A stretch of DNA of 56,525 nucleotides from Gammaproteobacteria bacterium (GCA_029883265.1 JAOUJM010000003.1:1-56525); one strand, 5' to 3'. Shown: positions 1 to 56,525, numbered from the stretch's first letter. The notes: generated by a model not told the origin, from the letters alone. Translations and numbers: made by a program.

Positions 1-58
1 CCCACGTGTTGCAGGGAGTTAAAAAGATTTTTATCTCCCGGTGTTTTTAAAACACGGG
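1..58 (+). repeat. Palindromic terminator-like repeat, copy 1 (cut by window edge)
   Basis: Starts with the box CCCACGTGTTG (1-11), followed by a strong hairpin whose arms GGGAG (14-18) and CTCCC (35-39) continue through an A-run/T-run stem, then TGTTTTT. The outer ends CCC(A)CGTGTT (1-10) and AACACGGG (51-58) also pair, leaving one extrahelical A, so the whole unit is an imperfect palindrome. Very similar units lie at 96 and 181 and a diverged one at 1087. It could be a REP-like element, a terminator, or the 3' end of a small RNA. Confidence 0.7.
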
Positions 59-95
59 AATTAAAAAAGAAGAGCAAAAAAATTAGAGATTTACT

Positions 96-159
96 TTCCC
101 ACGTGTTGCCGGGGGGCTGAAAAAGATTTTCAACCTCCGGCTCTTTTAAAACAGGGGAA
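96..159 (+). repeat. Palindromic terminator-like repeat, copy 2
   Basis: Box CCCACGTGTTGCC at 98-110, stem arms CCGGGGG (109-115) and CCTCCGG (134-140) around an A-run/T-run, then CTCTTTT. The outer ends TTCCCACGTGTT (96-107) and AAACAGGGGAA (149-159) are inverted relatives. The sequence differs from copies 1 and 3 while the fold is kept, which suggests selection on structure. Confidence 0.7.
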
Positions 160-180
160 GTACAAGCAGAGGTAAAACGG

Positions 181-231
181 TTCCCACGTGTTGCCGGGAG
201 TTAAAAAGATTTTTATCTCCCGGTGTTTTTA
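181..231 (+). repeat. Palindromic terminator-like repeat, copy 3
   Basis: Box CCCACGTGTTGCC at 183-195 and perfect stem arms CCGGGAG (194-200) and CTCCCGG (217-223), followed by TGTTTTT. It is nearly identical to copy 1 from the box to the T-run but lacks the right outer arm, which may mean it is truncated on the right. Confidence 0.7.
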
Positions 232-427
232 ACGATCAACAGAGTAAACTAGAAAAGTTCCCTGCATAACTGTCTTCAAAGCTGATAGTAAAAGCTTCTT
301 TTTGACATACGCGAATGGTTAAACCTAATGACAGTAGAGTTTTGCAACTGTGATGATGTTTTCGCGAAAAAATTCGCTATTAATTGCCTGCTTGAGCTCT
401 TTGTTGCCTAAAGATCGAGCACAATAA

Positions 428-731
428 ATGTTCAAAGCAAAGGAGACGACGCTAACAAAAGTAAAAATAAACTCCAATGTTTCGATTTCAGACACGCTTG
501 CCCTACTAGATGACACTTTAGTTGGTATGGGGGCAGCGTTATTGGTGGATTGGTTAATACGTGATGATCTTGCAGCAGGACATATGATTAGCCTATTTCA
601 ACGCTATGAGGCGAGCACTGAAGGTTTTTCCACGGCAGCCTGGCTATTTTTTCCCTCAAGGACAATATTTGCCGAACAAAACCCGTGTAATGATCGATTT
701 TTCAAAAAATAGAATATCAAGTTGTGGTTAA
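428..731 (+). pseudogene. LysR-family regulator remnant, C-terminal part, frameshifted
   Basis: The reading frame from 428 encodes a stretch resembling the end of the LysR substrate-binding domain: SISDTLALL, then GMGAALLVDWLIRDDLAAG, then a segment ending in AAWLFFPSRT. After the Thr codon at 662-664 the family-like sequence continues one base later (from 666) as YLPNKTRVMIDF and runs to a stop at 729-731. The frame is therefore broken by a one-base insertion. The N-terminal helix-turn-helix and most of the effector domain are missing, and a stop lies directly before 428. It appears to be a dead fragment left by an old deletion or rearrangement. The assignment to LysR rests on remembered family patterns. 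Confidence 0.7.
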
Positions 732-739
732 TCGTGATG

Positions 740-1012
740 GTTTGGCGGAACTGACTTCCTGAAATGTTTAGTTCATTGATTGAATGCTTAGAAAAGCCAG
801 CCCGCTGAAAGTTCGGGTTATCCCACAGGTTGCCGAAAACTGTTAAGCCTGTTTTGAACACTGGCTACATTCTGGTGTTAAGCGCAAGTTTTTCAGCAGA
901 CTGGCTTATCAGGATTAAGACTCAAGGGGCTGTCTTACCCTGACGCACATATTTCAACACTTCAAGCTGATTTTAGGCTGAAAATTCTGCTTTATTATTG
1001 ATGAGTAGAGAT
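740..1012. other. Non-coding stretch, one degenerate repeat box
   Basis: No convincing gene is seen on either strand. CCCACAGGTTGCC at 822-834 resembles the repeat box CCCACGTGTTGCC. It sits in the loop of a short hairpin, TTCGG (812-816) with CCGAA (833-837), as the box at 1087 sits between TCTCGG and CCGAGA. Confidence 0.4.
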
Positions 1013-1130
1013 CCGGAGATCAAGCAGCTAGGTATCGTGCTATGCGGTTCTTTTATTGGTTGTTGAACCGGATAAATCTCGGTTTTCCCACGTGTTGCCG
1101 AGAGCGATTAGCTGCTTGTCTCCGGTTTTT
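1013..1130 (+). ncRNA. Possible structured RNA or palindromic element with repeat copy 4
   Basis: A long inverted repeat pairs CCGGAGATCAAGCAGCTA (1013-1030) with TAGCTGCTTGTCTCCGG (1109-1125), with one bulged base. Inside are two hairpins: CGGTTC (1045-1050) with GAACCG (1065-1070), and TCTCGG (1077-1082) with CCGAGA (1098-1103). The second hairpin presents the repeat box CCCACGTGTTG (1087-1097) in its loop. A T-run follows the closing stem at 1126-1130, as after an intrinsic terminator. The layout suggests a folded small RNA ending in a terminator, but a DNA-level palindromic element is equally possible. No known RNA family was recognised. Confidence 0.4.
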
Positions 1131-1326
1131 GACCTGAACCGTTGTATAGCCCCACACCTCGCTTAATTATATACACTTTTTTTTCCATCGCTAGTGTCTC
1201 TAATGGGGTAATTTCAAAATTAATTTACGGAGTCTAGTCCGGTTTTTAGGCTTGTTCACAGTACGGCTGGATATTGTTTTGCATGCGGGTTAAAGTAGGC
1301 GCGTTGAAAATTCAAGGGTGAATACT

Positions 1327-1713
1327 ATGTATGGATTTAGCACAACAGTTTCAGGTGGTTTCGATGAAGCCATTGAAAAAGTGACAGCAGCATTAAAGAC
1401 AGAAGGGTTTGGCGTGTTGACGGAAATTAACGTCTCAGCCACTTTAAAAGAAAAAATAGGTGTGGAAAAGCGTCCTTATACAATTTTGGGTGCCTGCAAT
1501 CCGCCATTGGCGAATCAAGCCTTGGATGCGGACCCTGATATCGGTTTATTGCTGCCATGTAATGTAGTCGTGCGCCAAGAGGCCGATGATTCAATTACCG
1601 TTGCGTTTATGGACCCGAAAGCTGTACTAGGTTTGGTTACTAAACCAGGTGTCGAAGATTTGGCGATTGAGGTGCGTGGTCGACTTGAACGTGTGCGTGA
1701 TGCATTAAGTTAA
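1327..1713 (+). CDS. DUF302 domain protein
   Basis: A 128-residue soluble protein with the compact DUF302 fold pattern: an N-terminal segment [18 protein letters not shown], a central [16 protein letters not shown] block with the family's single Cys-Asn-Pro motif, and a C-terminal MDP followed by a helix. DUF302 proteins are small and often lie near redox or metal genes; their biochemical role is not established. No signal peptide is visible, so it is probably cytoplasmic. The ATG at 1327 is preferred because AAGGG lies about eight bases upstream; an in-frame GTG at 1318 is the alternative. It stands alone, convergent with the next gene. Confidence 0.85.
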
Positions 1714-1718
1714 GTATT

Positions 1719-1757
1719 ATTGGCGATGGCTTTGTTAATCAATCCGCCGTCGCCAAT
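1719..1757. terminator. Hairpin between convergent genes
   Basis: ATTGGCGATGGC (1719-1730) pairs with GCCGTCGCCAAT (1746-1757) over 12 bp with one G-T pair and a 15-base loop. It lies between the stop of the DUF302 gene and the convergent gene's 3' end, overlapping the latter's last codons. There is no T-run, so intrinsic termination is uncertain. Confidence 0.4.
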
Positions 1758-4197
1758 TCCAACTCAATGCCATTATTAGTACACTTAGAAAAGTCAAACT
1801 ACTCATGGTTGGGTATTTCGCGAAAATGACTAGTGGCGTGAGTGACCAGCGCGTGACACGGCGTACATTTTCATGCTGCGCAATAAAATTAGCTATCGGT
1901 GGTGAATAAAAATAATATTTATCGACGAGCCATCGTCCGAGCTTGAAATTTAATAAATATTGATCACGAAAATCCCGCAAGATCTGTACTTCAGGCTCAA
2001 GATATGATCCGTATGCTGCCGTAGCAATAAAACATTGCCATGAGGTGCTGCGTTCCACATAAATTTGTCGTTGGCTTTTGTTATTCACTTTATCTGCAGG
2101 CAAGGCCTCACCGGTTTCGGGGCGAAGTAGGCTGTTTAAAGGTTCTTCCACCGAGCTAACGACGGCTTCGGTTTGCACTAATCGGTCGGCCAATAAGGGG
2201 CGGGGCTCAGCGTCGATGGTAAAGGCAATGGTTTGTTGCGGTAGTATTAAGCCAATAAGACAAGTGACACCAACTTCATCGGTGCTGCAACTGGCAATGT
2301 TTGAGCTACTTTTTGGATTTGAAAATGTAATACCACCGGGCTGTTGATCTTCAGTGCGCGAAGCTGAAGTTAGCACTACTTTTGACTCCACACGCAGAGT
2401 CACGCAGGTGGCAAAATTGTTTTCCGACAATATATCGGGCGAGTTGTTTGTGATAGTAGCAACATAGGTGTGCCGGTCGCCAACAGTTAGGGTCTCAACA
2501 TTCGTTTCAAGGTTCACGCTGAGATCAACGTTTTTTCCAGATACTTGTAAATAATGATAGGCACCTGCCACATCTTTTATCAGCATATTGCTTGGGTAGT
2601 TACTAGTGATGTCCAGCAGCTCAAGATAAGGACTGTTCGGTCTTATCGTGCTTAAATCATTTACATCGAGCAAACCACATCCTTGAATTAAAATACCAGG
2701 CACTTGCGCTACGGGTGACGCGGTTTCATATTCGCCAAAATATTCCAAGGTATTGCTAAACAACGCCTTCGAATTGGGGCCACCAAAACTAGCGCTATAG
2801 CCGACCTCGGTGGTGATGTAATCTTCCAATACAGCGGGGTCTTGCTTAATTACATAGGGATTTTCTCCACTGCGAGGGCGAAACGACCAAACACGTGCAT
2901 GGCTCACCCCACCGTCGTTATACCAGCCGGAAATAATTCCGCTGGCAATGGATTGAAGTGAAATGCTTTCACCCGCGAGCAATGGTTTGTAACACTGTTC
3001 GCGTAATTTATTATGTACTTGCTCATTGTTTAAGTTTTTTGTTTCATTGGGATCGAGATCGCAATTGTTTATTCGGTGCGGTATTGGAAAAGGCCCAAGA
3101 AACTCACCTCCTACATTAATGCTATGCCAGGTGGCAGGCAAATCAGTCGTTGCTAGGTGAGCATCTTTGTATTCACTAAACGTGAGCGGATAATTCTTAT
3201 CAAAAGAAGGATAAATATAAGGAGGTTTGGTTTCACCATCGGGTAATACGGGGCCGGGGTATTGAGGGTTGTTTTGTTCTGCAAATGACACTTGACCAAC
3301 GGCTAAACCCAAACGTTCATCGATGGAGTTAACTTCACCCCAAAAATAAATTCGATTGATTACTGCGGTATTGTCCGTGAGGATCTCGGGGGTAGGGTCC
3401 TCATCCGGGCGAACATCTAATAAAGAACCGAGACTGGCGATGGTGTATTCGCGAGTGGTTTCTTCGGTGGTGTCGGTGCGATACCAATAAACAGGGCGGC
3501 GAACTTCGGCACCTGTGCCTAGGGTTTTGTGAAAAGAGACACCGGCGACTACGCCGGCTTGGTTCACTGAATTTGCAATGGTTTCATCATCGCATTCAAC
3601 CGTATATGCGGTGGGAATGGTGTTCATCCATGCTGAGTTATCGCATAAGCTAGTAGGCGCGTGTTTGTTTGGCGCGTCATAGGTTGTACCGTCGGGATTT
3701 AAAAAATAACACTCCGTATTCGTACCGCTGATTTGCGAAGGGCATAAAGTAATATCGCGGGTATAAGGCTTAAGATCGACTGCTTTATATTGAGTCGTTA
3801 ACACATCCCAATACCATAACACCGCTTGGCGTTTGCCCGTGTCTTGTTTGGTGTAATAACCGGAAACATATGCATGGCTATCGTTTGTTTCGTTGCTATT
3901 ACTCATGCCGGTAACAACAAAATTTTCGTTGTTGCCATCATTCTGATGAGTATTATCCAGCACGTAGGCTTTGATTAGCTGGTCGTTGGGGTCGATATAC
4001 CAAAGCGTTGCCAGATCAAGGCCTAATACATTGGCAATACCGGCCATTTCGTTGCTGGTATTGACGGCCACTATTTCGACGACGTTATAGGTATTGGTAT
4101 AGTCAGTGGTGATAGTCTTGTCCAAATATCGCGCCGCAAAAATTGTTGGGCTCAATAGCAATAAAACTAATAAACAAAACCAGCGGTTTTTTATCAT
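1735..4197 (-). CDS. Secreted DUF3466/HAF-like protein with CFI-box-CTERM anchor domain
   Basis: An 820-residue exported protein. It begins with a hydrophobic signal segment ending near FAARYL. The long middle has irregular beta-rich units (for example [20 protein letters not shown]) like the DUF3466/HAF extracellular repeat proteins, followed by a DUF11-like Ig segment ([14 protein letters not shown]). The C-terminus carries the conserved [17 protein letters not shown] block, then [11 protein letters not shown], a [12 protein letters not shown] stretch and a last membrane helix ending in WRRRID. This is the pattern of the CFI-box-CTERM domain. A second protein with the same ending is encoded at 47146-48978. 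The ATG at 4197 is preferred to a TTG at 4203. It is last in a minus-strand run with the two genes upstream. Function unknown; cell-surface exposure is inferred. Confidence 0.75.
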
Positions 4198-4215
4198 AAG
4201 CAAAATAACGCAACC

Positions 4216-4671
4216 TTAGAAACGAATACTCGCCGCGAGCGCGACAATAAAAAGACCTAATAATAAATTGATGCCGATGATACGCCGAATTTGCGCCAGC
4301 GCGTCGGCTGCTTGAGGAATCATTTCATGATCAATTTTTAGGGCGAGTTTTTTATAGGGAATAAAAAACACATAGGCGAATAAAATTATCATCACCCAGC
4401 CTAGGCCATGCATGATATTGATCGAGACGCCTGTATGCGCAAAACCGTTGTAAGCACCAAAGGCCATGGCGTAGCCGCTTAAAGGTAAAACCAAGACTGC
4501 GAGCCACACCCATGGGAAAAAGCGGGCAAAGACTTGGCGCCAAAGACGTAAGCGAAGCGGTGGATCGAGCAATTCGGCAGCAACTGGGCGTAAGGCCATA
4601 TACGCGAAGAACATGCCTCCGACCCAGATGGTGGCTGTTAGGACGTGTAGTACAAAAGCGGTTTTCAGCAT
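4216..4671 (-). CDS. CopD-like four-helix integral membrane protein
   Basis: 151 residues with four predicted membrane helices. The N-terminal helix contains HVLTATIWVGGMFF, the His and Trp-Val-Gly-Gly pattern of the CopD/YozB group of b-type heme or copper-associated membrane proteins. A second conserved His occurs in INIMHGLGWVM. Such His residues are proposed to bind heme b or copper in relatives. It ends 12 bases before the next gene and starts 52 bases after the DUF3530 gene, so the three are probably co-transcribed. Exact function is unknown; a role in copper resistance is not shown. Confidence 0.75.
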   Translation of the reverse strand: MLKTAFVLHVLTATIWVGGMFFAYMALRPVAAELLDPPLRLRLWRQVFARFFPWVWLAVLVLPLSGYAMAFGAYNGFAHTGVSINIMHGLGWVMIILFAYVFFIPYKKLALKIDHEMIPQAADALAQIRRIIGINLLLGLFIVALAASIRF

Positions 4672-4723
4672 GAGTTTTACCTTGTCTAAATAATCCAGTA
4701 TGAATTTGAAATTCTGGCTTATT

Positions 4724-5620
4724 CTAACGTATAACTGTGCCCGCTGCGTAGCGGGCTAACCAACCACGGATTACCTTAACAAGTTTATCTGAATAGCTGC
4801 TGAAGTTTGGGCCGGCACCCTCGATTTTGATTTGCCGGTAGGCGAGGTTACCCGTGTGATTATAGGCAAGTTGTAAGACTTTGGGGGTGAGATCAAGCTG
4901 AAGATTGAACTGGCGTGGTTGCCAACTGGCTTCCCTGGCGGCTTTGCGGCGCAAGGCGGCATGTTCGATAACCAGTGGCGCATCATTTTCCGCATAAATA
5001 TCTAGGATAGCAACCGGTAGTTGTGCAATGGATTTAATACCATCCAAACCGTTGGTGGCCTTGGGATAAGAAGGTAGACTGATTAATATTAAACCACTGA
5101 CGCTCCATTGGGGTTCATCTTTACGTGCCAAGTATTCGCTAGCGATAATCCCAGATACGCCTTGCGCAACAATAATTATATTCTCGACATTAATATTCTT
5201 GAAAAATTTAATGGCTTCGTCGAATCGGGGCGCTGAATCCTCATAAAAACGTTCAAAATCGGGCTGTTGTAAATTACTTTCACTAACAGGCATTTGCATC
5301 GACAAGGTATGCCAGCCATGATTAACTAGATTTTTGCGTAATTCGCCGATGGTATGTGGCCAGTCTGGATGACCGCCGGGAGGGTGTAATAATATGACAC
5401 CGCCTTGAATTTCGATGAGTTTGGTTTCGCGGTAAAGGCAAAAAGTTTGTTGTGGCAAGGTCGGTAACCACCGCACTTCGTCGGGATCAATTAGTGAACT
5501 TAGCCCATCGCCCCATTGTTTTTCTTCCCATAGATTCGACGCACCCACATTCGTGCTGGAAGCAAGCCAAAGACTCAAGCAGATACAAGTAATATATTTA
5601 GTTAAAACAGTAGCTTGCAT
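4724..5620 (-). CDS. DUF3530 family alpha/beta-hydrolase-like protein, exported
   Basis: 298 residues with an N-terminal signal peptide (cleavage after about residue 27, before SNLWEEKQW). The LLHPPGGHPDWPHTI segment and the following HGWHTLSMQMP are typical of DUF3530, a periplasmic alpha/beta-hydrolase-like family of Gammaproteobacteria. The nucleophile elbow region reads VAQGVSGIIASEYL, where Gly-Val-Ser replaces a classical GxSxG, so catalytic activity is uncertain. First gene of the minus-strand run and divergent from rpe. Start ATG at 5620. Confidence 0.8.
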   Translation of the reverse strand: MQATVLTKYITCICLSLWLASSTNVGASNLWEEKQWGDGLSSLIDPDEVRWLPTLPQQTFCLYRETKLIEIQGGVILLHPPGGHPDWPHTIGELRKNLVNHGWHTLSMQMPVSESNLQQPDFERFYEDSAPRFDEAIKFFKNINVENIIIVAQGVSGIIASEYLARKDEPQWSVSGLILISLPSYPKATNGLDGIKSIAQLPVAILDIYAENDAPLVIEHAALRRKAAREASWQPRQFNLQLDLTPKVLQLAYNHTGNLAYRQIKIEGAGPNFSSYSDKLVKVIRGWLARYAAGTVIR

Positions 5621-5745
5621 TTTTGTTTAGGTTTGATTGGGGATTCAAAGCTGCAAAACAGCATAAATTCCGGTAAAGTGGGCGGCTGAATTCGCGGCAT
5701 TGCCGTCACACACGATTAATCCTTAGAATACAAGAGGCTAAACTC

Positions 5746-6420
5746 ATGCCAGATTATAAAATTGCACCGTCCATTTTATCGGCGGATTTCGCTCGTTTAG
5801 GTGAAGAAGTGGTCAACGTGCTTGATGCAGGTGCGGATATTGTGCATTTCGATGTCATGGATAATCATTATGTGCCTAATTTAACCATCGGGCCCTTGGT
5901 TTGCGAAGCCTTGCGCAATCATGGCGTTACTGCGGAAATAGACGTGCATTTAATGGTCAAGCCTGTGGATCGAATCATTCCTGATTTCGCTAAAGCCGGT
6001 GCTAGTTATATCACCTTTCACCCAGAAGGATCAGAGCATATCGATCGTAGTTTGGGTTTGATCCGTGACTGCGGTTGCAAATCCGGTTTGGTATTTAATC
6101 CAGCAACCCCACTCGATTATTTAAAATATGTGTTAGATAAAGTCGACATGGTGTTATTAATGTCGGTAAACCCGGGTTTTGGTGGACAAAGTTTTATTCC
6201 TGCTACCTTGGACAAACTGCGCGAAGCGAGAAAAATTATCGACGAAAGCGGCTATGATATTCGTTTGGAAATTGATGGTGGTGTTAAAGTGGATAATATC
6301 CGTGAAATAGCCGCCGCTGGTGCCGACACTTTTGTTGCAGGTTCAGCAATTTTCAACACTGAAGACTATAAAGCAACCATCGACGCCATGCGCGCGGAGC
6401 TTGCTAAAGCCGGTTCATAG
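5746..6420 (+). CDS. rpe: Ribulose-phosphate 3-epimerase
   Basis: 224 residues, normal length for Rpe, which interconverts ribulose 5-phosphate and xylulose 5-phosphate in the pentose phosphate and Calvin pathways. A TIM barrel with all family signatures: [16 protein letters not shown] at the start, [17 protein letters not shown] with the catalytic Asp and metal ligands, [19 protein letters not shown] for phosphate binding, and LEIDGGV with the second catalytic Asp. The ATG at 5746 is preceded by GAGG. In many proteobacteria rpe lies next to gph and trpE; here it is followed by a terminator and unrelated genes. Confidence 0.97.
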
Positions 6421-6444
6421 TTATATTAATAAGTCAGATTTAAG

Positions 6445-6478
6445 CACCCAAGCCTACACTAGGCATGGGTGTTTATTT
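6445..6478 (+). terminator. Intrinsic terminator after rpe
   Basis: CACCCAAGCCTA (6445-6456) pairs with TAGGCATGGGTG (6460-6471) with one mismatch and a three-base loop, followed by TTTATTTA. It lies 24 bases after the rpe stop and separates rpe from the electron-transfer cluster. Confidence 0.75.
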
Positions 6479-6501
6479 AGCCCTGACGAGTATTATTAAA
6501 A

Positions 6502-7590
6502 ATGGGCATTCGACGTTTTCTACAACATTCCATTCTATTATTGATAGTAAGCACTAGCCTATTAGCGTGTAGTGTGATTTCGCCTGGGAAAAATCAATCG
6601 ACTTTATATTGGCCTGCGGCACCATCGGAGCCACGTTTGGTTTATGAGGCGACACTACGTTCCCCCGCAAGTTTGAAAGACGCTAATCTTGGCGATCGTA
6701 TAAAAGAGCTTATGGGTAAACAGCAGCCCGGTAGCACCGTGTTAATGAATAAACCATATGATGTTGCAGCGAAAGATGGGCTCGTGGTGGTTAGCGATAC
6801 TCGCATGGGTTTAGTGCATGTCTATGACGTGCCGCGTCGTCGTATGTTTCCTATCGGTTGGCGCGGTGAAGCGGTGTTGCAAAAACCTTTGGGTGTAGCG
6901 GTGGACAACGCAAGAAATATTTATGTTGCCGATGCGGGTCATCAAGCCATTTTAGTTTTTAACATGCTGGGTCATTTCAAACGCACTATCGGGCGCAATA
7001 GTGGATTTTCGCGTTTGAGTGATGTTGTGGTTTCGCCTTCCGGTGATCGGGTCTATGCTGTTGATCGAGGCGGTATCGATTCGGATAATCATCGCATTAC
7101 TGTATTTTCGCAACACGGAGAAATGTTGTTTCGCATTGGTCAGCGTGGTGTTGGTGACGGTGAATTTAATCATCCAATTCAAGCGGCCTTGGATAAGCAA
7201 GGCAATCTTTATGTGTTAGACGCAGGTAATTTTCGTGTTCAAGTGTTTGCTCGTGACGGTCGTTTTTTGCGGGCTTGGGGTAAGCCGGGAAAACATTTAG
7301 GTAATCTTGCAAGACCGCGTGGTTTAGCAGTGGATAATCAAAATCATGTTTATGTGACCGATGCGGTTTATCAAAATTTTCAAATTTTTGATGAGTACGG
7401 ACATTTATTGCTACCTGTTGGCGAAGGTGCACGTGAAGATGCACCTGGGCAATATATTTTACCGGCGGGAATTGCAGTAGACGAAACCGATCGTATTTAT
7501 ATTGTTGATCAAATCATGCAGAAGGTCGACGTCATGCGTTTATTAAGTGATAAAGAGCGCACCATGATGGCGGGTGAAGCGCAAAATTAA
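6502..7590 (+). CDS. NHL-repeat beta-propeller lipoprotein
   Basis: 362 residues with a lipoprotein signal ending in the lipobox LLAC (Cys about residue 23). The mature part starts with WPAAPSEPRLVYEA, a sequence typical of propeller lipoproteins found beside multiheme cytochromes. Six NHL-type blades follow, for example PYDVAAKDGLVVVSDT, PLGVAVDNARNIYVADAG and PRGLAVDNQNHVYVTDA, so a six-bladed propeller is expected. Likely tethered in the outer membrane or facing the periplasm. It is the first gene of the cytochrome cluster and has two relatives at 15214 and 16249. Propellers of this kind are probably scaffolds rather than enzymes; that is inference from their recurrent neighbours. Confidence 0.85.
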   Translation: MGIRRFLQHSILLLIVSTSLLACSVISPGKNQSTLYWPAAPSEPRLVYEATLRSPASLKDANLGDRIKELMGKQQPGSTVLMNKPYDVAAKDGLVVVSDTRMGLVHVYDVPRRRMFPIGWRGEAVLQKPLGVAVDNARNIYVADAGHQAILVFNMLGHFKRTIGRNSGFSRLSDVVVSPSGDRVYAVDRGGIDSDNHRITVFSQHGEMLFRIGQRGVGDGEFNHPIQAALDKQGNLYVLDAGNFRVQVFARDGRFLRAWGKPGKHLGNLARPRGLAVDNQNHVYVTDAVYQNFQIFDEYGHLLLPVGEGAREDAPGQYILPAGIAVDETDRIYIVDQIMQKVDVMRLLSDKERTMMAGEAQN

Positions 7591-7649
7591 AAATCCTGGT
7601 GCTTGCTTAAACTAGCCATGTCGTCTAGCATATGGATTTTCCGCATATT

Positions 7650-7685
7650 TGTGAGTTTTAGTCGCGTCTGGGAGCGCTTGTCACA
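7650..7685. promoter_or_regulatory. TGTGA...TCACA inverted repeat upstream of tetraheme cytochrome
   Basis: TTTGTGA (7648-7654) and TCACAAA (7681-7687) form an inverted repeat with 26 bases between them, about 95 bases before the cytochrome start. Similar pairs precede the cytochrome genes at 11817 and 38024. A shared regulator is possible, but the spacing differs between copies. Confidence 0.3.
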
Positions 7686-7779
7686 AAGCTGCAAATGAAT
7701 TCAGGATGTGCTGGTTCGCACCAGTCGTAGTCGATGTTGGGTCGTGACCCGCACAAAGCGAAGGATGCCAGGGGGGGAG

Positions 7780-8661
7780 ATGAACAAAAGCCCAAGTGCA
7801 AAACTCAAGATATTGGGTGTGTTAATCGTGTGTGCCTTAGGTGCCAGTGTTGCCATTGTGGCGTGGGCCGGTATTGCCGAGTCTGTGCATAATTTAGGAA
7901 CCACAGGTAACAGCTTAAGCGCCAATGGTGGTGCCCGTAATGAGTTCACCGGGACCTCTGAAATCTGTGTTTTTTGTCATACACCTCACGGTGGTGATGC
8001 CTCTGCAGCGGTACCGCTTTGGAATCGTAATTTAAATAATCCGGCCAACTATTCTACTTATGATCAATTAGGTACATCCACACTAGATGCGCAAGTAGCA
8101 GAAGTCGGTTCGGTTTCTATCGGCTGCTTATCTTGTCATGACGGTACCATGGCATTAGACGCCATGATTAACGAGCCAGGTTCAGGCGCCGATAATCCAG
8201 GATTTTCTGCAGGCACCTGGACTGGCGATGATACCGTCGGCCCTGCCGATGGTCGTTTAGCGCCGGGCATTGTTCAAAATCTTGGAACCGACTTGACTAA
8301 TGACCATCCTATCGGCATGCAATACGCCGGTGGTGGTGTTAGTGCTTCAACGCCAGTGTTGCCACAAGGTGAAACCGTTGATCCTGACTTCGCGCCAGTG
8401 CTTTTTGAAGTGCGAAATGGTCGTTATCAATGGTGGGTAGATAAAGATTGGCGCACGGGCGGCGATGGTGATCGCAGTAAAACTGATGTGCAGCTTTATA
8501 CGCGTACCTCATCTAATGGTTATGCCGGACAATCGCAACAAGAGCCATTTGTTGAATGCGCTAGTTGCCATGATCCGCATACCACGGAAAATCCAACGTT
8601 CTTGCGAATTAGTAATACCGACACGCCGAGTGGTCTTTGTTTGACCTGTCACGTGAAGTAA
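7780..8661 (+). CDS. Tetraheme c-type cytochrome, doubled-CXXCH type
   Basis: 293 residues with an N-terminal hydrophobic export segment (LGVLIVCALGASVAIVAWAG) and four heme-attachment motifs: CVFCH followed by TPHGG, CLSCH followed by DGT, CASCH followed by DPH, and a C-terminal CLTCHVK. The block NDHPIGMQYA between motifs two and three is shared with the cytochromes at 17319 and 38024, so these three are paralogues. Probably a periplasmic or surface electron carrier. ATG 7780 is preferred because the signal peptide then starts normally; in-frame ATG 7765 and GTG 7708 would add residues without obvious purpose. The prolyl isomerase gene follows within about 20 bases. Confidence 0.9.
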   Translation: MNKSPSAKLKILGVLIVCALGASVAIVAWAGIAESVHNLGTTGNSLSANGGARNEFTGTSEICVFCHTPHGGDASAAVPLWNRNLNNPANYSTYDQLGTSTLDAQVAEVGSVSIGCLSCHDGTMALDAMINEPGSGADNPGFSAGTWTGDDTVGPADGRLAPGIVQNLGTDLTNDHPIGMQYAGGGVSASTPVLPQGETVDPDFAPVLFEVRNGRYQWWVDKDWRTGGDGDRSKTDVQLYTRTSSNGYAGQSQQEPFVECASCHDPHTTENPTFLRISNTDTPSGLCLTCHVK

Positions 8662-8681
8662 AGCGGTTTAAGGTGTCAATC

Positions 8682-9686
8682 GTGAAACGTTTTCCTTTGG
8701 AGTTGAAAAAACTAAGCACGACAGTCCTGTTGTTAGCTTTTGCATTAAGTATATTCAGCTTGTCAGCAAGTGCTAACAAACCCGAATATCAGCAAAAAGA
8801 ACTTGCGGCTGACGTATTCGCGCGTGTGGGTGATGAGACCATTCCTATGAAAACTTTCGAGGCCGCCTATCGAGACGGCATTCGCAAGCGGTTTTATCAT
8901 GGAAAAATTCCACAAGCACAGCTTGATGCATTTAAGACAGAAGTTTCACAAAACTTGATTGATCAAGTGTTGTTAATTGCAGAAGCAAAACGCCGCGGCA
9001 TCAGTGTCGACAAACAAAATATTCAAGCGCAAATTGATGTTTATGAAAAACGTTATAGTCAATCAGAGCATTGGAAAACACACAAAGCCAGCATGATTGA
9101 AAACCTCACACGGGTATTTGCTGAGCAAGACTTATTACAAAAACTTGAAACCCAAGTGCGACAAATACCTGAGCCTAGTGAGCAAGATATTAAAACGTTT
9201 TACCAAAACAATCCTGCATTGTTTACCACGCCAGCACGTGACCGTTTATCCTTGATTTTGTTAAAAGTAGCGCCGTCATCAGCTGGTGATGTTTGGCAAG
9301 CGGCTTATGAGGAAGCGCAGCAATTGATTTCGCGTTTAAATAAAGGTGCTGACTTTGCTCAATTGGCGCGCATTCATTCTGGGGATGAAAGTGCAAGCAA
9401 AGGTGGTGATATGGGTTTTCTGCACCAAGGTATGTTGGCCAAACCCGCGCAAGCGGTAGTTGATGCACTACAACCCGGTGAAGTTTCCATGCCCGTCGGA
9501 TTGCTCAGCGGAGTTGCTATTTTTCGACTTGATGCACGGCAAGCAGCCGAGTTGAATCAATTGAATAAAGTGGCGGAACGGGCGAAGCAGCTATATCAAC
9601 GCCAAGCGCAGGAAAATGCGTGGGCAGATTTAAAAGAACGCTTAAGGTTAAACGCAGCAGTAGCAATTAATAGCGCTGCATACTAG
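8682..9686 (+). CDS. PpiC-type peptidyl-prolyl cis-trans isomerase, exported
   Basis: 334 residues: an N-terminal signal peptide (ending near SLSASA), a SurA/PrsA-like helical chaperone domain containing FARVGDETIPM and the LIDQVLLIAEAKRRGI helix, then a parvulin (PpiC) rotamase domain in roughly the last third with LILLKVAP, FAQLARIHSGDES, GGDMGFL and ALQPGEVS. It should act in the periplasm on secreted substrates. Such isomerases recur in multiheme cytochrome clusters and are presumed to help fold the cytochromes or the barrel. The GTG at 8682 has AAGG nine bases upstream and gives a clean signal peptide; a TTG at 8637 inside the previous gene is much less likely. Confidence 0.88.
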   Translation: MKRFPLELKKLSTTVLLLAFALSIFSLSASANKPEYQQKELAADVFARVGDETIPMKTFEAAYRDGIRKRFYHGKIPQAQLDAFKTEVSQNLIDQVLLIAEAKRRGISVDKQNIQAQIDVYEKRYSQSEHWKTHKASMIENLTRVFAEQDLLQKLETQVRQIPEPSEQDIKTFYQNNPALFTTPARDRLSLILLKVAPSSAGDVWQAAYEEAQQLISRLNKGADFAQLARIHSGDESASKGGDMGFLHQGMLAKPAQAVVDALQPGEVSMPVGLLSGVAIFRLDARQAAELNQLNKVAERAKQLYQRQAQENAWADLKERLRLNAAVAINSAAY

Positions 9687-9720
9687 CGTTTACGAGGAAA
9701 GGGAGAAGAGGGAGTACTGA

Positions 9721-11574
9721 ATGCATATAATGCATGCAGTCGTTGTGTCCATGAATAAGTTTGCGCATACAAATTTCTTGGCCGTACTAGTCGGCGTTTT
9801 GTTGTTGAGTCAAAATGGCTTGCTGCAAGCGCGTGCGCTTTCTCTTGGTGTGGGCGGAAATATAGGATATTTTCATACCTTCAATCAAGCTGAGGGCGGC
9901 ACACGTTCAGCCAGTGATAATTTCTTAATGGCAATTCAAGCCAATGGTTTTGTGATGGAGCCGTGGCTGTTGAAGGTTGACGGTAATCTAGTTGCCAACT
10001 TAAATAAAAGCGGCACAGCCTACGCTAATAACGAGTCCCATGTGCTTTCAGGTGGTATCAATCTTCACCTGTTTTCCCAAAGCCGATTCCCTAATGTGGT
10101 TTCTTATCGTCGCTCAACACGAGCCTCAGACATTGATGTCAGTCTGAAACGAGTACAAGATGAAAAATCCTTAGGTGAGCTAGTCGCGGTTGCAATGGAT
10201 GATGATTATCTTGCGACGAATGTTTCGGTGCGCCAGGGTTTGTTATTGCCGTCGGGAAATCGTTTTGATTTATGGTATAGCAATAGTGTTCGAGGCTCGG
10301 GTTTGTTTGGTATGGTTGAAGACGAGAACCTGGGCGGAAAATTCAAAGCGCGTTGGTTGGGACATAATCTTTATGTGGATGTCATTAATCAAACTCAATC
10401 GCATAGTTTGTCACCTAAGTTATCTGATAATTTCACATTCTCGTTAATGCATAATTTCTTTCCTAGTAGTGATTATTATATTAAGTCCTTGGTGAGCCAT
10501 TACCAAGTTGACAATAAAACCGAAGAGAGTAACGGTTTTTTTGTGGCGAATAGCAATACTGCATTAACGCAATATCACAGCATGTTTTATTGGCGCGCGC
10601 CGTATAAACCTTATTCTGTCTCAGGTTCCATGCGTTTTCACCGCAAGGAACGTGATACCGGGTTTGATAATAATGAAACTGATCAGAAAAATGCTTTTGG
10701 TTCTTTGACATTTGATTGGGAATTGAATCGTCGAGTGCGCATGTCAATGGCCGGAAATGTTTCGGTGATTGATTCTGATCAAGACAATAGTGCGGGTGGC
10801 ACAGCGCAATTGTTATTGTCCTATCGTTCAGGGCAAAATATTTTTGGCTGGCTCGGTGGTTTGACGCATAGTTGGTATATGGATGGTGGTATTGGTAATC
10901 GTGTCGAAGCACATTATGACGACGCGGATATAGCATCGACATTTAATGCAGGTGTGGGTCATCACGGCAATAAACAATGGCTCACGGGTAACCGCTCCAG
11001 TGCACGTTTGGGTTTTAGCCAAAGTGTAAGAGCGTATACCACGCCATTAAATACGCTAAGTGAAGTAAATGCCGACGTGGACAGTCTGGATTTAACCCAT
11101 ACAGCAAGTTTGAGTCATCAAGCAGGAATCCGTAAAATACGCTCGTATTCCCAGATTACGTTTATGGATTCACGCAAACTGTTAGAAGACTTTGATATTC
11201 AGGTGGTTAATGCACAGGCGTCGGGAAGTTATCCATTAAACCGTCTGAGTAGCGCGGGATTGAATGCGGCATTGCAATCGACGCGTAGGAACACAGAACA
11301 AAGCCAATCCGAAGGCTTTCAAACATCGATTACCGCGCAAATTAACTACCAACACGCACGGTTGTTTGGTATATATAAGCTCAAGTTACGTGGCAAATAT
11401 GATGTTTCTGCTAACTTGACTGAACGATTTGGAAATCGTTACCGGAACGATGCTGAAATGCGCCTCAGCTATCTTCTTGGTAAATTGTCGACTGCTGTTG
11501 TTGGTCGCGTAATAAAAAATGATTCAGGTTCGCCTGCATTAATGGGTATGGTTCACTTGAATCGACAGTTCTAG
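9721..11574 (+). CDS. Large outer-membrane beta-barrel protein, putative conduit porin
   Basis: 617 residues with a signal peptide (VLVGVLLLSQNGLLQARA) and a long succession of alternating hydrophobic/polar strands ending in the classic outer-membrane signature MVHLNRQF with terminal Phe. Aromatic girdle residues are frequent. No TonB box or plug is present. It lies directly downstream of the isomerase and between cytochrome genes, the position taken by the barrel in porin-cytochrome conduits of other bacteria (MtrB/PioB and Geobacter Omb types). It shows no clear sequence signature of the MtrB family, such as an N-terminal CxxC, so its equivalence is inferred from context. ATG at 9721 with AGGGAG upstream; ATG 9730 and 9751 are alternatives. 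Confidence 0.75.
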   Translation: MHIMHAVVVSMNKFAHTNFLAVLVGVLLLSQNGLLQARALSLGVGGNIGYFHTFNQAEGGTRSASDNFLMAIQANGFVMEPWLLKVDGNLVANLNKSGTAYANNESHVLSGGINLHLFSQSRFPNVVSYRRSTRASDIDVSLKRVQDEKSLGELVAVAMDDDYLATNVSVRQGLLLPSGNRFDLWYSNSVRGSGLFGMVEDENLGGKFKARWLGHNLYVDVINQTQSHSLSPKLSDNFTFSLMHNFFPSSDYYIKSLVSHYQVDNKTEESNGFFVANSNTALTQYHSMFYWRAPYKPYSVSGSMRFHRKERDTGFDNNETDQKNAFGSLTFDWELNRRVRMSMAGNVSVIDSDQDNSAGGTAQLLLSYRSGQNIFGWLGGLTHSWYMDGGIGNRVEAHYDDADIASTFNAGVGHHGNKQWLTGNRSSARLGFSQSVRAYTTPLNTLSEVNADVDSLDLTHTASLSHQAGIRKIRSYSQITFMDSRKLLEDFDIQVVNAQASGSYPLNRLSSAGLNAALQSTRRNTEQSQSEGFQTSITAQINYQHARLFGIYKLKLRGKYDVSANLTERFGNRYRNDAEMRLSYLLGKLSTAVVGRVIKNDSGSPALMGMVHLNRQF

Positions 11575-11645
11575 CCTTAGAGGGGGGATCTTCTTAGGGT
11601 TATTGTAGGGTTTTATCGGTTTTTTCCATAAGACCTAGCTGATAA

Positions 11646-11677
11646 TGTGACGCTTTGGTTGATAAAAGCTTGTCACA
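11646..11677. promoter_or_regulatory. TGTGA...TCACA inverted repeat upstream of triheme cytochrome
   Basis: TGTGAC (11646-11651) and GTCACA (11672-11677), with CTTT and AAAG further inside, form an inverted repeat with 22 bases between the pentamers. It lies about 140 bases before the start at 11817. The 10-mer GCTTGTCACA is shared with the element at 7650-7685. Confidence 0.3.
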
Positions 11678-11816
11678 CGGTATCATGTCCCACTGCAACA
11701 CGGGTTGATGCGCAAGCTAAAAAAACGGGCTTTGAAACGCTTGTCGTCAGAAGATGCTAAGAAGAGCATGTTCAAAGTTTATTAAATTAGTCAAAAATTA
11801 AACGGAGAATGTAGTT

Positions 11817-12242
11817 ATGAATGCCAATACGGAGCGTACTGCTGCTTGGAAGCTGGCCCTCTTAGGGGTCATAGTTTGGGTAGGGGCGACTTTAATGCCG
11901 CAGCCTGCACAAGCGGAATATGCTGATGTCGTTATAAACAACTATGCCGATGCGGCCGGTATGCGGCCTGTGGTTTTCCCGCATTGGTATCACCGTATTC
12001 GTTTTCGTTGCAAAGTTTGTCACGCAGACTTGGGCTTTAAATTTAAAGCCGGCGGAAACAAAATCACTATGGCAAAGATAATTGATGGTAAGTTCTGTGG
12101 AGCTTGTCACAATGGTGAAATTTCTTGGTCAGTTGAGAACTGCGGCATGTGTCATTCCGGTATTCCTGGAACACCAACGCATATCGCAGGAAGCACAGTT
12201 CAGCAATTGGTCGCACCGGCCTATAAAGCGCTGAAGAAGTAA
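11817..12242 (+). CDS. c7-type triheme cytochrome
   Basis: 141 residues with a signal segment (LALLGVIVWVGATLMPQPAQA) and three heme motifs CKVCH, CGACH and CGMCH in the spacing of the c(7)-type triheme domain. The axial His residues are seen in VVFPHWYHRIRFRC. Predicted periplasmic electron carrier. Compared with the related proteins at 12267 and 14627 it lacks their long N-terminal region and has HADLGFKFKAGG between motifs. ATG preceded by CGGAGA. Start of a new transcription segment after a 242-base gap, followed 24 bases later by the next cytochrome. Confidence 0.9.
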   Translation: MNANTERTAAWKLALLGVIVWVGATLMPQPAQAEYADVVINNYADAAGMRPVVFPHWYHRIRFRCKVCHADLGFKFKAGGNKITMAKIIDGKFCGACHNGEISWSVENCGMCHSGIPGTPTHIAGSTVQQLVAPAYKALKK

Positions 12243-12266
12243 ACATCGGACACAAGGAAAATCGTC

Positions 12267-12971
12267 ATGAAAAATACGATCAAGAAAATTACTTTAGCTG
12301 CAAGTCTGGTGGCCTTACCCTTCATCGTAAGCGCAGCTGACTCGCAAGGTGGAAGCTTAATGATGGCAGCAACAACCGCTGTTAGCTCTGCGGAGATTAC
12401 AGGTTCTGTGCCTGAAAAATTAAGCGTATCTAATGCAAACGTATTCAATCGTTTGTTGAAGAAAGAGAAGGATCCCAATGCGGCTCCGCCGGATGATGGT
12501 TATCATGATCCAGCTAATGATGCGACCACTGCATTGCAACCACCAAAAGTGGCTTATGAAGGTTTGCCAACTACTGAGTTTGGTAATCGCGTTGACTGGG
12601 TAAAAGCATTGGATAGTGGGAAATTGAATCCTCGTTATGATCGCCAGGACCCAGATGTTGAACCATTTGTGATGGATCTTGATATTGTGCGTCCAGTTAA
12701 AGCGTCTGTGCCTGATGTGGTATTCCCACATAAGCCGCATACGCAATGGTTGCACTGTTCAAACTGTCATCCAAAGATTTTCGTACCACAGCGTTTATCC
12801 AATCAAATAAACATGTCTGCGATTATTCTTGGACAAAAATGCGGTGTTTGTCATGGAAAAGTATCTTTTCCACCGACCACCAAGTCCTGCAAAAAATGTC
12901 ACTCGAAAGAAAAACCAGCCAACTGGAAGCCACCTTTGAGTGAAGCAAGTGTGAAAAATCCCTGGCGTTAA
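12267..12971 (+). CDS. c7-type triheme cytochrome with extended N-terminus
   Basis: 234 residues. After a signal peptide (cleavage after IVSAA) comes a roughly 100-residue region with GYHDPANDATTALQPP and WVKALDSGKLNPR, then the triheme domain: VVFPHKPHTQWLHCSNCH, CGVCHGKVSFPP and CKKCH. The same pre-domain and heme domain recur in the protein at 14627, so the two are close paralogues. The pre-domain motif HDP-x-N...LQPP may bind a partner in this cluster; that is inference. ATG with AAGGA upstream. A strong hairpin lies 21 bases after the stop. Confidence 0.9.
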   Translation: MKNTIKKITLAASLVALPFIVSAADSQGGSLMMAATTAVSSAEITGSVPEKLSVSNANVFNRLLKKEKDPNAAPPDDGYHDPANDATTALQPPKVAYEGLPTTEFGNRVDWVKALDSGKLNPRYDRQDPDVEPFVMDLDIVRPVKASVPDVVFPHKPHTQWLHCSNCHPKIFVPQRLSNQINMSAIILGQKCGVCHGKVSFPPTTKSCKKCHSKEKPANWKPPLSEASVKNPWR

Positions 12972-12991
12972 ACTGGGATAATCTTAAATCG

Positions 12992-13028
12992 AAATACATC
13001 TCTCCGTTGGAGAGGTGTATTTCATTTT
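12992..13028 (+). terminator. Hairpin between cytochrome and cupredoxin lipoprotein genes
   Basis: AAATACATCTCTCC (12992-13005) pairs with GGAGAGGTGTATTT (13009-13022) over 14 bp with one G-T pair and a three-base loop, followed by CATTTTAG. The T-run is weak, so this may be a leaky terminator or an mRNA-stabilising hairpin that lowers expression of downstream genes relative to the cytochromes. Confidence 0.55.
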
Positions 13029-13086
13029 AGGGAAATTGAAACATCTAAGGTTATAGCTTGTAGCGAGTTGTTCACAGGAAGATTTT

Positions 13087-14625
13087 ATGCAAAGTGCACG
13101 CATGGTGAAGGGAATAGTCGTTGTAGGGCTAATGCTTGCGATTAGTGGCTGTAGCAAATTAGATCAATTTTTTTTTGGCAAACCCGCTGAAGAAAAAATA
13201 ATAAAAGTTGAAAAGAAGCCTGTAGAAAAAAAACCAGCCAAGAAAAAAGAATTATCTGAAGACGAAGATCTTAATATTGTTTCAACACCTGTCGTAGCAG
13301 AAACCACTACGATTGTTAAAGAAGAACTAAGTGCGCCCCCTAGTGAAGTCAAAGCTGAAACAAATGAGTCAGCTAAAACCGAAGCAAAACCAAGTGTCGA
13401 ACTACCAAAAGACCCTAATACTTTTTTAGTTCAAGCAGGTGTTAAAGATGTGAATCACCCAAGCTTCGGTACCGGAGATAAACGTGGTTTTATCGTCAAT
13501 GGACAACAAGGAAAACCCTTGGTTCTAGTGCGTGGGCAAGAATATACCTTCCAAGTACGAACCGGAGTGCAGCATGATTTCTATATAAGCACTAATCCCA
13601 TGGGTTGGGGTGCAGCAGCGTTCCTTGATGGTGTTAAAGGTCAATTTACCTATAATGGCGATGTCAGTTTCATTCCGACAAAAGAAGCGCCTGGTGAATT
13701 GTATTACCAATGTCGTAATCACAAAGCCATGGGTGGCAAATTGCTGTTAGTCAATGACGAAGTTGAACAAAAGAGTGTATTGCAGCAGGTTGCGAAAGCA
13801 GTTGAGACTGGGTTGGCGCAGCGTCAACAACTCTCTGCCGAAAAAAACTTAGATCCTGCGAAGGTCAAGCAGAAAGTCAGTTATGCAGGTATGCTTATTC
13901 AGTTTAAGAGCAAAGATTTGGATGCAGCAACGGCAACTGAACTCAACACGAAATTTTCCCATGCAAACACCGCATACAACACGAATGATTTCGCAACTGC
14001 ATTAAAGCTCGCAACGGAAGTCGCAGATTTTTTTAATGCTAAAAAAGCACAAGAACCGGTCGGTCCTAGCGAAGAAGAAATAGCAGAACAGAAAGCGGAA
14101 TATGAAGAATTGATCGCTAGCATAAATAGTTTTCGCGACTCCCATATTATTGTTCACAAGCAAGCCGAACTTAATGACAAAGGCCCAAAGCCGCAAGATT
14201 ACGATAAGAAAAAAGTTAAACAATTAGAAAAAGAAGCAGATGAGTTTGCAAAAAGGGAAGATTACAAACAAGCGATTAGCACTTTAAGAAAAGCAGAACG
14301 TGAAATCACCTTGGCCTTGAACGCAATGTTGAATCAGCAAACTTTGGTTTACGAATTAAAGTTTGACACACCTAAAGATGAATTTGAATATGAAGTTAAA
14401 CGCTACAAGAGTTATGAAGAGTTAATTCCGGTTGCTTTAGAAGTTAAGAAGCCCAAGCCTGGTTCAATCAAGTTAATGGAAATGTTTAAAAAGAAAGCGA
14501 CCTTTTTCGCAGAAAAAGCTCAAGAGTCTGCCGATAAGGACAACTATCCAGAAGCACTGGTAATTATTAAAGACGCAACTAAAGAGATACGCCGGGGGCT
14601 AATGTCTTTAGGGGTGATGATGTAG
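13087..14625 (+). CDS. Cupredoxin-domain lipoprotein with helical C-terminus
   Basis: 512 residues. The lipobox ISGC puts the lipidated Cys at about residue 22, followed by a charged Lys/Glu linker. Residues about 114-225 form a cupredoxin-like domain: FIVNGQQGKPLVLVRGQEY, then QHDF with His163, and YYQCRNHKAMGG with Cys209, His212 and Met215. This is the His-Cys-His-Met set of a type-1 copper site. The remaining half is Lys/Glu-rich and helical, with repeating TPR-like segments (FATALKLATEVADFF, YKQAISTLRKAEREI, YPEALVIIKDATKEI). Predicted membrane-tethered copper electron carrier or scaffold within the cytochrome cluster. The combination of a blue-copper-like site with a helical repeat tail is unusual. 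Co-directional with cytochromes on both sides; the next gene begins one base after its stop. Confidence 0.8.
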   Translation: MQSARMVKGIVVVGLMLAISGCSKLDQFFFGKPAEEKIIKVEKKPVEKKPAKKKELSEDEDLNIVSTPVVAETTTIVKEELSAPPSEVKAETNESAKTEAKPSVELPKDPNTFLVQAGVKDVNHPSFGTGDKRGFIVNGQQGKPLVLVRGQEYTFQVRTGVQHDFYISTNPMGWGAAAFLDGVKGQFTYNGDVSFIPTKEAPGELYYQCRNHKAMGGKLLLVNDEVEQKSVLQQVAKAVETGLAQRQQLSAEKNLDPAKVKQKVSYAGMLIQFKSKDLDAATATELNTKFSHANTAYNTNDFATALKLATEVADFFNAKKAQEPVGPSEEEIAEQKAEYEELIASINSFRDSHIIVHKQAELNDKGPKPQDYDKKKVKQLEKEADEFAKREDYKQAISTLRKAEREITLALNAMLNQQTLVYELKFDTPKDEFEYEVKRYKSYEELIPVALEVKKPKPGSIKLMEMFKKKATFFAEKAQESADKDNYPEALVIIKDATKEIRRGLMSLGVMM

Positions 14626-14626
14626 C

Positions 14627-15259
14627 ATGAAAAAATTAGAGAGAGTTAATATGCGGACAACATTACCGAAAAAAACAAGTCGATTGATTAGTTTATCAGT
14701 CAGTCTTGTTTTGATTTCTATGTTTTCTTCCTTAGTCCATAGCGAGGCAAAGCCGAGTAAGGGGCAATATGAGGAAAGTTCGGGGCATTTTCAGTTACAT
14801 GGTGATGTTGTGCCAATAGCTGAAGACGGAATTCATGATCCAAATAACGAAGCGGTGCAAATTCTTCAGCCGCCGGCCGAAGCGATGTTGAACTTTCCGC
14901 GAGATAAACGCGGCATTATCAATTGGGTTGATACGCTAGACAAGGGATTAATTAATCCGCGTACCGGTTTAACTGGAACCGAAAAAATGCATGCGGTGGA
15001 TTTTGATGTCATTTTTCAAAATACCGCCTCCATGCCTTATGTGCGTTTTCCACATCGGCCGCATACGATTTGGTTAACGTGTAAGAATTGTCATCCAGGA
15101 ATATTTATTCCACAGCGCGGCTCCAATCCTGTCACGATGGCAGCGATTATGCGAGGCGAGTATTGTGGTGTGTGTCATGGAAAAGTGGCGTTTCCGCCCT
15201 ATGAGTGTGATAGATGTCATCGAGAACCGAGAAAAAGCGTAGGTTTGCGTTACAAATAA
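14627..15259 (+). CDS. c7-type triheme cytochrome with extended N-terminus
   Basis: 210 residues, paralogous to the protein at 12267. Signal segment, then GIHDPNNEAVQILQPP and WVDTLDKGLINPR, then the triheme domain with VRFPHRPHTIWLTCKNCH, CGVCHGKVAFPP and CDRCH. ATG 14627 lies one base after the upstream stop, implying translational coupling; ATG 14651 (MRTTLPKK) with GAGAG upstream also gives a good signal peptide and may be the true start. Predicted periplasmic. Confidence 0.88.
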   Translation: MKKLERVNMRTTLPKKTSRLISLSVSLVLISMFSSLVHSEAKPSKGQYEESSGHFQLHGDVVPIAEDGIHDPNNEAVQILQPPAEAMLNFPRDKRGIINWVDTLDKGLINPRTGLTGTEKMHAVDFDVIFQNTASMPYVRFPHRPHTIWLTCKNCHPGIFIPQRGSNPVTMAAIMRGEYCGVCHGKVAFPPYECDRCHREPRKSVGLRYK

Positions 15260-16248
15260 GCAAGCTTTGCTCTGTTACTTTAATAATGTTTTGCACGATT
15301 ACCTCGGCGCAAGCTCAGCCTGTGGCGGTGAAGCAATCCGCGTCTTTGCGGTTTGTCGAAATTATCAAAACCCTCGCAAATACCACGCATCCGATATTGG
15401 AAGCGTTTATTGGGCAAAACACGATTACGCTCAAACGACCTGTAGCCGCAGCTATCCGTAATAATGAATTATTCATTGCGGATGCTGAATTAGGTTTATT
15501 GATCCGCTATGACCTGAGCCGGCGAGATTCAGCGGTCTTGTATGGCGCTGGCGATAAAGCGCTAGGTGAAATCAGTGATGTCTTTGTTATGCAAGATGGT
15601 CAATCGGTGTTTGTCACAGATACCTTGGGTAAACGCGTGCTTTGGTTTGATCGCCAAGGCAATTTGAAAAAAGTGATTAAACACGGTCCTAATATTTCCC
15701 GTCCCATTGCAATTAGCGTGAATGAAAGCGCCAAAGAAATTTATGTGGCAGATGAGGTTTATAGTCATATTGTTGTTTTTGATTATAACGGCAAGCCGAT
15801 TCGTGGCATGGGTGGTCGTGGCGAAGGTGAAGGAAAATTTCGAATTATTACGGATATGATTCCAGACGGTGACGGTTTTCTTGTAAGTGATCGCATTGAG
15901 TTTAGCGTGCAATCCCTAGATGCGGCGGGACGTTATGTCTCTCATTTTGGTGATGAACATTTGATGTTCCCTACGGCCATTGCTAAAGATCAATTTGGGC
16001 GCATTTTTGTCAGCGATAAAGGTGATAGTCGCATAAAGGTTTTCAAAGACGGGCAATTGCTTGAAGATATTGGCCGTAACGGGTATGGCGAAGGTGAGTT
16101 TCGTTATATTAGCGATATGAAAATCGCAAACGATAAGTTATATGTAATGGATAGTTTAAATGGACGTATCCAGGTATTTGACATACAAGCGCCCCGTACA
16201 GCAAAAGCAGTATCGGATAAATCCGTAAAGGTGGGTTTGTTTCAGTAA
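15214..16248 (+). CDS. NHL-repeat beta-propeller protein, exported
   Basis: 344 residues. The signal peptide LCSVTLIMFCTITSAQAQ is followed by a propeller with blades such as PVAAAIRNNELFIADAELG, PIAISVNESAKEIYVADE, MFPTAIAKDQFGRIFVSD and ISDMKIANDKLYVMDSLNG. There is no lipobox, so it is probably soluble in the periplasm, unlike the other two propellers here. It overlaps the upstream cytochrome gene by 46 bases and ends directly at the next start (TAA then ATG), so it is tightly coupled. The later ATG at 15286 would destroy the signal peptide. Confidence 0.82.
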   Translation: MSSRTEKKRRFALQISKLCSVTLIMFCTITSAQAQPVAVKQSASLRFVEIIKTLANTTHPILEAFIGQNTITLKRPVAAAIRNNELFIADAELGLLIRYDLSRRDSAVLYGAGDKALGEISDVFVMQDGQSVFVTDTLGKRVLWFDRQGNLKKVIKHGPNISRPIAISVNESAKEIYVADEVYSHIVVFDYNGKPIRGMGGRGEGEGKFRIITDMIPDGDGFLVSDRIEFSVQSLDAAGRYVSHFGDEHLMFPTAIAKDQFGRIFVSDKGDSRIKVFKDGQLLEDIGRNGYGEGEFRYISDMKIANDKLYVMDSLNGRIQVFDIQAPRTAKAVSDKSVKVGLFQ

Positions 16249-17310
16249 ATGGATAAATTACATTTGCTGGTTGTTGTTCTGATATTGTTATTAGGTGCAT
16301 GTAGCAATCAGCCGAAGAAGTTGGTTTATCATACAACAACAGAACAAAAACTTTGGCCGCAAGCACCTGATGAGCCACGTTTTGTTTTTGTTGGGCAATT
16401 GACGGGTGAAAATAATTTTTATGCACTAGCACCGGAAAAAAACTATTTAAAAAAGTTCGCTTTTTGGTTAGTAGGGCTGGTAGCTGGCGAAATTGAAATC
16501 GAGTTATTGCATCGTCCTCAAACCGGTATAGTGGATGGTGACGGCAGAGTTTATGTAAGTGATGTTGGGCGTCGAGGGCTTGTGGTATTTGATCCCATTA
16601 AGGGTCGTTTACAAGTGTGGCAGCAAGCCACGGCAATGAAGACCTTTATTACGCCAATTGGCGTCGTAAAAATTGGCAATGACTTGTTTGTTGCTGACGC
16701 TGATTTGGCTATGGTTGTTCGTTTGAACAACAAAGGTGAGCCGCAAGCAAGTATTGGCTATGGCCAATTGGAACGACCGACAGGTTTGGCTTTTGATGAA
16801 ACGTCTCAACATTTGTATGTGGCGGACTCGAAAAGCCATCAGATAAAGATTTTTAATCTGGCAGGCGATCTGGTTGACACTATTGGGCAGAAGGGTTCGC
16901 ACGCAGGTGAATTTAATGGGCCGACATTTATAACGATTGCAAACCAGCAATTGTATGTGGCAGATAGTTTAAATGCACGAATCCAGATTTTGGATTTAGG
17001 TGGTAAACCCATTCGCCAGTTTGGGCGTCGTGGGAAATATATTGGCGACATGCCACAGCCAAAAGGTTTGGCAGTGGATGCTAATGGATTGATTTATGTG
17101 ATTGAATCTTTTTTTGATCATATTTTAGTGTTCAACCAAAAAGGTGAATTTCTATTACCCATTGGTGGGCACGGACAGCAAGCCGGTTTGTTTAATCACC
17201 CCAGTGGTGTATGGACTGGCAAGAATAATTTAATTTATGTTGCAGACATGATGAATAGTCGTGTACAAAGTTTTCAATATTTGAATAAGCAACAAAACGA
17301 AGGGATGTGA
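16249..17310 (+). CDS. NHL-repeat beta-propeller lipoprotein
   Basis: 353 residues with lipobox LGAC (Cys about residue 18) and, in the mature protein, LWPQAPDEPRFVFVGQL, the same lead-in as the lipoprotein at 6502. NHL blades include PTGLAFDETSQHLYVADS, PTFITIANQQLYVADSLNA and PKGLAVDANGLIYVIES. Expected to be anchored to a membrane leaflet near the cytochromes. Its stop overlaps the alternative GTG start of the next gene, which supports an operon 13087-19772. Role as scaffold or assembly factor is inferred. Confidence 0.85.
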   Translation: MDKLHLLVVVLILLLGACSNQPKKLVYHTTTEQKLWPQAPDEPRFVFVGQLTGENNFYALAPEKNYLKKFAFWLVGLVAGEIEIELLHRPQTGIVDGDGRVYVSDVGRRGLVVFDPIKGRLQVWQQATAMKTFITPIGVVKIGNDLFVADADLAMVVRLNNKGEPQASIGYGQLERPTGLAFDETSQHLYVADSKSHQIKIFNLAGDLVDTIGQKGSHAGEFNGPTFITIANQQLYVADSLNARIQILDLGGKPIRQFGRRGKYIGDMPQPKGLAVDANGLIYVIESFFDHILVFNQKGEFLLPIGGHGQQAGLFNHPSGVWTGKNNLIYVADMMNSRVQSFQYLNKQQNEGM

Positions 17311-17318
17311 GTAGGAAA

Positions 17319-19772
17319 ATGGTTCGGGCAAAGCAAACTACGCTGGTTTTTTTCTCGTTTGTTATTTTATGCATAGTGAGCCAAAACCTTTATGCCGCTC
17401 AAGCCTCCTTGGCGCCTGATCGTATTTCAGATGTAGTGAACACTAAACATAATTTTGCCACTGCGATTAACGGGCCGATATTGCCCACAGGTTCAACTCG
17501 AACGGTCGAAGCGACCAGTGAACAAGAAGTTTGTGTGTTTTGTCATATACCTCATTTCGCCCCTGATGGTGTTGTTGCACCTTTATGGAATCGAGCAATA
17601 AGCATCGCGAGCTACACTAACTACACTTCGTCAAGCCTTGATGCCATAGCGACTGATCCCGGGATAAGTTCAAAACTGTGTTTATCCTGTCATGATGGCA
17701 CACTAGCCATGGGTGCCTTAAACATGTCAGGTGGTCAGGCGTATAATATTTCTATATCTCATGCGACCTTAGCCGGCACACCTGATCAATTTGGTTCGGC
17801 TAACAATGAAGCCGTAACTATCGCCACGGCAAATACGATTTCCATGGTCGGCGGTGTAACTACTATGCCGGTTGGCTCTGGTGTTAACACAGGTTTTACT
17901 TCCAATATCGGTACCGATTTAACAAATGATCATCCGATAGGTATCACTTACAATACCGATTTGGCCAATCTCAATTTTGTACTTGATGCCGATCTCTACG
18001 GTGACGGGGAGCTTGTGGATCCCGGTTCAGTTGATTATATAAAATCGCGTCAAGGTCGTAGTGCAGTAGGAACAGGTGCAACTGATACTCATATGTACGC
18101 ACCGCTAGAAGCAGGTAAGGTTGAATGTGTGACCTGTCACGATCCACATATACGGGGTTCTGGGGCCGATGTGGATGTTAATATCAAATTTTTACGTCTG
18201 AATCGTTTTCAAAAAGCGCAGCCAATCGAAGGGGCCGCATTTTCAGCAGCAAATGATGTTGGTTGTATCGCCTGTCATCAAAAAACTGGATGGGCGGACT
18301 CAATTCATGCGAATTTTACTCATGCCAGTGCAGCGTATAACGACACCGCTGCAAATATCCGAGAATTTCCGCTAAATACCACTGTAGCAGAATCATCTTG
18401 TTTGGCCTGTCACGATGCTCATACAGTACAAGGTGCAAAAACACTTCTGCGCGAAGGCACCGATACCTTACTTGGTAGTATTCATAATGGTGGCAATTCA
18501 GCTCAGGAAGAGACTTGTTTTCAATGTCACGGAACGGCTAACAATTTACAATCAGCGGCAAAAGATATCGAATCCGTAATACTCTTAACTGGTGGACATA
18601 GTGGGATTTCAATCACTGCGGAAGCTCACAATATTAATAAAACAGCGCAAATAGTTTCAGCCACAAAGGTGGCTCCTTCAGATTCTCATGACGACAGAAT
18701 TGCTACAAGTGGAAACCATATCGAGCTCGAAATAGATTTTACTGGTGTCAATCGGCATATTGAATGCGCGGATTGTCACCACAGTCATCGTATGACCAAG
18801 AATACGACAATCGCAAACAATCCAGCTATTGCTGATTCGAAGGCTACCCATGAGCATGACACCGGAATACACAGCAATATAATTTCTGGTTCGTTGCGAG
18901 GCACTTGGGGCGTCGAGCCACATAGTTGGGCGAGCGATAATTTTGATTTGGCTGATGACGCCATTCGGTATGACGTTAAACAAGGTAATCCTGTTGGTGC
19001 TGCAACAACTGATGTAACGGATCGACATGTTACGCGAGAGTATCAAATCTGTATGCGTTGCCATTCGAATTTTGCTTATACTGCAGGCGCAGGCTTGAGT
19101 AACCCCGCCCAGGAATTTCGCCCGATAGACAATGCTGCGGCTAATAACCATCGCAGTTGGCATCCGGTCGTAGGGCAAACTAATCGAAATAATACCTATA
19201 GCGCCAATTTTGAAGCGGCATTTGCAACAGGGGTTGGGTCGCAAACCATGTATTGTTCTGACTGTCATGCGAGTTCAAATATTTTCGACCCGAAAGGTGC
19301 TCACGGTTCAGGAGCTACAGGAAAATTGTTGATTGCGAATAAAGGCGAGGCGTTTTGTACGTCCTGTCATAAAGCGAGTGATTACACTAGCGCAGGTGTA
19401 AGTACGTTTACTGGTGGTGGCAGTTTTAATGCGAGTGGTTTCGCATGTTCTGGCACATGTGTCACCGATGGTAGCTTGTCAGGTGCTCTTCAATCTCAAT
19501 ATTCGACGAATCTGCATGTGTTTCACGATGCGAATCCAAGTCAGCCTAATGGAGATATTAGTTGTGACAATTGCCATGTGGCATTAGCCCACGGTTGGCA
19601 AAATAAAGCCTTGTTGGTGAATTTAACGGATGCTGGAGAGGTTGCAAACGCGGGCGCATCGCCATACACCAATCTACCTTATTACGAAAATTCGACTTTA
19701 TTCATTAACGCCATGCAGACCCCAGCCACGTGGACAAAAGTGAGTTGTGGTACAAATGCAGGTTGTCATTAG
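17319..19772 (+). CDS. Large multiheme cytochrome c, 11 CxxCH motifs
   Basis: 817 residues with a signal segment (VFFSFVILCIVSQNLYA). Canonical heme motifs in order: CVFCH, CLSCH, CVTCH, CIACH, CLACH, CFQCH, CADCH, CMRCH, CSDCH, CTSCH and CDNCH. A twelfth, non-canonical CGTNAGCH (CX5CH) forms the very C-terminus. The first part, with IPH, DGTLAMG, NDHPIGITY and DPH blocks, is homologous to the tetraheme protein at 7780. Size and heme number suit an outer-membrane-associated or extracellular cytochrome, or a filament subunit; localisation is inferred. No NrfA, HAO or OTR signature such as CxxCK was seen. ATG 17319 is chosen; GTG 17307, overlapping the previous stop, is the alternative. Last gene of the cluster. 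Confidence 0.88.
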   Translation: MVRAKQTTLVFFSFVILCIVSQNLYAAQASLAPDRISDVVNTKHNFATAINGPILPTGSTRTVEATSEQEVCVFCHIPHFAPDGVVAPLWNRAISIASYTNYTSSSLDAIATDPGISSKLCLSCHDGTLAMGALNMSGGQAYNISISHATLAGTPDQFGSANNEAVTIATANTISMVGGVTTMPVGSGVNTGFTSNIGTDLTNDHPIGITYNTDLANLNFVLDADLYGDGELVDPGSVDYIKSRQGRSAVGTGATDTHMYAPLEAGKVECVTCHDPHIRGSGADVDVNIKFLRLNRFQKAQPIEGAAFSAANDVGCIACHQKTGWADSIHANFTHASAAYNDTAANIREFPLNTTVAESSCLACHDAHTVQGAKTLLREGTDTLLGSIHNGGNSAQEETCFQCHGTANNLQSAAKDIESVILLTGGHSGISITAEAHNINKTAQIVSATKVAPSDSHDDRIATSGNHIELEIDFTGVNRHIECADCHHSHRMTKNTTIANNPAIADSKATHEHDTGIHSNIISGSLRGTWGVEPHSWASDNFDLADDAIRYDVKQGNPVGAATTDVTDRHVTREYQICMRCHSNFAYTAGAGLSNPAQEFRPIDNAAANNHRSWHPVVGQTNRNNTYSANFEAAFATGVGSQTMYCSDCHASSNIFDPKGAHGSGATGKLLIANKGEAFCTSCHKASDYTSAGVSTFTGGGSFNASGFACSGTCVTDGSLSGALQSQYSTNLHVFHDANPSQPNGDISCDNCHVALAHGWQNKALLVNLTDAGEVANAGASPYTNLPYYENSTLFINAMQTPATWTKVSCGTNAGCH

Positions 19773-19952
19773 TTCATTTGTATCTATTGGGTTTCTCTAA
19801 CTTCCTGTTATTTTGGTAAATATTGCGAAATTTCCTGGATTTCTTAAATGGTGAAATCCTAGTCTAATCAGTCGGTTTAATGCTAAAATGCGCGGCTTGT
19901 GTCGGCGCATAGGCGTCTAAAAATAAATTATCCCTTAATGGAGTATGTTTTA

Positions 19953-20585
19953 ATGCTGGAAGCCGCCGGTTTAAAATGTGTGCGCGGTGACAAAACGTTG
20001 TTTGATGGCCTCGGGTTCACCTTAGGTTCAGGACAACTGCTTCATATTAAAGGCGAAAATGGCAGCGGTAAGACCTCATTACTGCGCATGTTATGTGGTT
20101 TAGTGGAACCTGCTGAAGGAGAAATTCGTTGGCAGGGTGAAAACGCCTTAAAATTGGCGGAAGACTATTTTTCGCAATTACTTTATATCGGTCACTCGCC
20201 AGGGATAAAAGCAGACCTATCTGCACTGGAAAATTTGAAAGTCACATGTGCCTTAAGTGGCACGCCGGTGAGTGAAGATGATGCTTGGGGATCGTTGGTA
20301 AAAATAGGTCTGGGTGGACGTGAGGACTTACCAACTAAAGTCTTGTCGCAAGGACAAAAACGAAGAGTGGCTTTAGCACGAATGTTACTTTCTAAGGCAC
20401 CTTTATGGATTTTAGACGAACCGTTTACCGCTTTAGATGTCAAAGCGGTGGCAGAACTAGAAGATGTGATTGCTACACATCTGGATAATGAGGGAATGGT
20501 GGTTTTAACCACCCATCAAGCGATCAAACATTTAGCGGGTCGCGAGACCATACTGGACTTGAGTAGCCGCGAGGCGACTGCCTAG
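19953..20585 (+). CDS. ccmA: Heme exporter ATP-binding protein CcmA
   Basis: 210 residues, the normal size. ABC ATPase of the CcmABCD complex that releases holo-CcmE during cytochrome c maturation. Walker A GENGSGKTSLLR, signature LSQGQKRRVALARMLL, Walker B LWILDEPFTALD and the H-loop TTHQ are all present. ATG 19953 has GGAG nine bases upstream; the in-frame ATG 19938 is less likely. First gene of a compact nine-gene ccm operon placed directly after the cytochrome cluster. Confidence 0.95.
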   Translation: MLEAAGLKCVRGDKTLFDGLGFTLGSGQLLHIKGENGSGKTSLLRMLCGLVEPAEGEIRWQGENALKLAEDYFSQLLYIGHSPGIKADLSALENLKVTCALSGTPVSEDDAWGSLVKIGLGGREDLPTKVLSQGQKRRVALARMLLSKAPLWILDEPFTALDVKAVAELEDVIATHLDNEGMVVLTTHQAIKHLAGRETILDLSSREATA

Positions 20586-21253
20586 TGTTTGCGGTTATTC
20601 GCAGTCTCTTATGGCGGGAAATGACACTGGCGATCCGGCGACGGGCGGAAGTGCTAACGACCTTGTTCTTTTTTGTCATTGTGGTCAGTTTGTTTCCCTT
20701 AGGCGTGGGGCCTGAGATTGATACCCTGAGAGAAATTGCGCCGGGTGTTTTATGGGTCGCCGCGTTATTAGCGTCGATGTTGTCGCTCAATCGTTTATTC
20801 GCTGACGATTATATGGATGGGACATTGGAGCAAATGTTGTTAGCGTCGCAGCCATTGAGTATTTTAGTTTTGACAAAAATACTCTCGCATTGGTTATTGA
20901 CCGGGTTACCTTTGGTTTTGATTTCTCCGGTGCTTGGGATGCAACTCGGCTTGGATATGGAATCCTTGCTGATAATGGTCGTGACATTATTATTAGGAAC
21001 ACCCGTGCTCAGTTTGATCGGTGCGGTGGGCGCTGGTTTAACTTTAGGTGTGCGGGGTGGCGGGGTGTTATTAGCTTTATTGATTTTGCCACTCTATGTG
21101 CCCGTACTGATTTTTGGTTCTGGTGCGGTTGAAGCCGCGAGAACTGGTATGGAAATACAAGCCCATTTGTCATTACTGGGTATATTTTTGGTTTTGGCTT
21201 TAGTATTAGCACCTATCGGTGCCGCTAAGGCATTAAAAATTGCGTTGGACTAG
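20585..21253 (+). CDS. ccmB: Heme exporter membrane protein CcmB
   Basis: 222 residues with six hydrophobic helices and the family opening LLWREMTLAIRRRAEVLTTL, followed by FPLGVGPE and APGVLWVAALLA. Membrane partner of CcmA. The GTG start at 20585 overlaps the last base of the ccmA stop, so translation is coupled. Confidence 0.95.
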   Translation: MFAVIRSLLWREMTLAIRRRAEVLTTLFFFVIVVSLFPLGVGPEIDTLREIAPGVLWVAALLASMLSLNRLFADDYMDGTLEQMLLASQPLSILVLTKILSHWLLTGLPLVLISPVLGMQLGLDMESLLIMVVTLLLGTPVLSLIGAVGAGLTLGVRGGGVLLALLILPLYVPVLIFGSGAVEAARTGMEIQAHLSLLGIFLVLALVLAPIGAAKALKIALD

Positions 21254-21260
21254 TATTTTA

Positions 21261-22013
21261 ATGAATATTTTTACTAAAGCATTTTGGCTTCAACTATCGA
21301 CGCCTAAGAATTTCTATCCTATCGCGGGTAAGCTTATTCCATGGTTTTTAATCTCAGCCACTCTGCTTGCGGTGATTGGTTTGTATTATAGTTTTTTTGT
21401 CGCACCGGTTGATTACCAGCAAGGCAACAGCTATCGAATTCTTTTTATCCATGTACCAACGGCGTGGATGTCTATGTTTATTTATGTGGTTATGTGTATC
21501 TATGCGATTCTTGGATTAGTATTAAAAACTCGTTTATCCGATTGGATGGCCTTGGCGTTAGCACCAACGGGTGCGGCTATGACATTTCTGGCGCTATGGA
21601 CCGGCTCGTTTTGGGGTAAGCCCACCTGGGGCACCTATTGGATTTGGGATGCGCGCTTAACCTCTGAGCTCATTTTATTATTTCTTTATCTTGGTTTTAT
21701 TTCCCTAAATTCAGCGATTGATGATCCACGTCGTGCATCTCGCGCCAGCGCGTTGCTGGCATTGGTTGGTATTATTAACATTCCAATTATTTATTTTTCA
21801 GTGAAATGGTGGAATACCTTGCATCAAGGTATGTCAGTCACTGTTGATAAGGCACCGACCATGGCAACTTCTATGTTTACGGCAATGATGCTTTTAACGT
21901 TTGCTTTTTGGCTCTATACCATCGCTGTTGCATTGATGCGGGTGCGTAATATTATTCTTGAGCGCGAGAGCCAAACTGCATGGGTGCAAGATTTAGTGAA
22001 AGGTAAAAACTGA
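21261..22013 (+). CDS. ccmC: Heme transporter/handling protein CcmC
   Basis: 250 residues, six membrane helices. It contains the tryptophan-rich WWD heme-handling motif WGTYWIWDARLTSELILLF and the conserved His residues in FIHVPTAWMS and NTLHQGMSV that ligate heme. CcmC loads heme onto CcmE. ATG at 21261, eight bases after the ccmB stop; a TTG at 21240 inside ccmB is rejected. Its stop overlaps the ccmD start (TGATGG). Confidence 0.95.
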   Translation: MNIFTKAFWLQLSTPKNFYPIAGKLIPWFLISATLLAVIGLYYSFFVAPVDYQQGNSYRILFIHVPTAWMSMFIYVVMCIYAILGLVLKTRLSDWMALALAPTGAAMTFLALWTGSFWGKPTWGTYWIWDARLTSELILLFLYLGFISLNSAIDDPRRASRASALLALVGIINIPIIYFSVKWWNTLHQGMSVTVDKAPTMATSMFTAMMLLTFAFWLYTIAVALMRVRNIILERESQTAWVQDLVKGKN

Positions 22014-22171
22014 TGGCGGAATTATTAGCAGATAAACATGCCTTTTATATCGCCATGACTTATGGTGCAACTTTTTTGTATATCGTTATCGAATTGATAT
22101 TACTCACTCGTAGCAAACAAAGTTTATTGAAACGCATTACCCGCATGGGTCGCTTAAAAGAGAGAAACTAA
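22013..22171 (+). CDS. ccmD: Heme exporter small subunit CcmD
   Basis: A 52-residue protein starting at the ATG that overlaps the ccmC stop. It has one membrane helix (YGATFLYIVIELILLT) followed by a basic tail (LLKRITRMGRLKERN), exactly the CcmD pattern. CcmD stabilises the CcmABC-CcmE complex. Identified from the frame between ccmC and ccmE rather than from long-ORF evidence. Confidence 0.9.
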   Translation: MAELLADKHAFYIAMTYGATFLYIVIELILLTRSKQSLLKRITRMGRLKERN

Positions 22172-22172
22172 G

Positions 22173-22616
22173 ATGAAAGCACGTCATAAACGTTTATCAA
22201 TTGTCATCGGTGGTTTGGGTGTTTTAGGATTGCTCACCTGGTTAGCGTTAAATGTTTTTGAAAGCAACATGATGTTGTTTCAAAGCCCTTCAGATGTAGT
22301 CGCAGGTAAAGCGCCCCAAGGAAAATCGTTTCGTTTAGGCGGCTTGGTTGAAGAAGGCACACTGGAACGTGAAAATGATGGTTTAACCGTGCATTTTATT
22401 GTGACCGATAAAGTTGAAAGCATTCCCGTTACCTATACCGGCATTCTTCCGGATTTGTTTCGTGAAGGACAAGGCGTGGTTGCACAAGGAAAACTAGAAA
22501 ACGGGGTGTTTACGGCGCATGAAGTTTTAGCCAAACATGATGAAGAATACATGTCACCGGAAGTGGCCGACGCTCTAAAACGCGCTGAAGAAAAACCCAA
22601 TGGAGGGAGTATCTAA
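22173..22616 (+). CDS. ccmE: Cytochrome c maturation heme chaperone CcmE
   Basis: 147 residues: an N-terminal anchor helix (LSIVIGGLGVLGLLTWLAL), then a periplasmic OB-fold domain with FRLGGLVEEGTL and VTYTGILPDLFREGQGVVAQG. The heme-binding motif is AKHDEEYMSPEV, where the His covalently binds heme and Tyr is the axial ligand. Starts one base after ccmD. Confidence 0.95.
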   Translation: MKARHKRLSIVIGGLGVLGLLTWLALNVFESNMMLFQSPSDVVAGKAPQGKSFRLGGLVEEGTLERENDGLTVHFIVTDKVESIPVTYTGILPDLFREGQGVVAQGKLENGVFTAHEVLAKHDEEYMSPEVADALKRAEEKPNGGSI

Positions 22617-24626
22617 ATGATTCCAGAATTAGGTAATTTTGCTTTAACTATTGCACTAGTTATAGCGCTTGTGCAATTGGTGGTGCCTTTAGTAGGCGTA
22701 GCAAAAAACAATACAGCTTTAATGGCGATGGCTCGACCAGCGGCACAAGGCCAATTTGTATTTTCTGCAATTGCGTTTGGCTGCTTGGTTGCAGTTATGG
22801 TGGGTAACGACTTTTCAGTTAAGTACGCCATTATGCATTCCAATTCCATGTTGCCAACCTTGTACCAAGTGTCTGCGGTGTGGGGTGGTCATGAAGGTTC
22901 CATGTTGTTATGGATTTTAATGTTAACCGGTTGGGGCTTGGCGGTATCGGTATTTAGTCGTCGTTTGCCTATCGACATGGTTGCGCGAGTTTTAGCCGTG
23001 CTTGGTTTTGTCTCTATTGGATTTATGTTGTTTACGCTAATCACCTCAAATCCATTTGATCGTGTTATGCCGCCGGCTCCCGATGGGCGTGATTTAAATC
23101 CCTTATTGCAAGATCCTGGTCTCGCCATTCATCCGCCATTGTTATATATGGGCTATGTTGGATTTTCTGTTGCATTTGCATTTGCGATTGCTGCATTGAT
23201 GAGCGGCAAAATGGATGCAACATGGGCGCGTTGGTCGCGGCCTTGGACGACAATTGCATGGGTCTTTTTAACCTTAGGCATAGCATTGGGTAGTTGGTGG
23301 GCCTATTACGAGCTTGGCTGGGGCGGTTGGTGGTTTTGGGATCCGGTAGAAAACGCTTCGTTCATGCCATGGTTGGTGGGGACCGCGCTAGTGCATTCAC
23401 TTGCCGCGACGGAAAAGCGCGGAAGTTTTAAAAACTGGACCGTATTACTTGCCATTTTTGCATTTTCACTGAGTTTGCTTGGAACCTTTTTAGTTCGCTC
23501 GGGTGTTTTAACCTCCGTGCACTCATTTGCCTCTGATCCACAACGGGGTATGGCAATTTTGATTTTCTTAACCATTGTTATCGGCGGCTCTTTATTGCTA
23601 TATGCCTGGCGTGCGCCGAAAGTAGGTTTAGGTGGAAACTTTGCTTTGGTTTCGCGTGAATCATTATTGTTAGTCAATAATGTTTTATTGGTTGTTGCTG
23701 CAGGTGCTGTTTTACTTGGAACTTTGTATCCATTGTTATTGGATGCATTAGGTCAAGGCAAAATGTCTGTTGGACCTCCCTACTTTAATGCGGTTTTTGT
23801 ACCACTGATGGCGCCACTAGTGTTCTTCATGGGTGTTGGGCCGATTGCACGCTGGAAAAAAGCTGAAATACCTGATTTAGTGACGCGCCTTAAGTGGTCA
23901 GCCGGCGTGGCGGTTGTTACTGGGGTGCTAGGACCATTCATTATGGGTGAGTGGACCGCTATGCGAGCTTTGGGAATTTTAATGGCGGCTTGGATCATAT
24001 CAACAGTGGTTGAGAACATTGTTAACCGCATACGCCAACAATCAAAAGCCGGTGTGCAACTCGGTAAAATGTCTTTAAGCTATTACGGTATGCAAACAGC
24101 GCATTTTGGTGTCGCTATTTTCATTATTGGTGTCACCATGGTTAATGGCTATGAAGTGGAAAAAGACGTGCGCATGGATTTGGGTGATGTGGTGACTATT
24201 GGGGATTATCAATTCCGTTTTGATGGCACCCGTGAAGTCAAAGGTCCGAACTATATTGCTGAGCAAGGAATTATTACTGTACTGAAAAATGACCAAATTG
24301 AAAGTGTATTACATCCAGAAAAACGTTATTACAACGTGCAGCAACAAGTCATGACCGAAGCCGGAATCGATACGGGTTTGTTTAGGGATTTGTACGTATC
24401 ACTTGGTGAGCCTGCAGGCAATTCGGGTGCATGGTCAGTGCGTGCGTATTATAAGCCATTTGTTGATTGGATTTGGGCTGGCTGCGCAATCATGGGTATC
24501 GGTGGAATTCTGGCTATCAGTGATCGTCGTTATCGCATTGTTTCTCGTCGAGAAAAAGAAATAATGGCAAAAAATAAAGAACTAGAATCTGGAGCAAAAG
24601 CAAAACCATCAGAGGCGGAGGCATAA
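22617..24626 (+). CDS. ccmF: Heme lyase CcmF
   Basis: 669 residues, about the standard length, with many membrane helices. The WWD domain reads GWGGWWFWDPVENASFMPWL, and conserved His residues occur in AIHPPLLYMGYVG, LVHSLAATEKRG and TSVHSFASDP. CcmF, with CcmH and CcmI, ligates heme to CxxCH motifs of apocytochromes. ATG directly follows the ccmE stop; the ccmF stop overlaps the ccmG start. Confidence 0.97.
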   Translation: MIPELGNFALTIALVIALVQLVVPLVGVAKNNTALMAMARPAAQGQFVFSAIAFGCLVAVMVGNDFSVKYAIMHSNSMLPTLYQVSAVWGGHEGSMLLWILMLTGWGLAVSVFSRRLPIDMVARVLAVLGFVSIGFMLFTLITSNPFDRVMPPAPDGRDLNPLLQDPGLAIHPPLLYMGYVGFSVAFAFAIAALMSGKMDATWARWSRPWTTIAWVFLTLGIALGSWWAYYELGWGGWWFWDPVENASFMPWLVGTALVHSLAATEKRGSFKNWTVLLAIFAFSLSLLGTFLVRSGVLTSVHSFASDPQRGMAILIFLTIVIGGSLLLYAWRAPKVGLGGNFALVSRESLLLVNNVLLVVAAGAVLLGTLYPLLLDALGQGKMSVGPPYFNAVFVPLMAPLVFFMGVGPIARWKKAEIPDLVTRLKWSAGVAVVTGVLGPFIMGEWTAMRALGILMAAWIISTVVENIVNRIRQQSKAGVQLGKMSLSYYGMQTAHFGVAIFIIGVTMVNGYEVEKDVRMDLGDVVTIGDYQFRFDGTREVKGPNYIAEQGIITVLKNDQIESVLHPEKRYYNVQQQVMTEAGIDTGLFRDLYVSLGEPAGNSGAWSVRAYYKPFVDWIWAGCAIMGIGGILAISDRRYRIVSRREKEIMAKNKELESGAKAKPSEAEA

Positions 24627-25153
24627 TGGTTAGATATTTAGTCCCTCTAGGCATTTTTGCAGTTATGGTTGCTTTTTTTGTTGTTGGCTTGGGCAAAGAT
24701 CCGCGTGAACTGCCATCTGTTCTAGTGGGTAAGCCAACACCAAAATTCAACTTGCCAGAATTGCATAAACCGCAAGAGACGTTTTCGCCTGATGAAATGC
24801 TGGGCAAGGTGTGGTTAATGAATGTGTGGGCCTCATGGTGCCCGTCTTGTCGAGCTGAGCACCCGTTGTTTATGCAGCTTTCACGTCAAGGCAAAGTAAA
24901 TATAGTTGGTTTTAATTATAAAGATCGTCGTCAGGATGCTCTGCAATGGTTAGGGCAGTTAGGCGATCCCTATAGCAATATTCCTGCGGATTTGAGTGGT
25001 GATGTCGCGATTGATTTTGGTGTCTATGGCGCACCGGAAACTTATGTTATCGACAAACAAGGCATTATCCGTCATCGTTACGCCGGCGCCGTTTCCCATC
25101 AATATTGGCGAGAAACCTTGGAACCAATGATTAGGGAGTTAGAGCAACAATGA
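24626..25153 (+). CDS. ccmG: Thiol:disulfide interchange protein CcmG/DsbE
   Basis: 175 residues, a membrane-tethered periplasmic thioredoxin. N-terminal anchor helix, then the active site WASWCPSCRAEHP and the cis-Pro region GVYGAPETYVID. It keeps apocytochrome CxxCH cysteines reduced for heme ligation. Start ATG overlaps the ccmF stop by one base. Confidence 0.95.
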   Translation: MVRYLVPLGIFAVMVAFFVVGLGKDPRELPSVLVGKPTPKFNLPELHKPQETFSPDEMLGKVWLMNVWASWCPSCRAEHPLFMQLSRQGKVNIVGFNYKDRRQDALQWLGQLGDPYSNIPADLSGDVAIDFGVYGAPETYVIDKQGIIRHRYAGAVSHQYWRETLEPMIRELEQQ

Positions 25154-25611
25154 AAAAAAGTCTGTTAGCAATTCTGCTCGCTATTTCGTTTTTTCAAGTC
25201 GAGGCAAAGGAAGCTGTGCCAAATGAAGATCCTGCAATTGAGGACCGCTTCAAAGCAATTTCATCTGAATTGCGTTGTTTAAAATGTCAAAACCAAACCA
25301 TTTTTGACTCGAAAGCAGGATTGGCAGATGACTTACGCCGTCAAATTCGCAGTCAGATCAACACAGGTAAAAGCAATGATGAAATAGTCGACTATATGGT
25401 TGCACGTTATGGTGATTTTATTCGTTACCGACCAGCACTTAAACCTGAAAATATCTTGTTATGGGTTGGGCCGTTTCTATTGATGATTATTGGTTTTATT
25501 ACTTTGATCGTGCAATTGAAAAAACGTCGTGCGTTAATTAGCGATGCACCACTTTCTGCGGATGAATTGGCGAAAGTGAATACCATAATAAAAGATAAAA
25601 GTGGGGAGTAA
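25150..25611 (+). CDS. ccmH: Cytochrome c maturation protein CcmH (CcmL type)
   Basis: 153 residues with a signal peptide, the thiol-redox motif LRCLKCQNQTIFDSKA in a three-helix domain, and a C-terminal membrane helix (LWVGPFLLMIIGFITLIVQL). Hands reduced apocytochrome to CcmF. ATG overlaps the ccmG stop (ATGA). It is the short, single-domain form, with the TPR part encoded separately as ccmI. Confidence 0.95.
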   Translation: MKKSLLAILLAISFFQVEAKEAVPNEDPAIEDRFKAISSELRCLKCQNQTIFDSKAGLADDLRRQIRSQINTGKSNDEIVDYMVARYGDFIRYRPALKPENILLWVGPFLLMIIGFITLIVQLKKRRALISDAPLSADELAKVNTIIKDKSGE

Positions 25612-25614
25612 TCA

Positions 25615-26931
25615 ATGTTAGTTGGATTTTGGCTCATCGCCATATTGTTTGTGATCGGAGCCTTGGCGTTCTTGCTGCCACCCTTATTACGTAAGCAAGT
25701 GGCAAGCAATAAGATTAATCAAAAAGATTTAACTGTTTCCATTTATCAAGATCAATTTGCCGAATTGGAAAATGACTTAAAAAATGGTGTCATATCCCAA
25801 GATCAATTTGAGCAGGCCAAAGTGGATGCTGAACGTAATCTTTTGGATGATATGTCCAAGCTTGATGCGGATGAAAAAGTTGAAGCGAGTAATGTGAAGT
25901 TGAATAAGGCAGCGGCAATCGTTATAGCTTTGTTTATTCCTGTGTCGGCAGTTTCGTTATATGGATATTGGGGTGCGGGCAAAGCAGGGTTGGACCCGGA
26001 AAATGCATCGCCACAAGTTAGTGCTGAGCAACATAATGAGCAATCCGTTGAATCCATGGTGGATCAACTTTTGGTGCGACTCGAGCAAGACCCCAATGAT
26101 GGTCAGGGTTGGTATATGTTGGCGCGCACCTATCAATTCCTCAAGCGTTATGGTGATGCGGTTAAAGCTTATGAAAAAGTAGTGGTGCTTGGCGGTGGTC
26201 AGGATCCCGATGTGCTATCTAGCTATGCTGATGCTGTGGCTATGGCCGGTGGAAGGGTGCTTAATGAGCGCGCCATTGGGTTGTTGCAACAAGCGATTGC
26301 GGTTGATCCTCAGCATGTGAAATCGCTTTGGTTATTAGGTACGGCGGCTTACCAGAATGAAAAATATGAAACCGCTTTGCAGCATTGGGAGAATCTATTT
26401 GCTGTTTTGCCCGGTGGCGATGACAAAGAACAAATCGCAAAAAATCTTGCAGAAGTGCGTACTCGCTTAGGTTTGCCGGTTGATATCGAAAAACTTAAAG
26501 CAGAAAGTCGACAAGGCTTAGGCATGAATCCCCCCATGGCACAGGCCGGTGCTTCACAATCAACTCAAGCTGCAGCTATGAGTGATGCGCGTATTTCAGG
26601 CAACGTAACCCTTGGTGGTGCTGTTGCATCCAAAGCTAATCCCAATGATACTGTGTTTGTATTTGCGCGAGCGGCACAAGGCCCACGTATGCCTTTAGCG
26701 ATTGTTAAAAAACAAGTGAAAGACTTGCCGTTTGATTTCACGTTAGATGACAGCATGGCGATGAATCCACAAATGCGCTTATCCAGTTTCGCCAAAGTCG
26801 TGGTGGGCGCGCGGATTTCTAAATCAGGTAATGCCATGCCACAACCGGGCGACCTGCAAACGCTTAGTTCACCCATGAATGTGGCTGATGCGCCAAGTGT
26901 CAAATTAGTAATTAACCAAGTTGTCAATTAA
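25615..26931 (+). CDS. ccmI: Cytochrome c maturation TPR protein CcmI
   Basis: 438 residues: two N-terminal membrane helices flanking a basic/acidic cytoplasmic loop (VSIYQDQFAELENDL), then a periplasmic TPR region (GWYMLARTYQFLKRYGDAVKAYEKV, in two units) and a C-terminal domain with ISGNVTLG and DTVFVFARAAQGPRMPLA typical of the long CcmI. It captures the C-terminal part of apocytochromes for heme attachment. Last gene of the ccm operon, followed by a terminator. Confidence 0.92.
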   Translation: MLVGFWLIAILFVIGALAFLLPPLLRKQVASNKINQKDLTVSIYQDQFAELENDLKNGVISQDQFEQAKVDAERNLLDDMSKLDADEKVEASNVKLNKAAAIVIALFIPVSAVSLYGYWGAGKAGLDPENASPQVSAEQHNEQSVESMVDQLLVRLEQDPNDGQGWYMLARTYQFLKRYGDAVKAYEKVVVLGGGQDPDVLSSYADAVAMAGGRVLNERAIGLLQQAIAVDPQHVKSLWLLGTAAYQNEKYETALQHWENLFAVLPGGDDKEQIAKNLAEVRTRLGLPVDIEKLKAESRQGLGMNPPMAQAGASQSTQAAAMSDARISGNVTLGGAVASKANPNDTVFVFARAAQGPRMPLAIVKKQVKDLPFDFTLDDSMAMNPQMRLSSFAKVVVGARISKSGNAMPQPGDLQTLSSPMNVADAPSVKLVINQVVN

Positions 26932-26936
26932 TCAGT

Positions 26937-26968
26937 ACGCGGTGTTTCCAGCGCACCGCGTATTTTTC
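26937..26968 (+). terminator. Intrinsic terminator of the ccm operon
   Basis: ACGCGGTG (26937-26944) pairs perfectly with CACCGCGT (26954-26961) and is followed by ATTTTTC. It begins six bases after the ccmI stop. Confidence 0.8.
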
Positions 26969-27007
26969 TCCACCTTAGAAGAATTTTAAAGCTAAGCTAC
27001 TGATTTC

Positions 27008-27035
27008 TTCGACTTTTGCGCCCTATTGTTATACA
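27008..27035 (+). promoter_or_regulatory. Candidate promoter for the RHH/barrel/RND genes
   Basis: TTCGAC (27008-27013), a 16-base spacer and TATACA (27030-27035) resemble sigma70 -35 and -10 boxes. Two perfect palindromes follow immediately downstream, where a repressor would block transcription. Confidence 0.35.
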
Positions 27036-27074
27036 TTTGTTTAACAAAGATTTAATCTGACTATGGCATAGTCA
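27036..27074. promoter_or_regulatory. Two perfect palindromes, candidate operators
   Basis: TTTGTTTAACAAA (27036-27048) and TGACTATGGCATAGTCA (27058-27074) are both perfect palindromes around one central base. They lie between a candidate promoter and the gene for a putative ribbon-helix-helix protein at 27128, which may bind them and control its own operon. Confidence 0.4.
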
Positions 27075-27127
27075 TCTTGGCTGGTAAATCACCAGTTTTG
27101 CAAATCGTTTACATCCGGGGGGTGCTG

Positions 27128-27556
27128 GTGGAACGTTCTACGCAAGTAAAAGTTGCTGTTGCAGCACGTGAAAATGCACGGCAAATTCGCAAACAAGCGA
27201 TGCAAACTGTGCTTAAACGCAAACAAGACTATCTTGGTGCTCGTGTCCCAAGTGAATTAAAACAGCGAGTGCTTGATACCGCTGAAGAACTTGATATACC
27301 TGTTTCGCTTTTAATTCGCCAAGTGCTTGAAGCAGCATTTCCTCACAAAGGCGAAAGCAAAAAAAAACCACTTCCTTTAGCAACTGAAGCCGCCATTATC
27401 GCTTGGCATCCGCTGGAATTAGCGCAAGCTATTAGTTGCCAAACTTGTGGCATTCTCATCGAACCATCGCAACCCGTTTTCCAAGTCTTACTGCATAACA
27501 ATTCTAATAAAATCATTTGTCAGACCTGTCAAGAACGAATTGAATTACAACGGTAA
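27128..27556 (+). CDS. Small putative RHH regulator with zinc-ribbon-like C-terminus
   Basis: 142 residues. The middle, YLGARVPSELKQRVLDTAEE followed by LDIPVSLLIRQVLEAAF, matches the strand-helix-helix pattern of ribbon-helix-helix DNA-binding proteins. The C-terminal third has two Cys pairs, SCQTCG and ICQTCQ, about 28 residues apart, as in a small zinc ribbon. No signal peptide. GTG 27128 is preferred because GGGGGG lies just upstream; GTG 27122 and a TTG at 27077 are alternatives. It precedes the barrel gene by seven bases and probably shares its transcript. Family not recognised beyond these motifs; a regulatory role is inferred. Confidence 0.6.
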   Translation: MERSTQVKVAVAARENARQIRKQAMQTVLKRKQDYLGARVPSELKQRVLDTAEELDIPVSLLIRQVLEAAFPHKGESKKKPLPLATEAAIIAWHPLELAQAISCQTCGILIEPSQPVFQVLLHNNSNKIICQTCQERIELQR

Positions 27557-27563
27557 GCGAACG

Positions 27564-29039
27564 GTGAAGTCATTGCGGTTCATTCGACTTTTTGCGTTGA
27601 GCTTATTAATGCTGTGGGCGGTAAAACTATGGGCAGCACCAAATGATCTGACTATTCCTGATAATTTGGATAGTCTACTGGCTCCGCAATCATCTTCATT
27701 TTTTAGTTGGGGCGGCTATGTGAAAAATGAAACCGCGTATCGTTTTGATGAGCCCCGTTCATTCACTAAAATTCGCAATATTCTATCACTACACGCTGAT
27801 TATAGTTTTGGTAAACGAGGTCGTATTCTCAGTTCAGGCTGGGCTTATTATGATCACGTGTATGATTTGTTCCCTTATGAAACCATTGCAGCTCGTTTTG
27901 TGCGAGATGAAGCACAGCCGCCAGTATTTGTCGAAGATTTAGATCAGTACCAAGATAATAAAGTCGTTGATATTCGTGAATTATTTTTGGAATTATATTT
28001 AAACAAAATTGATCTGAAAGTTGGGCGTCAATATGTGATATGGGGTGTGCTAGAAGGTATTCGGATTGTCGACGAAATCAATCCTATGGATTTCCGTGAA
28101 TTAATTCTTCCGGAGTTGCTGGATTATCGGATTCCACTTTGGACGTTTAAAGCCAATATATACTCAGATAATGGCAATTTTGAGTTTTTGCTTATTCCTG
28201 ATTTAAGTTTTCATAAACCTGCACCTGGTGGTTCTGAATGGGAATTGTTTCAGGTATTGGAAAAAACTACCGTTCCTGATTGGAAAAATCCCGCACACTG
28301 GGAATATGGCGCTAAGTGGACAACACGACTTAAAGACGCAGATTTTTCCTTTAGCTATTTCTATACCTGGGATGACTATCCAACGACATTTCGTGTAATT
28401 TCCGCTGAGTCCCTCGTGCAGCCCCAGCCAGTGACCGAGTTAGCAATCTTGCCCACGTACATACGCAACTCAATTTATGGAATGACCATGACGCGAGAAA
28501 TCGGTGGGGATATATTAAAATTTGAATTTGCCTACGTCACCGGGAAATATTTTGCAATCACCGACAAAGATGATAACGGTGACGGTTTTCTCGATTCTGA
28601 TGGTGAGTTTTCACGATCACACGTGCGCTGGGGGCTGGGTTATGATTTTAGTAAATGGGGAGCTGACTTTTCACCGGCGATAGCGCAGTGGGTGATTTTG
28701 GATTATACCCGCGATATTTTAACTGATCAGTTTGATACCACGCTTAATCTATTTGTGCGCAAGCCAATGCGTCGTCACTCGGGTGTATTTACATTGTTGT
28801 TTATTTATTTGATGAACTTCAAAGAGATTTATGCAAAACCAAAATTCACATTTCATGTCACTGATAATTTGCAGTTGGCAACTGGTGTTGATTATTTTAT
28901 CGGGCGACGTACTCAGTTTGGTCGCGCCTCCTCACCAAATTCGCCGGGCGGATTGATTGATTTAGAGCAGCGTGCTCAGTTTTTCGGAAACTTTAAGGAA
29001 AATCGTCGTATTTTCGTAGAGTTTAAATACGACTTTTAA
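27564..29039 (+). CDS. DUF1302-like outer-membrane beta-barrel protein
   Basis: 491 residues. After a signal peptide (RLFALSLLMLWAVKLWA) the protein is strand-rich and contains LKVGRQYVIWGVLEGIRIVDEI with NPMDFRELILPELLDYRIP, a pattern typical of DUF1302 family barrels. The C-terminus ends in RIFVEFKYDF with terminal Phe. DUF1302 proteins commonly accompany RND/MMPL exporters and may be their outer-membrane partner, as the order here suggests. GTG at 27564, eight bases after the upstream stop codon's start region; the longer in-frame extension into the previous gene is rejected because it lacks an export signal. Confidence 0.75.
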   Translation: MKSLRFIRLFALSLLMLWAVKLWAAPNDLTIPDNLDSLLAPQSSSFFSWGGYVKNETAYRFDEPRSFTKIRNILSLHADYSFGKRGRILSSGWAYYDHVYDLFPYETIAARFVRDEAQPPVFVEDLDQYQDNKVVDIRELFLELYLNKIDLKVGRQYVIWGVLEGIRIVDEINPMDFRELILPELLDYRIPLWTFKANIYSDNGNFEFLLIPDLSFHKPAPGGSEWELFQVLEKTTVPDWKNPAHWEYGAKWTTRLKDADFSFSYFYTWDDYPTTFRVISAESLVQPQPVTELAILPTYIRNSIYGMTMTREIGGDILKFEFAYVTGKYFAITDKDDNGDGFLDSDGEFSRSHVRWGLGYDFSKWGADFSPAIAQWVILDYTRDILTDQFDTTLNLFVRKPMRRHSGVFTLLFIYLMNFKEIYAKPKFTFHVTDNLQLATGVDYFIGRRTQFGRASSPNSPGGLIDLEQRAQFFGNFKENRRIFVEFKYDF

Positions 29040-29050
29040 GAGGAAATTTT

Positions 29051-31822
29051 ATGTTGAAACATATTTCCAGTATCGGTATACGCTTTCCCAAGTTGGTCTT
29101 AGTTATCAGTTTGATGTTGACAGTATTTTTTGCCAGTCAATTGTCATCTTTGAAATGGGAAACCGATGCACGAGTGTATTTGCCAAAAGGTCATGCGGCA
29201 ATAAAATATGATGAGCGCGTGGATGAACTTTTTGGTGTCAAAGATTCCTTGATTATTACTATAGTCAATGAAGAAGAGGGCGTCTTTAATCTAGAAACGC
29301 TGGCGCGAATTGCGCGCATCACTGACAAGGTTAGTAAACTCAATGGTGTCATTGCTAATGACCCAATTGATGTGGCATCAATTTCCACAGCAACGTATTT
29401 CTATGGTACGGAAAAAGCGATCGGTACTAAGCCAGTGATGGAGGGTGTGCCAAGCACGCAAGCCGATATCGAGTTGCTAAAAAAACGTTTATATGACAAC
29501 GCAGATTTATTTGTAGGCAATATTATTTCACAAGACGGTAAAGCCGCTATGATTCGTGCACGAATCAAAGAAGGTGGCGCCTATCGTTGGATGAGCTATT
29601 TTCAAATCAAAGGAATTTTAGCTGCAGAATCCGGAGAAGAAACTTCATGGGGCGCTTGGGGTGGTGAGAGCTCAAGTGATGGCAAGTGGCAGGGCAATGA
29701 TTGGGTTAACGCGGACGGTACACCAAAAGACAAGTCAGAAAGCAAAGATGATGAAGAGCCTTGGCAAGGTAATGAGTGGGTCAATGCGGACGGCACACCA
29801 AAAGAAAAACTATTAGAAAAGAAAGCTACCGATGATGGGGAAGCTTGGGAAGGCAATCAATGGGTTAATGCCGATGGAACAACTAAAAAAAGCATACCTG
29901 AAAAAAACATGAACGTGGTGACTGAGGATTTCTCCAGTTTAGAAAATCTATCTGAGGCTTCCACCGAGCAAGTATGGAAAGGTAATGAATGGGTTGATGT
30001 TGATGGCAGTATTAAACCTGAAGGTAAGACCATAGAACCAACTGCTGCAAATAACGTTACCAAGGCAATTAACGATAAATTCTATCTAGCTGGACGTCCA
30101 GTGATTGAAGTGTCGTCAGGCATGTATGCCATGGATGATATGAAGATTATGGTGCCAATGATTGTCGTTGTAATTGCCATTATTCTGTTTTTAGTTTTTC
30201 GCACCGGTCGTGGAGTGGTATTACCCTTGTTGGTTATGGTCAGCGCAATTATTTGGACCTTTGGTGTGATGGTATTATTTGGCGTGCCACTTTATACCAT
30301 ATCAACAATGTTGCCGGTCATACTTGTTGCAGTTGGTATTGGTGACGCCGTGCACATATTAAGCAATTATTACGACAAAGTTTTACACAACCCTCAAGCG
30401 GATAGAAAAGAGATCGTTGCCAATACGATGGCAGATCTAAAGTTGCCATTGATTACGACATCGGTGACAACAGGTATAGGCTTTTTGGCGCTAATTTTCG
30501 CTGAAATGCCGCCATTCAAAATTTTTGGTTTATTCGCCATGTTAGGTGTTTTGTTATCATGGTTAATTTCAATCCTTCTGATGCCGGCAATTCTTTGCTT
30601 AATGAAACCCAAAGTAGGAGCGTACTACGCGCGCAAACGCAACCAGCGCATGTTCAATTCGCCGTCTCGCTTGTCCTGGTTGTTAAGCCGCCTGGGGCAA
30701 TGGATTTACGATAATCACAAAGGTGTTGCGCTTGGATTCATGGTGATTATGGTTGTTGCCGTTGTTGGTAGTACTCGATTATTTGTCGATTCTAGTTGGC
30801 TAAGTGATTTTAAAGAAGGCTCCGAAGTCGATCAATCGACAAAAATAATAAATGAGTATTTCGATGGTTCGATTTTTCTAAATGTGGTTATCGAAAGCGA
30901 AGAGAAGGATATTTTTAAACAACCCGCACTATTAACTAAAATGCAAGATTTGCAAGCCTTTGGTGAGACTCTTCCTTATGTGGGTGATAGTTTGTCTGTT
31001 GTTGATTATTTGAAAAATATGAATATGAACCTGCATGCAGGTGATATGCATTACAATCAATTGCCGGATAATTTTGCACAAATTGCAGAATATTTGTTCT
31101 TGTTCTCTGTGTCTGGTCGTCCACAACAACTGGATGAAGTGGTCGATTTTGAATACAGACGAGGAATTATTCGTTTTGCAATTAAAACTGATCATACACG
31201 AGATTTAAAACACATTATTGACCAAGTGAATAACTATGTGGATATGAATTTCAAGGATTTGAATGTTGAGGTTAATTTGTCAGGCTCTGCAAACAATTCT
31301 TTTATATGGGCGCAATTATTGATTGGAAGTCAAACTACGGCCATTCTTTTATCCAAAATCGGAATTTTGCTGATTGCATCGTTGTTGTTTTTATCCTTAA
31401 TCGCAGGAATTTATGTTGTAGTTCCCGTGACCGTATCCACCGTGCTGGTTGCCGGTGTTGCGGGTTGGTTTGCCATTCCTCTCGATGTGTCGACCGCGCT
31501 CGCGGCAGGTATTGCTATTGGTGTGGGAGTTGACTATGCCGTGCATTTCATTTTCCGTTTCAAGAGCGAGTTGGCTTCAGGATTAGATCACCAGCAAGCG
31601 CTGCGACAAACCATGTCGACCACGGGACGAACCATTGTGCTGAATGCATTGGTTGTTGGTGTAGGTTTTACTGTTTTACTTTTTTCGCAATTTCCACCTC
31701 ACGTTAAACTTGGTTATTTTGTAGCAGCATATATGGCAGTAAGTTGTTTGGCCGCATGTGTTGTCTTGCCATTATTGCTGAGCTTTTTTAAGCCCAAGTT
31801 CGCGGTTGCTAAAAATGTCTAG
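29051..31822 (+). CDS. RND/MMPL family exporter with tryptophan repeat insert
   Basis: 923 residues. A typical two-half RND layout: helix 1 (LVLVISLMLTVFFASQL), periplasmic loop 1, a helix bundle starting with IMVPMIVVVIAIILFLVF, a GDAVHILSNYY motif in helix 4, then a repeat of the same layout with GVGVDYAVHFIFRF. It is the MMPL-type subgroup, which exports lipids or hydrophobic compounds. Odd feature: residues about 213-322 of loop 1 hold four units of W-x-G-N-x-W-V-[ND]-x-D-G-[TS], starting at W213, W238, W266 and W309, separated by charged linkers. I know of no MMPL protein with this insert. It follows the DUF1302-like gene by 11 bases and overlaps the next gene (ATGTCTAG). Confidence 0.88.
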   Translation: MLKHISSIGIRFPKLVLVISLMLTVFFASQLSSLKWETDARVYLPKGHAAIKYDERVDELFGVKDSLIITIVNEEEGVFNLETLARIARITDKVSKLNGVIANDPIDVASISTATYFYGTEKAIGTKPVMEGVPSTQADIELLKKRLYDNADLFVGNIISQDGKAAMIRARIKEGGAYRWMSYFQIKGILAAESGEETSWGAWGGESSSDGKWQGNDWVNADGTPKDKSESKDDEEPWQGNEWVNADGTPKEKLLEKKATDDGEAWEGNQWVNADGTTKKSIPEKNMNVVTEDFSSLENLSEASTEQVWKGNEWVDVDGSIKPEGKTIEPTAANNVTKAINDKFYLAGRPVIEVSSGMYAMDDMKIMVPMIVVVIAIILFLVFRTGRGVVLPLLVMVSAIIWTFGVMVLFGVPLYTISTMLPVILVAVGIGDAVHILSNYYDKVLHNPQADRKEIVANTMADLKLPLITTSVTTGIGFLALIFAEMPPFKIFGLFAMLGVLLSWLISILLMPAILCLMKPKVGAYYARKRNQRMFNSPSRLSWLLSRLGQWIYDNHKGVALGFMVIMVVAVVGSTRLFVDSSWLSDFKEGSEVDQSTKIINEYFDGSIFLNVVIESEEKDIFKQPALLTKMQDLQAFGETLPYVGDSLSVVDYLKNMNMNLHAGDMHYNQLPDNFAQIAEYLFLFSVSGRPQQLDEVVDFEYRRGIIRFAIKTDHTRDLKHIIDQVNNYVDMNFKDLNVEVNLSGSANNSFIWAQLLIGSQTTAILLSKIGILLIASLLFLSLIAGIYVVVPVTVSTVLVAGVAGWFAIPLDVSTALAAGIAIGVGVDYAVHFIFRFKSELASGLDHQQALRQTMSTTGRTIVLNALVVGVGFTVLLFSQFPPHVKLGYFVAAYMAVSCLAACVVLPLLLSFFKPKFAVAKNV
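29687..30010 (+). repeat. Four in-frame WxGNxWV repeats within the RND gene
   Basis: Units begin at 29687, 29762, 29846 and 29975. Units 1-3 share WVNADGT; unit 4 reads WVDVDGS. Spacings are 25, 28 and 43 residues, so linkers have diverged while the 12-residue core is kept. Purifying selection on the core is likely. Confidence 0.85.
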
Positions 31823-32723
31823 AAACGTTCTACTACTATTTTCGCTGGTATTTTCTGTGCAAGTTGTTGCAATTGAGCTTAACCATGGTTGGACCTTTTC
31901 ACCTGTAATTGGAATTGCCAATCCTTCCCTGGATCCGATATACGATCATATTTTTCGTGCACCTTTTCGTGGACAATCTGAGATTGTTGTGGACTTGCCA
32001 GATGATATTGAAGGTGAGCAAACCTATCCAGTGGAAGATTTTTTATTACAAAACGAATTAGAGCCGTTAGGTGCGGCACCTGAGCCTGGGTTGGAAATGC
32101 GTCGACGCTTTGGATTGCACTATGACTTTGTCATCGGGGTGAGTAGTTGGGAAGTGAATAGTCGTTCAACAGTTTATGCATATATTCCAATGCAAGGTGA
32201 AATAGATAATCAAGCATTATACGAGCGCCGAGGATATTTTTCATATATGCAATATTACTTGGGGCTGCGATATTTAATGTTTCCACGCAAGAAAAAATAC
32301 AATGTGTTCTTGAGTATGACGATGAATGAATTGTTCGATATTGATTATCGTGAAGAGCATGTTTTTGATTTTAAAACTGGACCAGCGACTAATTTTAGTC
32401 GAATTTTTATTTATGAAGCTCAAACCACCGGGCCGCTGCTTGGGCAGTTTGCTTTAGGTGGAGAAATTAGACTTACCGAACGTTTTTCTTTTAGTTTTGA
32501 AGGTGGCTATGCCTTCAGTATTCGTGATGGCAAATTATCTAGCTTTAATATGCGTAACGATTTAAATGATGGTGATCGAATTCAGAGCGTGCCACAACCT
32601 TTTGGTTATGATTTCAGGTTAGGTGAGGTTGTAGCATTGAGTCCTGACGGGCGCAATCGTGAAAGCATCAAACTAACACTCGATGGTTGGCGTGTGGCAA
32701 GTAAATTTAGCGTGACTTTTTAG
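31815..32723 (+). CDS. Small outer-membrane barrel-like protein
   Basis: 302 residues with a signal peptide (NVLLLFSLVFSVQVVA). The rest is rich in amphipathic strands with aromatic residues (RYLMFPRKKKYNVFLSMTM, FSFSFEGGYAFSI) and ends in WRVASKFSVTF with a terminal Phe, the usual outer-membrane insertion signal. No family recognised. The ATG overlaps the RND stop, so it belongs to the same operon; a TTG at 31806 is rejected. Could be an accessory pore or an acceptor for the RND substrate, which is inference. Confidence 0.65.
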   Translation: MSRNVLLLFSLVFSVQVVAIELNHGWTFSPVIGIANPSLDPIYDHIFRAPFRGQSEIVVDLPDDIEGEQTYPVEDFLLQNELEPLGAAPEPGLEMRRRFGLHYDFVIGVSSWEVNSRSTVYAYIPMQGEIDNQALYERRGYFSYMQYYLGLRYLMFPRKKKYNVFLSMTMNELFDIDYREEHVFDFKTGPATNFSRIFIYEAQTTGPLLGQFALGGEIRLTERFSFSFEGGYAFSIRDGKLSSFNMRNDLNDGDRIQSVPQPFGYDFRLGEVVALSPDGRNRESIKLTLDGWRVASKFSVTF

Positions 32724-32744
32724 GGTATAGATGCGCGATACGAT

Positions 32745-35570
32745 ATGATTAATTTGATTCGATGGATAAAACAGAACGCTACATCTGCTCTCGCAGGTTT
32801 GATGCTTATATTTTTCTGTTCATCGGTCTATGCAATTGAGCTTAGTGTAATAGACTCACTTTTGGATGAAGGTGTTGGCTATACCCGTCAGGGTAATTTT
32901 GATCGAGCTTTACAAAAATTTAATGAAATGCTATTGCTGGAGCCTAAGCATCCAGAGGCGTTTTTCCGCATTGGCGTGGTACATATCAATCAAAAGAAAG
33001 TTAGTGAAGGTATAAAGTATATTAAAAAAAGCATTGAGTTAGACAAGAATAATGTCCGCTACAGTCTCTATCTAGGTCAACTCTATGAAAAACAAAATGA
33101 AGAAGAAAAAGCGATCGCAGAATACGAGCGAATGCTTGCATCTGGTACCGCAGATAAGCGAATAAAAGATATTGAGAAAAGAATGTCACTGATTACGGGA
33201 AAACAGTTGGCTCGCAAAAACGAGTTGAACGCGGCACTGCTAATCTATAACGGTTTGCTATTAGAATTTCCCGATGACTTTGATGTGCTATATGGCATTG
33301 GTGCTATGTATTTATTGCTAAATAGAGTTGAGGAAGCCGAACTGACCTACCGTCGCTTATTCCAGATATCACCAAATAATGTTTTGGTCAATTTGAACTT
33401 GGCGACTATTTTTGAACGAACCGGTCGTTCCCAAGAGGCAATGGAATATTATGAGAATATCATCACCAGTGATGCAAGCAAAGAGATGGTAACCAATGCT
33501 CGCATCAAACATGGAGTGATTCGTGGTCGATTATTATTAGCAGACAAACAATGGAATGAGGCGATGAAAGTCTTTCGTTCAGTGGCTGAGATCGATCCGA
33601 CGAATACTGAAGCCTATATGAATATTGCTCTAGCATTCGCTAGCAGTGGTAATTTCAAAGAAGCTGAGATTGCATTTAAAAAAGTATTATTAATTAATGA
33701 AAACGATCTGGCGGCGCGTACAAACCTTGGTGGGGTTTATTTGGCAACAGGTGAGTTTGAAAAAGCTAGAGCAGAGTTTCTTACGATTATTGAACAGGAT
33801 AAAACAGGGCGCTATGCGAGTGAAGCAAAGAAACGCATGAATGCTATGCACTCTCAAATTGCTGAATCGGCCTTGCGCAGTGGAAAAGTCGAAGAAAGTC
33901 TTAAAGAATACCAAAAGGCCTTGGATTTCTATTCAGGTGACATCAAAGCCAGTTTTCAACGTGGCTTGATTTTTATGCAGCAGAAAAAACTTGATGATGC
34001 GGTTTTGGAATTCGAGAATGTTGTGCGGCATTCGCCGGACAATGTGCATGCAAGACTGAATTTGGCAAAATTGTTCGAAGACATGAATCGTCATATGGAT
34101 GCAGCCATACAATATCGAGCGGTTATTGATATAGGGCCTGGTGGTCGAGAAGAAGCAGTTGCACGAAATAAATGGGAAGTGGCGCATGCGCGAGGTTTGG
34201 TCAAAGACAATAAATTTACGGAGGCCGAAGCAATTTTTCAGAATCTTATTCAAGCTCGTGGGGATGATCCTGAAATTTATTTTTTTCTGGCGGGTGTGCA
34301 GCGTGCAAAAGGAAAATTGCGAGAAGCCGCTGCATCTTATCAAAAACTATTAGATATGAATGCTAAAATTTATTTGGTGCGTATGAGCTTAGCGAATATT
34401 TACGAGCAATTACAATTAGACGAGCTGGCGGCAAGAGAGTACCGAACCTTGATATTTGCAGCTAGAGCCGATAAAAACACAATAGCGCAGGCTGAGGATC
34501 GATTGAGAATTGTTGAAAGTCGCCTTAATGGTTTCACCAATAGTTTGGGTTATACAATCGAATTTGATAATAATTTAAATCTCAATAATGCGCGACCGCT
34601 CAAGGATTTTCGAACGGATTTATCCTTAAATTTCCGCTATGGACTACAGCTAAAAGATTCAGCGTTTAACCTGAGCCTGTCACCGGTTCATTCCACATAT
34701 CACGTTAATCCATCGGATCTCATGCGTGTGGATTCGCGTTTATTTTATCGTAGTGGCCCGCTTGAGGACAATTGGTATGTAGATATAGCACGCATTGATA
34801 TGCAAGGCCTACTGGAAGGGCTTCCTTATAGTCAATCCAATGCTGTGCGCCTAGGGCAAAATCGCCGCATGTTTTATCCGGCATTTTTAAATATGGCGCC
34901 CCCTGGTTTTGAAGGTGAGGAAATTCCAACGGAAATACGCAATAGTTTATCAATAAACTATATTTCCACTTTGCAAGCGCCCCGAGTAAAATCCATTCGT
35001 GGTTCGATTTCTTTGTCCGCAAAACAGAACTTGTTTTACGGAATCGGTGCCGAAGCCAGTTATGAGCTAGCTGCCAATCGTAGTATCGTCAATATCGAAA
35101 ATACGGATCGCTTGAGTTTCGTTGATCCAAATTCAAATCTGCCTGTTTTTGGCGAAGTCACAATTACCTATGCCTCCAAAGACTATGAATATAACAGCCA
35201 TGCATTTTCATTAAGAATTTCAAAAGTACTAGCTCCCGGAACCGTAGGCGAACTTTTCTCAAATTTGACCTATCAAGGTTACATTAATCCAGATACAGGT
35301 GCGGCGGCAGACAATAAGTCGCAGACTCGTACCAACGTCATTTTAAATATGCTTGCGCGAGTGAATTACGAATTTATTAAAGACGTGCGATTTTTTGTCC
35401 ATGGTTCCTGGACTGGAAATTATTCTAATCTAGCAACCGGTATTACACGAGCCGTTAGGGATGAAGACTCAAGACAAGAAGGTCGTCAAGCCATATCGAG
35501 TTTCCAAAGTACATCGTTAGGCAATTACACCCGGCTCAACATGGCCGTGGGAATGTCCATGAATTTTTAA
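32745..35570 (+). CDS. TPR-rich periplasmic plus outer-membrane barrel protein
   Basis: 941 residues. Signal peptide, then about 16 tetratricopeptide-like repeats through residue 600 (for example AFFRIGVVHINQKKVSEGI, VLVNLNLATIFERTGRSQEA, AYMNIALAFASSGNFKEAE), then a C-terminal region of about 340 residues of beta strands starting near LGYTIEFDNNLNLNN and ending in LNMAVGMSMNF. This TPR-plus-porin layout resembles exopolysaccharide export proteins such as PgaA, BcsC and AlgK/AlgE fusions. It starts 22 bases after the small barrel gene. Predicted substrate unknown; the context suggests envelope export. It overlaps the convergent ABC permease gene by four bases at the shared TTAA stops. Confidence 0.75.
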   Translation: MINLIRWIKQNATSALAGLMLIFFCSSVYAIELSVIDSLLDEGVGYTRQGNFDRALQKFNEMLLLEPKHPEAFFRIGVVHINQKKVSEGIKYIKKSIELDKNNVRYSLYLGQLYEKQNEEEKAIAEYERMLASGTADKRIKDIEKRMSLITGKQLARKNELNAALLIYNGLLLEFPDDFDVLYGIGAMYLLLNRVEEAELTYRRLFQISPNNVLVNLNLATIFERTGRSQEAMEYYENIITSDASKEMVTNARIKHGVIRGRLLLADKQWNEAMKVFRSVAEIDPTNTEAYMNIALAFASSGNFKEAEIAFKKVLLINENDLAARTNLGGVYLATGEFEKARAEFLTIIEQDKTGRYASEAKKRMNAMHSQIAESALRSGKVEESLKEYQKALDFYSGDIKASFQRGLIFMQQKKLDDAVLEFENVVRHSPDNVHARLNLAKLFEDMNRHMDAAIQYRAVIDIGPGGREEAVARNKWEVAHARGLVKDNKFTEAEAIFQNLIQARGDDPEIYFFLAGVQRAKGKLREAAASYQKLLDMNAKIYLVRMSLANIYEQLQLDELAAREYRTLIFAARADKNTIAQAEDRLRIVESRLNGFTNSLGYTIEFDNNLNLNNARPLKDFRTDLSLNFRYGLQLKDSAFNLSLSPVHSTYHVNPSDLMRVDSRLFYRSGPLEDNWYVDIARIDMQGLLEGLPYSQSNAVRLGQNRRMFYPAFLNMAPPGFEGEEIPTEIRNSLSINYISTLQAPRVKSIRGSISLSAKQNLFYGIGAEASYELAANRSIVNIENTDRLSFVDPNSNLPVFGEVTITYASKDYEYNSHAFSLRISKVLAPGTVGELFSNLTYQGYINPDTGAAADNKSQTRTNVILNMLARVNYEFIKDVRFFVHGSWTGNYSNLATGITRAVRDEDSRQEGRQAISSFQSTSLGNYTRLNMAVGMSMNF

Positions 35571-36328
35571 TCGCGTAAACCTTTAAACGCTGAAATCGCC
35601 CAAAATAATGCAGCGAGAGTGATCGCCAGCGTTACAAAAAATCCTTGTAAAAATAATTCTGTATTAATTTCCTTTGTAAGCACTGCGCGTAATGCATCCA
35701 CGCCATATTCAACCGGATTGACTAAGGCTGCGGTTTGAATCCACTCGGGCATAAAGGCTTCAGGCACCATGGCGCTGGAGAAAAACATTAATGGCAGAGT
35801 CATCATATTTCCCATGATCACCAGTGGTTCTTCACGTTGTGATAAAATCGCAAAGCCATTTGAAAGACAAGCAAAGGCGATTCCCAATAGCAGCATTATC
35901 GATAAGATCAAAAACAAATTAAGCGGGTGCCAGGAAAAATTCGCACCTAGCATCCATGCCACAGCCAAAACAATCAATGCCTGAGCGACAACTTGTGAAG
36001 CGGAATGCAATACGCGGCTTAGCACAATCGATGCGCGTGAAATGGGTGATACTAATAGTTTGTCCACGGTACCGGAATTGATTTCACGTAATAAACTAAC
36101 CCCCGACCACGACGAACCGAATAACACTGTCATCATTAAAACGCCTGGTAAAAAATAATCCAAATAGGTGTCACCAGGGAAACCGGGTAATTGAGCGAAA
36201 TTACTAAAGAGTGCAGTGAAAATAAATAACCACAACAAGGGCTGGATCAAACTAAACAAAGACCATAAAGGCATGCGTAAAGAAATGATGAGGTATTTAT
36301 TATATAAGTGCCAAGTATCTGCAATCAT
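35567..36328 (-). CDS. ABC-2 type transporter permease
   Basis: 253 residues with six membrane helices. ABC-2 motifs: LWLFIFTALFSNF, YLDYFLPGVLMMTVLFGSSW and the MTLPLMFFSSAMVPEAFMP segment followed by NPVEYGVDALRAVL, typical of the DrrB/NodJ-like permeases. It works with the ATPase encoded 29 bases upstream. Substrate unknown; candidates are lipids, glycans or drugs. Confidence 0.9.
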   Translation of the reverse strand: MIADTWHLYNKYLIISLRMPLWSLFSLIQPLLWLFIFTALFSNFAQLPGFPGDTYLDYFLPGVLMMTVLFGSSWSGVSLLREINSGTVDKLLVSPISRASIVLSRVLHSASQVVAQALIVLAVAWMLGANFSWHPLNLFLILSIMLLLGIAFACLSNGFAILSQREEPLVIMGNMMTLPLMFFSSAMVPEAFMPEWIQTAALVNPVEYGVDALRAVLTKEINTELFLQGFFVTLAITLAALFWAISAFKGLRD

Positions 36329-36357
36329 GGGTGTAAGTAATCCTTAATAAGTTAGTT

Positions 36358-37812
36358 TCAGTCGTCAGATTTTTTTTGCCACTGGGACGCATTTTTGTCC
36401 CAGGCTTGCTTTGATGCAGCATCCGTTGGATCTGCAGTGCCTACCGATCCTTTTTGTGTTTCATCGTCTGAAGACTTGCCTTCTTGCGGTGCAGTTTTCC
36501 ACGCTTGGGATAAATCGTCTTTGTTTTCTTTCCATTGATTTGCCCACTCACCAGGGCTGTTTTGCCATTTCTCTGCTTGATCCTGCCAGTTTTCGTTCTG
36601 TTCGCTAGTGCTTTTCACTGGTGCTGCAGTTTTTTTCTCGGTTTCTATGCTGTTGGTCGATTGAGTTTTTTCTTTACCAGTAAATTCAGTGTTTGAAGAT
36701 GCGTCATTATTATTTTGCCATTGCTCGACCGGGGCTTGCGAAGGTGTTTTCTGTTTTTGTTGCCAATTCTCATCGGTGTTATTTTCTTGTTGCCATTTTT
36801 TCGCCCACTTATTGTTGGGTCCAGCTTTGCCGGCCCATTTTTCCCACCACTGTTCTCCACCGTCTTCCGATTTACTATTTAAACTGGCGCCGGTGTAACG
36901 AATAAAAACATCGTCGAGTGACGGTTGAGAAAAACTGATTTGCCCAATTTCAATCAGTGCTTCGTGTGCTGCTTCCATTATTTTTGGTATGGCTTGTGGA
37001 CCATTCGTGACATAGATATGTAAATTGTTGCCTTCCCACGATGCGTCTTTTACATAATCCTGAGTTTTCAAATTCCAAAAGAACGTTTGATTTTCAGTGG
37101 ATTCGTTAACAAACGAAATGCTGACTACATCGCCTTGAATTGATTGTTTCAAGGCCAATGGCGTGTCGATGATTTTAATTTGGCCTTGATTAATGATTGC
37201 GACTTTATGTGCGAGCTTGTCTGCTTCTTCTAGATAATGTGTGGTTAATAAAATGGTCAATCCCAAATCTTCGTTGATGCGGCGGATATAGCGCCATAAG
37301 TCTTGACGACTTTGCGTATCCAAACCCAAAGTCGGCTCGTCTAAAAATAAAACTTTGGGACGATGAATCAGAGCGCAGGCAATATCCAGTTTTCGACGGT
37401 TACCTCCCGAGTAAGTCGACACCAAATTATCCAGTGCGTCATTAATTTTGAAATATTGACTTAACTCATCTATGCGTTGGCGAATATCACTTTTAGTCAT
37501 GTGATAAAGCTGGCCCTGCAAGCGCATATTTTCTCGGCCGGTGAGAAAATAATCGATGCCCGTTTCCTGAGCCACATAACCGATAGCTTGGCGTACTAAC
37601 TCCGGTGCCGAGTCGACATTATGACTGGCAACAAGTACCTCACCTTCATCAAAGCCACTGAGAGTGGTTGCGACCTTTATAGTGGTGGTTTTACCGGCAC
37701 CATTGGGGCCGAGTAGGGCAAGAATTTCGCCAGCTCCTATTTCCAGATCCACGCCATTAACCGCCGTGGCTCCTGAGAGGTAGGTTTTTTTCAGCCCTTT
37801 GATGGAAATCAT
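36358..37812 (-). CDS. ABC transporter ATPase with tryptophan-rich C-terminal tail
   Basis: 484 residues. The first 310 are a DrrA-type ATPase: Walker A GPNGAGKTTTIKV, Q-loop VAQETG, signature YSGGNRRKLDIACAL, Walker B VLFLDEPTLGLD, switch His in LTTHYLEEA. The family normally ends near residue 310-330. Here a 170-residue tail (residues 315-484, bases 36361-36870) follows, rich in Trp (14), Gln, Asn, Lys and Asp, with short units such as EKWQNSPGEWANQW and ENWQQ, and predicted disorder. The ATPase should be cytoplasmic, so the tail is too. AAGGAG precedes the ATG. First gene of a two-gene operon with the permease. Confidence 0.9.
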   Translation of the reverse strand: MISIKGLKKTYLSGATAVNGVDLEIGAGEILALLGPNGAGKTTTIKVATTLSGFDEGEVLVASHNVDSAPELVRQAIGYVAQETGIDYFLTGRENMRLQGQLYHMTKSDIRQRIDELSQYFKINDALDNLVSTYSGGNRRKLDIACALIHRPKVLFLDEPTLGLDTQSRQDLWRYIRRINEDLGLTILLTTHYLEEADKLAHKVAIINQGQIKIIDTPLALKQSIQGDVVSISFVNESTENQTFFWNLKTQDYVKDASWEGNNLHIYVTNGPQAIPKIMEAAHEALIEIGQISFSQPSLDDVFIRYTGASLNSKSEDGGEQWWEKWAGKAGPNNKWAKKWQQENNTDENWQQKQKTPSQAPVEQWQNNNDASSNTEFTGKEKTQSTNSIETEKKTAAPVKSTSEQNENWQDQAEKWQNSPGEWANQWKENKDDLSQAWKTAPQEGKSSDDETQKGSVGTADPTDAASKQAWDKNASQWQKKSDD

Positions 37813-37923
37813 ATCTTACTCCTTCACTAGAGGGCGTATTATACCTGGGGCATTCATATTGGGTAGTCGCTAAAACCAATTTTCATTTGATACATAGCAA
37901 TAAAGGCTTGAAACTCAAAAAAT

Positions 37924-37945
37924 TGTGACGATTCCCTGATTCACA
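37924..37945. promoter_or_regulatory. TGTGA...TCACA inverted repeat at pentaheme cytochrome promoter
   Basis: TGTGA (37924-37928) and TCACA (37941-37945) with 12 bases between them directly abut the -35 box at 37946. Third example of the pentamer pair before a multiheme cytochrome in this window. Confidence 0.35.
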
Positions 37946-37974
37946 TTGACAGTATGCAGTCGGTTCCGTAAAGT
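37946..37974 (+). promoter_or_regulatory. Sigma70-like promoter of pentaheme cytochrome
   Basis: A consensus TTGACA (37946-37951), a 17-base spacer and TAAAGT (37969-37974). It lies 50 bases before the cytochrome start codon, which has GGGAGG upstream. Confidence 0.6.
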
Positions 37975-38023
37975 CCAAAGTTTGGCTCCAATGCTTTGGG
38001 TTTAGGGAGGATGACCCGCTTCC

Positions 38024-39151
38024 ATGGGAAATATAGTTAGCTGGAAACATAGTGTAATCGCCGCGCTTATACTTAGTGCTGCACTAGGGATTGTAAGTCT
38101 GATCGATTTGAAAACCGTGTCGGCGGATGGTTGGGACACCAGTTCTCAAGCAGAAGCGATAGACAGTATTGTCAAATCGCGGCATAACCTCACGATGTCC
38201 TACACCTCATTCCAAGCCCAGATGAACGATTTGCGCAATAATTATTATGAAGTGTGCGTCTACTGTCATACGCCTCATGGTGCAAACTCAACAGTCGCTG
38301 CACCCCTATGGAATCGAACGGTTATTAATCGAACCTACCAAGTTTTCGGTAGCGGCTCTGTCTCCGGTGCCGCAAATTCCTTAAGTGGCGAGAGCGTGGG
38401 TCAACCTGGACCAAATTCTCTAACCTGTTTATCCTGCCATGACGGCGCAACAGCGATTGATTCAATAATTAATATGCCTACTCAAATGAGTAGTACGCAT
38501 CGTGCCGGTTATAGTGTGCTTCAGGAAACCAGTGAAAACGATTCTTTTCTCGATGCTTGGGCTGATAATCAATTAGGCATGACCACAGGTAATCATTCGG
38601 CATTCAATGATACAGGTACCGGTGGTGGACTAAATGAAGGTACTACATCGAATGGAGAATGCTTTTCTTGTCATAACGGTGGAACCACGGCTATTGGCCC
38701 AGATTTTGGTGTCTTTGTTATTGGCGGTAAATACGGCCATTCTGCCGGTGCGGACGCACAAACGCCTCCTGTATCCGGTACTGATAACTTGCAAAAAATT
38801 TATAATGACTTAACCGATGACCATCCAATTGGTGTGAAATATCCATCAGATTTCAGCGCAGCCCGTATCGATTATAACGAGCCGGATGTAGTTAAGGGCC
38901 GTATTGCATTTTTTGATACCAATGGCAACCGGCATGCCGATCCTAGTGAAGTCCGATTGTATGACACCGGTGATGGTTTAGAAGTGGAGTGTGGCTCCTG
39001 TCATGATCCTCATGGTGTGAAGCAGAACAACGTAGCAACCGGAGAATTAATTCCTAGTTTTCTACGGGTGGGGCAGCGTGATCCGAGTCAATCCAATGTG
39101 TTAACAGGCAACACGGCAAGTAGTTTGTGTTTAACCTGCCATGTTAAATAG
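38024..39151 (+). CDS. Pentaheme c-type cytochrome, doubled-CXXCH type
   Basis: 375 residues with an N-terminal export segment and five motifs: CVYCH followed by TPHG, CLSCH followed by DGA, CFSCH followed by NGG, CGSCH followed by DPHG, and a terminal CLTCHVK. It shares NDHPIG-type (DDHPIGVKY) and terminal blocks with the tetraheme protein at 7780, but has a fifth heme inserted between the second and third. It stands alone with its own promoter 12 kb from the ccm genes. Probably exchangeable with or a partner of the main cluster's cytochromes. Its stop directly abuts the stop of the convergent MoeB-like gene. Confidence 0.9.
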   Translation: MGNIVSWKHSVIAALILSAALGIVSLIDLKTVSADGWDTSSQAEAIDSIVKSRHNLTMSYTSFQAQMNDLRNNYYEVCVYCHTPHGANSTVAAPLWNRTVINRTYQVFGSGSVSGAANSLSGESVGQPGPNSLTCLSCHDGATAIDSIINMPTQMSSTHRAGYSVLQETSENDSFLDAWADNQLGMTTGNHSAFNDTGTGGGLNEGTTSNGECFSCHNGGTTAIGPDFGVFVIGGKYGHSAGADAQTPPVSGTDNLQKIYNDLTDDHPIGVKYPSDFSAARIDYNEPDVVKGRIAFFDTNGNRHADPSEVRLYDTGDGLEVECGSCHDPHGVKQNNVATGELIPSFLRVGQRDPSQSNVLTGNTASSLCLTCHVK

Positions 39152-39904
39152 CTAGCTGCACACTGGACAATTAGGATCCTTTTTCAATTTAAGCGAGCGC
39201 CATTCCATGGTTGATGCATCGAGTAAAAGCAGTCGTCCATGCAAATCCTCACCAATCCGCATTAACACTTTTAAAACTTCAGTGGCTTGAATAGTGCCAA
39301 TAATTCCCACAACCGGCGCAACTACGCCATTATCGGTACAAGTTTCACCTAACTCATCGCTTTCTTTATACAAACAATGATAGCAAGGACCTTCATCATC
39401 CAAATCGGGTCGGAAAACCGTAACCTGGCCTTCCATGCGAATGACTGAGCCAGAAACCAGCGGTGTTTTCTCTGCAACACAGCAGCGGTTCAAAGCGAAA
39501 CGAGAACTGAAATTGTCTGTAGTATCGACCACAACATCCGCTAAACGAACCTGTTCCGCTAACTCGTCGCCTTCTAGTTTGTGATTAATAATTGTGACCT
39601 GTGTGTCGCTGCTTAAGGCCGCAAGAGTTTCTTTGGCTGAGACGACTTTCTCCCGTCCAACGTCTGCTTCCGTGTGCAAGATCTGGCGTTGAAGATTGGT
39701 AATTTCAACTTTATCAAAATCCGAAATAACTAAATGGCCTACGCCACTGGTCGCCAGATAAATCGCCACGGGTGAGCCTAAGCCGCCTGCACCTAAAATA
39801 AATACACGCGATTCGAGTAATTTTTCCTGACCTTCATAATTGATTTGCGGCAACATCATTTGCCGGTTGTAACGCCACATTTGATCGTCTGTCATATCAG
39901 CCAT
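39152..39904 (-). CDS. moeB: ThiF/MoeB-family adenylyltransferase
   Basis: 250 residues. Rossmann ATP-binding motif VFILGAGGLGSPVAIYL, DFDKVEITNLQRQIL, conserved Asp in VVVDTTDNFSSRFALN, the Cys region GETCTDNGVVAPVVG, and zinc-binding pairs CYHC and CPVC. Such proteins adenylate the C-terminal Gly-Gly of MoaD or ThiS. With moaA, moaC, moaD and moaE 1.4-4.5 kb away, and a MoaD ending in Gly-Gly, the MoeB role is the likely one, but ThiF cannot be excluded by sequence alone. Confidence 0.85.
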   Translation of the reverse strand: MADMTDDQMWRYNRQMMLPQINYEGQEKLLESRVFILGAGGLGSPVAIYLATSGVGHLVISDFDKVEITNLQRQILHTEADVGREKVVSAKETLAALSSDTQVTIINHKLEGDELAEQVRLADVVVDTTDNFSSRFALNRCCVAEKTPLVSGSVIRMEGQVTVFRPDLDDEGPCYHCLYKESDELGETCTDNGVVAPVVGIIGTIQATEVLKVLMRIGEDLHGRLLLLDASTMEWRSLKLKKDPNCPVCS

Positions 39905-39928
39905 TGCGTTTTCCTCTCATAATCTTGT

Positions 39929-40855
39929 CTACCACTCATATGCAACAACGGAATCCAAAGGTGTCCGTCCATCATCGGCCCAGCCGCCGACTAAATAAAG
40001 TGTTTGTTCTATTTGTGTATAACCCATTGCCGCTCTTGGCAAAGGCATATCCGGTATCGCCAGCCATTCGCCAGTCGCATAGGAAAATGCAATAGCACGT
40101 GCGTGAATATTGTCTGTACTATAACCGCCAAAAAATAACACATGTTCGCCTGTATTCCACAAACCATGACCGGCTGCTGGCCAAGGTAGTTTAAATCTAG
40201 GGTCTTTTATCCACTGATTATTTTGGGAAGAATAAGTTTCGAAGAAATCAAAATTATTAAAACCTTCAGGCGTGAAAGCAACACCGCCACTGACCATTAT
40301 TCGAGCCTCATGTACGAATGCAGCTGCTGCGAACCTTGGGGTCGGCAATGCAGCAAGTGTTTGCCAACTCGTCTCACCGGGGCGCCAGCGCTCACAGAAG
40401 TCAAAACCAGGATCGGTTTTGGGACCTCCTAAACAGGCCTTTGGGTGATGACCACCGAGGATGTAAATATATCCGTCCATGAATGCTGCTGCGGGGTAAT
40501 CGTGTGGCTGTAATAAGGAAACGCTGGTTTCCCAAGTTTCATTATTTGGATCAAATACTTCGACGGTAGTCAGAAATTGGAAATTGCCATCGGGTTTTTT
40601 AAAACCACCACCAAGCACGTAGATTTTGTCATCGACAACAAAAGCCGCCGTGCCCGAGCGCTTGCTCGGCATGGCAGGCAAATCCTGCCACTGAGCAACT
40701 GCCGGGTCAAAGACATAGCTGCTATCGAGACTTAGGAAATTGGGTCCGCCGCCACCAAAAACATAAATTTTGTTTTTGTAGCTCACCACGGCAGGGTGGG
40801 AGCGGGCGATAGGTAGGGCGGGAAGTGTTTTCCACTGTCCAAATTCTATACTCAT
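39929..40855 (-). CDS. Kelch-repeat beta-propeller protein
   Basis: 308 residues with about six kelch blades, each with a Gly-Gly pair and a later Tyr/Trp: KIYVFGGGG, KIYVLGGGFK, GYIYILGGHH, ARIMVSGGV, HVLFFGGYS, TLYLVGGWAD. No signal peptide, so apparently cytoplasmic, which is less usual than the exported NanM-type bacterial kelch proteins. Co-directional with and 24 bases before the MoeB-like gene, so probably in one transcript. AAGGA precedes the ATG. Function unknown. Confidence 0.85.
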   Translation of the reverse strand: MSIEFGQWKTLPALPIARSHPAVVSYKNKIYVFGGGGPNFLSLDSSYVFDPAVAQWQDLPAMPSKRSGTAAFVVDDKIYVLGGGFKKPDGNFQFLTTVEVFDPNNETWETSVSLLQPHDYPAAAFMDGYIYILGGHHPKACLGGPKTDPGFDFCERWRPGETSWQTLAALPTPRFAAAAFVHEARIMVSGGVAFTPEGFNNFDFFETYSSQNNQWIKDPRFKLPWPAAGHGLWNTGEHVLFFGGYSTDNIHARAIAFSYATGEWLAIPDMPLPRAAMGYTQIEQTLYLVGGWADDGRTPLDSVVAYEW

Positions 40856-41307
40856 TCGAGGTGTTTCCTTGTAAACCTTGGGTGCTTTTGTTCGTTTATA
40901 ATCAATCTAGCCGAGCATCTTAGCAAATCTAAAAATATTTTAGTAAATGCGCTAGGTTGTTAATCCTTAATAAATAAATGGGGGGTACGATATTACCTGA
41001 GAAGTCACTATATTTATAGTATGGGGATGGGTAGCTTCAAACTATAGAATAATTAGATTAATCCATGCTGATTGTAGTAAACTAATACGAATCAGTAGCT
41101 TAGGTTAAAAAACGAACGTTTTGTGTTTTAACTTAAGTGGATTTCTTGTAAGATAGGCGACTTTGAGTTAATCTAAAAGTATAGGGGAATACTAGGTTAT
41201 TCAAATGGGGTGGTTATACCCAGCCAACAATGACAAGGAAAGCCAAGCGGCAGTTCGAATATGGCTAATGTAACTGAGATAAACGGCTCGGGGGTGTGGA
41301 AGTGTTT
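40856..41307. other. Long non-coding region between kelch and moaA genes
   Basis: 452 bases without a gene. TTTAAC (41127-41132), a 16-base gap and TAAGAT (41149-41154) form a weak candidate promoter for moaA, leaving a leader of about 145 bases. GGGTGGTTATACCC near 41205-41218 can fold. A leader this long could hold a riboswitch, but I could not match it to the molybdenum cofactor motif. Confidence 0.3.
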
Positions 41308-42405
41308 ATGAATGGGAACTACGGTCAGGGGAAAGGCGTGGCATTGCCGCAGGACGCTGATCAAAATGGATTGAGCACGCGTCCAGATGCGTTTGCGCCA
41401 CTACAAGATACATTTGGACGTACATTCGATTACGTTCGTATCGCTGTAACTGAAAAATGCAATTTACGTTGCACTTACTGTATGCCGGAAGAAGGCGTGG
41501 ACTTCAAAAACGGTGAGCAGATTCTGAGTGCTGATGAAATTCTTCGAACAATCGATGTACTAGCCCGCATGGGTGTGAAAAAAGTACGTTTTACTGGTGG
41601 TGAACCTCTGGTACGCAAGGATATTGTTAAACTGGTTGAAGGTGCGGCAAACACACCAGGTATTCAAGCAGTACATTTAACCTCTAATGGAATTATTTTT
41701 CCTAAATATGCACAAGCTCTACGTGATGCAGGTCTGACCGGCATCAATATCAGTCTGGACACAGTAGAAGAACAAAAATTTAAAGATATTACCCGTCGTC
41801 CAGGCGAAGACAAGGTTTTAGAAAGTATTGAATTGGCTCTGCAATTAGGTTTTCCGCGGGTTAAGGTTAATACGGTTGTTATGCGCGGCTTTAATGATGA
41901 TGAATTGTTTAAGTTCACGGAAATGACCAAAGACAAAGCATTAACGGTTCGTTTTATTGAATTTATGCCGTTTGATGCACACCAAATCTGGGAAACTGGG
42001 GAATATTTTCTCAGCGCAGAGACTATGATTAAGCGTTTAAAAGAACGCTATCCATTAATTCAACCCGCCTCAGGCACTCGAACAGAACATCATATTTTTC
42101 AAGTACCATCGTATAAGGGTAAAATTGCTATTATTCCTGCATTCACACGTAGCTTATGCGGTAATTGTTCACGAATTCGAGTTACTGCAGATGGTGGCGT
42201 ACGTAATTGCCTCTATTCTGATCAAGAGTTCAGTGTATTCGAGCAATTGCGAGACGGTTGTTCTGATGAAGATATTGTGTCTACTTTCCGTCGAGCTTTT
42301 AAAGATAAAGCACGTGATGGTTTTGAGTCGAAGAAGAAGTCGGCTATGCGTGAATCCACGGTCAAGTTTCAAGGTCGTGTCAGTATGACCCAGATTGGTG
42401 GTTAG
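41308..42405 (+). CDS. moaA: GTP 3',8-cyclase MoaA
   Basis: 365 residues, a radical SAM enzyme starting molybdopterin synthesis from GTP. The first cluster motif is CNLRCTYCMPEEG, the GGEP motif occurs in RFTGGEPLVRKD, the second Fe-S cluster uses CGNCSRIRV with a later NCLY, and the essential C-terminal Gly-Gly is present (MTQIGG). About 35 extra residues precede the conserved core; ATG 41308 with GGAAG upstream is preferred to GTG 41296. First gene of moaACDE. Confidence 0.95.
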   Translation: MNGNYGQGKGVALPQDADQNGLSTRPDAFAPLQDTFGRTFDYVRIAVTEKCNLRCTYCMPEEGVDFKNGEQILSADEILRTIDVLARMGVKKVRFTGGEPLVRKDIVKLVEGAANTPGIQAVHLTSNGIIFPKYAQALRDAGLTGINISLDTVEEQKFKDITRRPGEDKVLESIELALQLGFPRVKVNTVVMRGFNDDELFKFTEMTKDKALTVRFIEFMPFDAHQIWETGEYFLSAETMIKRLKERYPLIQPASGTRTEHHIFQVPSYKGKIAIIPAFTRSLCGNCSRIRVTADGGVRNCLYSDQEFSVFEQLRDGCSDEDIVSTFRRAFKDKARDGFESKKKSAMRESTVKFQGRVSMTQIGG

Positions 42406-42493
42406 AAAACGCTTAAAAAGTGTGACAATCACCAACCTTTCTAGTATTTTTCTATAGCAATTCACATCGAATGCGAGCGAGAGAGTTCAAGCT

Positions 42494-42979
42494 ATGTCTG
42501 ATAAATTGACCCATTTTAATGCTGCCGGTGAAGCCCATATGGTGGATGTTGGCATGAAGGATATTACCCAGCGTGAGGCGGTGACTGAAGGTCGCATTTA
42601 TATGCAAGCCGATACCCTGAAGTTAATCATGGAAGGGAACCATAAAAAAGGTGACGTGTTAGGCATTGCACGTGTCGCTGGAATCATGGGGGCTAAACGT
42701 ACACCAGATTTAGTGCCGCTGTGTCACCCAATATTATTAACAAATGTTGAATTAGATTTGACTGCTGAGCCTGAATCTAACAGTGTCTACTGCCGATGCA
42801 GTGTTAGATGCAATGGCCAAACAGGAGTCGAGATGGAAGCTTTGTGCGCGGTACAAACGGCCTTGTTAACGGTCTATGATATGTGTAAAGCAGTTGATCG
42901 CGGTATGCGTATTACCGATGTGCAATTAATGGAAAAATCCGGTGGTAAGTCAGGTACCTGGCGCCGCGACGAAGATTAA
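42494..42979 (+). CDS. moaC: Cyclic pyranopterin monophosphate synthase MoaC
   Basis: 161 residues, standard length. Motifs [42 protein letters not shown] and [20 protein letters not shown], ending in MEKSGGKSG. It converts the MoaA product to cPMP. Lies 88 bases after moaA and just before moaD. Confidence 0.97.
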
Positions 42980-42990
42980 GGGGAAGCTTG

Positions 42991-43221
42991 TTGAAAATTA
43001 CAGTCAAATTTTTTGCGAGTATGCGCGACCGTATGGGTAAAGCCGATGATAGTTTAGAATTGGCTGATGGTGCCAGCGTTAAGGATGCTTGGGCGCAAGT
43101 TTCTAGTGATGATTTACCCAACAATACTTTAATCGCTGTGAACATGGAGTACACGGATATTTCTCATGTACTCAATGAGGGTGACGAAGTAGCGTTTTTC
43201 CCGCCAGTCACGGGGGGCTAA
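42991..43221 (+). CDS. moaD: Molybdopterin synthase small subunit MoaD
   Basis: 76 residues with the ubiquitin-like fold pattern (ITVKFFASMRDRMG at the start) and the required C-terminal PPVTGG, whose terminal Gly is adenylated and thiolated. Two adjacent TTG start codons (42988 and 42991) are possible; AAGGGG seven bases upstream favours 42991. No ATG exists in a suitable position, so weak initiation is expected. Confidence 0.92.
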   Translation: MKITVKFFASMRDRMGKADDSLELADGASVKDAWAQVSSDDLPNNTLIAVNMEYTDISHVLNEGDEVAFFPPVTGG

Positions 43222-43223
43222 GG

Positions 43224-43685
43224 GTGAAAGTCGTTGTCCAAGTTGAAAACTTTGACCCCTGGGTGGAAATGAAAAACTACCAGGATGCCAACATCCCTGC
43301 GGGTAAACATGGTGGTTCGGTCACGTTTATTGGTTCCATGCGGGATTTTAATGAAGGCGTAGACGGCATTGCTTCCATGTATCTGGATCATTATCCCGGT
43401 ATGACTGAAAAACATCTTGAACGTGTTTGCCAGGAAGCCTTGGATCGCTGGGATGTGATGGATGCGTTTGTGATTCACCGCGTGGGTGACATCCAACCCG
43501 ATGAAGCCATTGTTTTAGTCGGTGTGTGGTCGGAACATCGCTCTGCTGCGTTTGATGCTTGCCGCTTTATTATTAACGATTTGAAACATCGTGCACCATT
43601 CTGGAAAAAAGAAACCCGTCCTGAAGGTGAGCATTGGGTGGAAAAAAATACCCAAGATGATCAAGCAACGAATAGTGGTTCATAA
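43224..43685 (+). CDS. moaE: Molybdopterin synthase catalytic subunit MoaE
   Basis: 153 residues. VTFIGSMRDFNEG, LDHYPGMTEKHLE, VIHRVGDIQPDEAIVLVGV and PFWKKETRPEGEHWVE are the MoaE signatures, with the catalytic Lys in the last block. GTG start two bases after the moaD stop. Completes moaACDE. Confidence 0.96.
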   Translation: MKVVVQVENFDPWVEMKNYQDANIPAGKHGGSVTFIGSMRDFNEGVDGIASMYLDHYPGMTEKHLERVCQEALDRWDVMDAFVIHRVGDIQPDEAIVLVGVWSEHRSAAFDACRFIINDLKHRAPFWKKETRPEGEHWVEKNTQDDQATNSGS

Positions 43686-43757
43686 TTCACGCACACACTT
43701 TTCCCTGATCTAATTTAAAACGATATACTCAGCCTAAATCGAAATCGAGGCTGAGTT

Positions 43758-44921
43758 ATGCGTCATCTAATTATATTATTCTTGCTTTTCTTCTCGTTCG
43801 TTTGTGTAGCGGACCAATCTAGCTTAATAAATAGTAAAGCGAGTGATGCCCCGCTCAATGTTATCTTAATGATTGGTGATGGCATGGGACGGGTGCAACG
43901 AGACGCGGCAACCCGATTCTATCTGCACCAGCCAGCAAAACTGGTCATGGATAGGCTGCCTATTCAAACGCAAATAAAAACCGATTCCTTGGATGGGGTC
44001 ACTGATTCTGCTGCTTCCGCAACGGCTTTTGCTACCGGTATTAAGACCCATAATCATGTTATTGGCTTGGATAAAGAGGGTAAGCCGAGGAAGAATTTAA
44101 CTGAGCTTGCCAAAGAGAAGTTCATGTCCGTTGGTTTGGTGACAACCACACAGATTGCTCATGCCACACCAGCCGCGTTTGTTGCGCATGTTAAACATCG
44201 AAAGCAAATGACAACGATTGCCGAGCAATTATCTGCCAGTGATGTGGATGTGCTATTAGGCGGTGGTGAAAATGATTTTTTGCCAAAGCGTGAAAGCGGG
44301 CGTTATGAAAAACCAGGTCATCGCAATGATGCTAGAAATTTGATTAACACATTTAAACAAAAATCATTCGTATATGTTTCCAACAAGGTAGAGCTTGAAA
44401 AAGTCGATGAAACAAAAGTAAACAAGCTGATTGGTTTGTTTGCGGATAAAGGCATGGATGTGCCACACAGTCCTAATTTAAAACTGATGACGGAGAAGGC
44501 CTTGGCTATTCTCAGTAAAAATAAAAATGGTTTTTTCTTAATGGCTGAGGGCGGGCAAATCGACTGGGCGGCTCATCAAAATAATGCTAAGCAAGCCATG
44601 GAGAACACGTATCACTTTGATCTCGCAGTGGGGCTAGCGAGAACCTTTGTCGAAGATAATCCGAATACCTTGCTCATTGTTACAGCCGATCATGAAACTG
44701 GCGGTATGCGAGTTGATGAAGATGAAATAGAAACGCTAAAAAATGCTGTGGAGTTTATTGATAAACAAGGTAAGAGCTTTTATGTGAGTTGGAGTACGAA
44801 GGGCCATACGGGCGTGCCGGTACCGTTAAGCGCCATGGGTAAAGGTGCTGAGTATTTTTCGTCAGTGAATGACAATACACATGTGTTTTCTGTGATTCGT
44901 GATTTGTGGGGTTTCAAATAA
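43758..44921 (+). CDS. Alkaline phosphatase (PhoA superfamily)
   Basis: 387 residues with a signal peptide (LIILFLLFFSFVCVA). Metal-binding MIGDGMGRVQ, the nucleophile region TDSAASATAFATG, TTQIAHATPAAFVAHV, AEGGQIDWAAHQNN, VTADHETGG and the final zinc-ligand His in KGHTGVPVP are all present. It hydrolyses phosphomonoesters in the periplasm. Somewhat short for PhoA, closer to the compact alkaline phosphatases of marine bacteria. GAGG precedes the ATG. No Pho box was recognised upstream. Confidence 0.92.
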   Translation: MRHLIILFLLFFSFVCVADQSSLINSKASDAPLNVILMIGDGMGRVQRDAATRFYLHQPAKLVMDRLPIQTQIKTDSLDGVTDSAASATAFATGIKTHNHVIGLDKEGKPRKNLTELAKEKFMSVGLVTTTQIAHATPAAFVAHVKHRKQMTTIAEQLSASDVDVLLGGGENDFLPKRESGRYEKPGHRNDARNLINTFKQKSFVYVSNKVELEKVDETKVNKLIGLFADKGMDVPHSPNLKLMTEKALAILSKNKNGFFLMAEGGQIDWAAHQNNAKQAMENTYHFDLAVGLARTFVEDNPNTLLIVTADHETGGMRVDEDEIETLKNAVEFIDKQGKSFYVSWSTKGHTGVPVPLSAMGKGAEYFSSVNDNTHVFSVIRDLWGFK

Positions 44922-45607
44922 ATTCGATGCAGCTTTATGAAGCTGTATTGGGAAATAAAAATTAAAGGTAAGGCTGTAAAACAAATAGCGTCGACTGAAA
45001 TCCAGGAATCTCGGTTGTTTTGATTGACGCGTATAATACCGTTCGTATAAAACATCGATTCGTTCACTTGTGCATTGTTCGTTCCCTGGGTCTGCAAAAA
45101 TAAGCAGTGTCTTGGTATGTGGCAGCAAATGTCGCTGCAGAATTTGCAACTGTTGTTGCGCCATTGGGTGCGCTACTTGCAGCTATATGAATAGCGGCTG
45201 CGGTCGTTGCAGTCTAGCCACTAGTGTTGGTGTCGAAATTTGGATTGGTGAATAAATTCACGCCTAATTGGTCAATCGATTTGAGTCGATTGCTGGTAGA
45301 ATTCAAATGGCCCTGATTATCATTTATCGCATCTTTCAAAATATTAAAGTTATCAGTGTGTCTTGTGCGACCGCCATGGTGTTGCTGACGAATTCAACTT
45401 AATCCGCATTGTTTATGGAGTCAGCGAAAATGTTGTCGCTTTAACATAGGTTGAAAATGCTGAGCAATAAATATCATATTTGATAGGTGTTCGTGTAGTT
45501 CTTCGTCCCCGGTTGGATTATTCATTTTGCATTGTGGTATTTGCATATAAGAATGTATGCTAGTGGTGGTCTACTGTTCACACTGTAGTAGCGATATAAA
45601 AAGATAG
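44922..45607. other. Gene-poor, possibly decayed stretch
   Basis: 686 bases without a convincing intact gene. On the minus strand, short protein-like stretches appear in different frames, for example SNMIFIAQHFQPMLKRQHF, INDNQGHLNSTSNRLKSID and NAQVNESMFYTNGIIRVNQ, separated by stops and frame changes. This resembles a gene ruined by several indels, but I do not recognise the parent. Confidence 0.3.
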
Positions 45608-46204
45608 TTAGTTTGACATAATCCAGGTTAATAGTCTGTTATTAGCCGGCATTGGGTGGTCTTTATGTAGTGCTAAGTTCGACTCTATAGCCAAGCTGTT
45701 AATCCATTCGAAGTCTTTAATGCAACTCAATGGGTCACGTTGTTTTAACCATAAGTCGAACTGTGCATTGCTATCGCTGGTGTACGCGCCGTTGTAATTG
45801 AACGGACCATAGACGCATAGTTTACTATTCGCTTTCATAACCTGACGAATTGTTTTAAAAAAACATTGCACTTGTTGTTGCGACATGATGTGTAAAGTGT
45901 TCGCACTAAACACGGCATCATATTGAGTATCGGGCCATTGATCGCTGCACACGTCCAAATGTAACGGCGGCAAAACATTTTGTTGTTTGGCGTCTTGAAT
46001 CCACGCATGAATGGCTTGGTGATATTCACTTCGGTCGGAGGTTTGCCATAATAAATGCGGCATGGTTTCGGTAAAATAAACAGCGTGTTGGCCTGTGCCA
46101 CTACCGATTTCCAAAACCGTATGACATTTGTCTAATTCATTGATTAAAACCGCTTCGATCGGTTTACGATTTTGCACACAGGATTCAGCAAAAGGCTTGT
46201 TCAT
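45608..46204 (-). CDS. DUF938 SAM-dependent methyltransferase-like protein
   Basis: 198 residues. FAESCVQNRKPIEAVL, then SAM-binding motif I VLEIGSGTGQHAVYF, LDVCSDQWPDTQYDAVFSANTLHIM and VYGPFNYNGAYTSDSNAQFD are diagnostic of DUF938, a class I methyltransferase-like family with unknown substrate. The ATG at 46204 overlaps the stop of the upstream SUMF1-like gene (ATGA), so the two are translationally coupled. Last gene of a four-gene operon. Confidence 0.9.
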   Translation of the reverse strand: MNKPFAESCVQNRKPIEAVLINELDKCHTVLEIGSGTGQHAVYFTETMPHLLWQTSDRSEYHQAIHAWIQDAKQQNVLPPLHLDVCSDQWPDTQYDAVFSANTLHIMSQQQVQCFFKTIRQVMKANSKLCVYGPFNYNGAYTSDSNAQFDLWLKQRDPLSCIKDFEWINSLAIESNLALHKDHPMPANNRLLTWIMSN

Positions 46205-47142
46205 TTTATAGCATCCTTGGCGCAACGAAAACCGACATCGTTATAACGTCGATCGGGATTGAGGTTAATGCGATAAGCGGCGCGATAATAAAGTTCCAAT
46301 GCATAGTGACCTTCTGCGCTCCAGCCACCACCGCGAGCGACTTTATGTTTTTGACCATAAAATTTATTTACGTAGTCGCTGCCGGGGTATGCTTGATACC
46401 AATCGTTAGTCCATTCAGACACATTGCCAGCTAAATCAAATACCGCATGAGGAGATTGGTCGGTTTTATATGAGCCAACAGGCGCAACACCCATGGGCCA
46501 TTCTTCCTCGCCGATATTGGCTAAGCCTGGTTCCCACTGTTCGCCCCAGACAAAGCGTTGTTGTGAGTCACCTCGTGCTGTTTTTTCCCATTCGGCTTCG
46601 CTTGGCAAGCGTTTGCCTTGTGCCTGGCAATAATCCGCTGCTTCTTGCCAGCTAATGAAAGTGACTGGCAAGCTGGAAAAATAATTGTAATGCGAAAGAA
46701 TAGCGCCGACTAGTTGTTGCTGATTCATGTGGCGGGTATCCATATCCAACTGCAATAATGTAGAGGCCATTTTTTTTAAAATATTCATGGGCGCTTGCTG
46801 TAAACGCTCCAGGTCAAAACTATAATGATAACCTTTTTCTAACCAAAATTTAGTGGGTTGTTTTTGGTTTTTTAAAATATATTCTCGATACTGTTCATTG
46901 CTGACTTCATATTTATCAATATAAAAAGCGGGAAGATTGATTTTACGCGCGGGTTTTTCGTCAGCATACCAGGGTTTTTCACTGCCAAATTCTGCGGCAC
47001 GATTTTTATTGTCTGTTTCTTCGCTGCCCATGGTGAATATGCCTGCGGGAATAAGTTGCATATCAATTTCGTTTGCAGCTAACTCGCAATTAACTAAGGC
47101 AAGAAAAAACAAAATATTGAGGTGTATGGTTTGAGTACGCAT
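46201..47142 (-). CDS. SUMF1/FGE-like protein, exported
   Basis: 313 residues with a signal peptide (LNILFFLALVNCELA). The formylglycine-generating-enzyme-like fold is clear: IPAGIFTMGSEE, FYIDKYEVSNEQY, PVTFISWQEAADYCQAQGKR, LPSEAEWEKTARG, VFDLAGNVSEWTNDWY, VARGGGWS and NDVGFRCAK. The paired copper-binding Cys residues of true FGE are not evident, so it is probably a non-oxidase member of the family (structural, like PvdO, or of other activity). No sulfatase is seen in the window. Coupled to the DUF938 gene downstream. Confidence 0.85.
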   Translation of the reverse strand: MRTQTIHLNILFFLALVNCELAANEIDMQLIPAGIFTMGSEETDNKNRAAEFGSEKPWYADEKPARKINLPAFYIDKYEVSNEQYREYILKNQKQPTKFWLEKGYHYSFDLERLQQAPMNILKKMASTLLQLDMDTRHMNQQQLVGAILSHYNYFSSLPVTFISWQEAADYCQAQGKRLPSEAEWEKTARGDSQQRFVWGEQWEPGLANIGEEEWPMGVAPVGSYKTDQSPHAVFDLAGNVSEWTNDWYQAYPGSDYVNKFYGQKHKVARGGGWSAEGHYALELYYRAAYRINLNPDRRYNDVGFRCAKDAIK

Positions 47143-47145
47143 AGG

Positions 47146-48978
47146 CTACTTTAGGAGAGTCAAATGTTGTCGTTGGTAAAAAAGTACAACAATGCTTAGT
47201 AGCAGGATCGCACTCAAGGGATGTTGTAAAGCATAAACCAGTGGCGTGAGCAAGGCAATCACAATTGCTTTTAGCAGATTAGAGTTTTGAATAAAAGCCG
47301 CGACAGCGGGTGAATATTGATAGTAAAACTCTACCAGGCGATGGCCCGCGCTAGAATTCAGTAAAATCTGATCACGAAACTTGCGTAATACTTTCACTTG
47401 AGGGGAAAAATAGGAGCCATAAGCGGCAGTGGCGATAAAACAATTTTCGTTTAAGCTGTTGTCCCAGTCTGCAGGATGATTGTCTAAATAAGCGATGCTT
47501 GTTGGTGTTGCGATGGCGTTGCTTTTAATAGTTAGTTTGGCGCGAATCGCAAGCTTTTGTTCATGATAGTTCAGTGAAATGGTGCAAGTTTCTTTGCTAG
47601 CGATTATTTGTTGACTGCAATAATCTTGGTTAATCGAAAAATTATCTCGATCGCTGAGTTTTATCGAATCAATAATCAAATGATCCTGTCCTGTATTTTT
47701 AACGGTAAAGGTTTGTTGCGATTGCGGGTGTTTTGCATTGAGATGCAAAACGACAGGTGTGACTTGGATATCAACATACGCATCAGCATTGCGAGTGGGC
47801 CAGACTAAACCCGCACTGGTTTTTGCTTGACGTGCATTAATATTACTAGGTAAGCCCAGCGCAATACTCCAAGCGGCATCACTCTCTCGATTCGCACTGG
47901 TGCTGCTCCAAAAGAAACCCGAGTCATAGTTTGTTGAATGTATCACAGGTAACAAGGCAAATTGATAAACACTATAATCGAGCAAACTACTTAGTTCTCG
48001 AATATTTGGTAGTCGCCAGTCAGTTTTAATTGCTGATAGCTGACATTTATTGATAGCGATTTGCGCTTGGTTGAGTACATTCACTTGTGCAAGCGCACTT
48101 GACCAATCGTGAAGGGCTTGATTCAAGCACTCAATATTGCTCATCCATTCCAAGCCGGTTAAACGGTCGAGAATGATTCCTGGCGCTCGTTCAAAAAATC
48201 GTGGTTGTGGCCACAACACTCCTTTACTTTCATGAATATCTGCAAGTGTTTCATCATTAGTGGGAAAATGTAGCGGGGTTTTTTGCGCGGCATTGTTAAT
48301 GCGCACGGCGCTAAATATAAAATTGTGGGCGTTTGGGTCTGGATTAATACGTTTGTCCGCCTGCAAGTGACCATCAATGAGATTGGCTATCCAGGTGATA
48401 TCATTCATAGTCTGATTATTCGAAAAGTTTTCGGTCCAAACTCGTACGCTGTTATTTGTGTTAACGTTCTCGAAGCCTTTGGAATGATCGGGCGGATTAT
48501 TTAGCCAATCGACAATACCGTTTTCACTGGCTTGACCGGCGGGCATGAGACTAAAAATTTCTGCAGCATTGGGTAAGCGCCAATCAGTGTAGTTGGCGCT
48601 GTAAGCTTTGCAAGGTTGCGCTAAGGCGGATTGATTGAGTTGTGCGACAAAACCTTTCGCCACCTCCAAACTATGCGTGCCGCCACCGCTTAAAAACCCG
48701 GATGTATGGGCACAGTTTGCGTCGACTAGCCACATTAGACCGGTGAGTTGATCGCTTAATGTGCCATCGCCATTTCCGATAAAACGTGGATTAGGCCAAG
48801 CCTGGCCGTGCAGTCCTGCATCATCGTTTAATGCATATGATTGAGTTTCACCACTGGATGGCAATTGAATATAGCCGGCTAGCGCGCTGGTATAAGAAGA
48901 GAAAGAAAGAAGAATGAGCGCTAGTCGGCTAATGTGTAAAAAAAAAAGATTGAAATTCCGTATCAATCTGTTTTTCAA
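47146..48978 (-). CDS. Exported DUF1566 protein with CFI-box-CTERM anchor domain
   Basis: 610 residues. Signal segment, then two DUF1566 (Lcl C-terminal-like) domains, recognisable from DGTLSDQLTGLMWLVDANC with YTDWRLPNAAEIFSLM, and LDRLTGLEWMSNIEC with TDWRLPNIRELSSLLDY. An Ig-like segment (FTVKNTGQDHLIIDSIKL) follows. The end carries [30 protein letters not shown], a YYQYSPAVAAFI stretch and a membrane helix, the same terminal domain as the protein at 1735. The TTG start directly follows the upstream stop codon; no better start exists before the signal segment. Probably surface-anchored; function unknown. Confidence 0.8.
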   Translation of the reverse strand: MKNRLIRNFNLFFLHISRLALILLSFSSYTSALAGYIQLPSSGETQSYALNDDAGLHGQAWPNPRFIGNGDGTLSDQLTGLMWLVDANCAHTSGFLSGGGTHSLEVAKGFVAQLNQSALAQPCKAYSANYTDWRLPNAAEIFSLMPAGQASENGIVDWLNNPPDHSKGFENVNTNNSVRVWTENFSNNQTMNDITWIANLIDGHLQADKRINPDPNAHNFIFSAVRINNAAQKTPLHFPTNDETLADIHESKGVLWPQPRFFERAPGIILDRLTGLEWMSNIECLNQALHDWSSALAQVNVLNQAQIAINKCQLSAIKTDWRLPNIRELSSLLDYSVYQFALLPVIHSTNYDSGFFWSSTSANRESDAAWSIALGLPSNINARQAKTSAGLVWPTRNADAYVDIQVTPVVLHLNAKHPQSQQTFTVKNTGQDHLIIDSIKLSDRDNFSINQDYCSQQIIASKETCTISLNYHEQKLAIRAKLTIKSNAIATPTSIAYLDNHPADWDNSLNENCFIATAAYGSYFSPQVKVLRKFRDQILLNSSAGHRLVEFYYQYSPAVAAFIQNSNLLKAIVIALLTPLVYALQHPLSAILLLSIVVLFYQRQHLTLLK

Positions 48979-49566
48979 TTAAGGCCCCGCTAAATTGGCG
49001 GTGCTCTCAAAATTCAAATTATTATTTTCAAATAACAAAGATTCGCGCCAATCGCGTTCTTCTTTAGCATTCCAGTCAAAATAATTAACGGCGAAAACTT
49101 CGTTGGCTTCTTTGCGATAGTTCAATGTTAAAACCGTATTAGAATCTTCCCATTTCATTTGCACGGTTCCATTACCTAAATCTTCAAGTTTTCCATCAGC
49201 ACCGAAAATCTGACTGAATTCTTGTTTGCTGACATAGACGTCTTTATTTGCCGGTGATACTGCAATATGATAAAGCTTGTTTTCGTAAAAAAAGAAATCG
49301 ACGCCTTCACCAATATCCACTGAGTTAACGTGACGTTGAACTTGTTTGGCATTCAAGGTCGCAAAGTTTTCGTTCTTGATGCAAATAGGACAGGGTTCCG
49401 GTTTTAAACCACTTAGCTTTTCAAATTGTTCACCCGACATACCTAATTCAAATGGGCCGAGTGCTCGGGGTAGTTGGCTAAAACCACCAGCCATGGCTGT
49501 TTGAAGTAAAAAACTACATAAGAAAAAACTGACTGAAAAAGTAAACCATTTGAGTGGATGTTTCAT
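48979..49566 (-). CDS. Exported protein of unknown function
   Basis: 195 residues with a signal peptide (FTFSVSFFLCSFLLQTAMA). The mature part starts GGFSQLPRALGPFELGMSG and contains CPICIKN, with two Cys as in a possible redox or metal pair, plus a beta-rich domain with VDFFFYENKLYHIAVSP. It resembles small proteins that measure strand-rich folds with a single substrate cleft, but no family was recognised. First gene of the four-gene operon; GGGAAGAG precedes the ATG. Confidence 0.65.
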   Translation of the reverse strand: MKHPLKWFTFSVSFFLCSFLLQTAMAGGFSQLPRALGPFELGMSGEQFEKLSGLKPEPCPICIKNENFATLNAKQVQRHVNSVDIGEGVDFFFYENKLYHIAVSPANKDVYVSKQEFSQIFGADGKLEDLGNGTVQMKWEDSNTVLTLNYRKEANEVFAVNYFDWNAKEERDWRESLLFENNNLNFESTANLAGP

Positions 49567-49688
49567 GTGCTCTTCCCCGCAAAAATGAAATTGTTATTAG
49601 TGTATACAAAATTATTGCTATTCTGGCTTAATCGAGTCTTAATTTATACCGCAATAAAAATACTGGAAGATTTCTGTGTTAATTTTAT

Positions 49689-49720
49689 GAAAAAAGCCGG
49701 ATAAATTACCGGCTTTTTTC
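49689..49720 (-). terminator. Intrinsic terminator after hemB
   Basis: GAAAAAAGCCGG (49689-49700) and CCGGCTTTTTTC (49709-49720) form a perfect 12-bp stem with an eight-base loop. It begins right after the hemB stop on the minus strand and works in either direction. Confidence 0.88.
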
Positions 49721-49721
49721 A

Positions 49722-50762
<1,041 letters not shown>

Positions 50763-51422
50763 TTAAGCAGGTGTCGCTAATTTATCCATTATCTCACAGA
50801 CTGAGTTAAAAATACCGTCGATTCCACCTTCATTGGCCACGGTTTGCACTTTGTCCTGCTTGCCATAAAAGTTGATCAGTGGCGCGGTTTGCTCCTCATA
50901 GATTCTGAGGCGTTCACGAATAGTTTCTTCGGTGTCATCAGCGCGTTGTTCAAGAGTACCGCTGCATTTATCACATTTACCTTCGGCCTTAGGTGGCTGA
51001 AAAAAGGTGTTATACATTTGGCCACAACCGCTGCAAGTGCGACGTCCAACAATGCGTTGAATAATTAGCTCGGGATCGACATCAAAAAGTATTGCAGCGT
51101 CAATGCTGGTGCCAATATCCGTTAGCATTTGGTCGAGTGCGTCGGCCTGCACCAAGGTGCGAGGAAAACCGTCAAGAATAAAGCCTTTTTGTGCATCACT
51201 TTCGGCTAAACGTTCTCTGATAATGCCTAAAACCAGCTCATCGGATACTAGTTGCCCAGATTCGATCAAGGCTTTGGCTTGCTGACCTAGTGGTGTGTTG
51301 GCGGCAACGGCAGCACGCAATAAGTCTCCTGTTGAAATTTGAGGAATTTGATATTTATCGACCAATTTTTTTGCTTGGGTGCCTTTGCCGGAACCGGGTG
51401 CACCGAGTAAAACAACACGCAT
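50763..51422 (-). CDS. adk: Adenylate kinase
   Basis: 219 residues. P-loop LLGAPGSGKGTQAKKL, ISTGDLLRAAV, DGFPRTLVQADAL and RADDTEETIRERL are present. The LID domain holds two Cys pairs, CSGC and CDKC, as in zinc-stabilised adenylate kinases, which is the less common type in Gammaproteobacteria (E. coli has no zinc site). The ATG at 51422 starts directly with RVVLLGAPG; a further 38 codons upstream in frame are not part of the protein. Confidence 0.96.
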   Translation of the reverse strand: MRVVLLGAPGSGKGTQAKKLVDKYQIPQISTGDLLRAAVAANTPLGQQAKALIESGQLVSDELVLGIIRERLAESDAQKGFILDGFPRTLVQADALDQMLTDIGTSIDAAILFDVDPELIIQRIVGRRTCSGCGQMYNTFFQPPKAEGKCDKCSGTLEQRADDTEETIRERLRIYEEQTAPLINFYGKQDKVQTVANEGGIDGIFNSVCEIMDKLATPA

Positions 51423-51657
51423 ATGAGCCTCCCTACTAGTCACTAAGCCAAGCTTAGTTTGCTGATGATTAATGAAGCTGTCTGAAACGCAATAGTATAG
51501 TTCATTAAGCAGACATGCTTCGATTTTTTCCAGCACCCATCTTCCTTGATGCTATCAGGGAAGTACAATTCGTGCTGTTTATCTTGGGGTAAGATTCTGT
51601 TATATGTGATTCACTTGATGGACGTATAAAAAAACAAATATTCCAAAGGAGTGAATT

Positions 51658-52671
51658 ATGAAACCACAAACGATTCCGTACCTCACGATGTTGTTAGTCA
51701 TGACCCTGTTATTTAATAGTTGTACAGGTCCTGCCGATTCACCAGCCTTATCCACGCAAACGGCAAAACTGAGCACACAAGCCTGTGACGCTGTTTCGAA
51801 TAATAATCATTTCTTGGCAATTACCACGGAGAATCATCAATCGATTCTAAAGTTAGCCTATGGCAATTTATTTGTTGGTTCGATTTTGAGCTTTAGCCCA
51901 TCAAGCAATTTTGCAGCTAATGTTGACCAGGGCAGTGGCGCTGATGAGCAAGCCTGCGCTGGCGGTGGTAGCATGATTAAAAAGTGGCAAGCAATGAACT
52001 TTGGCACGACACAACACCACGCCGGTGATTTTAGCGGTACAGAATGGAAGGCTTGCAAATTGGGTAGTCTTGAATTTAATGGTGAGAGCACGACACGTAT
52101 TGTTAATAATTATGATGCTGCTGATTTAGAGGCGACTGCAGTATGTAATAGTGTTTGTAGTTTTGAATATGATTATGCGATTGATCAATTGCAGATAAGT
52201 GATAGCACCACCAATATAATCACCACGCAACAAGCCTTGTTTCATTACAAAATTGACAAAGATGCCAATGGTGTAAGTAAGAACCTGAATAATAGTTCTT
52301 ACTGTGTTGTGACGGATAAAGGTATTGCAAGTAAAACCAAGTTTCATTCGATGCAGTCGCATTATACTTATACGAGTGGCACATATGAGGGGAGTGTCAA
52401 TGCGGAAATGGATACCTTAGTTATCGGTGGAAAAATTAATATTGAAGCGAATTATAGTGGTGAATATGATTTTTGGTTTGGTACCGCAGGCACGGGTGGA
52501 AAGCCACAGTTTAGTGTAAGTCTCTCCATTAATGGTGCGGCCAATTCATCCGTAAGCATTGAAGCTGATCAAGACCAATTGCTTATTTCTTATGATGCTG
52601 ATGGTGATGGATTTGCTGATGCACCGCCTGTGACGACAACTTGGCTTGCGTTTCTTTTGTCGAGCACATAA
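51658..52671 (+). CDS. Lipoprotein of unknown function
   Basis: 337 residues with a lipoprotein signal (lipobox FNSC, Cys about residue 22). The mature part is Ser/Thr/Asn-rich and beta-like, with four or more Cys residues (ACDAVSNN, EQACAGGG, WKACKLGS, AVCNSVCSFEYDY) that could form disulfides. A late segment DADGDGFADAPP resembles a calcium-binding Asp-rich loop. No family recognised. Perfect AAGGAG six bases before the ATG suggests good expression. Ends at a bidirectional terminator shared with the next gene. Confidence 0.75.
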   Translation: MKPQTIPYLTMLLVMTLLFNSCTGPADSPALSTQTAKLSTQACDAVSNNNHFLAITTENHQSILKLAYGNLFVGSILSFSPSSNFAANVDQGSGADEQACAGGGSMIKKWQAMNFGTTQHHAGDFSGTEWKACKLGSLEFNGESTTRIVNNYDAADLEATAVCNSVCSFEYDYAIDQLQISDSTTNIITTQQALFHYKIDKDANGVSKNLNNSSYCVVTDKGIASKTKFHSMQSHYTYTSGTYEGSVNAEMDTLVIGGKINIEANYSGEYDFWFGTAGTGGKPQFSVSLSINGAANSSVSIEADQDQLLISYDADGDGFADAPPVTTTWLAFLLSST

Positions 52672-52700
52672 AAAAGCCGGTTAGTGATAACCGACTTTTC
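52672..52700. terminator. Bidirectional intrinsic terminator
   Basis: AAAAGCCGGTTA (52672-52683) pairs with TAACCGACTTTT (52688-52699) with one mismatch and a four-base loop, flanked by A- and T-runs. It lies between the convergent lipoprotein genes. Confidence 0.8.
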
Positions 52701-52718
52701 ATTTATTCATTGTTTTAT

Positions 52719-53492
52719 TTAGGAACTAAAATCGTACATGTTTTTCATGTTGGTTTTAATTAGATTTTCTACATCGGTGGAATTGCAGGTTGTTCCCGCA
52801 GTATCATCGAGTACAAAATCATTGCCGGTTAAGGTAATGTCTGTGCCGAAACAGGATGTCAAATCAAGCGCAACATTGGGTGCGCCTACTGGATCAACGA
52901 CTAACCAATCACTCACATTTAAAGCCAATTCAACCGAAGCTCCACCATCTTCGCTAATGGTGATTCCAGCGGCGGGTTCGAAACGCACGTCTTCATTGAA
53001 TTTCAGAATTATTGAAAAATTTCCACCGGCGCCATAATCATGTGTGCCTTTGATCACCAAGGTGTTATTTAGTAATTCGTCACCGTCGGCCAAAACACCA
53101 TCGCTAAGATCGGCATCATCCAAACGTACATCCACTCGATTATATGTACCGGCTGGGGGTGTAAAAATAATAGAACTTGGTTCAGCAGCACCAGTTAGTA
53201 GGTTCATAACGAATGGGCCGTTAATTGCGTGGGTTGTACCTGGATTGGCTGAGTCGGCACTGGTGTCGAATTCAATATTTCGAATGTTGGCGCGTGCCTC
53301 AGTTACTGTAAAAATAGTGCTGCCATCGGTAAACGTCACTGGACCTGTGGCTACGCTATTTTCCACGCTGGCTTTTGATGAGGGGGTGTCATCGGTAACG
53401 ACTATTTTAAAGTTTGATTGGCTGGGGTCTGAGCCACAGGCGTACAAAGTAAAAATAACAGCCATTATGACAAAAAAGCTTAGGTTTTTCAT
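52719..53492 (-). CDS. Lipoprotein of unknown function, possibly DUF4382-like
   Basis: 257 residues with lipobox LYAC (Cys about residue 19). A beta-sandwich-like mature domain contains FTVTEARANIRNIEF, a segment PPAGTYNRVDVRLDDADL, and SIILKFNEDVRFEP, a layout resembling the DUF4382 group in which a metal-oxide-like sandwich follows a lipoprotein anchor. One Cys pair (TSCFG and TTCNS) is near the end. AGGAG precedes the ATG. Probably displayed on the cell envelope. It lies next to the TonB-dependent receptor gene and could be its accessory lipoprotein, which is inference. Confidence 0.65.
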   Translation of the reverse strand: MKNLSFFVIMAVIFTLYACGSDPSQSNFKIVVTDDTPSSKASVENSVATGPVTFTDGSTIFTVTEARANIRNIEFDTSADSANPGTTHAINGPFVMNLLTGAAEPSSIIFTPPAGTYNRVDVRLDDADLSDGVLADGDELLNNTLVIKGTHDYGAGGNFSIILKFNEDVRFEPAAGITISEDGGASVELALNVSDWLVVDPVGAPNVALDLTSCFGTDITLTGNDFVLDDTAGTTCNSTDVENLIKTNMKNMYDFSS

Positions 53493-53620
53493 TTCATCAC
53501 TCCTGGGAACGCATTAATTAATATGGGTAGAGTGATTACGGCACTTTTCTGCGGTAACTTTACATTTTTCGAATTGTTTAGAAATTATCCATTTAAGGAT
53601 TAGTATATTTGTAGTCGATG

Positions 53621-55933
53621 TTAAAAAATGGCTTCTAAACCTAAAAAAGGAAATGCAATGCCTGGATTTTTTATTGCCTTGGGATTATTAATATTTTCAA
53701 AATATTGGCCGTAATTGAAGGCTACCACATTTTCTCGTGCGGTGAGATTTTGAATGTCTGCATAAAGTTTTAAACGCCAGGTATTAAAGCGTATTTCCCG
53801 TTCAATACGAATATCCAATTTGTAATAAATCGGCATTCGTGTTTGGTTTGCTGGTTTAGCATAAGTAGGTACTAAAAACACATCCTCATTGGCCGGATCA
53901 ATCGATTGATCATCGCATTTAGGGTCAGGATCGCCAGCCAAAACTTCGCTATAACAGTATTTATCCGCGGCAATTACCGGTGTGTAAGCGCGACCCGAAC
54001 GAATATTGAATTTAAATCCCCATTGCCAACGCCGCCATGTTCCGGGTAAGGGTTGAGCCCAAATTAACGTCAGATTATGCGGTATGTCGCCGCTAAAAGT
54101 ACTCGTGGTTTGTGTTAATAGGTGTGTGCGTTGCGAGTGGCTAAATGAATAGGCCAGCCATCCCATACGACCATTGCTTTGGCGGCGCTTGAGCAAAATA
54201 TCAAAACCATAGGCTTCACCTTCACCTTGATTGAGGTATCGCGGTGTGAGCGTGGTATTGTGCACCACTAAATTGTTCATCGGCTTGTGATAGGCTTCGA
54301 CTTGCAAATGCCAATTGGGATTAAGTTTTTGTTGTAAACCCAAAACCCGGTGTTCTGCTCGATTAAATGTTAAATAGGGATTGCCATAATCAGGTAGCAA
54401 TTGTATTTCACCTGGCATTTGCACATAACGTCCCCAACTTGCCGTTAGCAAAGGCCCTAAAAGTGTTTGATATTCAACAGAAGCTCTTGGAGAAAAATCA
54501 TTTAAGTCAACGCCATCGCTGGCACGAATTTTTGAGTAGCGTAATCCAATAATCGTGGTGAGTTGTTGAGTCCATTGACGCCGCTGTTTGATGTAGGGTG
54601 TGGCACCGATTGCATGTAAGGTATCTTTTAAAGCGATCGTTTCGCGCAAGGTTCGTGGTGTGTATTCGCCAGCCACACCGGCAGCTTTGTTGTTTAGATC
54701 CACTGGGAAACGCGCATAAGCAATTTCAGAGCCGAAGCGATATTCGTTTTGTCGGGATGAAAACCAAGTGAGTTGCGGATGCCAAGTAGCGCGGTATTCT
54801 GTTGCTTTGCTATAAAGCGGGCCATTTTGATCGGCACCAATTTGCTGTTTTTGTCGCACATGACGTACTTCAAAAATAGTTTGTGCGCGTAGCTTAGGAT
54901 TGAGTTTCTGTTGCCAATTCAATCCTAATGTTTGGTAATGCATGTCAATATCAAACAAACCATTGATTTGTGGATTACGTTTGCCAGCATTATTAATTTC
55001 TGCTGTGACGTTATCGCCCGCTGCAAAAAATTGTAAATCCAGGGAGCCATTGTTTAACTTATGGTGTAACAAGGCTTGGGCATCATAATAATTGGGCAAG
55101 CTTATCACTAGGTTTTCAGTTTCTCCGGCGAGTTTTGCAATAGTCTCTGGTGTGAAAATCAAATCCAAATTACTGTGACGGGCCGTGGCATAAAAACTAG
55201 TTTTTTTTGTGAGTGGTCCTTCGAACAAAAACGCGGTTTCATTCATGCCCAGACGTAGATTTTTATGGAAACGATTAGTTTTTGGGTCGCGCAATTTAAC
55301 ATCAAACATGCCGCCGAGGCCATCGGGATATTCCACCGGAAACCCCGCCAGGAAAACATTAAAATCGCTAACTAAATCAGGATTGATGGTTGATGGTGAA
55401 CCAATTTGGTCGAATAAGTGATATAAATATTCTAAGGTAAAACCATTGACCCAAACATTGTTTGATCCGCTGCCCGATCCACGCACATTTAATTGTGAAC
55501 CAAAACTAGTAACGCCGGGTAGTGATCGAATTGTTAACAGTGGATCTCCCCGACTTCCAGGCGCTTGTTTTAATTCCTCGGCACTGAGAATAATTTTCGA
55601 TGATTTTTCTTTCACTCGCTCACCGTAGACGATGAGGCCTTGAGTTGCATAGTTTATGGGTTCAAGAAAAAATTCGTGCTGAGATTGAAAATCCTCAATC
55701 AATGTTTCAAAGCCCGGTGCGAGAATTTTTATTTTGTCTCCAGGCGAAAAGTGAATATCAATACGGCCTTGCTCGTCACTCGCACTAAACTCATTCGTAT
55801 TTATATTGATCACACTAGCGTCGATAATTGGGTCTGCACTGCCTTTACTTTTAATTTGCAAACTTGTGGCGTTTGCAGAAGTAAAAGCATATAAAAGCAG
55901 CGTCAATGTGAGTAAGAAACTTAAATAATTCAT
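53621..55933 (-). CDS. TonB-dependent outer-membrane receptor
   Basis: 770 residues. Signal peptide, then a carboxypeptidase-regulatory-like beta domain (residues about 25-95, with DASVININTNEFSASDEQG), a plug domain with AEELKQAPGSRGDPLLTIRS, LPGVTSFGSQLNVRGSG, VWVNGFTLEYLYHLFDQ, and a 22-strand-type barrel ending in FPFLGLEAIF. The N-terminal domain and plug type are like receptors for large or unknown substrates. Four Cys in a surface loop (DKYCYSEVLAGDPDPKC) stand out. Starts with ATG at 55933; upstream is about 310 bases without a gene. Confidence 0.9.
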   Translation of the reverse strand: MNYLSFLLTLTLLLYAFTSANATSLQIKSKGSADPIIDASVININTNEFSASDEQGRIDIHFSPGDKIKILAPGFETLIEDFQSQHEFFLEPINYATQGLIVYGERVKEKSSKIILSAEELKQAPGSRGDPLLTIRSLPGVTSFGSQLNVRGSGSGSNNVWVNGFTLEYLYHLFDQIGSPSTINPDLVSDFNVFLAGFPVEYPDGLGGMFDVKLRDPKTNRFHKNLRLGMNETAFLFEGPLTKKTSFYATARHSNLDLIFTPETIAKLAGETENLVISLPNYYDAQALLHHKLNNGSLDLQFFAAGDNVTAEINNAGKRNPQINGLFDIDMHYQTLGLNWQQKLNPKLRAQTIFEVRHVRQKQQIGADQNGPLYSKATEYRATWHPQLTWFSSRQNEYRFGSEIAYARFPVDLNNKAAGVAGEYTPRTLRETIALKDTLHAIGATPYIKQRRQWTQQLTTIIGLRYSKIRASDGVDLNDFSPRASVEYQTLLGPLLTASWGRYVQMPGEIQLLPDYGNPYLTFNRAEHRVLGLQQKLNPNWHLQVEAYHKPMNNLVVHNTTLTPRYLNQGEGEAYGFDILLKRRQSNGRMGWLAYSFSHSQRTHLLTQTTSTFSGDIPHNLTLIWAQPLPGTWRRWQWGFKFNIRSGRAYTPVIAADKYCYSEVLAGDPDPKCDDQSIDPANEDVFLVPTYAKPANQTRMPIYYKLDIRIEREIRFNTWRLKLYADIQNLTARENVVAFNYGQYFENINNPKAIKNPGIAFPFLGLEAIF

Positions 55934-56190
55934 TTTGGTTTTGTATTTTATTATCTTGCATTGACCTTACTATTGAGCGAAGGCTTTGTCCAGAGTCTAT
56001 CCTAAGGTTTTCGCTTACTTGAACAAAGATCAATAAAAAGGCATAGCTTCCGTGCAAAGTGCAAATTAAAAAGTGGCTGGAGAATTATAGTTAGTATAGA
56101 TGTAGGTAAACTTTATCGATACCGTTAGTTTGCATACTGAGCAGATTTTCGTGTAAAAAATTAGATTAAAATTGTTCGAGTTGCAGGATA
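55934..56190. other. Intergenic region upstream of the TonB-dependent receptor
   Basis: No gene seen. No clear Fur box or other operator was recognised; the region is AT-rich and probably holds the receptor promoter. Confidence 0.4.
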
Positions 56191-56193
56191 AAA

Positions 56194-56218
56194 AAAAGGG
56201 CAAGCGAGCTTACCCTTT
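56194..56218 (-). terminator. Intrinsic terminator of the partial outer-membrane gene
   Basis: Read on the minus strand, AAGGGTAAGC, a two-base loop and GCTTGCCCTT form a near-perfect 10-bp stem followed by a run of T. It lies 28 bases after the stop of the gene cut by the window end. Confidence 0.82.
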
Positions 56219-56245
56219 CTAAGTTTTTGATATAAGCCTCAAAAA

Positions 56246-56525
56246 TTAGAACATGGCGCTTATGCTGCCAGTAAAGCTGACTGTGCGTTTCATGGCGGTG
56301 CCGTTTGCATCTTGGTAAAGTGGAATTGTTGCCGCTACACCAAGGTTCGCAAAACCGATGGGTGTGCTGGCACCGATGTCTAAGTCTGCGAAAGTGCCGC
56401 CATAGCTGCTAGTTTGAGCCAATGGGTTGGTTTTCATCATTGCCATGGAACCTTCGCCAGCGGTGTGAATTGCTGGGTCAAATCCTTCAATATCACCGGA
56501 GCGTTTGAATGCGGTTTCAGCACTT
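56246..56525 (-). CDS. Outer-membrane protein, C-terminal part (cut by window edge)
   Basis: The minus-strand frame is open from the window end to a stop at 56246. The 92 visible residues include KRSGDIEGFDPAIHTAG and FADLDIGASTPIGFANLG and end in RTVSFTGSISAMF with terminal Phe, as in barrel proteins. The inner ATG at 56446 is not the start because the frame continues upstream with protein-like sequence. Family not recognised. Confidence 0.65.
   Translation of the reverse strand, partial: SAETAFKRSGDIEGFDPAIHTAGEGSMAMMKTNPLAQTSSYGGTFADLDIGASTPIGFANLGVAATIPLYQDANGTAMKRTVSFTGSISAMF

Follow-up and report, generated by a model that had tools for sequence, protein, structure and literature searches.

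Eleven co-directional genes on the + strand of a gammaproteobacterial contig (6502-19772) encode multiheme cytochromes together with a barrel, an isomerase, propellers and a lipoprotein. The arrangement raises the question of which electron-transfer system they form, and whether it carries electrons through the outer membrane, along a filament, or both. The window analysed here is the whole contig of 56,525 bases, taken from a 5.27-Mb assembly of 520 contigs that is 98.9% complete. The host of the operon is an uncultured, probably autotrophic gammaproteobacterium.

Heme motifs counted at the DNA level number 33 across the window compared with 5.3 expected from dinucleotide shuffles (largest shuffle, 13), so their density is not a product of chance. 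The in-frame CxxCH count at the locus is 24 (UetA, 4; UetD, 3; UetE, 3; UetG, 3; UetJ, 11), the same number of canonical sites as in the original prediction; a heme motif at 7842 is out of frame. That prediction spoke of ten genes where the list totals eleven. Its gene types were recovered as matches to the NHL, PpiC rotamase, Cytochrome_C7 and Paired_CXXCH families, and all three trihemes matched TIGR04257 ('nanowire_3heme'). The longest intergenic gaps are 192 bases before uetA, 242 between uetC and uetD, and 115 between uetE and uetF. All others are short or negative, which fits one operon or a small number of linked transcripts. Promoter and terminator scans returned site counts no higher than those in shuffles.

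Table 1. Features of the uet locus and its flanks
Gene	Assignment	Coordinates	Strand	Evidence
	NHL beta-propeller lipoprotein upstream of uetA, outside the ten named uet genes	6502..7590	+	Pfam NHL 7e-31, lipobox LLAC
uetA	Exported tetraheme cytochrome homologous to the OmcE nanowire subunit	7780..8661	+	Profile vs PDB; conserved ligands
uetB	Periplasmic SurA/PpiC-type peptidyl-prolyl isomerase	8637..9686	+	Rotamase 5e-16, SurA_N_3 9e-11, synteny
uetC	Predicted outer-membrane beta barrel	9721..11574	+	Synteny and predicted fold
uetD	Periplasmic c7-type triheme cytochrome	11817..12242	+	TIGR04257 3e-18; GSU1996-type chain 3ov0 1e-43
uetE	Periplasmic triheme cytochrome with N-terminal extension	12267..12971	+	TIGR04257 2e-16
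uetF	Lipoprotein comprising a cupredoxin domain (about residues 109-222) followed by a helical C-terminal domain	13087..14625	+	Model, fold searches, ligands
uetG	Periplasmic triheme cytochrome	14627..15259	+	TIGR04257 3.5e-18
uetH	Secreted NHL beta-propeller	15214..16248	+	DUF5128 9e-15, NHL 1e-11, synteny
uetI	NHL beta-propeller lipoprotein	16249..17310	+	NHL 9e-25, lipobox LLGAC, synteny
uetJ	Undecaheme cytochrome	17307..19772	+	UetA profile match, OmcE match, CxxCH conservation
ccmABC, ccmE-ccmI	Cytochrome c maturation, directly downstream	19899..26931	+	ORF translations

Identity of the cluster and conservation of its order

Judged by sequence, the gene set and order at the locus are those of uetABCDEFGHIJ ('undecaheme electron transfer'), a system already published. 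The primary paper on uetABCDEFGHIJ of Candidatus Tenderia electrophaga / Tenderiales is reportedly Eddie et al. 2022. In the window a tetraheme cytochrome, a PPIase, a barrel, two trihemes, UetF, a third triheme, two NHL proteins and an undecaheme cytochrome with 11 CxxCH motifs follow one another in the fixed Uet order. The original prediction had held the set to be unlike any known locus. This claim is rejected, and with it the idea of a novel gene set, by the literature, which matches position by position, and by synteny.

The Tenderiales Uet pathway has been described as the undecaheme UetJ, tetraheme UetA, trihemes UetDEG, isomerase UetB, NHL proteins UetHI and barrel UetC in a study of Gallionellaceae (PMC10734462). 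Uet is also reported in Gallionella. A review finds uetABCDEFGHIJ conserved in Tenderiales (PMC12575090), and UetJ plus its porin is present in the Leptothrix group (PMC13386937). In Ca. Tenderia electrophaga, Tel_16515 to 16530 encode a triheme, a triheme, a TPR protein and a triheme, followed by the undecaheme Tel_16545. Expression of the undecaheme gene was not differential with electrode potential, and Cyc2 was preferred as the contact with the electrode (PMC5371394). The window repeats the ten uet genes in unchanged order, with equal heme numbers where these are reported, and a Ca. Tenderia contig (L080) is among the loci syntenic with it. The window's family differs by an NHL lipoprotein gene before uetA and by ccm genes right after uetJ. 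Position F differs as well, being reported as a TPR protein (PMC5371394) whereas UetF of the window has a cupredoxin-like domain.

A search for the same gene order across genomes, proposed originally, found the A-J order conserved around the barrel. The barrel is present in 12 of 12 other genomes of the window's family and in scattered genomes of the class, and a profile search was positive in 42 of the 369 genomes sampled from the class. A single-sequence barrel scan of genome contigs gave no match, but a UetE alignment did retrieve loci. Fifteen regions from family and class genomes keep the A-J order as far as contig ends allow. The UetE scan of named genomes yielded 230 loci, 80 of which were fetched, several being the same records as genomes of the unnamed set. 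The fetched loci, L080 included, have the same co-linear order apart from the exceptions listed below, and their UetE identity is 51-82% (best segment). The combined sample comprises uetE loci from about 90 other gammaproteobacterial genomes.

Departures from this order are limited to contig ends, a few barrels that have diverged (L048, L114), uetB genes without a match (L054, L061 to L063) and the absence of uetJ from two loci (L110, L111). Loss of the barrel in L048 and L114 was considered; an ORF of 629 or 666 aa occupies its position, so divergence is likelier. In L110 and L111, A-I are present with uetJ not adjacent, and uetI is followed instead by a block whose first gene reads as a ResB-like membrane protein, then ccmABC. 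Four hemes are encoded by 65 of 65 UetA ORFs and 11 by 50 UetJ ORFs, most of the others being fragments at contig ends. A barrel beside unrelated genes in relatives would have spoken against the original grouping; the A-J order is kept in the loci examined. Within the window's family the order is rpe, the extra NHL lipoprotein, then uetA, and ccm genes follow uetJ in L013, L014 and L021 too, whose contigs are long enough. The extra lipoprotein is possibly a scaffold or assembly factor. Records matching the family are labelled uncultured Gammaproteobacteria or Ectothiorhodospiraceae.

OmcE-type modules in UetA and UetJ

The ATG at 7780, behind GGGGGGAG, is a likelier start for uetA than the GTG at 7708 assigned originally. 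The start codon of uetB, which overlaps the end of uetA, is uncertain. UetA matched the OmcE chain 7tfs of Geobacter sulfurreducens at 6.6e-21 as a single sequence and at 8e-24 as a profile, and the profile matched the related cytochrome 9yuq slightly better (2e-25). In the UetA-OmcE alignment His falls on His at NTKH, CHTPH, NDHP and CHxxH, which marks these residues as candidate distal ligands. The CxxCH motifs and the distal His residues H36, H69, H175 and H266 (numbered from the N at 7783) are 100% conserved in 66 sequences. UetA is a tetraheme subunit with all distal His, as in OmcE-type filaments. These alignments identify UetA as homologous to OmcE over all four hemes. The two differ in length, UetA having 292 residues and the OmcE chain compared 232, about 60 fewer. 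In OmcE and OmcS, a His of the neighbouring subunit ligates one heme (PMC9473688). UetA may polymerise as OmcE does.

All 11 CxxCH motifs of UetJ are 100% conserved in 53 sequences. The UetA profile aligned with the N-terminal part of UetJ (hhalign E = 1.9e-48; 212 columns; residues about 40-330) across all four hemes, and UetJ matched OmcE at 1e-12. The C-terminal seven hemes gave only a local motif match to the UetA profile. Because the profile alignment covers hemes 1-4 only, UetJ divides into a UetA-like module and a seven-heme part, and the alignment identifies hemes 1-4 as a complete UetA/OmcE module. The module common to both proteins suggests that UetJ docks UetA by the contacts that UetA would use with itself. 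A twelfth heme at the UetJ C-terminus (CGTNAGCH) was rejected: its His is only 10% conserved, though C814 and C820 are invariant.

Triheme cytochromes and the copper lipoprotein UetF

The family and structure matches identify the three trihemes as GSU1996-type. They share the single-domain c7 pattern of GSU1996/PpcA-type trihemes (TIGR04257). The tetradomain c7 cytochrome 3ov0, which UetD matched, is GSU1996, and GSU1996 has a His-Met heme. In each Uet triheme few distal His residues are invariant, and the middle loop contains an invariant Met (UetD M85, n = 80; UetE M183, n = 81; UetG M171, n = 67). A His-Met heme would explain both features. Uet differs from the GSU1996 type, a 4-domain dodecaheme, in that each triheme is a single-domain protein of its own and two of the three are extended at the N-terminus.

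In the UetF model, a cupredoxin-like domain lies between an N-terminus of low confidence and a long helical part. Rusticyanin was the first Foldseek match (E = 7e-4), and VIA-align was led by the N-domain of Cu-nitrite reductase (Z = 10.1) and rusticyanin (Z = 9.4). Across 72 sequences, H163, C209, H212 and M215 reach 99-100% conservation. The modelled fold combined with these His-Cys-His-Met ligands is that of a type-1 copper cupredoxin, which identifies a cupredoxin-like domain with a putative type-1 copper site. The cupredoxin call made originally applies to the N-terminal part of UetF only. The copper protein had also been regarded as added to the set. Its ligand conservation makes the predicted copper protein a constant part of Uet, and a local addition is ruled out by the conservation of UetF throughout.

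With these assignments the window's cluster joins the known Uet system and brings three structural readings to it: an OmcE-type UetA, a UetA module in UetJ and a cupredoxin in UetF. No mention of any of the three was found in the literature consulted on Uet, Eddie et al. 2022 excepted.

The barrel and the path of electrons

UetC has no match in Pfam or NCBIfam. An AlphaFold2 model built with 16 sequences (mean pLDDT 82.6, pTM 0.63) contains about 28 long strands joined by short turns. Foldseek ranked MtrB (6r2q_B) first in the PDB (E = 8e-10, TM 0.39), and VIA-align superposed 475 residues on MtrB, the most among the matches shown, with a Z of 17.3 that is tied with ordinary porins. UetC is thus predicted to be a very large MtrB-like barrel; strand count and likeness to MtrB are both predictions, since they derive from a model and the Z score is shared with ordinary porins. 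Synteny and predicted fold agree with the barrel called originally. The predicted MtrB-like barrel and the OmcE-type cytochrome together support the original view of an electron-transfer cluster, expected to be a trans-outer-membrane conduit or a cytochrome filament.

A very large barrel, as predicted for UetC, would be the feature shared with MtrCAB and other porin-cytochrome conduits. Uet differs from Mtr in its cytochromes, which fall below the MtrA/MtrC family cut-offs. A whole-genome search for the MtrA/DmsE-family decaheme (TIGR03508) gave 43 weak matches, none over the curated cut-off, and only a 20-bit fragment lies within the uet cluster. Uet resembles the Oet and OmcKL conduits of syntrophic sulfate reducers in uniting a conduit and putative filament cytochromes in one cassette; those conduits, as described, have another set of parts (PMC10553843).

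The uet genes are regarded as a system by which the cell exchanges electrons with solids, for example iron minerals or electrodes. In the mechanism proposed here, extracellular electrons from Fe(II) minerals, cathodes or other cells would enter through UetA outside the outer membrane, possibly polymerised like OmcE, and pass to UetJ. Together with UetC, UetJ would span the outer membrane or rest on it, its N-terminal UetA-like module serving as the docking subunit and its other seven hemes leading into or through the barrel. Periplasmic UetD, UetE and UetG and the copper lipoprotein UetF would then relay electrons to oxidases and to reverse electron transport for CO2 fixation. UetB would fold the secreted parts, the NHL propellers would act as scaffolds or assembly factors, and the adjoining ccm genes would provide for heme attachment. 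Within this scheme, a UetJ seated inside UetC and a polymeric UetA are inferences. Taken as a whole, Uet is probably a trans-outer-membrane conduit that brings electrons from outside into an autotrophic cell, and a UetA filament may be docked on UetJ. The non-differential expression of the undecaheme gene in Ca. Tenderia, the preference for Cyc2 there and the two loci without an adjacent uetJ weigh against this reading. A more specific version is put forward tentatively and is rather doubtful: UetA would form OmcE-type nanowires in Gammaproteobacteria, UetJ would anchor them as the first wire subunit, and its C-terminal seven hemes would enter UetC, so that hemes would follow one another without a gap from the filament to the periplasm.

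A closed porin-cytochrome conduit would dispense with the filament. UetJ, the trihemes or both would occupy UetC as MtrA occupies MtrB, and UetA would be a single extracellular tip cytochrome. The predicted resemblance of UetC to MtrB, the extra length of UetA relative to OmcE and the published description of Uet as a porin-multiheme cytochrome complex (PMC10734462) all agree with such an arrangement, to which we assign somewhat less than an even chance; against it, UetA retains the OmcE heme-ligand pattern, N-terminal His included, and UetJ contains a second UetA-like module.

Inward flow is favoured because published accounts present Uet carriers as oxidisers of Fe(II) or as cathode organisms (PMC10734462, PMC5371394, PMC13386937) and because the genome contains three RuBisCO large-subunit matches and heme-copper oxidases. 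The same observations make outward transfer unlikely, in which respiratory electrons would be dumped on minerals or partners as in the Geobacter Omc systems, even though the solved structures nearest to UetA and the trihemes are Geobacter-type proteins and the Mtr complex, a comparable conduit, can run in both directions (PMC9473688). Distinctly improbable is a UetC whose main task is to export or assemble UetA and UetJ, assisted by UetB and the NHL proteins as chaperones, with electrons crossing elsewhere, for example through Cyc2. A simple conduit would not usually come with a PPIase and three propellers, and the model also resembles the translocation barrel LptD in Foldseek; but MtrB ranked first in that search, and the loci almost always encode three periplasmic trihemes and an undecaheme as well.

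An inward conduit would make Uet a candidate means for autotrophs to draw electrons from minerals and electrodes. In about 90 gammaproteobacterial loci an OmcE-type cytochrome is a constant member of a single conserved operon. The anchoring and assembly of cytochrome nanowires have been described as largely unexplained (PMC12307469), and an operon uniting an OmcE-type subunit, a large cytochrome with the same module, a large barrel, a foldase and propellers is a compact system for studying anchoring. Elsewhere in the genome, a further, divergent cluster (C120, L123) encodes a UetA-like tetraheme, an NHL protein, a 669-aa putative barrel, another NHL protein and an 11-heme cytochrome with the same N-terminal module, and continues with 8-heme, 7-heme and cytochrome b-like membrane proteins. 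It repeats the pairing of a UetA-like tetraheme with an 11-heme cytochrome carrying a UetA-like module.

UetJ cysteines and operons without adjacent uetJ

Three UetJ (window 17307-19772) cysteines outside the CxxCH motifs, C718, C814 and C820, are invariant in 53 UetJ sequences. Two other Uet loci (L110 and L111) contain operon genes A-I with no adjacent uetJ, and its place is taken by a gene for a ResB-like protein and ccmABC.

OmcE-type cytochromes elsewhere in the genome

The separate five-CxxCH cytochrome at window 38024-39151 matches the PDB chains 9yuq (4e-12) and OmcE (2e-9). Its gene stands alone, flanked by an ABC transporter on one side and a ThiF/MoeB-like gene on the other. The second OmcE-type cluster encodes a UetA-like tetraheme cytochrome, an NHL protein, a 669-aa putative barrel, another NHL protein and an 11-heme protein with a UetA-like N terminus, followed by 8-heme, 7-heme, cytochrome b-like and 3-heme membrane proteins. 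A UetA-like five-heme cytochrome gene followed by an NHL protein gene lies at the end of contig C153 (L121), and a fourth nanowire-type triheme is encoded at the end of contig C73 (L122). These contig-end genes are possibly halves of one further cluster. The genome profile search also gave weak decaheme-family matches on contigs C199, C463, C506 and C102, in multiheme ORFs that are very large, ranging from 1061 to 1677 aa.

Coordinates of features outside the Uet operon
Feature	Location	Strand	Basis
DUF1302 outer-membrane protein, MMPL/RND transporter, small exported protein, TPR protein	window 27447-35570	+	
ABC transporter ATPase, DrrA-like domain and long C-terminal tail	window 36358-37812	-	
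Secreted cytochrome, five CxxCH, OmcE-like pattern, separate gene	window 38024-39151	+	PDB matches
Second OmcE-type cluster	L123 (contig C120 of the same genome) 138-11299	-	

Transporter genes in the window

In the RND protein the motif W-x-GN-x-W-V-(N/D)-x-DG occurs four times within an insertion, and the TPR protein encoded with it likely has a C-terminal barrel. The ABC transporter ATPase tail beyond the DrrA-like domain is rich in Trp, Gln and Lys.
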